Virus record (IMG/VR): IMGVR_UViG_3300043778_000135
Coordinates: 1 to 32,938 of that record
DNA from: a virus
Length of the DNA: 32,938 nt
Direction: 5' to 3' (one strand)
Shown: piece by piece, positions 1 through 32,938 of the stretch
How positions within the stretch are numbered: position 1 is the first letter of the stretch
Layout: each line of letters starts with the position of its first letter
Translations under genes and position numbers: made by a program
The notes under the pieces: model-generated
Seen by the model: the letters and a program-made list of their open reading frames with translations, nothing else
What the model was told of the DNA's origin: nothing
The model's database searches: none

Positions 1-51
1 TTGGCGACTTCCAGTCTCCCAGACTCAGTCCGGATGAACCATCGATACAAC

Positions 52-264
52 CTATTGAAGCTTCACATCTAGCAACTCGTCGGCCAGTGACGCCAGCGCG
101 GCTTTGGCGGCGTCGATCGATGCACGACGGCCTTGAGGCAACACGACGCCGAACTCGTAGAGCAATTTCAGGATTGGAGACCAGGCCAAGATCGACGTCG
201 ATCCGCCTCTCGCCATGTGGAACGACTGAGATGACCAGGACGGCTCCATCCGATTACCTGGCAC
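52..264 (-). pseudogene. Possible IS110-family transposase fragment
   Basis: This short open frame contains the string EFGVVLPQGR followed by an Ala/Leu-rich helix. That resembles the segment found in IS110-type transposases just after their N-terminal DEDD domain (EFGxVxPxG pattern). Neither the catalytic DEDD residues nor the C-terminal Transposase_20 domain is present, and the frame stops after about 70 codons, so at best it is a remnant. It lies downstream of the 3' end of the peroxidase/glycyl-radical gene, on the same strand. The match is from memory of the family and could be fortuitous. Confidence 0.35.
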
Positions 265-312
265 GAGCCGCGGCTACCGCCGACCGCCACGAACATCCGT
301 TGGTACACAAAT

Positions 313-345
313 CATCCCATGCAGATGGGTCTTCTGCATGGGATG
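313..345 (-). terminator. Hairpin after the DyP-glycyl radical enzyme gene
   Basis: A perfect 13-bp inverted repeat (313-325 with 333-345) encloses a 7-nt loop, 17 bp past the stop codon of the minus-strand fusion gene. Read on the minus strand it is followed by only a short T-containing stretch (ATTTGTGT). It is therefore a plausible but not ideal intrinsic terminator or 3'-end stabilising hairpin. Confidence 0.5.
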
Positions 346-361
346 CGCTTCGTCGAGCTAC

Positions 362-3300
362 CTATCGCCCCGCATGAAACGGACATTGCCTGCCCGGATC
401 CACTTTCACCTCCTCCGGCAAGGAAACGGGACGCCGCCGATGTTGCTCCTGGATCACCGGAAACACCGATGTGAAGAAGTTCGTCCAGCCGCCGGTGCGA
501 ACGCGAAGCAAATCGTATTTCTCAGGCGAGCCGATTGCATCGGCGAAGGTGTCCGGGTTCGCCACGGTCACGGTCAAAATGTTGGATCCCTTTCCTTGCG
601 CAAATTGACGCAGAACTTGCTTCAATTTCTCGGCCGGGAAATCCTCGGCGATATTGAAGTCGCTCGGTGCGCCATCGGACATCAGGCTCGAGCCGCTCCC
701 TTCAAAGCCTGCCAATGCTTCGGCGAAGCCGGCGTACTGATGCTCGACCGGCAAATCCGCCGGACTCGGCGCCGCGCTCATGTCGGAGGCGACCGTCGTG
801 CCCGTTCGTCTGCCGTCCGCGCTGGCGCCGTTCCAGGCTCCCATCTCCACATGGTTTTCAAATGTGCCGACGCCGGGCTGAATCTGAATTCCGAACGGAT
901 GATCGGCCGTCCCGTATTTGCTCGCGAAGCTCTGCAGGGTGTCGCGCAGCTGCGGCCAAGGCTGGGTAAACGTCTCGATCGAAATCTGCGCCACCAGCTC
1001 GACGATGGTATTGCCGAAGGCGTCGATTTCCGCATGGCCGCGGCCGTAGCGGGGCAGTGACAACGCCACTTCGCGCAAGCGCTTGAAACGGTCGGCGCGC
1101 GCCGTGATCCGGCTTTCCCCTGCGAGCTTGCTGATGAAGGGCTCCGTCATCTTGTAGCCCCAATCGCAGCACAGGCATTCCAGCAACTCGGGCAAGGTGG
1201 TGACGGCGGTCTCGTCGTCGAACACCAGGCGCTTGATCGCGTACAGGGAGTTGATGGTGGAGCTGAGCGCAATATAGCAAGGGCCATAGATGTTGTACTT
1301 GGCCCCACCGCTGTAGAAATCCAGGCCTTTGGCCAGGCAGTCGTCCATCAACGCATTCAGGATCGGAGACGGGCAATACTGGGTATTGTTGCCGTAGCTC
1401 ATCAACTGGCCGTTGAACGCCTTGCGGTTGAGCCATTCGAAATGCTGCCGATACAACGCCAGCAACGCGTCGAAGCTTTCGATCTGCTCGGCCGGCCTCG
1501 TGGTCAGCGATACCGTTTGGCCGAACAGATAGCTTTGGCCCGCGCTGGAATAGGTCCTGCCTTGATTGAGCGCGCACTCCAGCGGCTGCAACGTGGAAAA
1601 GCCGCCTAACGAGAACCAGTTTTCGCCGGGGAACTGGGGCTCGTAGCAGCCGTCGCACGCATAGTTCTGCGCCGATTTCATCTCCACGGCCGACCGCCAC
1701 GCCTTGTTGCCTTGCAGCGGCTCGCCGCCGACGTCGTCGCCGCTGCGCCACAGGCCCTCGATGAGCGTCTCGTCGTTCAGCAGGATAGGATGCGCGCCGC
1801 CCGATAGTATCGCGTGCGCGGCTTCTTCCAGGATCTCGTCCGGGATGTCCTTGCGGGTGCGCAGCGACAGGCACGGCGCATTGAGCGGCAAGCGGCCGGA
1901 TGCGCGGATGAACAGGCGGGTTACGTCGTTGTAGGCCGGCTTGGTCTTCGCCATATCCGTCTCGCCGTCCGCCACGGTCCCGCCGACGGTGATCTGCTGG
2001 ATCCATTGACCGAGCGAAGCGCCCTGCGGATAAGGTCCGGAGCTGCCGCCCATCGCCAGATTGCCGAACGGCTGATGGTCTTCCATGAAGATGCGGTTCT
2101 GTTGGATCTTTTCGTCGAGCTTGATGTAGAAGGCGTCGATGATCTCTTGCGCTTCCTCGAGCGTGATGGCGTCCCGGTCGAGATAGGGTTGCAGCAGTTG
2201 GTCCATGCGGCCGAATGCCGTCGGCTCGCCGTTCAAGTGCAGGCAGGTGTGCAACGTGAAAATGAATTGCACCGCTTCGACGAAGCTGCCGGGTTTTTCC
2301 GTCGCGAGCTTGCGCATGCGCCGTTCGATGGCCGTCAGATTCTGCTGCTCCCACGCCTGGCCCGGCTGCATGTCCTGCGCCATCTGCTTGGCCAGATCGG
2401 CATAGTTCATGAAGTACTCGGAAATACCTTGCAGCGCCAATGCCGTCGATTGATAGAGCTCCCGCTGCTGCTGGGTGGCGGCCTTCCTTTCGTATTGCGC
2501 GACCTCGTTCAACAGCCCGCTAAGACCAAGGTCGAGGGCTTTCCGGTAATCGGGAATGACGTGGCCGACGCCGGAGGCTTCGCTCAAGTTGGCAAGGAAC
2601 CCGTTCAAGCGCTCGGCTTCGCTCAGGTATTTCATCACGTAGCGGCCTTCGCCCAGCGTCAGGTTCGGCATGGCCCCGACGATGATTTCCTCGGGGAAGA
2701 TGCGGAAGGTGTCGGAGCCGTACACCACGGTCCCTTCTTCTTCCTTCGCTGCGGAATACGGGATCAGGCGGCCGTCGCTCAAGTGGATGCGCCGGCCGCG
2801 GAAACCGTATTCCGGCGACGTGAACAGGTGAAGGCTCAGGCGGATCGCCCAGCCCTTGCGCAACATGATGGATTCCCGCATAACGTCGGCCGGCTTGCCG
2901 GGCAAGTCGAACTGCGCCATGTAATACGCGATGTCATGCTCGATTTCTTCCTGCTTGCGGTTGAAGTACCAGTTGTCTTGCCACAGCGAGAAGGCATTCT
3001 CGAGCAGGCTCAGTATCCGGTTCGATGGCGCCTCGAAATAGTCGCTGCGTTTATTCAGCTTGGTCGCCATGTTGAACAGGTAGTTGCTGTGGTTGTAGTA
3101 CATCAACCCGTTCTCGGAGGCGACCGTGAAGTGGCGATCCACCCTCGACCAGTCGACGCCCGGAAATTTGTCCCACGTGCCGCGATTCAGCGCATCGAAG
3201 TTATTGGCATAGGCGTCGTCGTCCAGCAGCCCGAGATCCTGCAGGCTGGGAACGTAGAAGAATCCTCCCAGGTCCGAGCGCAGATGATTGAACAGACGGT

Positions 3301-4273
3301 CGTTCATGAAACCATGAACGGCGCCGATCTGGTTTTGCATGACATCCTCGAGGATGCCGATCTCCTTGGCAAAGCCGGCAAAATAGATGCCTTCCTCATC
3401 GGCGGCGGTCACGGACTTCGGGTTGCGAAAGGTCGTGCCGGTTTGCGCATTGCCGAAAGGCAGGCCCAGGCGCAGCACCGGCGTGGTGTTGCCGAACTCG
3501 TCCTGCACGCGCGACGCCTTGATGTGCGAGCGGGTATCGCGGTCGGGGATGATGGTGTCGTCGGTTTTTCTGCCAATCAGATCTTCGATTTGATCTTCCG
3601 ACATCATGTTGATTTGATCCCAGTTGATCAGGAATCGCTGCGACAGAACGAACGACGCGCCGAAGTGCTCGACATCGTCCACGCCGACAATCGAATGTTT
3701 CGCGAGCGAGATCGGATCGGACGGATTGTTCAGGTTCTCGGCAAAGCGGCAACCGAGCACTCTGCCGCCGTTCGGCTTGTCGCTGCCGCCCGATTTGCTG
3801 GCCGCGCTTTGATGAAACGAATCACGGGTGTTTTCGCGCAGCCAGTTCTCGGTCAATTCCAGCACGATGTCGCACGCTTTAGCGTCGTCGCTCTTAATGT
3901 GGAACCAGAGGTTTGCCTCCGAATCCTTGAAGTTGCCGTTGGACGCGTCGAAGACCTTCGAGCGGAGGGGATGATCGTCCTGCGGGTAGCGCAGTCGCAT
4001 CCCTTTGGGCAGGGGCATCTTCTCCTGCTCGCAAATCAGGGCCCAGTTTTCGAAGGACACGCCGGCAACCAACGTAGTGTTCTTGCTGCCGAGCCGCGGG
4101 TCGGTGTTGATCTCGCGCCGGACCTCCTGCATCAGCATCGCAAGCTCGCTTCGGGTAATCGGATTCTTGAGCCAGAAACTCGAAAAAATCGCGAAAGGCG
4201 CGGGGTAAACCAGGCCGCGTTGCGTATGTTTCCAGACCTCGGTGAAACGCTCATTGAATGTCAGTTCGCTCAT
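362..4273 (-). CDS. DyP-type peroxidase-like / glycyl radical enzyme fusion protein
   Basis: A 1303-residue two-domain protein. Residues about 1-460 resemble dye-decolorizing peroxidases. There is a GCRFAENLNNP segment near 174-184 where DyPs carry GFxDGTxNP, so the usual distal Asp is replaced by Glu. SHIKASR near 249-255 corresponds to the proximal-heme-His region, followed by RLGLPFG and EEGIYFAGF. Residues about 480-1303 form a full-length glycyl radical enzyme domain. The catalytic loop GCYEP puts the thiyl Cys at 876 and Glu at 878, the Cys-x-Glu pattern of lyases and dehydratases rather than the Cys-Cys of pyruvate formate-lyase. The C-terminal VRTGGWTNFF box puts the radical Gly at about 1262 (canonical VRVSGYxxxF). 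The substrate is unknown. No radical-SAM activase is encoded in the window. The start at 4273 has no strong ribosome-binding site. The 268 bp upstream hold no gene and end at an IS3-family remnant. Confidence 0.88.
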   Translation of the reverse strand: MSELTFNERFTEVWKHTQRGLVYPAPFAIFSSFWLKNPITRSELAMLMQEVRREINTDPRLGSKNTTLVAGVSFENWALICEQEKMPLPKGMRLRYPQDDHPLRSKVFDASNGNFKDSEANLWFHIKSDDAKACDIVLELTENWLRENTRDSFHQSAASKSGGSDKPNGGRVLGCRFAENLNNPSDPISLAKHSIVGVDDVEHFGASFVLSQRFLINWDQINMMSEDQIEDLIGRKTDDTIIPDRDTRSHIKASRVQDEFGNTTPVLRLGLPFGNAQTGTTFRNPKSVTAADEEGIYFAGFAKEIGILEDVMQNQIGAVHGFMNDRLFNHLRSDLGGFFYVPSLQDLGLLDDDAYANNFDALNRGTWDKFPGVDWSRVDRHFTVASENGLMYYNHSNYLFNMATKLNKRSDYFEAPSNRILSLLENAFSLWQDNWYFNRKQEEIEHDIAYYMAQFDLPGKPADVMRESIMLRKGWAIRLSLHLFTSPEYGFRGRRIHLSDGRLIPYSAAKEEEGTVVYGSDTFRIFPEEIIVGAMPNLTLGEGRYVMKYLSEAERLNGFLANLSEASGVGHVIPDYRKALDLGLSGLLNEVAQYERKAATQQQRELYQSTALALQGISEYFMNYADLAKQMAQDMQPGQAWEQQNLTAIERRMRKLATEKPGSFVEAVQFIFTLHTCLHLNGEPTAFGRMDQLLQPYLDRDAITLEEAQEIIDAFYIKLDEKIQQNRIFMEDHQPFGNLAMGGSSGPYPQGASLGQWIQQITVGGTVADGETDMAKTKPAYNDVTRLFIRASGRLPLNAPCLSLRTRKDIPDEILEEAAHAILSGGAHPILLNDETLIEGLWRSGDDVGGEPLQGNKAWRSAVEMKSAQNYACDGCYEPQFPGENWFSLGGFSTLQPLECALNQGRTYSSAGQSYLFGQTVSLTTRPAEQIESFDALLALYRQHFEWLNRKAFNGQLMSYGNNTQYCPSPILNALMDDCLAKGLDFYSGGAKYNIYGPCYIALSSTINSLYAIKRLVFDDETAVTTLPELLECLCCDWGYKMTEPFISKLAGESRITARADRFKRLREVALSLPRYGRGHAEIDAFGNTIVELVAQISIETFTQPWPQLRDTLQSFASKYGTADHPFGIQIQPGVGTFENHVEMGAWNGASADGRRTGTTVASDMSAAPSPADLPVEHQYAGFAEALAGFEGSGSSLMSDGAPSDFNIAEDFPAEKLKQVLRQFAQGKGSNILTVTVANPDTFADAIGSPEKYDLLRVRTGGWTNFFTSVFPVIQEQHRRRPVSLPEEVKVDPGRQCPFHAGR

Positions 4274-4540
4274 GATCGTATTTTCTGATTAAGGTGGATG
4301 CTTGTGGGAACCGTTCGGAGTTGCTGCCGCGCCTGAGACAATGGGTTTTGTCGCGATAGCCCACTTCGGGGCGAGCACGGTCGATATGAGAAGGAATGCA
4401 TTACGAACGCAGCGGGTAAAACAGTTCAGCAGAAGTTTGTTGGGCGCCGTTTTTTTTCATTTGCCCTTTTCCGAAGAGGAACGAACAACGTGGTTGCACC
4501 GAGATCCCAGCACGGGCCTCTTAAAGTATGGAAGAAATAT

Positions 4541-5370
4541 TCTGACCTTACCCCGCCGAGTACACCATTCGTAATTTAGTGGGCACGCCGGCTTTCGGTT
4601 GATGCAGTTGCCGGAATTGGTCCGGAGCCAGTTGCCCTAAGGCGCTATGCGGGCGCACTGAATTGTAGTCAGTGCGCCAGGCTTCGATTCGCATGCGTGC
4701 ATCAGTCGATGACTGACAAACGCATGCTGGTTCAAACATTCTTCACGCAGTCGGCCGTTGAAGCTTTCGATGTGCGCGTTTTCCACCGGCTTGCCTGGAC
4801 GGATGAACTGCAGCTTGACGCCATGTTCGTGCGCCCAGGCATCGAGCGCCTTGCTGACGAACTCCGGCCCGTTATCCACCTGAATCAGGTTGGGACATCG
4901 TCCTCGTTGCCGCAACTGCTCGAGCACACGCACCACGCGTACCCCCGTTAGCGAGAAGTCGACCTCGATGTGCGGGCACTCGCGGTTCCGCGCGTCGATG
5001 ATCGTCAACATGCGTATGCGTCGGCCATGCACCAGCGCGTCAGCAACAAAGTCCATCGCCCAGCTTTCGTCTGCGCCGTTGGGCGTCGGCATGACTACGC
5101 GTAGATGACTCGGGCGTTTCTTGCGACGTTTCAGGCGAAGCGATAGGCCTTCCGACACGTCCATGCCGCCGTAACGGCTACGCCAGTTATAGAACGTCAT
5201 CCGATATGCCGTGTTTGCGGCACAGGTCTGCGACCTTCATGCCTGCGTCGGCTTCCTTCAGCACCCCGATAATCTGCTCTTCGCTGAACCGCGACTTCTT
5301 CATGACAAGGGTTCTCCTGCCGCCTTGCCACTAACTTTACAGTGGGATACTTCAGAGGGGAAAGGTCAGA
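4541..5370 (-). mobile_element. Internally deleted IS3-family (IS407-like) insertion sequence
   Basis: The ends are imperfect inverted repeats that both begin TCTGACCTT (left from 4541, right reading inward from 5370). Between them lie an orfA-like N-terminus and an orfB integrase region in one minus-strand arrangement. At about 830 bp it is shorter than the roughly 1.2 kb of the group, because the middle is missing. No matching target duplication is visible (ATAT on the left, CGCG on the right). This suggests an old insertion, or an adjacent deletion or recombination. It sits between the deaminase gene and the glycyl radical enzyme gene. Confidence 0.8.
4548..5303 (-). pseudogene. Broken IS3-family transposase (orfA/orfB, deleted and frameshifted)
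   Basis: The orfA start at 5303 reads MKKSRFSEEQIIGVLKEADA and the helix-turn-helix KVADLCRKHGIS. A one-base indel near 5200 then shifts it into a stop. The next frame resumes with TFYNWRSRYGGMDVSE and jumps directly to GLSLRLKRRKKRPSH, which belongs well inside orfB, so the end of orfA and the start of orfB are deleted. The rve integrase core follows (WAMDFVADAL, DNGPEFVS and ESFNGRLREECLN supply the DDE residues). A second frameshift near 4705 separates the C-terminal piece containing DYNSVRPHSALG. The product cannot be functional. Confidence 0.85.
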
Positions 5371-5446
5371 CGCGCCCCGGTTCGATCGAACGGGGGGCGC
5401 GCCGCGACGTGACAACGGATCGCCCCCGATCCATCGCATGCAACGA

Positions 5447-6658
5447 TCAGCTCAGCGCGTGAATCAGCGCCTGATCGGCGACTTGCACCGGCTTGACGCC
5501 GATCAGCTGGCTATAGAGCGGCGGCAGCGTCGAACAAAAATCCTCAAGTTGGGCTTGAGGAATCGCGGGCCTCACGTATTGCAGCGGCGAAGGATTTTCG
5601 GGGACCAATTCGCCCTCCATCGTCGAGCCGTATGCGCCGAGCTCCATGATGCTTTGCGAACTGGTGTCGGGGCCGATCGACATCACAAACGTGCAGTACT
5701 TGGGATGGCCCAGATATTTCAACGTATCGGCTACCCCGAGTCCGACGAGCTTGCTGCGAATCTGCGCGTAAGTCCGTGTGACTTCGAGATACGCGCGCCG
5801 GATGCGCGACTGGCCTTCGAACCCCGGCAGGCATAGCAGCAGATAGCCGCGATTGTCGAGCATCGCGACGGCGTGGCCCGTCCCGCCGTTCTTCTTGTCC
5901 TCGTTCATCGCCGTTTGCAGGAATGAAGCCAAACCCTTATCCGGAGCAAACGGACGCGCTGACTTGTATTGAAGCGCTTGGGGATAGCGCGCCTTCAGTT
6001 CCTGGACGATCGGGTTGTTTGGCGGCAGCTTGCCCAGATCGAGGAGATCCTTCAACGGCAGATCCCGATTGATCTTGTCCCTGATGTCGGTCAGCGTCGA
6101 TGTGAAGATGCTGCTGCAAAGCGCAACGGTGCTGCCTTGCAATTTGCTCCCGCCGGACAACGGCGGAATATTCGGCTTGCCCTGCCGCGCCCGGTTGAAA
6201 CAATGGCCGTCTTCCACTTCCGGGTAAGCGAACGTCTCCAGCGCCTGCGTTTTCTGCGGGCTGCGCAGCGACGGAAAGTCGAATTTGGTGTTCCAATTGA
6301 TTCCGGCATAGGTATCGAACGCCGCCACCACGACCTTGAATCCGGCTGTCAGGATCGCCCCCGTGCACATGCAGCAAGGATCGAGCGAGGTGATGACGGT
6401 GATCTGCTCCGGGGGGGGCAGATGCAAGGCATCCTTGTTCGCGTAGTACCAATCCACCAGTTGCCGCTCGCCATGGGCGGTGGGATCGTTAATGCGTTCG
6501 TTCTCGACGACCCGGTTCGATAAGGCATGCAGCACGTTGCCGTTATCGTCGACGAGCGCGCCGCCCACGCCGAACGTCCCTCTGCAATTCGCCGATACCG
6601 CTTCGAGCGCGGCGATCGACATGGCGGACTCCACGGATGTGACTTTCGTTTCGGGCAT
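5447..6658 (-). CDS. Zinc-dependent nucleoside/base deaminase-like protein with C-terminal extension
   Basis: A 403-residue protein. Residues about 20-130 carry the cytidine-deaminase-like zinc site: TAHGE with His62 and Glu64, and SLDPCCMCTGAI with Cys95 and Cys98 (HxE...PCxxC). This is the arrangement of cytosine, guanine and tRNA-adenosine deaminases. The substrate cannot be read from sequence. HGE instead of HAE is a minor variant. The remaining 250 or so residues do not match a family I recognise; they could be a second, non-catalytic deaminase-like or substrate-specificity domain. The ATG at 6658 is preceded by AGAGG at suitable spacing. The gene has the same orientation as the DyP-glycyl radical enzyme gene, which lies downstream beyond the IS remnant, so the two may once have been cotranscribed (inference). 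Confidence 0.8.
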   Translation of the reverse strand: MPETKVTSVESAMSIAALEAVSANCRGTFGVGGALVDDNGNVLHALSNRVVENERINDPTAHGERQLVDWYYANKDALHLPPPEQITVITSLDPCCMCTGAILTAGFKVVVAAFDTYAGINWNTKFDFPSLRSPQKTQALETFAYPEVEDGHCFNRARQGKPNIPPLSGGSKLQGSTVALCSSIFTSTLTDIRDKINRDLPLKDLLDLGKLPPNNPIVQELKARYPQALQYKSARPFAPDKGLASFLQTAMNEDKKNGGTGHAVAMLDNRGYLLLCLPGFEGQSRIRRAYLEVTRTYAQIRSKLVGLGVADTLKYLGHPKYCTFVMSIGPDTSSQSIMELGAYGSTMEGELVPENPSPLQYVRPAIPQAQLEDFCSTLPPLYSQLIGVKPVQVADQALIHALS

Positions 6659-7335
6659 TTACCGACCTCTCTCGCGTAGGTTGAAACATCGACAATGAAG
6701 CGATGACTCGACGGAAAGACCTGGGTATCGGGAAGCGGCCAAGAGGCGTTCCCTGCTCGCGATGGGCAAACGGATCGCTGCGGAAAAGCAGAAGCCTTGG
6801 CATCGATGATGCCAACCATATTCTTTTCCAAATGATTCCGACACCTACCGGAACTGACAGGATGCGCTTATCGTGCGAAGCAAGCGGCTGCCGCGCCCCT
6901 CAATTCCACTCCGCCTTGACGTTGACCCTGCCCGTCGCGTTGATGGTTCCGAACCCAATCCGGCCGTTGGCGTTCAGGTTCAGGTTCTCGACATTCAACG
7001 GAAAGGACAGATCCGTGTCGAGGTACGACTCATACGCGTATTCGGACAAAGCCGGAGCCGATCAGAACCGCGGGCAGTTTGTCTCGATGGTTGCCCACGC
7101 ACTCAATGCGATTCCCCGCGAGTTGTGGGGGGAAGCGACGATCGACTTCTTGAATCACAAGGCTGGCAATCCGTACAGCAATCGTTAGGAAAACGTATGA
7201 GCATGGTTTTTTACCTCGTCTCGCTGAAGACGATGTCAGCGGGAATCGGTGTGGCGGGGACGCGGTTCATGATGGGCTCCGGAGCGGACGAGATGGGGGT
7301 GGCCTACTGCCAGAATCTCTCGGGTTGAGTTGCCG
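6659..7335. other. Low-coding stretch with short ORF fragments
   Basis: No complete gene could be recognised. Two overlapping protein-like tails occur. On the plus strand a frame ends at 7188 with ATIDFLNHKAGNPYSNR and is followed by a 43-codon frame at 7197-7328. On the minus strand a frame of about 53 codons ends near 6900 with GRIGFGTINATGRVNVKAEW. Either could be the C-terminal stub of a lost gene. Neither has a convincing start or a full domain. Confidence 0.4.
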
Positions 7336-7794
7336 TCAGCCCCCAGGGTCGTCGGCCGGGATCCCGAGGCGGGCCAGCAGCGCCGCTTCAGCCTCATGGC
7401 ACGCGAGCATAGCGTCGATGTCCGCCGCGTCATCTTCCGGCTCTTCCAGCGCGTCGCAACCGGGCGGGACCGGCCCGATGTCCTGGCCGCGCCGGAGCGT
7501 GTCGATTAGCTGCTGGAAGTCCCGTTCTGACGTGAGGAACCCGCAATGATCGATGCCGTAAGCGTTGGTCAGCGACCAACCGCCGCGGTCGGGTTCGTGC
7601 CACAGCGTGTAGCCCTCGAAGTTGAATGACGTCCCTTCGCCGTTCGCGTCGACCGTCACGGATTGCATCAACTCGGCCGCGGACGGTAGCGACGCCTCCC
7701 AGGCCGCCTGACGCGCGGCAGCGGCGGCCCGTGCCGCATCCTGCGCTGCGGTCGCCGCAAGATAGACGGCAACAGCCGGATTCACCGGTGTCAT
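7336..7794 (-). CDS. Hypothetical protein, 152 aa
   Basis: The N-terminal 40 residues are an Ala/Arg-rich helix (AATAAQDAARAAAAARQAAW). A mixed domain with Trp and Gly residues follows (YTLWHEPDRGGWSLTNAYG), then an acidic C-terminus (EEPEDDAADIDAML). No family was recognised. Codon use fits a real Burkholderia-type gene. It lies 50 bp beyond the end of the acyltransferase gene on the same strand, so it may be the last gene of a short unit that follows phage tail remnants. There is no clear ribosome-binding site before the ATG at 7794. It could be a phage cargo gene (inference). Confidence 0.5.
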   Translation of the reverse strand: MTPVNPAVAVYLAATAAQDAARAAAAARQAAWEASLPSAAELMQSVTVDANGEGTSFNFEGYTLWHEPDRGGWSLTNAYGIDHCGFLTSERDFQQLIDTLRRGQDIGPVPPGCDALEEPEDDAADIDAMLACHEAEAALLARLGIPADDPGG

Positions 7795-7844
7795 CTGTGG
7801 ATGCGGGACGCGTCTCGTGTTTGCCGCCCAGATGCGTCGCCGCG

Positions 7845-8939
7845 CTACGATGACCTGCTGATTTTCTCTACGCGCGCGCGCAGCGCCGCTCCGCCGCTTT
7901 GCACGGCGTCAAGCCAGCACATCAGTCTACGCTTCAGTGGTCCCGCCAGAGGCTTCTCCACGGCAACATGTAGCACCAGCGAAAGGCCGATTGCGCCAAC
8001 AATGACACCCCAGAACACCGCATCGTGATCAACCGTGTCGCCGAATTGATTGAACAACATGTAGCCAATGTTCTGATGGAGCAGGTAGAGCGGATAGCTA
8101 ACCGCACCGAACCAGATCCATCGAGGGCTCGCCAATACCGAGGTGCGCCGTAACGCAAGCGCAAGCATCACGGCAAAAAAAGCAGTCATCACAACAGCGA
8201 TCGTCCATGCATTCAGATTCAATCCGAAGTGCTCGCTGAAGTACGGCAGGAGTTGGAGTTCGCGGTAGAGCGACAGCGCCCACGCACCGCATACGAGCCC
8301 GATACGGGACCGCGATAGTCCGTGCCTGCGGATAAGGAAGAGCGCAGCGCCAGCAATGAAGAAGCCCGCGTAGTCCGTCACCAGGAAGGTCTTGAGCTTG
8401 ATGAACGGGAATGTCTCGACGAGCACCGTAGCGGCCAGCCATACGAACAGCCATCGCTCCGTGCGGTCAATCTGGCCGAGGATCAGCAAAATCGCGACTA
8501 GGCGGTAGAATCGTAGCTCCGCACCGAGCGACCAGTACGCACCGTCAATCGGGTCCGAGCCGAACCCGCCGCCAAGCGTCACCATGTTCACTAGGTATTG
8601 CGACCAGGTCGCGCTGAAGCGATCGCCGCCTATCGCGAGCGTCACGAGGAAGGTCATCGTGCAGCAAACCCAGAACGCCGGTGCCAGGCGTGCCGCGCGC
8701 GACGCGATGAAGTTCTTCACGCTGCCGTCGCCAGCCGTCATCAGGATGACAAAGCCGCTGATCATGAAAAACAGGTGCACGCCTAGGAAGCCATATTTTG
8801 CGATCGGCTCAAGCAGCGGATAGTGCATGACGGTCAGATCATCAGCTGCATAGCCCCGGAATGCGTAGTGAAAAAACACGACTGCAAGGGCAGCGATGAA
8901 TCGAAGCAGATCAAGCTCAGGGATTCGTGAATGCTTCAC
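7845..8939 (-). CDS. Acyltransferase 3 family membrane protein (OafA-like)
   Basis: A 364-residue polytopic membrane protein starting with GTG at 8939. The N-terminus PELDLLRFIAALAVVFFHY is the family signature, with the conserved RF and His. It is followed by GFLGVHLFFMISGFVI, typical of AT3 proteins, then about ten hydrophobic segments and a short basic cytoplasmic tail (RRLMCWLDAVQ onward). Such proteins transfer acetyl or other acyl groups to O-antigen, exopolysaccharide or other envelope sugars across the inner membrane. The frame looks intact although it sits among broken phage tail genes. A position just after tail-fibre assembly genes is typical of lysogenic-conversion cargo that alters the surface receptor. 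The acceptor is unknown. The start context lacks a strong ribosome-binding site. Confidence 0.88.
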   Translation of the reverse strand: MKHSRIPELDLLRFIAALAVVFFHYAFRGYAADDLTVMHYPLLEPIAKYGFLGVHLFFMISGFVILMTAGDGSVKNFIASRAARLAPAFWVCCTMTFLVTLAIGGDRFSATWSQYLVNMVTLGGGFGSDPIDGAYWSLGAELRFYRLVAILLILGQIDRTERWLFVWLAATVLVETFPFIKLKTFLVTDYAGFFIAGAALFLIRRHGLSRSRIGLVCGAWALSLYRELQLLPYFSEHFGLNLNAWTIAVVMTAFFAVMLALALRRTSVLASPRWIWFGAVSYPLYLLHQNIGYMLFNQFGDTVDHDAVFWGVIVGAIGLSLVLHVAVEKPLAGPLKRRLMCWLDAVQSGGAALRARVEKISRSS

Positions 8940-9055
8940 TGTCTACTATTGTTGAGAATTTTTTGTTTTTGCCGCCGGTCGGCCGGCAGTTCAAACCCAG
9001 GTCAGCCAGATTGTAGCGTAGCCCCCATACCCGGTCTGCTCGGCAACAAGTGCGT

Positions 9056-9372
9056 TTAATGCGCGCGTGGGGCCTCCGGCCACTCTACGTTGAACGGGAA
9101 CCCTGGCTGGATCGTGACGTCGCGCAACTTTTGGCGATACTCCACCCAAAGCGCAGCTTGGTTCTGTACAGCTACTGGAGCATCCGGGGGGGGACAGTGC
9201 GAGTGTCGGAGTCGCGCAGGCACGCGTCGCGCTGCTCACGAATGACAGCCGCCCGATAGTCTGCCTCATTGGCTGTGAATTCCTTGTGAATCGATTGGTC
9301 ATCCGGCTGCGGCTCAGGTCGCTTCCATCATGCGATCCATGGTAGGCCAATAAACTCGCCAGTTTTCGGATC
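9056..9372 (-). pseudogene. Degenerate phage tail fibre assembly gene
   Basis: Reading from 9372, DPKTGEFIG matches the N-terminal motif of tail fibre assembly chaperones (Caudo_TAP type). The same frame then hits an in-frame TGA and continues as PEPQPDDQ, then ANEADYRAAVIREQRDACL. A frame change at a run of eight C (9186-9193 on the plus strand as G) leads to DAPVAVQNQAALWVEYRQKL, then RDVTIQPGFPFNVEWPEAP, the typical C-terminus, stopping at 9056. Adding one C to the run would rejoin the last two parts. The stop and the shortened middle make the gene non-functional as it stands. It is fused in frame to the end of a baseplate J fragment. Confidence 0.75.
9186..9193 (-). repeat. C8 homopolymer tract at a frameshift point
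   Basis: Eight consecutive G on the plus strand (C on the coding strand) lie exactly where the tail fibre assembly frame is lost. A nine-C version restores the reading frame into the conserved C-terminal domain. Long homopolymers like this are classic sites of slipped-strand variation and of sequencing error. Confidence 0.7.
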
Positions 9373-9648
9373 GAGCGGTTGATCATCGATGTGAGCCTGC
9401 GCCATCTTCAGCACGTCGTCCGAAGGCAGGTCATCATCCGTCACGATCACAACGTCGACGGTACCAAGGCCGCGACGCAAGGGATGGACGAACGCGGCGG
9501 TTACGCCCGGCACTTCCATCGCCCACTGCCGGTAGTCGTATTTGTTGCCGCCCGCCGGTGGCCGGCGAATGCGCTGCAGCAGACGCGCGAGCAGACTGTC
9601 GGGCGTCTCGATCGCTGTACCTCCGCGCAGGCTCACAATCGTCAGCAT
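9328..9648 (-). pseudogene. Mu-like baseplate J (gp47) fragment fused to tail fibre assembly N-terminus
   Basis: Residues about 12-92 contain SLLARLLQRIRRPPAGGNKY, then DYRQWAMEVPGVTAAFVHP, then LGTVDVVIVTDDDLPS, the core of Mu-like baseplate J proteins. A complete J protein is about 350-400 residues. Here both ends are missing and the last 14 residues (from DPKTGEFIG) belong to a tail fibre assembly protein. The upstream boundary near 9648 abuts an unrelated cytochrome c fragment on the other strand, so two deletion or recombination junctions bracket the piece. It is unrelated in sequence to the intact J homologue at 28362-29540, although both are baseplate wedge proteins. Confidence 0.75.
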
Positions 9649-9824
9649 CGCTTGGCATCCAGACCAACTGCATGTCCTGCCACGGTGCCGCGTCGGTGTC
9701 GTTCGGCAACGGCGCGAAGGGCCTCCGCTACCTCATGAACTTCTATCTGTCGCGCACCGATCCGGCGTTCAAAGGCAATTTGCAGACCGAATTTATGTGG
9801 TCCATCGACGACAAGAGCCGCTAA
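9648..9824 (+). pseudogene. C-terminal fragment of a c-type cytochrome-like protein
   Basis: The plus-strand frame reads QTNCMSCHGAASVSFG and runs about 58 residues to a stop at 9822-9824. CMSCH is a covalent heme-c binding motif (CxxCH), placed as in multiheme or dehydrogenase-associated cytochromes that end shortly after their last heme. No start codon or signal peptide precedes it; upstream it runs directly into the phage J fragment. It is therefore the 3' stub of a chromosomal gene truncated by phage integration or deletion. The parent family cannot be named from so little sequence. Confidence 0.6.
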
Positions 9825-10015
9825 CGGACGTTTCGCGAGATAGCGTGTGCCGGTGGGGGAGCCCGCCATCGAATCGGTTAGCCGCTTGGCTGAGTTCGGG
9901 TTTCCCTTCCAGCACCGCTCTCGCGGGCGGCTCCTCCATGCGGGTCGCGATTTTGTTGCACCAACGCGGAAAACGCAGGCTGTCTTGTCGGTGATTCTCG
10001 AGGACGGCTCGTGCC

Positions 10016-10830
10016 TCATTCCGCTGGCAGGTTCCGCTGACGGCACACCTGCTGATGGCGTGCAAGGAAGCGATCGAGATCGTCACCTTCTTGGTATTGA
10101 TCCGCCGTGAAGTTCGAGAACTCTACCTCTCGACCTTGGATGGCCGTCGGCGCGATGCCGAGCAATGCCTTCTTGTAGAAACCCGAAAATGGCGCGAATG
10201 TGCGGATCCGCTTATTGGGAAAAATGCAGCCGGACGCAAGTCGGTTTCGCCATCAAAGAAGCGAACTGCGCCGGTGATGATGCCCGGCCATTGTGGATTC
10301 AGAATATTGTCGATCGAGATGATGCCGTGAGGCGCGAGCATTTCAACCGCGAGGCGGAGGTCGTTGAGCAGCACGTCGAGCGTATGGCCGCCGTCGAACG
10401 AGAAGAAACGTACCTTGCCGCCACGCTGGAGAATATCCTCCGCTCTCACATCCAGTGACGATCGCCGGATGATCGCGATGTCCGCATTCGGGCGATAACG
10501 CTTTGCGTTATCGAAGAAGGCTTGTTGTGTCAGGTCGTGAATTCCGGTCGAGCCGACTTCGTTATACCCGACGAGATCGGCATTCGTCGACTGATCATCG
10601 AACACGTCGATGGCAATCGCCTTTTTCCCGGCGTGGAGAGTCGTCGCAAGCCCCGTCAGGCACTGCAGTAGTAGGCTCCGATTTCAGCGATGTAGCCGTG
10701 GTACCCGTTTTCGGCCTGTATCTGCACGAGACCTGTCGACATGAACGTCGTACTGGGCGACAGCCATCCGGGAATGGAATCGAAAGCCACTGGACGAGGT
10801 TAGGCTCCGGCTTGATGGTGGACGACGAGG
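10016..10830 (-). pseudogene. Frameshifted class I SAM-dependent methyltransferase
   Basis: Pieces of one methyltransferase are spread over different frames. The first contains GWLSPSTTFMSTGL and YHGYIAEIGAYY (the glycine-rich motif I region). The second contains LLQCLTGLATTLHAGKKAIA, then IDVFDDQ, RYRPNADI, RFFSFDGGHTLDVLLNDL and HGIISIDNILNPQWPGIITG. The third, after a frameshift near 10225, is KRIRTFAPFSGFYKKALLG, then IAPTAIQGREVEFSNF, ending at 10016. The order and content fit a Methyltransf_24/TylF-like enzyme of the kind found in surface polysaccharide or secondary metabolite clusters. At least two indels near 10225 and 10670 break it. Decay rather than sequencing error is likely because neighbouring genes are also broken. 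Confidence 0.65.
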
Positions 10831-11824
10831 GCAATTCAGATTTTCCTACGTTGCCCCGCGTCCGCTGGCGTGCAATAACGGCGGCCCGCTTCGAGAATTC
10901 CTCGGTGCCTGCAATGTCCATCATCAACTCATCGATGGTGCAGCATGAGCTAAGTCAAGACGAGATGGTGGCATCGCTTTCCGGCTCCGAGCCCGGAAGG
11001 AGTGAATAGACGGAGATGACGTCGTCGATTGGCGGCATCGAATCGCAGGCATGAGGTCGGCTCCTCGAGAGCATGGGGATGGCTAACATGCCCGGGAGCG
11101 TCTGTCTCGGATGTGTGAGCGCGCCGTTAGCCGCTCGGGTTGCTTGAGTGCATGGTGGCCCGCGTCGCTCCAACCAGGCGCAAGTCGAGCAGTTGGATGC
11201 CAAGTGGGTTCTCCACGAAAGATCGGTACGAAAACGGCAAACCCAAAGAACTGCTGGCGACGCAAATGCGACGGAATGACATGGTTGAGGCTCACCGGAT
11301 CGCGACCCCGGGGTGGGACTGCATGACTCAAACGGCGGGCGTAGCAGTCCATCGATGGTGTCGAAGGATGGCTGCCGAAGAACGAACTCATCTACGGGCT
11401 GGTGTGATGCGCCCGATGCCCCGATCCAGCGGAATGTCGTGCGCAGGACGCGTTGATGGCCGTGGTTGGTTTGTCGAGCATCGGGCCGTTATTTGCTTTC
11501 GTCATAAAAACAAGGAACCCATATTGTCGAATAGTGCATGTCGTTAGTACTTCTTCTCGCGACTTATGGAGTCATCGTAGGCTGAATCGTATTGGTGTGG
11601 ATGGGGGAATTGAAAAAAATATTTGGAGTATTGATTGAATTTTATTCAAAAATAATAATTTCATGTGCTAAATACTTTTATTCGGATGGCGGTATATTTG
11701 GGGATTGGGTTGGCCTGGTGGATCATGGGTGGAAGTCCAGAGATCGCTGCCTTTTCCTGGCGGTAAGCGGGTCGTACTTTGTCGCGCTCTCGTCAAGCCA
11801 CTCGGGGCGATGCGCTTTTCAAAC
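10831..11824. other. Gene-free stretch with an AT-rich island
   Basis: About 1 kb in which no frame looks like a conserved protein. Minus-strand strings around 11100-11300, such as SFVENPLGIQLLDLRL, could be shreds of a further gene next to the methyltransferase remnant. From about 11590 to 11700 the composition drops sharply to AT-rich, with runs of A and T, unlike anything else in the left half. This is a mark of foreign DNA or of a decayed boundary. Confidence 0.5.
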
Positions 11825-11854
11825 TTGACCTTTACAAAATCATTAAATTAGAAT
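11825..11854 (+). promoter_or_regulatory. Sigma-70-type promoter for the lipoprotein gene
   Basis: TTGACC (11825-11830), an 18-nt spacer and TAGAAT (11849-11854) lie 31 bp before the lipoprotein ATG. The spacing is one base longer than optimal. GGGGAA just before the ATG at 11886 provides the ribosome-binding site. Confidence 0.6.
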
Positions 11855-11885
11855 TGCGCCGACATAAAATACAAACGGGGAATTC

Positions 11886-12404
11886 ATGAAAAAAATCACC
11901 ATCGCTACGATTGCCGGCTCGATGATTCTGGCCGGTTGCGCAACGCCCGGTATGGAAAATCGCGCCGATTCCTATAGCGCGACTGAAGTGAACCAGCGTC
12001 AGGAAGTGCGCACGATCGAAATTCTGACCATCCTGCCGGCTCGCGTGCAGGTCAGCAACGAGCAGAACAAGCAAGCGGCGCAACTGACCGGTACGGTTCT
12101 CGGCGCGCTCGCAGGGGCGGCCGTCGGCGGTGCGACGGGGCCGGGAGGCTGGGGCCGTACCGGCGTGGGAACGGTCGCCGGGGGCGCGGTCGGCGCCGCA
12201 GCGGGCTCGATGGTGAGCGACAAGGTGATGGTCGACGGTGTGCAGATCGCCTATCGCGACGGCAAGAAATCGTACATCAGCGCACAGGTGGGCCGCGTCT
12301 GCGAATTCAAGCCGGGTATGGCGATGATGATCGGCTCGGACACGACGACCCGTGTCCAGCCGAACGCGCAATGTCCGGCTCAAGCGACGGAAGCGGCGAA
12401 ATGA
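11886..12404 (+). CDS. Glycine-zipper outer-membrane lipoprotein
   Basis: A 172-residue protein with a lipoprotein signal peptide (KKITIATIAGSMILAGC). The lipobox LAGC predicts lipidation at Cys18 and outer-membrane sorting. The middle holds an alternating glycine segment, GTVLGALAGAAVGGATG and then GTVAGGAVGAAAG, a glycine-zipper hairpin of the SlyB/PcP/OmpA-like type that inserts in membranes. A soluble C-terminal domain of about 70 residues with a Cys pair follows. Relatives are envelope-integrity lipoproteins in proteobacteria. The gene has its own promoter and overlaps the next gene by ATGA, so the two are translationally coupled. The specific role is unknown. Confidence 0.85.
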   Translation: MKKITIATIAGSMILAGCATPGMENRADSYSATEVNQRQEVRTIEILTILPARVQVSNEQNKQAAQLTGTVLGALAGAAVGGATGPGGWGRTGVGTVAGGAVGAAAGSMVSDKVMVDGVQIAYRDGKKSYISAQVGRVCEFKPGMAMMIGSDTTTRVQPNAQCPAQATEAAK

Positions 12405-12907
12405 AGCGGGCCGTTTTTCTTTCGCTGCTGATCCCGACGGCGGTAGCCGCGCAGGGGCAGCTGCCCCAGACCGCCGTCAACATGGATGCGGGTCTTGCCC
12501 GCATGCAGCAGCTTGAATCCAATGCGGTAGCCGAACGCGACGCGCAGCAGCGCGCTTACGAAGCCGAGCAGCAGCGGCAGCAAAAGGCGGCGGCAGCGGC
12601 TCAGCAAAAGCGTGACCGTGCGCAAGCGGCGATGGCGTCGCAGCGTGACCGTGAACGTCGCGATGCTGCCGGCAGGCAACGCAGCATCGAAGATCAGGAC
12701 CGCGCTTACGAGAACCGCTACAAGGAACTGCGCCTGAAGCAGCTCGAAACGCAGGTCAATCGCGAGAACGACAAGATCAACGCTGATTTGGCACGCTCGA
12801 AAGCCGAAACGGACGAGGTGCAATCGAAGGCCGAGGCCACGCGAAATGTGAGCAAGGGCGTTCAGAAGAACCTTCAGGACGCCAACCGCCACTGGTGGGA
12901 AAAGTAA
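12401..12907 (+). CDS. Secreted coiled-coil protein (DUF5384-like)
   Basis: A 168-residue protein starting at 12401, where ATGA overlaps the lipoprotein stop. MKRAVFLSLLIPTAVAAQG is a Sec signal peptide with an AVA-type cleavage site. Residues about 30-150 are almost entirely charged and Gln/Ala-rich heptads, beginning ERDAQQRAYEAEQQRQQKAA and continuing through QKRDRAQAAMASQRDRERRD, a long periplasmic coiled coil. It ends in NRHWWEK. The architecture and the lipoprotein partner resemble proteins annotated DUF5384 in Burkholderiales (family recalled, not checked). The in-frame ATG at 12371 would extend the protein without a signal peptide and is rejected. The protein probably spans or scaffolds periplasmic partners (inference). 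Confidence 0.75.
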   Translation: MKRAVFLSLLIPTAVAAQGQLPQTAVNMDAGLARMQQLESNAVAERDAQQRAYEAEQQRQQKAAAAAQQKRDRAQAAMASQRDRERRDAAGRQRSIEDQDRAYENRYKELRLKQLETQVNRENDKINADLARSKAETDEVQSKAEATRNVSKGVQKNLQDANRHWWEK

Positions 12908-13122
12908 GGCTCATCAGCGGATCGACCAACGGACGGGGCGCCTGGATTGTGTGAGCGGTCGAATGGCCGGAGCAAGCGTCACGATATCTCGGAACAAGGC
13001 TTGTTCGTTGGCGCAATACGTTCGGGGGCAGGGTGAGGCCGGCGCCCGTCGGCCGAGGATCGGGCGTCCGAGCGCGAGCGGCTCAAACGCATGATCGCGG
13101 CGCGGACCGGACTCGCAGCCGC

Positions 13123-13875
13123 TTAGTCCGGCGACATGGTGTCGATGCCGGGTCGTGGAAGTTCGGGCTCGCGCAGGCTGTCGGTGTCGATACCCAGACT
13201 GGACTTCAGCATGCGCGCACCCTCACGGGTCAGCCTGACGGCGCGCGTGCCCGCATTGCGCTCGAGCCAGCGATGCTCGACCATGCACCTGAGCATCGCG
13301 ACGCCCAGCGGCCCCGCCAGATGATGCCGGTGCTCGGTGCGATCGAGGCAACAACGTGCAATACGCGTGAGCGGCCCACGCAACGCACTCGTGTCCACGC
13401 CGAGATCGGCGAACCACGCGATGCCGCGCCGTGTCACCCGCCAGTGTCGTTGATCGTCCTTGCCCGTCGGCTTGGACAGGAATCCTTCGCGTCTCATCGC
13501 ATCGGCAAGCGCCACGCCCAATGTACCGGCGAGATGGTCGTAACAGGTGCGCGCGTAGTGGAGCGTCCGGTCCACGCGGCCATGCAGTCGGGCCGGCAAG
13601 GGCGGCGCGAGCACCGCCAGAAGTTCCAGGACCCGTGCGACCTCCGGATTCGCCAATCGATAGTAGCGATGCCGTCCGTCACTCCGTACGCAGACCAGCC
13701 CCCCCTTCACCAGCCGAGCGAGATGATTGCTGGTGGCCTGCGGCGATGCCGACACGAACTGGGCAAGCGAGCCGGCCCGTTGCTCGCCCGCGCACAACGC
13801 CATGAGAATCCGCGCGCGGTTGGGTTCGCCGATCAACGACGCCGGAAACGCTACATTGGGTTCGAAACGACTCAT
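13123..13875 (-). CDS. ArsR-type winged-helix transcriptional regulator with C-terminal extension
   Basis: A 250-residue protein. Residues about 10-85 form a winged helix: LIGEPNRARILMALCAGEQR, the recognition region SASPQATSNHLARLVKGGLV, and the wing RSDGRHRYYRLANPEV. These match ArsR/SmtB regulators. The 160-residue C-terminal part is unusual for small ArsR proteins; it includes RHWRVTRRGIAWFADLGVD and VRLTREGARML, which look like a second wing-like element. The thiol metal-binding motif ELCVC is replaced by GGLVCVRSD, so it may respond to an organic ligand rather than a metal. It is transcribed divergently from the exporter gene with 116 bp between the starts, the classic layout of a local repressor of an efflux pump. 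Confidence 0.85.
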   Translation of the reverse strand: MSRFEPNVAFPASLIGEPNRARILMALCAGEQRAGSLAQFVSASPQATSNHLARLVKGGLVCVRSDGRHRYYRLANPEVARVLELLAVLAPPLPARLHGRVDRTLHYARTCYDHLAGTLGVALADAMRREGFLSKPTGKDDQRHWRVTRRGIAWFADLGVDTSALRGPLTRIARCCLDRTEHRHHLAGPLGVAMLRCMVEHRWLERNAGTRAVRLTREGARMLKSSLGIDTDSLREPELPRPGIDTMSPD

Positions 13876-13991
13876 GGCACCTCTCCGGATAGCGTGCTGC
13901 CTCTAGGACTGGGACTCCAGGACGCGCGCCACGCATGATTGTTCATCTTTTAGTGTAACGTCAATCCGTCATCGGCTCTTAAACTGCCCCG

Positions 13992-15389
13992 ATGATGAAC
14001 CGTTCGCCTCTCCTTTTGACCATTGCCGCCACGAGCCTCGGCTTTGTGATCATCCAGCTCGACGTCACCATCGTGAATGTGGCGCTGGTTCGGATCGGCG
14101 CGAACCTCGGCGCCACGATCGCCGGACTCCAGTGGATGATCGATGCCTACACGCTCGCCTTTGCGACGCTGCTGATGTCCGGGGGCGCGCTGGGAGATCG
14201 CAGCGGCGGACGTCGCGTCCTCGTTGCCGGCTTTGTCGTCTTCGCGCTCGCATCGGCCATGTGCGGACTCGCGCGATCCGGTGCAGAACTGGTCGCCGCG
14301 CGCGCAGTCCAGGGCCTGGGCGCGGCGCTCATCGTGCCGAACTCGCTCGCGCTCTTGAATGACGCCTGCGCCGACAATGCCGCCGTCCGAGCGCGTGCTC
14401 TCGGGCTCTGGAACGCGGCGGGCGGGCTCGCCGTCGCTGCGGGGCCGGTGGTCGGCGGGCTGCTGCTCGCGGTATCCGGATGGCGCGGCATCTTCCTGGT
14501 CAACCTGCCCATTTGCGCACTCGGCATCTGGCTCGCCCGCTTCATCAAGGAGACGCCGCCGCACGCGCCGAAAACGTCCATCGACATACCGGGCCAACTC
14601 TGTGCGATCGTCGCGGTACTTGCCATGACCGCCAGCATCATCGAGTGCGGCGCGAGCGGCTGGCGGCAGCCTGTCGTGCTGGCGGGCGCCGCGGCCGCGC
14701 TCGCGGCAGGGCTCGTCTTGATCGTCATCGAGCGGCGCACGCCCAATCCCATGCTTCCGCTGCACCTGTTTCGCCGGCCGTCGTTCTCGGCGGCGACCTG
14801 CGTGGGCTTTCTCAACAATTTCGCGTACTACGGCCTTGTCTTCATCCTCGGTTTCTATTTCCAGACGGTTCGACACTATTCGACCATTCAGACCGGGCTG
14901 GCATTCGTGCCTCTGACGGGCACCGTCACCGTATCCAATCTGCTCGGCAGCCGCCTGGCCGCCAAGTCGGGGCCGCGTCTGCCGATGGTCCTCGGATTTG
15001 CGATCGCGACGTTCGCCTACGCCGCGCTGCACGGGATCGGCGCCGATACGCCCTATGTGCGGATGCTCGTTCCATTGGCCGCGATCCCGTTCGGCTTGGG
15101 GTTGGCCATCCCAGCCATGACCGCGGCATTGCTGACCTCGGTCGAGCGCCGACGCGCCGGCGTCGCCTCGGCGATCTTCACGACCGTACGGCAGATCGGC
15201 GGCGCGGTGGGCGTCGCGGTGTTCGGCGCAATCGTCGCGGCTGGAGGGACGGCTGGCATGGCGGGTATTCACAGCGTGTTCTTCGTGTGCGCGTGTTCGA
15301 GTGCGCTGGCCTGCGCGGTGTCGGCCATCGGAATCAGGCAGGGAGGCAGTCTTGCCCGCGAGGCGCTGTCTGCCGCGTCGGAGGAATAG
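13992..15389 (+). CDS. DHA2-family (EmrB/QacA) major facilitator drug exporter
   Basis: A 465-residue protein with 14 predicted membrane helices. It has the DHA2 hallmarks LDVTIVNVAL (motif D1), GGALGDRSGGRRV (motif A), ARAVQGLGAALIVPNSLALL (motif B) and WNAAGGLAVAAGPVVGGLLL (motif C, antiporter). Such proteins export hydrophobic drugs or metabolites in exchange for protons. There is no membrane-fusion partner beside it, so it probably works alone in the inner membrane. The start MMNRS at 13992 offers two tandem ATGs with no strong Shine-Dalgarno. The divergent ArsR-type gene is its probable regulator (inference from layout). Confidence 0.92.
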   Translation: MMNRSPLLLTIAATSLGFVIIQLDVTIVNVALVRIGANLGATIAGLQWMIDAYTLAFATLLMSGGALGDRSGGRRVLVAGFVVFALASAMCGLARSGAELVAARAVQGLGAALIVPNSLALLNDACADNAAVRARALGLWNAAGGLAVAAGPVVGGLLLAVSGWRGIFLVNLPICALGIWLARFIKETPPHAPKTSIDIPGQLCAIVAVLAMTASIIECGASGWRQPVVLAGAAAALAAGLVLIVIERRTPNPMLPLHLFRRPSFSAATCVGFLNNFAYYGLVFILGFYFQTVRHYSTIQTGLAFVPLTGTVTVSNLLGSRLAAKSGPRLPMVLGFAIATFAYAALHGIGADTPYVRMLVPLAAIPFGLGLAIPAMTAALLTSVERRRAGVASAIFTTVRQIGGAVGVAVFGAIVAAGGTAGMAGIHSVFFVCACSSALACAVSAIGIRQGGSLAREALSAASEE

Positions 15390-15842
15390 GCCGTGGTTCG
15401 GGTTTCGCGACGAGCGCTTGCGCGATCGGCTGCTTGCTGTATCGATCGATCATGCTTCGTCGAGGGGCTCCTAGGTGCCCCTCGACATCGCATCGCGGGG
15501 AAGCTGGATTTCTCCGGGCCGGTGCCGATTCTGCGGCGGGAAGCGGCATCACGGTTTCAGATGATCAGATCGGCTTTGCTGCTGGACAACATCGTCAATC
15601 AGGCGAACCTGCGAGCGCATCAATTCGATGCAATGCGGCGACTGGCGCCGGACCGGGCGGCCCGCGACCGCGCTCGCCTGGGCGAGCGATTCGCGGACCT
15701 CGGAGTGTCATTGGTTTTTGCGGCCAATCGCAAGACTATTCATCCACGGCATTGCGCGGCCGGCTCTCCATACCGGAGCATCGTTCCGGCTGGGCATGAT
15801 CGCTTTGCGTGCGTCATTGCCGGCATGTCCGCGGGCATGCAA
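15390..15842. other. Intergenic stretch without a supportable gene
   Basis: Frames are open on both strands because of high GC, but none gives a recognisable protein or has a ribosome-binding site. The only structure is a 10-bp perfect hairpin at 15459-15486 after the exporter gene. Confidence 0.5.
15459..15486 (+). terminator. Hairpin downstream of the exporter gene
   Basis: GTCGAGGGGC (15459-15468) pairs perfectly with GCCCCTCGAC (15477-15486) around an 8-nt loop, 70 bp after the exporter stop. No T-run follows, so intrinsic termination is uncertain. It could be a 3'-end stabiliser. Confidence 0.4.
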
Positions 15843-16061
15843 CTAGTCCGTCACGAAGATTTGCGTCGCGGTCGTGTTGATCTGGAATTCGTTGACCCGG
15901 CGTGCACGGACATCGAGCAGCAGGCGATCCAATGCTTCGAGCGCGGCGTGGTCGGCAAGCGTCTGCTTGCCGGTCGAATGCCCGATTTTGTCCACGGCGG
16001 TTTGATGTGCCTTGAGCAGCAGTTCGAGTGCTTCCGTTCGGGTCATGAAAATACGATCCAT
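15843..16061 (-). CDS. Small hypothetical protein, 72 aa
   Basis: The ATG at 16061 is chosen because GAGGTG lies at good spacing before it. Longer in-frame starts (16082, 16136) lack this. The protein MDRIFMTRTEALELLLKAHQ and onward is a mostly helical, soluble polypeptide ending in NEFQINTTATQIFVTD. No family was recognised. It follows the 86-aa small gene on the same strand by 71 bp and may be in one operon with it. Confidence 0.55.
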   Translation of the reverse strand: MDRIFMTRTEALELLLKAHQTAVDKIGHSTGKQTLADHAALEALDRLLLDVRARRVNEFQINTTATQIFVTD

Positions 16062-16132
16062 GGTATGACACCTCAGGTTCATTGATGGTGAGTGCGCACG
16101 GCGGCGGAAGCCGGAAGCAATCGGTATGGCGT

Positions 16133-16393
16133 TCATCGCGCCGCTTGCGGGGGACGTCCCGCGGCTGCAGCAAGTTTATCCAGTCTTGCGCCAAGATTCA
16201 CGATTGAAAGCAACGGCAAGTCACACCGTTCATCCAGAACCGGCGCGCCGCAGCGTTGCTCGCATTCCGCCTTGATGACGATCAACAGGTCGATCGTCCC
16301 CTGTGCGACCATCTGCCGCGCTGAAACATTCGGGGTGAGCGTTTCGATGAATCGAAGGATCGAGGTGTTGGGTTGGTTGACCGTTGCAGGCAT
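16133..16393 (-). CDS. Small hypothetical protein, 86 aa
   Basis: Starting at the ATG at 16393 (AGAAG just upstream), the protein contains NTSILRFIETLTPNVSARQM and TIDLLIVIKAECEQRCGAPV, and ends KLAAAAGRPPQAAR. It is soluble with two Cys residues. No family was recognised. An extended frame to 16519 would add a low-complexity Arg/Ala leader and is rejected. It lies upstream of the 72-aa small gene on the same strand. Confidence 0.45.
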   Translation of the reverse strand: MPATVNQPNTSILRFIETLTPNVSARQMVAQGTIDLLIVIKAECEQRCGAPVLDERCDLPLLSIVNLGARLDKLAAAAGRPPQAAR

Positions 16394-16858
16394 GGCGCTT
16401 CTGTGCGCAGCGGAGTTTGCGTGGCATGCGTGGGGATGGCGGTAGGGGCGAAGGCGGCGGGCGTGCCCGGGCGCGACACTCGCGCTAGCGGACGCGGAGC
16501 GGGATGCCGCGCCGCGCATCGGCCGACGGTTGGGTCGTGCCTGCTCGGCCAGGGCTGACGAGGCCGACGTCGAGCGTGAACGGGCAGCATGCGCGGGGTG
16601 GGCCCGACGAGGGCTTCATGGCCCGAACGATTCGGGCGGGCGCTGAGATGCCCGTTGCGAGGCCGTAACCGCTCGGGAATGGTCGGCGGCCCGGCATGTG
16701 CAATGACGCGCGTGAGCCGGCAAGTACCTGTCGCATCGAGCATGCGACCACAGTGCTTGCACATGCAACGGATTGGGATGAACGAAGCGTAGAGGGCGAT
16801 GCGTTGAAGCAGGGCGCATCTGCGGCCGATTCACCACATGGGCCCGCCGGCCGGGCCT
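16394..16858. other. Gene-free GC-rich stretch left of the phage-tail locus
   Basis: About 460 bp with only overlapping GC-driven open frames of no recognisable content. No integrase gene, tRNA fragment or attachment-like repeat was seen here. It may contain the left boundary of the tail locus, but nothing marks it. Confidence 0.5.
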
Positions 16859-16891
16859 CCCGCGATGGCGGCGGTACGGTGCCATCGCGGG
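16859..16891 (-). terminator. Hairpin after the repressor gene
   Basis: CCCGCGATGGC (16859-16869) pairs perfectly with GCCATCGCGGG (16881-16891), with an 11-nt loop, 16 bp past the repressor stop codon. Flanking bases are GC-rich and no T-run follows on the minus strand, so it is a probable 3' hairpin rather than a textbook intrinsic terminator. Confidence 0.5.
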
Positions 16892-16907
16892 GCCGGGAGA
16901 GCCTCCG

Positions 16908-17648
16908 TCAATTCCCGCCCGCGGGCCCCGATCCCGACCGGTACATCACTTCCCCGACGATCTGCAGGCTGATCAGCTGATCGCCCGCGACGATCCGATC
17001 CGGATATTCCGGGTTGTACGAATGCAGCCGGAGGGCGCCTTTCGGCTCCTTGAAGATCTGCTTGACGAGCGCCTCGTCCTCGAAATAGACCGCATAGATG
17101 TGCCCGTCGCGGACATGCGTCTTGGTTTCGCAGATCATCATCATGTCGCGGTTGAACAGATACGGTTCCATGCTGCGGCCGTGGACCTGGGCAAGCTTGC
17201 ACTCATGCGGCTTGACGCCAAGCGCCTTGAAGAACCCGACATCGAAAGGCAGCGCTTTCTTCTGCCTGATTTCCCACTGGATCAAACCTCTCCCCGCGCT
17301 GAATCTGTAGTCGAACCTGTCCAGCCAGACCCGATCGCTGTCGGGCGGCAGATCTTCCGGGTGCTCCCAGACCAGGACGTTGCCTTGGTCCTTCGGCAGT
17401 TTCTCGGCGCGCGGCTGATCCGACTCCGTCGACGCCGCGCCGAACCAGCCGGCCATGCCGGGCAGACTCTCGATCGCACGGATCGTCTTTTCGGATACGG
17501 CGCGCTTTTCGCTCAGCATTTGCCGGACGAACGCGCCGTCCTTGTAGCCGAGCCGCTTGCCGAATGCGGTCACATTGCCGCCCTCTAGCTGCTCGACGGC
17601 GGCCCGCAGGCGCTCGACGCGGACGCGATGGAGTTCTGTTTCGTTCAT
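16908..17648 (-). CDS. LexA/CI-like phage repressor with S24 autoprotease
   Basis: A 246-residue protein. Residues 1-65 are a helix-turn-helix domain (GGNVTAFGKRLGYKDGAFVR, then QMLSEKRAVS). Residues about 125-235 are the S24 peptidase fold, with catalytic Ser159 in VHGRSMEPYL and Lys196 in EDEALVKQIF. An Ala118-Gly119 bond in RFSAGRG lies 41 residues before the Ser, as at the self-cleavage site of LexA and lambda CI. The protein should therefore repress the locus and be inactivated by RecA after DNA damage (family knowledge). The start at 17648 is set by homology length; the frame stays open far upstream but crosses the operators and the divergent promoter. It is divergent from the tail locus and faces three operators. 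Confidence 0.92.
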   Translation of the reverse strand: MNETELHRVRVERLRAAVEQLEGGNVTAFGKRLGYKDGAFVRQMLSEKRAVSEKTIRAIESLPGMAGWFGAASTESDQPRAEKLPKDQGNVLVWEHPEDLPPDSDRVWLDRFDYRFSAGRGLIQWEIRQKKALPFDVGFFKALGVKPHECKLAQVHGRSMEPYLFNRDMMMICETKTHVRDGHIYAVYFEDEALVKQIFKEPKGALRLHSYNPEYPDRIVAGDQLISLQIVGEVMYRSGSGPAGGN

Positions 17649-17657
17649 GGCGAAAGC

Positions 17658-17710
17658 GTAGCACATGCTACTGATAGCAAATGCTACTTGTTGATGGTAG
17701 CGAATGCTAC
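17658..17710. promoter_or_regulatory. Three tandem repressor operators
   Basis: Three near-identical 14-bp palindromes occur: GTAGCACATGCTAC (17658-17671), ATAGCAAATGCTAC (17674-17687) and GTAGCGAATGCTAC (17697-17710). The consensus is GTAGC-N4-GCTAC. Centre spacings are 16 and 23 bp. They fill the gap between the divergent repressor gene and the rightward genes, as in lambdoid OR regions, and are the obvious binding sites of the repressor encoded at 16908-17648. Confidence 0.85.
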
Positions 17711-17716
17711 TATACT
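17688..17716 (+). promoter_or_regulatory. Rightward sigma-70 promoter with an operator in its spacer
   Basis: TTGTTG (17688-17693), an exact 17-nt spacer and TATACT (17711-17716). The third operator occupies the last 14 bases of the spacer, so repressor binding would occlude RNA polymerase. Transcription should start near 17723 and read the early regulatory genes. Confidence 0.75.
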
Positions 17717-17744
17717 GCGAAGCATGATCCGCACGCCAGCTTTT

Positions 17745-17768
17745 CGCCGATTCGCCGATTCGCCGATT
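17745..17768 (+). repeat. Three tandem CGCCGATT octamers in the early leader
   Basis: Three perfect head-to-tail copies of CGCCGATT lie about 20 nt downstream of the predicted transcription start, at 17745-17752, 17753-17760 and 17761-17768. Confidence 0.8.
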
Positions 17769-17791
17769 CGGCGGTACGCCGGCGATGCGGT

Positions 17792-17838
17792 GCATCCGAG
17801 CGGTTCGGGGCGGGGTACGCCGCCGGCCGCTCGGATGC
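17792..17838 (+). promoter_or_regulatory. Long leader hairpin before the first early gene
   Basis: GCATCCGAGCGG (17792-17803) pairs perfectly with CCGCTCGGATGC (17827-17838), and the 23-nt loop contains a further GGCG/CGCC pairing. It lies in the roughly 200-nt untranslated leader between the predicted early promoter and the ATG at 17931. It may attenuate or stabilise the transcript. Confidence 0.5.
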
Positions 17839-17930
17839 CGGTCCGGGATGGTCTGGCCGATGCCAACCCGGAGCCCGGTCATGCACATATTTCGTAAAAC
17901 TAATTGAATGACAATGAAGGGGAATCTTGC

Positions 17931-18239
17931 ATGACAGCACTTTCCCGCCCGCAAGCCGGGCTTCAAGCCTCCGGGGTATATCCGCACCGTCGTCTTTCGC
18001 CAAGCGAGCGCGCCTTGTCGACCACCCAGCGCATGGTGCTCGATTGCTTCGAATCGATCGATGTATTGCTCACGCGGGAAGACCTCGCGGCGCTCACCAA
18101 TCTTAAGTTGTCGAGCGTCTGCGGGCGCGCCCGGGAATTGCTCGACGCCGGGCGGCTGGTGAAGCGCGGTCGGCGCGAGTGCATCGCGACGGGCAAGTCC
18201 CAGGAACTGCTGGGTTTGCCTCTGCCGATCAAGCGGTAA
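17931..18239 (+). CDS. Small winged-helix DNA-binding protein
   Basis: A 102-residue protein; the ATG at 17931 has AAGGGGA in front at good spacing. Residues about 30-85 (STTQRMVLDCFESIDVLLTR, then EDLAALTNLKLSSVCGRARE, then LLDAGRLVKRGRRECIATGK) have the helix-helix-recognition helix-wing pattern of MarR/IclR-like winged helices. Similar small proteins are common early regulators of Burkholderia phages. As the first gene after the repressor-controlled promoter it probably acts in the switch to late expression or as an accessory repressor (inference). The N-terminal 25 residues are a basic, Pro-containing tail. Confidence 0.7.
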   Translation: MTALSRPQAGLQASGVYPHRRLSPSERALSTTQRMVLDCFESIDVLLTREDLAALTNLKLSSVCGRARELLDAGRLVKRGRRECIATGKSQELLGLPLPIKR

Positions 18240-18422
18240 CGCGTCAACGAACATACCGGAATGACGGGGTGTGCCTCCTTGGGGAAGGGGGCGGTAGGGC
18301 GTGGCCGCGGTAGCCCGGGCGCAGGCAGGCAAGCCGGGCGCGCGGCAATGGGATCTGAGAGCGTTTGTCCGACAGGGCGGATAGACGGAGCAGGCAGCGG
18401 GCAATACAGGAGAACACAAACA

Positions 18423-18893
18423 ATGAGCAATCTGGATGATCGTCTTGAGAATTGGGCCAGGGCGCAGCGATCCACGGCGATGCGTGGATCGCGGGCGGGG
18501 TCTGCCGAGGGACGCTATCGGCCGGAGGGGCAGTTGCGGCGCGCGGATGCGAACCGCATCGATGAAATCGACGCCGAGGATGTCGAGCGGGCATGGCGCA
18601 AGCTGATGCCGTTCGATCGCGACGTGTTGAAGCTGCACTACATCCTCAACATGGATCCGCGCGTGATCTGCCGGAAGCTGAAGATTCCGCATCGACCATC
18701 GAGCGCGTTCAACATGGCGCTGGCTCACGGCAAGTCCGAGATCGGCAAGGTTCTGGAATCGATGGCGGAAGCGCGGCGCGCGCAGCGCGCGCGCCGCCAT
18801 GAAAGTGCGGCACAAGCCGTTCACGGCCCGCGTATCGATGCGCTCGCGCATGTGCGGCGAGTGATCGAGGTGTCTCGGCAGTACTTTTGCTAG
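18423..18893 (+). CDS. Sigma-70 region 4-like late transcription regulator (Q/ArpU-like)
   Basis: A 156-residue basic protein; ACAGGAGA precedes the ATG at 18423. Residues about 50-115 (VERAWRKLMPFDRDVLKLHY, then ILNMDPRVICRKLKIPHRPS) resemble the helix-turn-helix of sigma region 4 as seen in phage antiterminator Q/DUF1133 and ArpU/RinA-type late regulators, where an LP..DR.VL..HY helix precedes the recognition helix. Position fits this role: it is the last regulatory gene before about 750 bp of non-coding DNA and the tail operon. The N-terminus is Arg-rich. I infer that it activates or antiterminates the tail operon. Family assignment is by pattern only. Confidence 0.65.
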   Translation: MSNLDDRLENWARAQRSTAMRGSRAGSAEGRYRPEGQLRRADANRIDEIDAEDVERAWRKLMPFDRDVLKLHYILNMDPRVICRKLKIPHRPSSAFNMALAHGKSEIGKVLESMAEARRAQRARRHESAAQAVHGPRIDALAHVRRVIEVSRQYFC

Positions 18894-18912
18894 GTGTCCT
18901 CCGGAACGGAGT

Positions 18913-18948
18913 GGCGCGCCATCGCGCGCCGCCCGCTCCATTCTTTTC
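18913..18948 (+). terminator. Probable intrinsic terminator after the regulator gene
   Basis: GGCGCGC (18913-18919) pairs with GCGCGCC (18924-18930) around a 4-nt loop. An outer GGAG/CTCC pairing and then TTCTTTT follow. It lies 20 bp after the regulator stop codon. Confidence 0.55.
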
Positions 18949-18971
18949 CGAGAACAGGCTGACAAGGGACG

Positions 18972-18993
18972 GCCCGCCCGGTGCGGGCCTTTG
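18972..18993 (+). terminator. Second hairpin terminator after the regulator gene
   Basis: GGCCCGC (18972-18978) and GCGGGCC (18984-18990) form a 7-bp stem with a 5-nt loop, followed by TTT. The shape is the same as the two terminators of the RNA units further right (stem, CNNGT loop, T-tract). Confidence 0.6.
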
Positions 18994-19138
18994 CTCGGCA
19001 GTTGTCGATCCAGGCTCCGTTTTCAATGTGAATGTCTGTAAATCAATAAAAAATAATTCATTAAGATTAAGATATCGAATGTGAATTGTTGAAAATTAAT
19101 GGTGGCGGCTTGATATCTTGATTTTCTCTTCCGGCTAC

Positions 19139-19167
19139 TTGTCGAGTCAAAAGAGTTGCATTAAAGT
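19139..19167 (+). promoter_or_regulatory. Promoter of RNA unit A
   Basis: TTGTCG (19139-19144), 17-nt spacer, TAAAGT (19162-19167). The -10 end is 12 nt before the first ACCG of the conserved RNA element, exactly as in unit B. Confidence 0.6.
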
Positions 19168-19173
19168 GATACT

Positions 19174-19267
19174 CAGATTACCGAACCCGCTTAAGTGCGC
19201 GACTGATTCCTTCCCGGGGGAGAGGTGCGTCGGGAAGATGGCCTGCCTTGTGCAGGCTTTTGTTTTT
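19174..19267 (+). ncRNA. Candidate small RNA A (phage C4-like?)
   Basis: A predicted RNA of about 94 nt from the promoter at 19139. It begins AGATTACCGAACCCGCTTAA, then has GTGCGCGACTG, a C/G-rich segment containing CTTCCCGGGGGAGAGG, and a closing GGGAAG. It ends in an intrinsic terminator (GCCTGC 19241-19246 with GCAGGC 19252-19257, then TTTTGTTTTT). No credible ORF lies inside. Unit B at 19442-19533 is a diverged copy with matching promoter position and terminator. The ACCGAACCCGCTTAAGTGCGCG core reminds me of the phage P1/P7 C4 antisense RNA family (Rfam RF01695), but this is from memory. It may repress a tail-locus gene by pairing at a ribosome-binding site (inference). Confidence 0.6.
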
Positions 19268-19406
19268 CGGGGTTGGTGTTGATGCGGTGTGCTCGTCGCA
19301 TGCCGTATATCCGACGAGAGTGGCAAAATTAAAAATCATGCCCATGCAATATGGAAGAGTGATGATTGCGGTCTTGTGGAAATATAAAAATATTTTCGAC
19401 AGGCGC

Positions 19407-19435
19407 TTGCAGGCAAATTTTTAATGAATTAAATT
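19407..19435 (+). promoter_or_regulatory. Promoter of RNA unit B
   Basis: TTGCAG (19407-19412), 17-nt spacer, TAAATT (19430-19435). Geometry relative to the conserved ACCG is identical to that of the unit A promoter. Confidence 0.6.
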
Positions 19436-19441
19436 AATATC

Positions 19442-19533
19442 CAGATGACCGAAACCGCTTAATTGCGCGACCTGTTCCCTTCCGGGAGGTCGGCATATGT
19501 AGAACGCCCGCCTAGTGCGGGCTTTTTGTTTTG
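19442..19533 (+). ncRNA. Candidate small RNA B, paralogue of A
   Basis: A predicted RNA of about 91 nt. It shares AGATNACCGAAMCCGCTTAA, then GCGCGACYTG, with unit A, then differs in the C-rich middle (CCCTTCCGGGAGGTC, which can close a GACCT/AGGTC stem). It ends in the terminator GCCCGC (19506-19511) with GCGGGC (19517-19522) and TTTTTGTTTT. The shared core with a divergent middle suggests two RNAs with one scaffold and different targets. The short frames crossing it lack starts and conservation. Confidence 0.6.
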
Positions 19534-19642
19534 CTTCTCGCATTTCTGCTGCATCCGATGTCCCGCGTCGCGGATTCGTCGCAGCGAAATTTCTGATTCA
19601 CCGGCTGGAACCGGCACACGAACCTGACACCAGGAACGCGTC

Positions 19643-19676
19643 CGCGGCCGATCTCGCTTGCTTGCGATCGGCCGCG
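19643..19676 (+). promoter_or_regulatory. Hairpin in the leader of the tail operon
   Basis: CGCGGCCGATC (19643-19653) and GATCGGCCGCG (19666-19676) form a perfect 11-bp stem with a 12-nt loop, 65 bp before the first tail gene. No T-run follows. It may be an attenuator, an antitermination target or an mRNA stabiliser for the tail operon. No clear sigma-70 promoter was seen between RNA unit B and the first tail gene. Confidence 0.45.
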
Positions 19677-19741
19677 ATGTTCCCGCCTCGCCTCCGGACA
19701 ACGTGCGACCTCGCGCGCTGCCGGATAGGCATTCCTTCGGA

Positions 19742-20341
19742 ATGAACTCCATGAACGACAGCTCAACGGGCGGCTACCTCGCGTCAGGCAATGGCGCGCC
19801 TCCGGAAAACGACGACGCCTTCGACGCGCAGCTGCATGCCTTGATCGCGGGCGTCACCGGCCTGCCGGACGCGCAGATCAAGTCGCACCTGCAGATGGCG
19901 GGCCAGCCCGATCCCGATCCGACCGTCGACGCGTGCGTGTTCGGCGTGACCGCGCTGACCCAGGACGCGGCGCCGTCGATCGTGCACGACGGCGCCGGCG
20001 ATGGTCAGGATCTTTACACCCGGCACCAGTCGATCGACGTGCTGGCGACGTTTTATGGCCCCCGCGCCCGAGGTTACGCCCAGCGTTTCGTCGATGGCTG
20101 CGCGGTGCCGCAGAACCGCGAACAGCTGCAGGCACACGACCTGGCGTTCGTCGGCACGAGCGAGATCCGCGCGGCGGCGGATCCCGCGAGTCAGCAGTGG
20201 GCGCGGCGCTGCGACCTCACGGTCACGCTGCGCCGCAAGCTTGTCCGGACCTATGCGGTCCGTCACCTCGAATCGGCCACGCTGGCGACGACGACTGATG
20301 CGTCGAATCCCGTGGCCGGCATTTGCAACATCCACCACTAG
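19742..20341 (+). CDS. Phage tail terminator / neck protein (LIC_12616-like)
   Basis: A 199-residue protein. Its position directly before the sheath gene, and strings such as HQSIDVLATFYGPRARGYAQ and CDLTVTLRRKLVRTYAVRHL, fit the LIC_12616/gp12-like neck or tail terminator proteins of contractile phages with DUF3383 sheaths. These cap the tube and sheath at the head-proximal end. In a headless particle they would close the top of the tail. Two in-frame ATGs (19742, 19751) are possible and neither has a strong ribosome-binding site; the first is listed. It is the first structural gene after the regulators, with no capsid genes before it. Confidence 0.7.
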   Translation: MNSMNDSSTGGYLASGNGAPPENDDAFDAQLHALIAGVTGLPDAQIKSHLQMAGQPDPDPTVDACVFGVTALTQDAAPSIVHDGAGDGQDLYTRHQSIDVLATFYGPRARGYAQRFVDGCAVPQNREQLQAHDLAFVGTSEIRAAADPASQQWARRCDLTVTLRRKLVRTYAVRHLESATLATTTDASNPVAGICNIHH

Positions 20342-20350
20342 GAGTCCAGC

Positions 20351-21826
20351 ATGTCCAATGGATTGCCGGTATCGCGCCTGATCAATGTCTCGATCAACAT
20401 GTCGCCGCTCGCGGCGCAGGGCGCGAACCTGAACACGGCACTGATTCTCGGCGCGTCGGCCGTCATCGATACCACCGAGCGTCTGCGCGCCTACGGCAGT
20501 ATCGATGCGGTGACGGCCGACTTCGGCACCAATGCGCCCGAGTATGTCGCGGCCGCCCTGTACTTCAACCAGACGCCGCAGCCGCGCGCCCTGTGCATCG
20601 GCCGCTGGGCCAAGACGGCGACCGCCGGTTCGTTGCGCGGCGGCGTGCTGTCCGCGGCGCAGCAGGACATCGGCGCATGGCGCGCGATCACGGCCGGCGC
20701 GTTCAAGATTTCGGTCGACGGCGCCGCGAAGAGCGCATCGGGTCTCGACTTCTCGGCGCAGACCAACCTGAACGGCGTCGCCACGGTGCTCAACACGGCA
20801 TTCCCGGGCGTGACCTTCGCCTGGACCGGCCAGCAGTTCGTCGCGACGTCGGGCACGACGGGCGCGAAGTCGACGGTCGGCTATGCGTCCGCGCCGCAGG
20901 CCGGCACCGACGTGTCGGCGCTGCTCGGCCTGACGAGCGACGTCGCCGGCGCGCCGGTCGCCGGCATCGCGGCCGAGCAGCCGACCGATGCCGTCGCGCT
21001 GTTCCTCGATCGTTTCGCGAACCAGTTCCTCGGCCTGTCGATCGCCGACGCGTCGGTCGCCGACGATCAGCACATCGCGGTCGCGAACCTGATCGAGGCG
21101 GACCAGCGTCACCTGTACGGCGTCACGACGCAGAATCCGCAATCGCTCGACGCCACGGTGGCGACCGATCTCGCGAGCCGTCTCAAGACGCTCAAGCTCA
21201 AGTACACGATCGCGCAGTATTCGAGCGCGTCGCCGTATGCGGTGGTGTCGCTGCTCGGCCGGCTGTTGACCGTGAACTTCAACGGCAACAACACGACGAT
21301 CACGCTGATGTTCAAGCAGGAGCCGGCCGTGGCGGCCGAGGCGCTCACCACGTCGCAGGCAAACGCGCTGCAGGCGAAGCGCTGCAATGTGTTCGTCGCG
21401 TACAGCAACGACACGTCGATCATCCAGCAAGGTGTGACGCCGAGCGGGATCTTCGCGGATTCGGTCTACAACGCGATCTGGTTCCGCAACCGCATCGAGA
21501 CCGACGTCTACAACCTGCTGTACCAGAGCCCGACCAAGGTGCCGCAGACCGACGCCGGCAACGCACAGATCGCCGCGCAGATCTCGGCTGCCTGCGAGGC
21601 GGCGGTGAACAACGGCTATCTCGCCGCGGGCGTGTGGAACAGCGCCGGTTTCGGCGCGCTCGCGCAGGGCGACACGCTGGAGAAGGGCTACTACGTGTAC
21701 GCGCCGCCGATCGCGACGCAGTCGCAGGCCGATCGCGAGGCGCGCAAGGCGGTGCCGTTCCAGGTCGCCGCCAAGGAAGCCGGCGCGATTCACAGCGTCG
21801 ACATCCTCATCAACGTCAACCGGTAA
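20351..21826 (+). CDS. Contractile tail sheath protein (DUF3383 family)
   Basis: A 491-residue protein with AGGAGT before the ATG at 20351. The N-terminal [20 protein letters not shown], the [20 protein letters not shown] segment and the C-terminal part with [13 protein letters not shown]-like charged helices match DUF3383 sheath proteins of Pam3-type and related myophages. The sheath polymer surrounds the tube and contracts to drive it through the target envelope. A 15-bp gap separates it from the tube gene, so they are co-expressed. Length is typical for the family. Confidence 0.88.
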
Positions 21827-21841
21827 GGAGAGGAAATCAAC

Positions 21842-22282
21842 ATGGCAACCTACAGTTTCCAGGACGTCACCGCGACGCTCGTCGGCCCCGGCGGGGTCTT
21901 TTCGCTGGGCTCCGGCTCGGGCAACGCGGACGAAGGCATCACCATCGCGGCCGCGGGTGACAAGAACACGATGACCGTCGGCGCCGACGGCGAGGTGATG
22001 CACACGCTGCACGCCGACAAGTCCGGCACGGTGACGATCCGTCTGCTCAAGACCTCGCCGTCGAACGCGAAGCTGATGTCGCTCTATCAGGCCCAGTCGC
22101 TCGACAGCCGCCTCTGGGGCAAGAACCTGATCGCGATCGGCCAGGCGGCCGCGGGTGATGTCGCGACGGCGCGCACCTGCGCGTTCAAGAAGGTGCCGGA
22201 CATCAAGTACGCGAAGGATGGCGACGTGCTCGAGTGGGTGTTCGACGCGGCCAAGATCGACCGGATGCTCGGAGCGTACTGA
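21842..22282 (+). CDS. Tail tube protein (DUF3277 family)
   Basis: A 146-residue protein with AAGGAGAGG upstream. ATYSFQDVTATLVGPGGVFS at the N-terminus and DIKYAKDGDVLEWVFDAAKI at the C-terminus are characteristic of DUF3277 tube proteins, which stack as hexamers to form the inner tube inside the sheath. It immediately follows the sheath gene and precedes the tail chaperone, as in all related contractile tails. Confidence 0.88.
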   Translation: MATYSFQDVTATLVGPGGVFSLGSGSGNADEGITIAAAGDKNTMTVGADGEVMHTLHADKSGTVTIRLLKTSPSNAKLMSLYQAQSLDSRLWGKNLIAIGQAAAGDVATARTCAFKKVPDIKYAKDGDVLEWVFDAAKIDRMLGAY

Positions 22283-22284
22283 CC

Positions 22285-22809
22285 ATGGCGACGGAAATCG
22301 AATTGAACGGCGAGCGTTACGCCGTCGGCAAGCTGAGCGCGCTGCAGCAGTTTCATGTGTCGCGCCGGATTGCACCGATCATCCCGTCGCTGATCCCGGT
22401 CCTGATGCGGTTCGCGACCGGGTACGACGCGCTCGTCCCGGTCCGCGGGCCGGCCGACGCGCCGGAGGCGGCGGGCGCTGCGGACGCCCGGGAGGACGCG
22501 GGCGCGGTGCGCGACGTGCTGCGGATGGTCGATGTCGTGACGCCGGTGCTGCAGCCGTTCGCGGATGCGCTCGCGGGCCTGCGCGACGAGGATGCGGAGT
22601 ATGTGTTCGGCACCTGCCTGTCGGTGGTCGAGCGGCGCCAGGATCACGGCTGGTCGCGCATCTGGTCGCCGGCCCAGCAGACGGCGATGTTCGACGACCT
22701 CGACCTCGGCGTGATGCTGCCGCTCGTCGCGCGCGTCGTGATCGCCAATCTCGGCCCTTTTATTCGCGGGCTGCTTACCAGCCAAACGAGCAGCCCGGCG
22801 GCGATCTAG
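22285..22809 (+). CDS. Tail assembly chaperone, zero-frame product
   Basis: A 174-residue product starting 2 bp after the tube stop. It begins MATEIELNGERYAVGKLSAL, with the Q-F-H-V-S-R-R element seen in tail assembly chaperones of this phage type. An Ala/Asp-rich linker lies at about residues 52-72. It ends in NLGPFIRGLLTSQTSSPAAI. Equivalent to lambda gpG: it should coat the tape measure during tail assembly. A slippery heptamer at 22755-22761 lets a fraction of ribosomes continue in the -1 frame. Confidence 0.8.
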   Translation: MATEIELNGERYAVGKLSALQQFHVSRRIAPIIPSLIPVLMRFATGYDALVPVRGPADAPEAAGAADAREDAGAVRDVLRMVDVVTPVLQPFADALAGLRDEDAEYVFGTCLSVVERRQDHGWSRIWSPAQQTAMFDDLDLGVMLPLVARVVIANLGPFIRGLLTSQTSSPAAI

Positions 22810-23000
22810 GCTGGATCCGGACGCTGCCCGGGGGCGAGGACTGGATCCTCGCTCCCGTCCTCGAGGGGCTCTGCACGTTCGAGAGCCTGAAGGACGGGAC
22901 GCTGGATCTGGCCGACGTCGCGTTGCTGAACGACGCGCTCGCCGTCCGGGCGGACAACCACGCGGCCCTGCGCCGCAAGCTGGAGCGGGAACATGGCTGA
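22285..23000 (+). CDS. Tail assembly chaperone, -1 frameshift product (GT-like)
   Basis: Codons 1-159 are in the first frame (to 22761). After a -1 slip translation resumes with the codon at 22761-22763 and reads YSRAAYQPNEQPGGDLGWIR, then EDWILAPVLEGLCTFESLKD, stopping at 22998-23000, about 238 residues in all. The second part is a recognisable conserved C-terminal domain (the GGDLGWI...LAPVLEGLC type seen in DUF6889-like proteins) that has no start codon or ribosome-binding site of its own. By analogy with lambda gpGT it would link the chaperone to the tube protein. Its stop overlaps the tape measure start at 22993. Confidence 0.78.
22755..22797 (+). promoter_or_regulatory. Programmed -1 frameshift signal: CCCTTTT plus hairpin
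   Basis: C CCT TTT (22755-22761) is an X XXY YYZ heptamer in the correct frame. After a 5-nt spacer, CGGGCTGCT (22767-22775) pairs perfectly with AGCAGCCCG (22789-22797), a 9-bp stem with a 13-nt loop. Confidence 0.82.
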
Positions 23001-25278
23001 CACCTATGAGATGAGCGAACCCCTGGTCATTCCACGGTTCCGGTTCGACGACAAGGGCGACAAGAAGAAGCTCGACGACTTCAAGACGAGCGTCGAGGAA
23101 ATGGCCAAGAGCGTCGGCGATCTGTTCAAGAAGGTCTCGGACGGCGCGAAGCAGGCCGGGAACGAGCTGGTCGCGCTGACCGCGAAGGTCGAGAAGCTGA
23201 ACGACGCGGCGGGACGCAAGGGCACCGGAACGAAGCGCCAGAAAGTGCTCGATATTGCGGCCGGCGGCGTCGAGCAGATCTCGGAAGGCGCGAAGAAGGC
23301 AGGCGAGGGCCTGGTCTCGGTGGCCGAGAAATACGAGACCCTGTATTTCGCGTCGCGGCGCGCAGGCGCCTCGGCGGCGAACCTGAAGGCGTTTGAATAC
23401 GCGGCGCGCGACGTCGGCGTCACCACCGAAGAGGCGGAGGAGGCCGTCGGAAACCTGTCGGATGCGTTGAGCAGGACGCCCTCGAACGAAGGTCTCTTGA
23501 AGAAGATGGGCATCCAGACGCGCGATGCCAAGGGCCAGCTGCGCGACTCGGCGGAACTGCTCGCTGAAATGGCCGCGCGCATGGACAAGCTGCCGGCCGG
23601 CGAAGCGAGGAAGCTGGGCGAGACCTTCGAGATCGATGACAAGACCTTGTCCGCGCTGCGCGACGGGGATTTCGCGAAGTCGTTCGCGCGCAATCGCGAG
23701 GTGATGCGGAAGACCGGCCTGAACCAGACGGCGGACGACGCGCATCGGGCGGCGGCGGAGCTGCGCGAACTGGGCGTGACGTACGACAACCTGGTGCTGC
23801 AGGCGCAGGGTGCGCTGCTGCACGGCGCGGGGCCGCTGATCAAGCAGTTCCGGCAATGGACCGACGAGCATCGCGAGGTGATCGAGAAGCGTGGCGGCGA
23901 AGTGGCGGGCGTGGTCGGAAAGGGCACCGAGGTGGTGGGCGGCGGGGTGCTGTTCGTCGCGGACCAGTTCGCCGCCCTCGATACGGCCACGGGCGGATGG
24001 TCGACGCGCCTCATGCTGCTGATCGGTGCGTTCAAGGTGCTGGGCGGGAGCAAGCTGATCGGCGGAATCAAGGAGCTGGTGGAGGCGCTGGGTTCCGTGG
24101 GCGAGGCGATCGAGGCAACGGAAGGCGGCGCGGCAAAGGCGGGCCTTGCGAAGCGGATCGGCGGCGGCGTCAAGCGGATGGCCGGCTGGGTCGCCGAGAA
24201 GGCGGGCACCCTGCTGGAGCGGGGGCGCGGCGCGGCCGGACGGATGTGGACGGGCGCCGGCAAGCTGATGGAGCGCGCGGGGCCGGTCGCGCGCGGAGCG
24301 ATGGAGCGTACGGGGCTGTTCGTGCGCGGGGCGGCGGGGCGTGCGGGGCCGCTCGTACGCGGGGCGCTGGGCGAGATCGGCGGATTCGCGGGTCGGGCCT
24401 GGCCGTGGGTGGGTGGGCCGTTGGCGGCGGGGCTCGAATTGATGCTGTATAGCGGGGGAATGAAGAAGGACGAATTCGAGGACGTCCGTGAGTGGCAGGC
24501 CAAGGCGAAAAAAATCTGGGATGCGAAACAGGCGTCGCCGTCGGGTGATCCCGGCGCGGGGCGCGGTCTTGCCCATTCGATGTTCGCGCAACTGATCGCA
24601 CGCGGCGAGGGCGACTATGGCTCGGTCAATCGCGGCAAGGCGCATGGCTACAAGTCAGGCGCCGAGGACCTGGAGAACATGACGGTCGCGGAGGTCATGG
24701 CGGCGCAGCGCAGCCACCGCTTCAACGCGGCCGGGCGCTACCAGATCATCGGCGACACCTTGTCGGACGCGGCTGCGTCGCTGGGGCTGAGCGGAAGCGA
24801 GAAGTTCGACCGCGGGATGCAGGACCGGATCTTCGAGGACTACCTCGTCAAGACCAAGCGGTGCGGCATCATGGATTTCGTGACGGGGAAAAGCGGCCAG
24901 GTGCGCGATGCCGTATACGCGACGGCGAAGGAATGGGCAAGCGTGGCGGTCCCCGCCGGCATGCGGACCGAATCCGGACGGATTTCGGATGGCCGGATGA
25001 CGTTCTACGACCGTCAAGGCAAGAATCGCGCGTCGATCACGGAAGCGCAGATGACCCAGGCGATCGAGAACACGCGGGCGATGTACCAGATGCCCGGGCT
25101 CGACGGCGCGGCGGGCTTCGGCGACGCGGCGGGCCCGCGCCCGGTCGAGATCCGGCAGAACGTCACGATCGAGATCAACGGCGTGCAGGATGCGGGCGCG
25201 ACCGGCCGCGAAGTGGCGCGCCACCAGGCGCGGGTCGCCAACGACCTGGCCCGACAAGTGGGAGGGGTGCTGCAATGA
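22993..25278 (+). CDS. Tail tape measure protein with C-terminal muralytic domain
   Basis: A 761-residue protein. Residues about 15-80 are charged coiled coil (KLDDFKTSVEEMAKSVGDLF). Residues about 380-500 are a Gly/Ala-rich, partly hydrophobic region with repeated MERAGPVARG- and LVRGAL-type units, a likely membrane-active part. Residues about 530-690 look like a lysozyme or transglycosylase (ARGEGDYGSVNRGKAHGYKS with probable catalytic Glu539, AAGRYQIIGDTL, and QDRIFEDYLV), similar to the GH104/lambda-R type. The tape measure sets tail length and is ejected into the target. At 761 residues and about 1.5 angstrom per residue it would give a tail near 110 nm (rule of thumb). Its stop overlaps the next start by ATGA. 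Confidence 0.88.
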   Translation: MADTYEMSEPLVIPRFRFDDKGDKKKLDDFKTSVEEMAKSVGDLFKKVSDGAKQAGNELVALTAKVEKLNDAAGRKGTGTKRQKVLDIAAGGVEQISEGAKKAGEGLVSVAEKYETLYFASRRAGASAANLKAFEYAARDVGVTTEEAEEAVGNLSDALSRTPSNEGLLKKMGIQTRDAKGQLRDSAELLAEMAARMDKLPAGEARKLGETFEIDDKTLSALRDGDFAKSFARNREVMRKTGLNQTADDAHRAAAELRELGVTYDNLVLQAQGALLHGAGPLIKQFRQWTDEHREVIEKRGGEVAGVVGKGTEVVGGGVLFVADQFAALDTATGGWSTRLMLLIGAFKVLGGSKLIGGIKELVEALGSVGEAIEATEGGAAKAGLAKRIGGGVKRMAGWVAEKAGTLLERGRGAAGRMWTGAGKLMERAGPVARGAMERTGLFVRGAAGRAGPLVRGALGEIGGFAGRAWPWVGGPLAAGLELMLYSGGMKKDEFEDVREWQAKAKKIWDAKQASPSGDPGAGRGLAHSMFAQLIARGEGDYGSVNRGKAHGYKSGAEDLENMTVAEVMAAQRSHRFNAAGRYQIIGDTLSDAAASLGLSGSEKFDRGMQDRIFEDYLVKTKRCGIMDFVTGKSGQVRDAVYATAKEWASVAVPAGMRTESGRISDGRMTFYDRQGKNRASITEAQMTQAIENTRAMYQMPGLDGAAGFGDAAGPRPVEIRQNVTIEINGVQDAGATGREVARHQARVANDLARQVGGVLQ

Positions 25279-25850
25279 CGTTCGACATGGTCTTGCTATC
25301 GAGCAAGTGGATCGACAACATCGAGATCGCAGTCTCGATCGAGGAGCAGTACAACGACGAGCTGACGATCGTCGATCATCCCGTCGAGAACGGGGCGCAG
25401 ATCAGCGATCACGCCTATCGCCGGCCGAGCGAAGTGATCCTGCAGTGCGGCTGGTCGAACGCCGATTACAAGGCACTGCTCGGCGCGTCGCAGACGAATT
25501 TCAACGGCACGCTGTCGAACCCGGACTACGTGAACGGCGTGTATTCGCGCCTGCTTGCGCTGCAGCAGCGGTGCGAGAGGTTCAACGTCACGACGAGCCG
25601 GCGGCGGTACAGCAACATGCTGATCGCGGGGCTCGCGGTCAGCACCGACGTGAAGAATCGCGCGGCGTTGATCGTCAAGGCGACGCTGCGCGAGATCCTG
25701 GTGGTCGACACGAAGGCGACGACGCTCGCGCCGAGGGCGAATCAGGCGCAGCCGGCCGCGACGTCGGAACTCCAGGACCAGGGCACGAAGCAGCTCGCGC
25801 CCGCCAACCCCGCGCCGGGCGGCGCGTCTCCACCGGACCAATGGCGATGA
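25275..25850 (+). CDS. Dit-like baseplate/tail protein
   Basis: A 191-residue protein starting at the ATGA overlap with the tape measure. The region IEIAVSIEEQYNDELTIVDH, then PVENGAQISDHAYRRPSEVI, is the pattern of the N-terminal Dit-like domain of phage tail proteins (split-barrel ring at the tube tip). The last 50 residues are Pro/Ala/Gln-rich linker (ANQAQPAATSELQDQGTK). Position between tape measure and plug matches Pam3-type tails, where this protein connects tube and baseplate. Confidence 0.72.
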   Translation: MTFDMVLLSSKWIDNIEIAVSIEEQYNDELTIVDHPVENGAQISDHAYRRPSEVILQCGWSNADYKALLGASQTNFNGTLSNPDYVNGVYSRLLALQQRCERFNVTTSRRRYSNMLIAGLAVSTDVKNRAALIVKATLREILVVDTKATTLAPRANQAQPAATSELQDQGTKQLAPANPAPGGASPPDQWR

Positions 25851-26155
25851 CGATCTATGAAATCCCGCTTTCGGGCGACAACCAGACCTTCAAGATCTCG
25901 CTGGGCGGCGTGCTGTACCGGCTCACGCTCGTGTATCGCGGGCCCGGCGGCTGGGTGCTCGACATCGCGGATGTCAACGGCGGCCCGCTGGTGGCCGGGA
26001 TTCCGCTCGTGACGGGCATCGACCTGCTCGCGCAGTACGCATACCTCGGCTTCGCGGGCGCGCTGCGGGTGCAGGGCGCGGCGCATCCCGACGATGTGCC
26101 CGACTTCGACAACCTGGGCGCGGGTGCGCGCCTGTACTGGGTGACCGACCAATGA
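25841..26155 (+). CDS. Baseplate plug protein (Pam3 gp18-like)
   Basis: A 104-residue beta-rich protein: MTIYEIPLSGDNQTFKISLG, then VLYRLTLVYRGPGGWVLDIA, then GIPLVTGIDLLAQYAYLGFA. This is the pattern of the small plug proteins (DUF6983/Pam3_gp18) that sit in the baseplate hub. It overlaps the preceding gene by 10 bp (the start may also be the ATG at 25847) and the next gene by ATGA, so all are translated from one message. Confidence 0.75.
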   Translation: MAMTIYEIPLSGDNQTFKISLGGVLYRLTLVYRGPGGWVLDIADVNGGPLVAGIPLVTGIDLLAQYAYLGFAGALRVQGAAHPDDVPDFDNLGAGARLYWVTDQ

Positions 26156-27117
26156 GCACGACTCAATTCGGCCGCAAGGCATCGCTGGTCGTCGGGCCGG
26201 CGGCGGGCGATGCGCTCGACCTGTCGGCGCTGCGTTTCAGCTTCGAGATCCGGCGCGACGACATCCAGACGCTCAACCGCCTGCATGTGCGGATCTTCAA
26301 TGTGTCGGACAACACCGCGAATCGGCTGCAAGGCGAGGAATTCACGCGGGTCGTGCTGCAGGCCGGCTACGCGCAGGGCGCATATGGCGTGATCTTCGAC
26401 GGCAACATCACGCAGACGCGGCGCGGCCGGTCGAGCCCGACGGAAACCGTGATCGAGATCGACGCATCGAGCGGCGATGACTGGTACACGAACGCCGTGG
26501 TCGAGCAGACCTTCGCGGGGGGCTCGACCAGCATGGATCACGTGCAGGCGGCCATCGAGACGATGAAGCCGTACGGCCTGAGCGTCGGCTACCTGCCGGC
26601 ATTCGAGGCGAAGCCGCTGCCGCGCGGCAAGCTCGTGTTCGCGATGGCGCGCGATGTCCTGGAGAACGCCGCGCGCAACCTGGGTGCGGACTGGTCGATC
26701 CAGGACACGCAGTTCCAGATGGTGCCGCAGAACAGCTACATCCCGGGCGACGCGCTCGAACTGAGCTCGAGCACGGGCATGATCGGGATGCCGACCCGGG
26801 AGCAGAACGGGGTCACGGTCAAGTGTCTGTTGAATCCGAAGGCAAGCGTCTCGGGCCTGGTTCGGATCGAGGAGAAGAGCCTGTCGAAGACGGTCGTGAA
26901 ACCCGGCGAAAACGGTGCCGGTTCGCCGGCCAGGACGACAGGCGCCGATCCGGCGAAGCCGCGCAGCGATGGTCTATATAAGATCGTGAAGGTCGAGCAT
27001 GAAGGGGATACGCGCGGCACCGCGTGGTATTCGACGCTGACGTGCGTGGCTGTCGATCAATCGATTTCGCCGTCCGCGACGGGAGGCGGTGTGGGGCCCG
27101 TGAAGCCAAGAGGCTGA
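26152..27117 (+). CDS. Baseplate hub protein (gp27/gpD-like)
   Basis: A 321-residue protein with TTQFGRKASLVVGPAAGDAL, a beta-barrel segment (RIFNVSDNTANRLQGEEFTR, then VVLQAGY) and a C-terminal domain with the DGLYKIVKVEHEGDTRGTAW signature common to hub proteins that bind the spike. A Gly/Pro/Ala linker lies at about 250-270. The hub forms a trimer beneath the tube and holds the spike. It begins inside the stop of the plug gene (ATGA). Confidence 0.8.
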   Translation: MSTTQFGRKASLVVGPAAGDALDLSALRFSFEIRRDDIQTLNRLHVRIFNVSDNTANRLQGEEFTRVVLQAGYAQGAYGVIFDGNITQTRRGRSSPTETVIEIDASSGDDWYTNAVVEQTFAGGSTSMDHVQAAIETMKPYGLSVGYLPAFEAKPLPRGKLVFAMARDVLENAARNLGADWSIQDTQFQMVPQNSYIPGDALELSSSTGMIGMPTREQNGVTVKCLLNPKASVSGLVRIEEKSLSKTVVKPGENGAGSPARTTGADPAKPRSDGLYKIVKVEHEGDTRGTAWYSTLTCVAVDQSISPSATGGGVGPVKPRG

Positions 27118-27255
27118 GTGCGGCCCGCGGGGCGGATGATCGAGCGGTTCCGGTTATGTCGATCATGATTCGCACTGCAAATTACTGGGCGGCGCACGAC
27201 CCGTCAGGCGCACTGCCGGCCGACCAACCAGCAATTCGTTCTTTTTCTTTCAGCG

Positions 27256-28002
27256 ATGGACAAACTTCAGAAATACGGCGATTCGGCGGCCGCACTGCGC
27301 GCCATGCTGCGTACGTCGCGCAGCGATCTCTGGACCGCGCTGCCGGCCATCGTCGATTCGTTCGACGCGGCCCTGCAAACCTGCGCGGTACAGCTGGCGA
27401 TCAAGCCGCAGCGCCAGGCGGCGGACGGCGCCGTGGCCTCGATTCCGTTCAAGGTGCTGGTCGATTGCCCGGTGCAGTTTCCGGCGGGCGGCCAGTGCGC
27501 GTTGACCTTTCCCGTCATGCCCGGCGATGAGTGCCTGGTGGTGTTCGCGTCGCGCTGCATCGACGCCTGGTGGCAATCGGGCGGCGTGCAGGACCAGGCG
27601 GAACTGCGCATGCATGACCTGTCGGACGGCTTCGTGCTGCTCGGCTACCGCTCGCGGCCGCGCGCGCTGACCAACGTCAGCGGGCACTCCACGCAACTGC
27701 GCAGCGACGACGGCGCGACCTATATCGATCTCGATCCGAGCCGGCAGAAGGTGACGATCGTCGCGCCCGGCGGCTTCGACGTGATCGCGCCGCAATCGAC
27801 GTTCTCGGCGGCGGTGACGATCCAGGGCCTGTTGACCTTCGTCGGCGGCATGGTCGGCAGCGCGACGAGCGGCGCGGCCGCGAGGATCAGCGGCGCGATC
27901 GACTTCGTCGGACAGGTGCTGGCGAACGGCAAGCGCATCGACGATACGCATACCCATGGCGGTGTCCAGCCCGGCGGCGGCAACACCGGCAACGTCAACT
28001 GA
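27256..28002 (+). CDS. Membrane-piercing baseplate spike (Gp138/gpV-like)
   Basis: A 248-residue protein. Residues about 1-110 match the Gp138 N-terminal OB-like domain (PVQFPAGGQCALTFPVMPGD, then ECLVVFASRCIDAWW, then HDLSDGFVLLGYR). A beta-helical part follows (VTIVAPGGFDVIAPQSTFSA) and then a C-terminal tip with H232-T-H234 in DTHTHGGVQPGG, the iron-binding HxH apex seen in P2-type spikes. It should puncture the outer membrane. It is separated from the hub gene by 138 bp without a recognisable gene, the largest gap inside the tail operon. The ATG at 27256 lacks a clear ribosome-binding site. Confidence 0.82.
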   Translation: MDKLQKYGDSAAALRAMLRTSRSDLWTALPAIVDSFDAALQTCAVQLAIKPQRQAADGAVASIPFKVLVDCPVQFPAGGQCALTFPVMPGDECLVVFASRCIDAWWQSGGVQDQAELRMHDLSDGFVLLGYRSRPRALTNVSGHSTQLRSDDGATYIDLDPSRQKVTIVAPGGFDVIAPQSTFSAAVTIQGLLTFVGGMVGSATSGAAARISGAIDFVGQVLANGKRIDDTHTHGGVQPGGGNTGNVN

Positions 28003-28011
28003 GGCATTTCG

Positions 28012-28365
28012 ATGCGATACCGAAAACTCGATACCGATGGCGATTACGTGTTTGGCGGGCAATCCGCCGATTTCCTGGCCGATTCTCCCGAGGCCGTCGC
28101 GCAGGCCGTGCTCACGCGCCTGAAGCTGCTGCGCGGAGAGTGGTTCCTCGATACGTCGGCGGGGATGCCGTGGACGACCGAGGTGCTCGGCAAGTACACG
28201 GGAGGCGCCTACGACGCGGCGATCCGCCAATGCATCCTCGGCACGCAGGGCGCGGCGGAGATCACGGACTACGCGAGCACGCTGGATTCCGGGCAGCGCA
28301 CGCTGACGGTGACCGCGGCGCTCGACACCCTTTACGGCCCCACTCAGATACAGGTGACCTTGTGA
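28012..28365 (+). CDS. gp25-like baseplate wedge protein (gpW-like)
   Basis: A 117-residue protein. LDTDGDYVFGGQSADFLADS, then PEAVAQAVLTRLKLLRGEWF, then LDTSAGMPWTTEVLGKY is the standard pattern of gp25/W baseplate proteins, which share ancestry with the T6SS TssE lysozyme-like wedge protein. It nucleates sheath assembly on the baseplate. It follows the spike by 9 bp and its stop overlaps the GTG start of baseplate J. Confidence 0.82.
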   Translation: MRYRKLDTDGDYVFGGQSADFLADSPEAVAQAVLTRLKLLRGEWFLDTSAGMPWTTEVLGKYTGGAYDAAIRQCILGTQGAAEITDYASTLDSGQRTLTVTAALDTLYGPTQIQVTL

Positions 28366-29540
28366 CGCTTTCCACCCTTGCACCCACGATCGACGCGAAC
28401 GGCATCACGGCGCCGGCCTATGCCGATGTGTTGGCGTACCTTCAGGACAAGTTCCGCGCGATCTACGGCGTCGACGCCTACCTCGAACCCGACAGCCAGG
28501 ACGGCCAGCTGCTCGCGGTGTTCGCGAAGGCGATGAGCGACGTCAACGCGACCGCGATCGCGATCTACAACGCCTTCAGCCCGGCCACGGCGCAGGGCGC
28601 CGCGTTGTCGAGCAACGTGAAGATCAACGGCATCGCGCGCAAGCTCGCGTCGTACTCGAGCGTCGACCTGCGGCTCGTCGGACAGGCGGGCGCGACCATC
28701 ACGAACGGCACGGCCCGGGACGAGAACGGCGAGAAGTGGCAGTTGCCCGCGAGTGTCGTGATTCCGCCGAGCGGCGAAATCACCGTGACCGCGACCTGCG
28801 CGCGGATCGGCGCGGTGGCGGCGCGGGCCGGCACGGTGGCGCAGATCGCGACGCCGATGCGCGGCTGGCAGAGCGTGATCAATCCGGCGGATGCGGCCGT
28901 CGGCGCGCCGGTCGAGTCGGATGCGGCGCTGCGGCTGCGGCAGACCATCTCGACCGCGCTGCCGTCGATGACCGTGCTCGACGGGATCATCGGCGCGGTC
29001 GCGAACGTGGCCGGCGTGACGCGCTATGTCGCCTACGAGAACGATACGAGCGACACGGACAAGAACGGCATTCCGCCGCATGCCGTGTCGCTGGTGGTCG
29101 AGGGCGGCGACGCGCAGCTGGTCGCGCAGGCCATCGCCTCGAAGAAGACGCCGGGAGCGGGCACCTTCGGCCAGACGGCGGTGGTCGTCAAGGACGTCTA
29201 CGACCGTCCGATCACGATCCAGTTCTTCCGGCCCGCCGCGGCGCGCATCGTGGCCACCGTCAATCTGAAGGCGCTGGCGGGATATACGACGCAGACCGGG
29301 CAGCAGATCCGGCAGGCGGTGGCGGACTACGTCAACGCGCTGCCGATCGGCGGGGGGCTGTCGGGCAGCGTCGAGTGGGGCGATGCGCTGACGGCGGCCA
29401 ACGGCGTGGGCGGCGGGCGGACCTTCAAGCTCGCGGGTCTCGCGTTGTCCGGACCGCGCGGGAGCGGCGCGCCCGATGTTCCGCTGCTGTTCAACGAAGC
29501 GGCGGCCTGTTCGCCGGACGACGTCACGGTGGTGATCTGA
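28362..29540 (+). CDS. Baseplate J-like wedge protein
   Basis: A 392-residue protein starting with GTG at 28362 inside the preceding stop. IDANGITAPAYADVLAYLQD, then AIYGVDAYLEPDSQDGQLLA, then VFAKAMSDVNATAIAIYNAF are hallmark N-terminal J/gp47 motifs. The middle has TARDENGEKWQLPASVVIP and AGTVAQIATPMRGWQSVINP, and then ESDAALRLRQTISTALPS. It forms the periphery of the baseplate wedge that bears the fibre connectors. It differs clearly from the decayed Mu-like J fragment at 9328-9648, so the two phage tails have different origins. Confidence 0.88.
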   Translation: MTLSTLAPTIDANGITAPAYADVLAYLQDKFRAIYGVDAYLEPDSQDGQLLAVFAKAMSDVNATAIAIYNAFSPATAQGAALSSNVKINGIARKLASYSSVDLRLVGQAGATITNGTARDENGEKWQLPASVVIPPSGEITVTATCARIGAVAARAGTVAQIATPMRGWQSVINPADAAVGAPVESDAALRLRQTISTALPSMTVLDGIIGAVANVAGVTRYVAYENDTSDTDKNGIPPHAVSLVVEGGDAQLVAQAIASKKTPGAGTFGQTAVVVKDVYDRPITIQFFRPAAARIVATVNLKALAGYTTQTGQQIRQAVADYVNALPIGGGLSGSVEWGDALTAANGVGGGRTFKLAGLALSGPRGSGAPDVPLLFNEAAACSPDDVTVVI

Positions 29541-30202
29541 TGGCCGAACTCGAGGAGTACATCGGCCTGATCACCTCCGAGCACCGGGAGCGGCCGCGCT
29601 TCTCGTCGACCGTGGGCGCGCTCGTGGGGCCGCTCGTGGAGCAGCTGAATGCCATCGGGTCGATGCCGGAGAAATTCGATCTCGATGTGGCGAAAGGCGT
29701 GCAGCTCGATGCGATCGGGATGTGGGTGGGGGTGTCGAGACGCATCAATGCGCAGCTCGCGAACGTCTACTTTTCGTTCGACCTCTCGGGCATCGGCTAT
29801 GACCAGGGGATCTGGAAAGGGCCTTACGACCCGGACATGGGCCTGGTGATGCTCGACGACGACACGTACCGGCTCGTGATCCGCGCGAAGATCGGTGCGA
29901 ATCATTGGGACGGGACGCTGGCGTCGAGCGCGGCCATTCTGAACAGCATCTTCGGCCCGGATACGCATGCGTTTTTCGAGGACAACCAGGATATGTCGAT
30001 GACGATCGGCATTTCGGGGAGAGTGCCGTCGGCGGTGTTCCTGGCGTTGCTGGCGGGCGGATACATCCCGTTGAAGCCGGAAGGCGTGCGCGTCAACTTC
30101 ACACTCGTCACCACAGCAGACGGGGAGCCCCTCTTCGGGCTCGACATGGATAACCAATACGTCGCCGGGCTCGATCGCGGAGCATGGGGCGTTCCTGCAT
30201 AG
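29540..30202 (+). CDS. Baseplate wedge / fibre connector (DUF2612, gpI-like)
   Basis: A 220-residue protein overlapping the J stop by one base (TGATG). EEYIGLITSEHRERPRFSST, then VGALVGPLVEQLNAIGSMPE, then DLDVAKGVQLDAIGMWVGVS match DUF2612 proteins, the counterpart of P2 gpI. It binds J and carries the tail fibre. It ends nine bases before the first fibre gene. Confidence 0.8.
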   Translation: MAELEEYIGLITSEHRERPRFSSTVGALVGPLVEQLNAIGSMPEKFDLDVAKGVQLDAIGMWVGVSRRINAQLANVYFSFDLSGIGYDQGIWKGPYDPDMGLVMLDDDTYRLVIRAKIGANHWDGTLASSAAILNSIFGPDTHAFFEDNQDMSMTIGISGRVPSAVFLALLAGGYIPLKPEGVRVNFTLVTTADGEPLFGLDMDNQYVAGLDRGAWGVPA

Positions 30203-30210
30203 GAAGACAA

Positions 30211-31752
30211 ATGGCAAACAATGATTTTCTCGTGTTCGGCGGGAATGGCGCGGCCAATGTGATCGATCAGGCGAGCTATTCCGCGATGGATGCGCGCGGG
30301 GGCGGGTTCTCGATCGGGATCGCGAAATCGGCGCAGGCGAACAAGGTGTGGCGGCAGAGTTCGATCATGGCGGCGGTGCTGGCTCAATTCATTGCGGACT
30401 GCACCGGCAAGGAGGCGCGCGACGACGGCACGACGCAGGCGCTGCTTGCGAACCTGAAGCAAGCCGTTCCGGCGGCGGTGAATGACGCCGGCGTGAATTC
30501 ATCGCAGAAGATCAACGGCGCGAATGCGGCGAACCTGCTCTTCAACGGGTCGGGGGAGTTCGGCAACGTGGGATGGGGCAGCAGCAATTTCCCTTCCGTC
30601 GCCGATGCGAAAGGTGGAGGGACGATTTTCCTGAACACGGCAGCAGTCTCCGTGGCGACCGAGGACGTGTCTGCAGTCGTGATGTGCGGTGCCGGCGTCC
30701 CGATGACGGTTTCAGGCGAGATGACCACGGGGGGCGTGAGTGCAGGTCGCGCCTATGTGATGCTTGAAGCGTTCACGTCGGGCGGCGCATCGCTCGGCGT
30801 TTTCGCCGGACCTGCGACGGTATCGAATGGTTCGTCATGGACCTTCGCGAACGTAAGCGGCGTTACGCCGACGGGGACGGCTCAAGTCGTCGTACGCCGG
30901 GGCGTCGACACTTCCCCCAACGTGCGGCCGTTCGGGCTTGGTTTCCGCCGAATCAAGATCGAGCGTGGCAACACCCCATCGCTCTACTCGCAGGAGGCGA
31001 GTATTGCCGCGGCCCCGATGCCGGTCGTCGGGTCGGTTCGGAATCTGACGATGTCCGTCGTTTCGCCGAGTGTGTCCGCAGCCATGACGGCCGATGAAAT
31101 CGTCGTCGGGACTGCCCTCGGCGGCTTCGGCTACAAGCTCGCGAACTTCAATCAGACGATCAATCTTGCCACGACAGGGCTGGGCGGGATGGATATGGGC
31201 AGCGCGCCGGCATCGGGCTATGTCGCGCTCTACGCGATCTATAACCCGGCGAACGCACGGCAGGCCTTGTTGGCCACGGACGTAACCCGGACGTTGGCGC
31301 CTGAGGTCTACTCGGGCGTCAATATGCCGCCGGGCTATACCGCATCCTCGCTGGTCAGCGTAGTGCGGACCAATGCAAATGGGCAATTTCTCCCGTTCCG
31401 GCAACTGGATCGCGCTGTCTGGGTGCCTCCCGTGGGAATCCTGGGCGTGGCGGTGGACGGCGGGCCGCAGTGGCACGCCGTCGATTGCTCCGGACTGTGC
31501 CCGAGGAACGCAAAGACATTCCGGGGATACGCGACAGCGGGGAACGACAGCGCGGGCGTATTCAACATCAGCATGGCAGGGGATGCGATCGGCAGCGGGA
31601 GCTTGACGTCGAACGTGGCGTCGACCGGCAGCTCGGCACAGTTTGTCAATGTACCGATCCTCACGCCTCAAACCATTTTCCTTTGGTATCGGTTCTTGGG
31701 AACGCCTGCTTCATTGGGGTTCACCTATATCGGCACGGGGTATACGTTCTAA
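30211..31752 (+). CDS. Tail fibre protein 1
   Basis: A 513-residue protein with AGGAAG before the ATG at 30211 (an in-frame ATG at 30184 lies inside the previous gene and is rejected). The N-terminal 125 residues, NDFLVFGGNGAANVIDQASY and then KVWRQSSIMAAVLAQFIADC, are the baseplate-attachment domain and are shared with fibre 2. Residues about 110-260 form a carbohydrate-binding-like beta-sandwich (NLLFNGSGEFGNVGWGSSNF). The C-terminal 220 residues, through GVAVDGGPQWHAVDCSGLCP and FLWYRFLGTPASLGFTYIGT, should determine receptor specificity. It is the likely host-range determinant of the particle. Confidence 0.82.
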   Translation: MANNDFLVFGGNGAANVIDQASYSAMDARGGGFSIGIAKSAQANKVWRQSSIMAAVLAQFIADCTGKEARDDGTTQALLANLKQAVPAAVNDAGVNSSQKINGANAANLLFNGSGEFGNVGWGSSNFPSVADAKGGGTIFLNTAAVSVATEDVSAVVMCGAGVPMTVSGEMTTGGVSAGRAYVMLEAFTSGGASLGVFAGPATVSNGSSWTFANVSGVTPTGTAQVVVRRGVDTSPNVRPFGLGFRRIKIERGNTPSLYSQEASIAAAPMPVVGSVRNLTMSVVSPSVSAAMTADEIVVGTALGGFGYKLANFNQTINLATTGLGGMDMGSAPASGYVALYAIYNPANARQALLATDVTRTLAPEVYSGVNMPPGYTASSLVSVVRTNANGQFLPFRQLDRAVWVPPVGILGVAVDGGPQWHAVDCSGLCPRNAKTFRGYATAGNDSAGVFNISMAGDAIGSGSLTSNVASTGSSAQFVNVPILTPQTIFLWYRFLGTPASLGFTYIGTGYTF

Positions 31753-32335
31753 GGAGAGGATCAATGGGATCTTTGCTTGTTGCGTTTCGCGATGCTGACG
31801 AACGGGAGATCATCGCATTCTTCACGTCGCCGCAGCCGATCGAAACTTTCCCGCATCAGGGCTCGATCGAGGCGCGAGATGAGCGCTACGCCGCGTTCTA
31901 CGCCGCCTATCCTGAACGGTCGATGATTCTTCCAGATCCGGTATCAGTCTGATGGAATTCGTTGAGGATGCCGATCTATATGAGGGTGAGGTGGGCCGTT
32001 CGGCTTCTTAGTGCATTCGAAATACGCGGGAAGGGTAGGCGCCATGCGGTCGCGATCGATAGCAGCCGGCTATCTGTATCTGCATGGTCGGTGTCCGTGG
32101 CCCGTCCGGATCAATCTAGGTGAATTTAATTATGCAAAACAACGAATTTCTCGTTTTTGGCGGAGGACTGTCAGCCAGCGTGGTCGATCAGTCGACGTAT
32201 GCTGCACTCCCTGCCCGCGTTTCCGGATTCCAGTCCGGGCTTGCTCAATCCAGGCAGCTGAACAAGGTTTGGCGACAGAGCTCGATCATGACGGCGGTAC
32301 TGGCGCAATTCATCGCTGACTGTTCCGGCCGCGAT
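30340..32335 (+). repeat. Imperfect direct repeat between the two fibre gene 5' ends
   Basis: A segment at about 30340-30415 (AACAAGGTGTGGCGGCAGAG onward, encoding NKVWRQSSIMAAVLAQFIAD) recurs at about 32261-32335 with mostly third-position changes. The whole 5' third of each fibre gene is alignable. The coordinates span both copies. Confidence 0.7.
31764..31952 (+). CDS. Small fibre-associated protein, 62 aa
   Basis: AAGGAGAGGA directly precedes the ATG at 31764, one of the best ribosome-binding sites in the window. The protein reads MGSLLVAFRDADEREIIAFF, then TSPQPIETFPHQGSIEARDE, and ends MILPDPVSV. It is soluble with no recognised domain. The position right after a fibre gene is where tail fibre assembly chaperones are usually encoded, so it may be a fibre chaperone (inference). 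A further 19-codon frame (31952-32011) overlaps its stop as TGATG. Confidence 0.65.
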   Translation: MGSLLVAFRDADEREIIAFFTSPQPIETFPHQGSIEARDERYAAFYAAYPERSMILPDPVSV

Positions 32336-32938
32336 GCGCTCGACGACGGTACGACGGAGACGTTGCTCGCGAACCTGAAAACAGCGGTGCCGGCAGCGGT
32401 GAACGCGGTTGGGGTGAACAGCGCGAAGAAGCTGAATGGCGTAAACGGGGCGAATCTGCTGTTCAACGGCTCCGCCGAGTTTGGCGATGCCGGATGGACG
32501 TCGAATATTTTTTCGGCAATGGCGTCGCCGAACAACGACACATATTTTGCGAATGCGTTGGCGTTATCGGGTTCTCCGGTCGATGACGCGTCCGTCCAAT
32601 TTCCACTGAGCGCGGGTATCCCGGTGACGATTTCCAGCGTGGTCTATACGTCTGGGATGAGCGGCGGTACGGCTCAGTTTCGCATCGAGGGCGTGAGCGC
32701 GTCGGGAGCGTCGCTTGGCACGATCTGCGCATCCGATACGTTGGCGGGGGGCTCGGGTTGGACATACCTCAGCGCCACCGGCATCACCCCCGCAGGATGC
32801 GTTCGCGCCCTCGTCCATCGATATGTGAATGGCTCGCCATCGGGCGTGGCGGGTTCGGTCGGGTTTGGCCGCATGAAGGTCGAACTTGGAAATCAGCCAT
32901 CGCTCTATTCGCAAGAAGCTGATCTTGCCGCGCTCGGC
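32132..32938 (+). CDS. Tail fibre protein 2 (partial, runs off the window)
   Basis: AGGTGA precedes the ATG at 32132 and the frame is open for 269 codons to the end of the window. Its N-terminus MQNNEFLVFGGGLSASVVDQ, then NKVWRQSSIMTAVLAQFIAD, is clearly homologous to fibre 1 over the first 120 residues. It then keeps the NLLFNGSAEFGDAGW and SLYSQEA landmarks but diverges between them. It is a second, differently specific fibre gene fed by the same attachment domain. Its 3' end and any following lysis genes are outside the window. The 120 bp before it (32012-32131) hold no gene. Confidence 0.8.
   Translation, partial: MQNNEFLVFGGGLSASVVDQSTYAALPARVSGFQSGLAQSRQLNKVWRQSSIMTAVLAQFIADCSGRDALDDGTTETLLANLKTAVPAAVNAVGVNSAKKLNGVNGANLLFNGSAEFGDAGWTSNIFSAMASPNNDTYFANALALSGSPVDDASVQFPLSAGIPVTISSVVYTSGMSGGTAQFRIEGVSASGASLGTICASDTLAGGSGWTYLSATGITPAGCVRALVHRYVNGSPSGVAGSVGFGRMKVELGNQPSLYSQEADLAALG

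Follow-up and report, generated by a model that had tools for sequence, protein, structure and literature searches.

Glycyl radical enzymes (GREs) catalyze reactions that rank among the most demanding in anaerobic metabolism. Since O2 destroys the activase as well as the stored radical, they are regarded as strictly anaerobic. In the window analyzed here, the whole 32,938-nucleotide stretch of virus record IMGVR_UViG_3300043778_000135, one gene joins a predicted GRE to a dye-decolorizing-type (DyP) heme peroxidase in a single chain, and the hosts of related fusions are mostly taxa known as aerobes. The locus raises the question of how such an enzyme would obtain its radical, and what part the peroxidase might play.

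Domain layout and catalytic residues

The fusion gene is a single intact frame with one stop, lying on the minus strand. The preliminary description had reported the frame, its DyP and complete GRE parts and its length as they are found here, leaving the strand unstated. The assigned features are the following.

362..4273, minus strand: DyP-GRE fusion gene, 1303 aa (intact frame; profile matches; ~30 full-length homologues)
3224..4222, minus strand: DyP-type heme peroxidase domain, residues ~18–350 (TIGR01413, PDB DyP matches, DyP tree, Foldseek)
3737..3739, minus strand: Glu179, replacing the distal Asp of GxxDG, Asp153 of DypB (3qnr alignment; invariant in the close family)
3524..3526, minus strand: His250, predicted proximal heme ligand, His226 of DypB (3qnr alignment; invariant)
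3470..3472, minus strand: Arg268, predicted distal catalytic Arg, Arg244 of DypB (3qnr alignment; invariant)
3029..3223, minus strand: linker, residues ~351–415 (invariant W367, W375, R377, R380, H381, Y393, H395)
365..3028, minus strand: complete GRE domain, residues ~416–1303 (PF02901, PDB GRE matches, Foldseek GRE matches)
1640..1648, minus strand: Cys876-Tyr877-Glu878 catalytic loop (1r8w alignment; Cys and Glu invariant across the clade)
485..499, minus strand: glycyl-radical box Arg1259-Thr-Gly-Gly1262-Trp, Gly1262 codon at 488–490 (R-x-G-G-W clade-invariant)
374..385, minus strand: C-terminal CPFH motif, residues 1297–1300 (in many, not all, relatives)

A DyP-like domain had been claimed within residues 1–460, and the profile matches fall there: TIGR01413 (Dyp_perox_fam) covers residues 40–346 with 116.8 bits (cut-off 100.5; E 1.2e-33), and PF20628 (Dyp_perox_C) covers residues 182–344 (E 1.5e-12, 48.1 bits, above 20). 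By family profile and by its His and Arg residues the N-terminal part is a DyP-type peroxidase, with heme binding and activity predicted. The DyP tree and PDB matches indicate that it is B-type-like, its nearest free-standing relatives being encapsulin-associated DyPs at ~25% identity. The heme His and distal Arg are common to the nearest solved structures, B-type or encapsulin-associated DyPs from Rhodococcus (DypB, 3qnr) and M. smegmatis (7bok), whereas relative to DypB (~25% identity) the fusion has Glu179 for Asp153 and Gly270 for Asn246, and carries a GRE. The canonical GxxDG motif is absent from the close family, which has GCRFAEN, with Glu for Asp and Asn for Gly. The altered signature to which a dedicated role had been tentatively ascribed, FAENLNNP at residues 177–184, is confirmed and shows no variation within the close family, but the divergent fusions L058 and L053 retain the canonical motif (FIDGMINP and FRDGISNP), so the Asp-to-Glu change is not required for the association of DyP with GRE.

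The C-terminal part matches the PFL-like profile PF02901 over residues 556–1104 (E 5e-101), and a TIGR01774 match reaches residue 1281. The Gly_radical profile PF01228 is borderline, scoring 18.6 bits against a threshold of 22.2 in the protein scan and 23.1 bits in the genome search. The Cys876 and Gly1262 loops, which like the DyP signature read exactly as first described, correspond in the alignment to the Cys-x-Glu catalytic loop and the glycyl loop of glycerol dehydratase 1r8w, and Cys876, Glu878, Arg1259 and Gly1262 stay unchanged in relatives as distant as ~27–40% identity. The glycyl motif is R-T-G-G-W and not R-V-x-G-Y, other GREs having R-V-[AS]-G-Y; the R-x-G-G-W variant also occurs in activase-linked relatives and, with C-[Y/W]-E, marks the distinct clade into which this GRE falls. 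The adjacent Cys-Cys pair of true PFL (formate C-acetyltransferase) is absent, C876-Y877-E878 standing in its place. Class II glycerol/diol dehydratases (1r8w, 5i2g) are the best PDB matches in both sequence and fold, with the Cys-x-Glu loop and the His164 equivalent in common. In contrast to these enzymes, the fusion has RTGGW, an added peroxidase and no activase, and in the 1r8w alignment the diol-binding residues His281, Ser282 and Asp447 are not kept, Glu683-Pro684 and Ser888 being found instead. By domain, fold, Cys and Gly the C-terminal part is a member of the PFL-like GRE superfamily, for which the glycyl radical itself is predicted; overall it probably catalyzes an elimination that gives an aldehyde.

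Both folds are recovered by Foldseek from partial AlphaFold2 models of low confidence (mean pLDDT 57.8 for residues 104–1303 and 55.5 for residues 1–420), with DyPs matched by the DyP part and GREs as all top matches of the GRE part. Both halves are under purifying selection in the comparison of the window with Trinickia (dN/dS 0.12 for DyP and 0.08 for GRE).

Distribution, transfer and absence of the activase

The fusion was taken as new in the preliminary description. However, the DyP-PFL architecture had been described briefly in 2016, with its function called 'elusive' (Zamocky et al., PMC5041501). The proteins from Chaetomium cochliodes and bacteria have the same order in one chain, an N-terminal B-type-like DyP followed by a C-terminal PFL-like part, and horizontal transfer from bacteria was proposed for the fungal gene (PMC5041501). 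A search of the journal literature returned nothing further on the fusion. The 2016 account occupies a few sentences and includes no analysis of activase absence, repeated recruitment or sister enzymes; the comparative evidence on activase absence, repeated DyP recruitment and activase-linked sister enzymes is what is new here.

Full-length fusions occur in ~30 independent assemblies, which rules out a sequencing error joining two separate genes. These relatives are 40–100% identical and come from Burkholderia, Trinickia, Acinetobacter, Pedobacter, Taibaiella, Flavobacterium, Hahella and others. In Hymenobacter the DyP is a separate gene adjoining the GRE, and this copy has two frame breaks. 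Grouping of the DyP-linked GREs as one clade is rejected (AU p 0.004), as is a single clade of fused DyP domains (AU p 0.00025), so that DyP linkage arose at least twice. On these trees at least two separate recruitments, drawing on different DyP lineages, are needed; two of the DyP-linked examples are represented by one locus each, and the loci are not phylogenetically independent.

The surroundings of the gene contain three further features.

68..4542, no strand assigned: transferred cassette (99.4% identical to B. cepacia LK29, locus L021)
313..345, minus strand: terminator-like hairpin of 13 pairs with a weak T tail, just past the stop codon
4637..5200, minus strand: IS3-type transposase fragment adjoining the cassette (profile matches)

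Positions 308–4503 are 92.9% identical to Trinickia terrae (L004), and in the comparisons with both this genome and B. cepacia LK29 alignable DNA stops at the ends of the respective stretch. As judged from these alignments, the DyP-GRE gene stands alone and moves as a single-gene cassette of ~4.5 kb; no conserved neighbors or operon context were found among the aerobe fusion loci beyond close lineages. Hairpins of this kind number 8 against 5.8 expected by chance, the one listed having the longest stem. A role as phage cargo was ruled out, as viral contigs contain no relative and the gene, carried on a cassette that adjoins a transposase fragment, lies apart from the tail genes. A defense system was likewise ruled out, PADLOC giving no match.

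The preliminary description had proposed a search for activases beside homologues of the fusion, and tblastn locates none adjacent to DyP-linked loci, most of which were covered with 10-kb flanks. In the same search a radical-SAM activase adjoins almost all DyP-less GRE loci, among them each of the five that belong to the GGW clade (L054, L055, L094, L095, L096). These Bacteroidota pairs form a sister clade in which both motifs, R-x-G-G-W and C-[Y/W]-E, recur; they differ from the fusion in lacking DyP and in having the activase immediately upstream. Since TIGR02494 and PF13353 alone are unspecific, ferredoxins and other radical-SAM proteins scoring weakly, a clade-specific activase profile was used, with which independent activases of control genomes score 82–125 bits. 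A complete PFL-type activase is absent from 28 of the 29 DyP-GRE genomes by this profile. The sole exception, Shewanella, has a complete activase but an ordinary PFL as well; the highest score otherwise seen in a fusion genome, 38.6 bits, belongs to a truncated fragment of 136 aa. In 26 of 27 fusion genomes no PFL-like gene other than the DyP-GRE is present. Other radical-SAM proteins occur in every genome, NrdG-like genes occur in three, and a putative PFL activase has been reported in Chaetomium (PMC5041501).

Proposed activation by the peroxidase and alternatives

We favor, with a probability of about 0.6, a glycyl-radical-type enzyme that is self-contained, needs no radical-SAM partner, functions in air and has DyP in place of the activase. 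Reaction of the DyP heme with a peroxide, either H2O2 or an organic one, would give Compound I; this would in turn oxidize the GRE domain, electrons probably passing over a long range via aromatic residues, and leave a radical on Gly1262 or Cys876. The Cys876 thiyl radical would then take hydrogen from the substrate while Glu878 acted as the general base. The DyP domain would thereby stand in place of the O2-sensitive radical-SAM activase, and the radical would perhaps be made afresh and not stored, in which case O2 would be tolerable. Of the two roles previously offered for the peroxidase, scavenging or radical generation, the second is favored by the comparative evidence, because activase and DyP are complementary, each occurring exactly where the other is lacking, and DyP was acquired repeatedly from different lineages. 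The kept radical residues and the kept heme His and Arg also argue for activation by DyP, and the single-gene cassette without conserved neighbors argues for a self-contained enzyme. Activation by DyP is also in line with the B-type DyP DtpB, in which Compound I formation is unaffected by an Asp-to-Ala change and Arg is the required residue (PMC8463360). In the fungus, expression of the fusion gene rises 3-fold with H2O2 and 18.5-fold with peroxyacetic acid, which is likewise consistent with activation by DyP (PMC5041501).

The same induction would suit a detoxifying role, in which DyP clears peroxide near the radical while the GRE is activated by an unrecognized radical-SAM enzyme, or only in anoxic spells. 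The other radical-SAM proteins in every genome and the putative Chaetomium activase agree with such protection, which nevertheless appears unlikely: scavenging by itself leaves unexplained why a complete PFL-type activase is missing in 28 of 29 genomes yet adjacent in every close DyP-less relative, peroxidases do not remove O2, the destroyer of glycyl radicals, and the fusion gene travels alone. Somewhat more doubtful is a bifunctional enzyme in which DyP and GRE catalyze consecutive steps on one substrate, for metabolic channeling instead of activation. Pathway partners are typically fused or adjacent, and aldehyde oxidoreductase or alcohol dehydrogenase genes near some activase-linked relatives suggest that the product may need further oxidation; however, DyPs are broad one-electron oxidants and not dedicated pathway enzymes, and the match between DyP presence and activase absence would be left unexplained.

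The aerobic hosts, missing activase, altered RTGGW motif and borderline PF01228 score could also be taken to indicate a GRE domain without radical chemistry, serving the peroxidase as a scaffold or binding domain. This is very improbable given that Cys876, Glu878, Arg1259 and Gly1262 are invariant, that GGW also occurs in activase-linked members and that the GRE part has the lowest dN/dS. Least credible is direct oxidation of Cys876 by the heme, with Gly1262 purely structural and the glycyl radical absent. A transient thiyl radical would escape cleavage of the backbone by O2, and Tyr877 adjoins Cys876 in most DyP-linked members; yet Gly1262 and its loop are as invariant as in activase-linked relatives. 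Counting against activation by the peroxidase itself, we know of no GRE that is activated other than by a radical-SAM enzyme, and an unrecognized radical-SAM protein may serve instead; moreover, activase-linked members too have an aromatic residue beside the Cys, which therefore cannot be a relay peculiar to DyP. With odds slightly better than even, the fusion would be the first glycyl/thiyl-radical enzyme of PFL-like fold in which a heme peroxidase, and not a radical-SAM activase, makes the radical from peroxide; at least two switches from activase to peroxidase in one GRE clade would then have carried this chemistry into aerobes.

Ribonucleotide reductases start the same thiyl-radical chemistry either from an O2-derived metal cofactor (class I, in aerobes) or from a glycyl radical made by a radical-SAM activase (class III, in anaerobes); the likeness is one of analogy only, the initiator domain being unrelated to DyP. 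If activation by DyP is true, the fusion would be a natural single-polypeptide, peroxide-driven GRE, and hence a second start route parallel to the class I/III split. It would also explain the GRE-like genes of aerobic bacteria and fungi, and would provide an activase-free, air-tolerant scaffold for biocatalysis.

The fusion protein and its setting

362-4273 (-): DyP-GRE fusion, a heme peroxidase (DyP) domain joined to a glycyl radical enzyme (GRE) domain
374-385 (-): C-terminal CPFH motif of the fusion
5447-6658 (-): 403-aa protein, cytidine/tRNA-type deaminase domain at the N terminus followed by a long C-terminal part with no domain assignment
20351-31752: prophage tail module (tail sheath, tape measure, baseplate hub and wedge, tail fibre)

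The fusion is encoded on the minus strand by a single uninterrupted frame of 1303 residues. The domains proposed in the preliminary description are both recovered by profile search: the Dyp_perox family profile matches residues 40-346 with a score over the cut-off, and the PFL-like profile matches residues 556-1104 (E 5e-101), while the Gly_radical profile covers the C-terminal loop, although with a weaker match. Alignment with glycerol dehydratase (1r8w) bears out the assigned active site, with Cys876 as catalytic cysteine, Glu878 as general base, and Gly1262 at the glycyl position; the diol-binding residues of glycerol dehydratase are not retained. Alignment with solved DyPs indicates that the proximal heme histidine (H250) and distal arginine (R268) are retained and that Gly270 stands where B-type DyPs have Asn. 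The DyP signature is indeed altered, the distal Asp being replaced by Glu179. Both domains are under purifying selection. A 13-pair hairpin lies directly 3' of the stop codon, suggesting that the gene is a monocistronic unit. The CPFH motif, present in many family members, resembles a heme-regulatory or KatG-type CPFH motif. PADLOC returned no match for the deaminase-domain protein.

Activase genes with and without DyP

To our knowledge, every known GRE is activated by a dedicated radical-SAM protein, the activase. The fusion is the sole PFL-like gene in 26 of 27 fusion-carrying genomes. A profile built from GRE activases finds activases in all control genomes, with independent paralogues at 82-125 bits; across 29 DyP-GRE genomes its real matches are confined to Shewanella, which also has its own PFL. 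TIGR02494 agrees, with 1 of 28 records above the cut-off. Trinickia terrae carries a truncated 136-aa activase fragment (L035:1519-1929) that begins past the cluster-motif region and is possibly a relic. By tblastn, an activase lies beside nearly all fetched GRE loci without DyP and beside none of those with DyP.

The main exception among GREs without DyP, L059, also lacks the catalytic cysteine: its GRE-like protein (L059:964-3447, minus strand) has Ser at that position and the glycyl loop RIGGC, and no activase was detected in its surroundings. Unusually long (~1000 aa) gammaproteobacterial GREs at L061:769-3774 and L062:796-3789 are followed by a conserved, unnamed ~213-aa gene, and an activase is detected in the wider locus.

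Phylogeny and mobility

One clade (100/100) unites the GRE domains of every DyP-linked protein with five free-standing GREs (L054, L055, L094, L095, and L096), and each of these five has an activase gene immediately upstream. In this clade R-x-G-G-W replaces the R-V-[AS]-G-Y of other GREs, and C-[Y/W]-E replaces C-[V/I]-E. The GRE of a divergent second fusion, L053, nests with the activase-linked enzymes and not with the window family (100/99). The DyP domain of L053 clusters with a cyanobacterial DyP (100/100), whereas that of the window family falls among encapsulin-associated B-type DyPs. On a Hymenobacter plasmid (L003:9935-13860) GRE and DyP are adjacent separate genes, the deposited copy having one frame break in each (two in all; error or pseudogene). 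The position of L053, the DyP groupings, the AU tests given below, and the Hymenobacter arrangement indicate at least two separate pairings of this GRE clade with DyP, drawn from different DyP stocks. As activases accompany the other GREs compared, the simpler direction would be loss of the activase on gain of DyP.

Two constrained alternatives were rejected by the AU test: a single clade of DyP-linked GREs (p 0.004, constraint in a smaller tree) and a single origin of the fused DyP domains (p 0.00025). Two distantly related fusions (Asticcacaulis and genome G304) share a context: each is immediately preceded by an FGE/SUMF1-like gene (PF03781; L002:8897-9901 and L053:5800-6762), and these two genes are 45% identical.

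That the fusion is real is confirmed by 28 full-length copies among 30 loci (57-100% identity, one genome scan), the compared loci being phylogenetically non-independent. Hosts, most of them from taxa known to be aerobic, include Burkholderia, Trinickia, Acinetobacter, Pedobacter, Taibaiella, Flavobacterium, Rheinheimera, Shewanella, Marinomonas, and Hahella, among others, and a 40% homologue resides on an Asticcacaulis plasmid. The fusion is spread widely but thinly and is accessory within genera (4/119 Acinetobacter, 9/99 Pedobacter, and 3/300 Burkholderiales genomes, one of these three holding a decayed remnant). At Burkholderiales locus L079 (G1336:C9, ~7.2-8.6 kb) only the C-terminal GRE part of a decayed fusion persists. 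A B. cepacia LK29 contig matches window positions 68-4542 at 99.4% identity, and Trinickia matches 308-4503 at 92.9%; the flanks beyond these spans are unalignable, and the gene thus moves as a single-gene cassette. No neighbouring gene is conserved outside close lineages.

Proposed activation, chemistry, and precedent

With peroxide, DyPs form high-valent heme, from which oxidising equivalents can pass to surface aromatics. The DyP domain is proposed to replace the activase: it would bind heme and oxidise the GRE domain directly, generating the Gly1262/Cys876 radical in situ; the transferred radical would be glycyl or thiyl, and the enzyme may tolerate O2. In DtpB, a B-type DyP, Compound I requires Arg, not Asp (PMC8463360), and the Asp-to-Glu change is therefore no argument against activity.

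The C-x-E loop, together with an aldehyde ferredoxin oxidoreductase gene adjoining and following the GRE at L094 and L095 and an iron alcohol dehydrogenase ~5 kb from the L055 GRE, suggests an elimination giving an aldehyde. In the regions L094:7071-10193, L095:1302-4326, and L055:6551-7594, a HAD-type hydrolase gene also follows the activase-linked GREs of the clade.

A DyP-PFL fusion was described in Chaetomium in 2016, when it was said to be present in distantly related genomes and its significance was called "elusive"; a putative activase was named in the fungus, and peroxyacetic acid induced the fusion gene 18.5-fold (PMC5041501). No other paper on the fusion was found in a literature search without preprints and most subscription journals. 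The architecture was thus already known, and the proposed replacement of activase by peroxidase and its repeated origin appear to be new.
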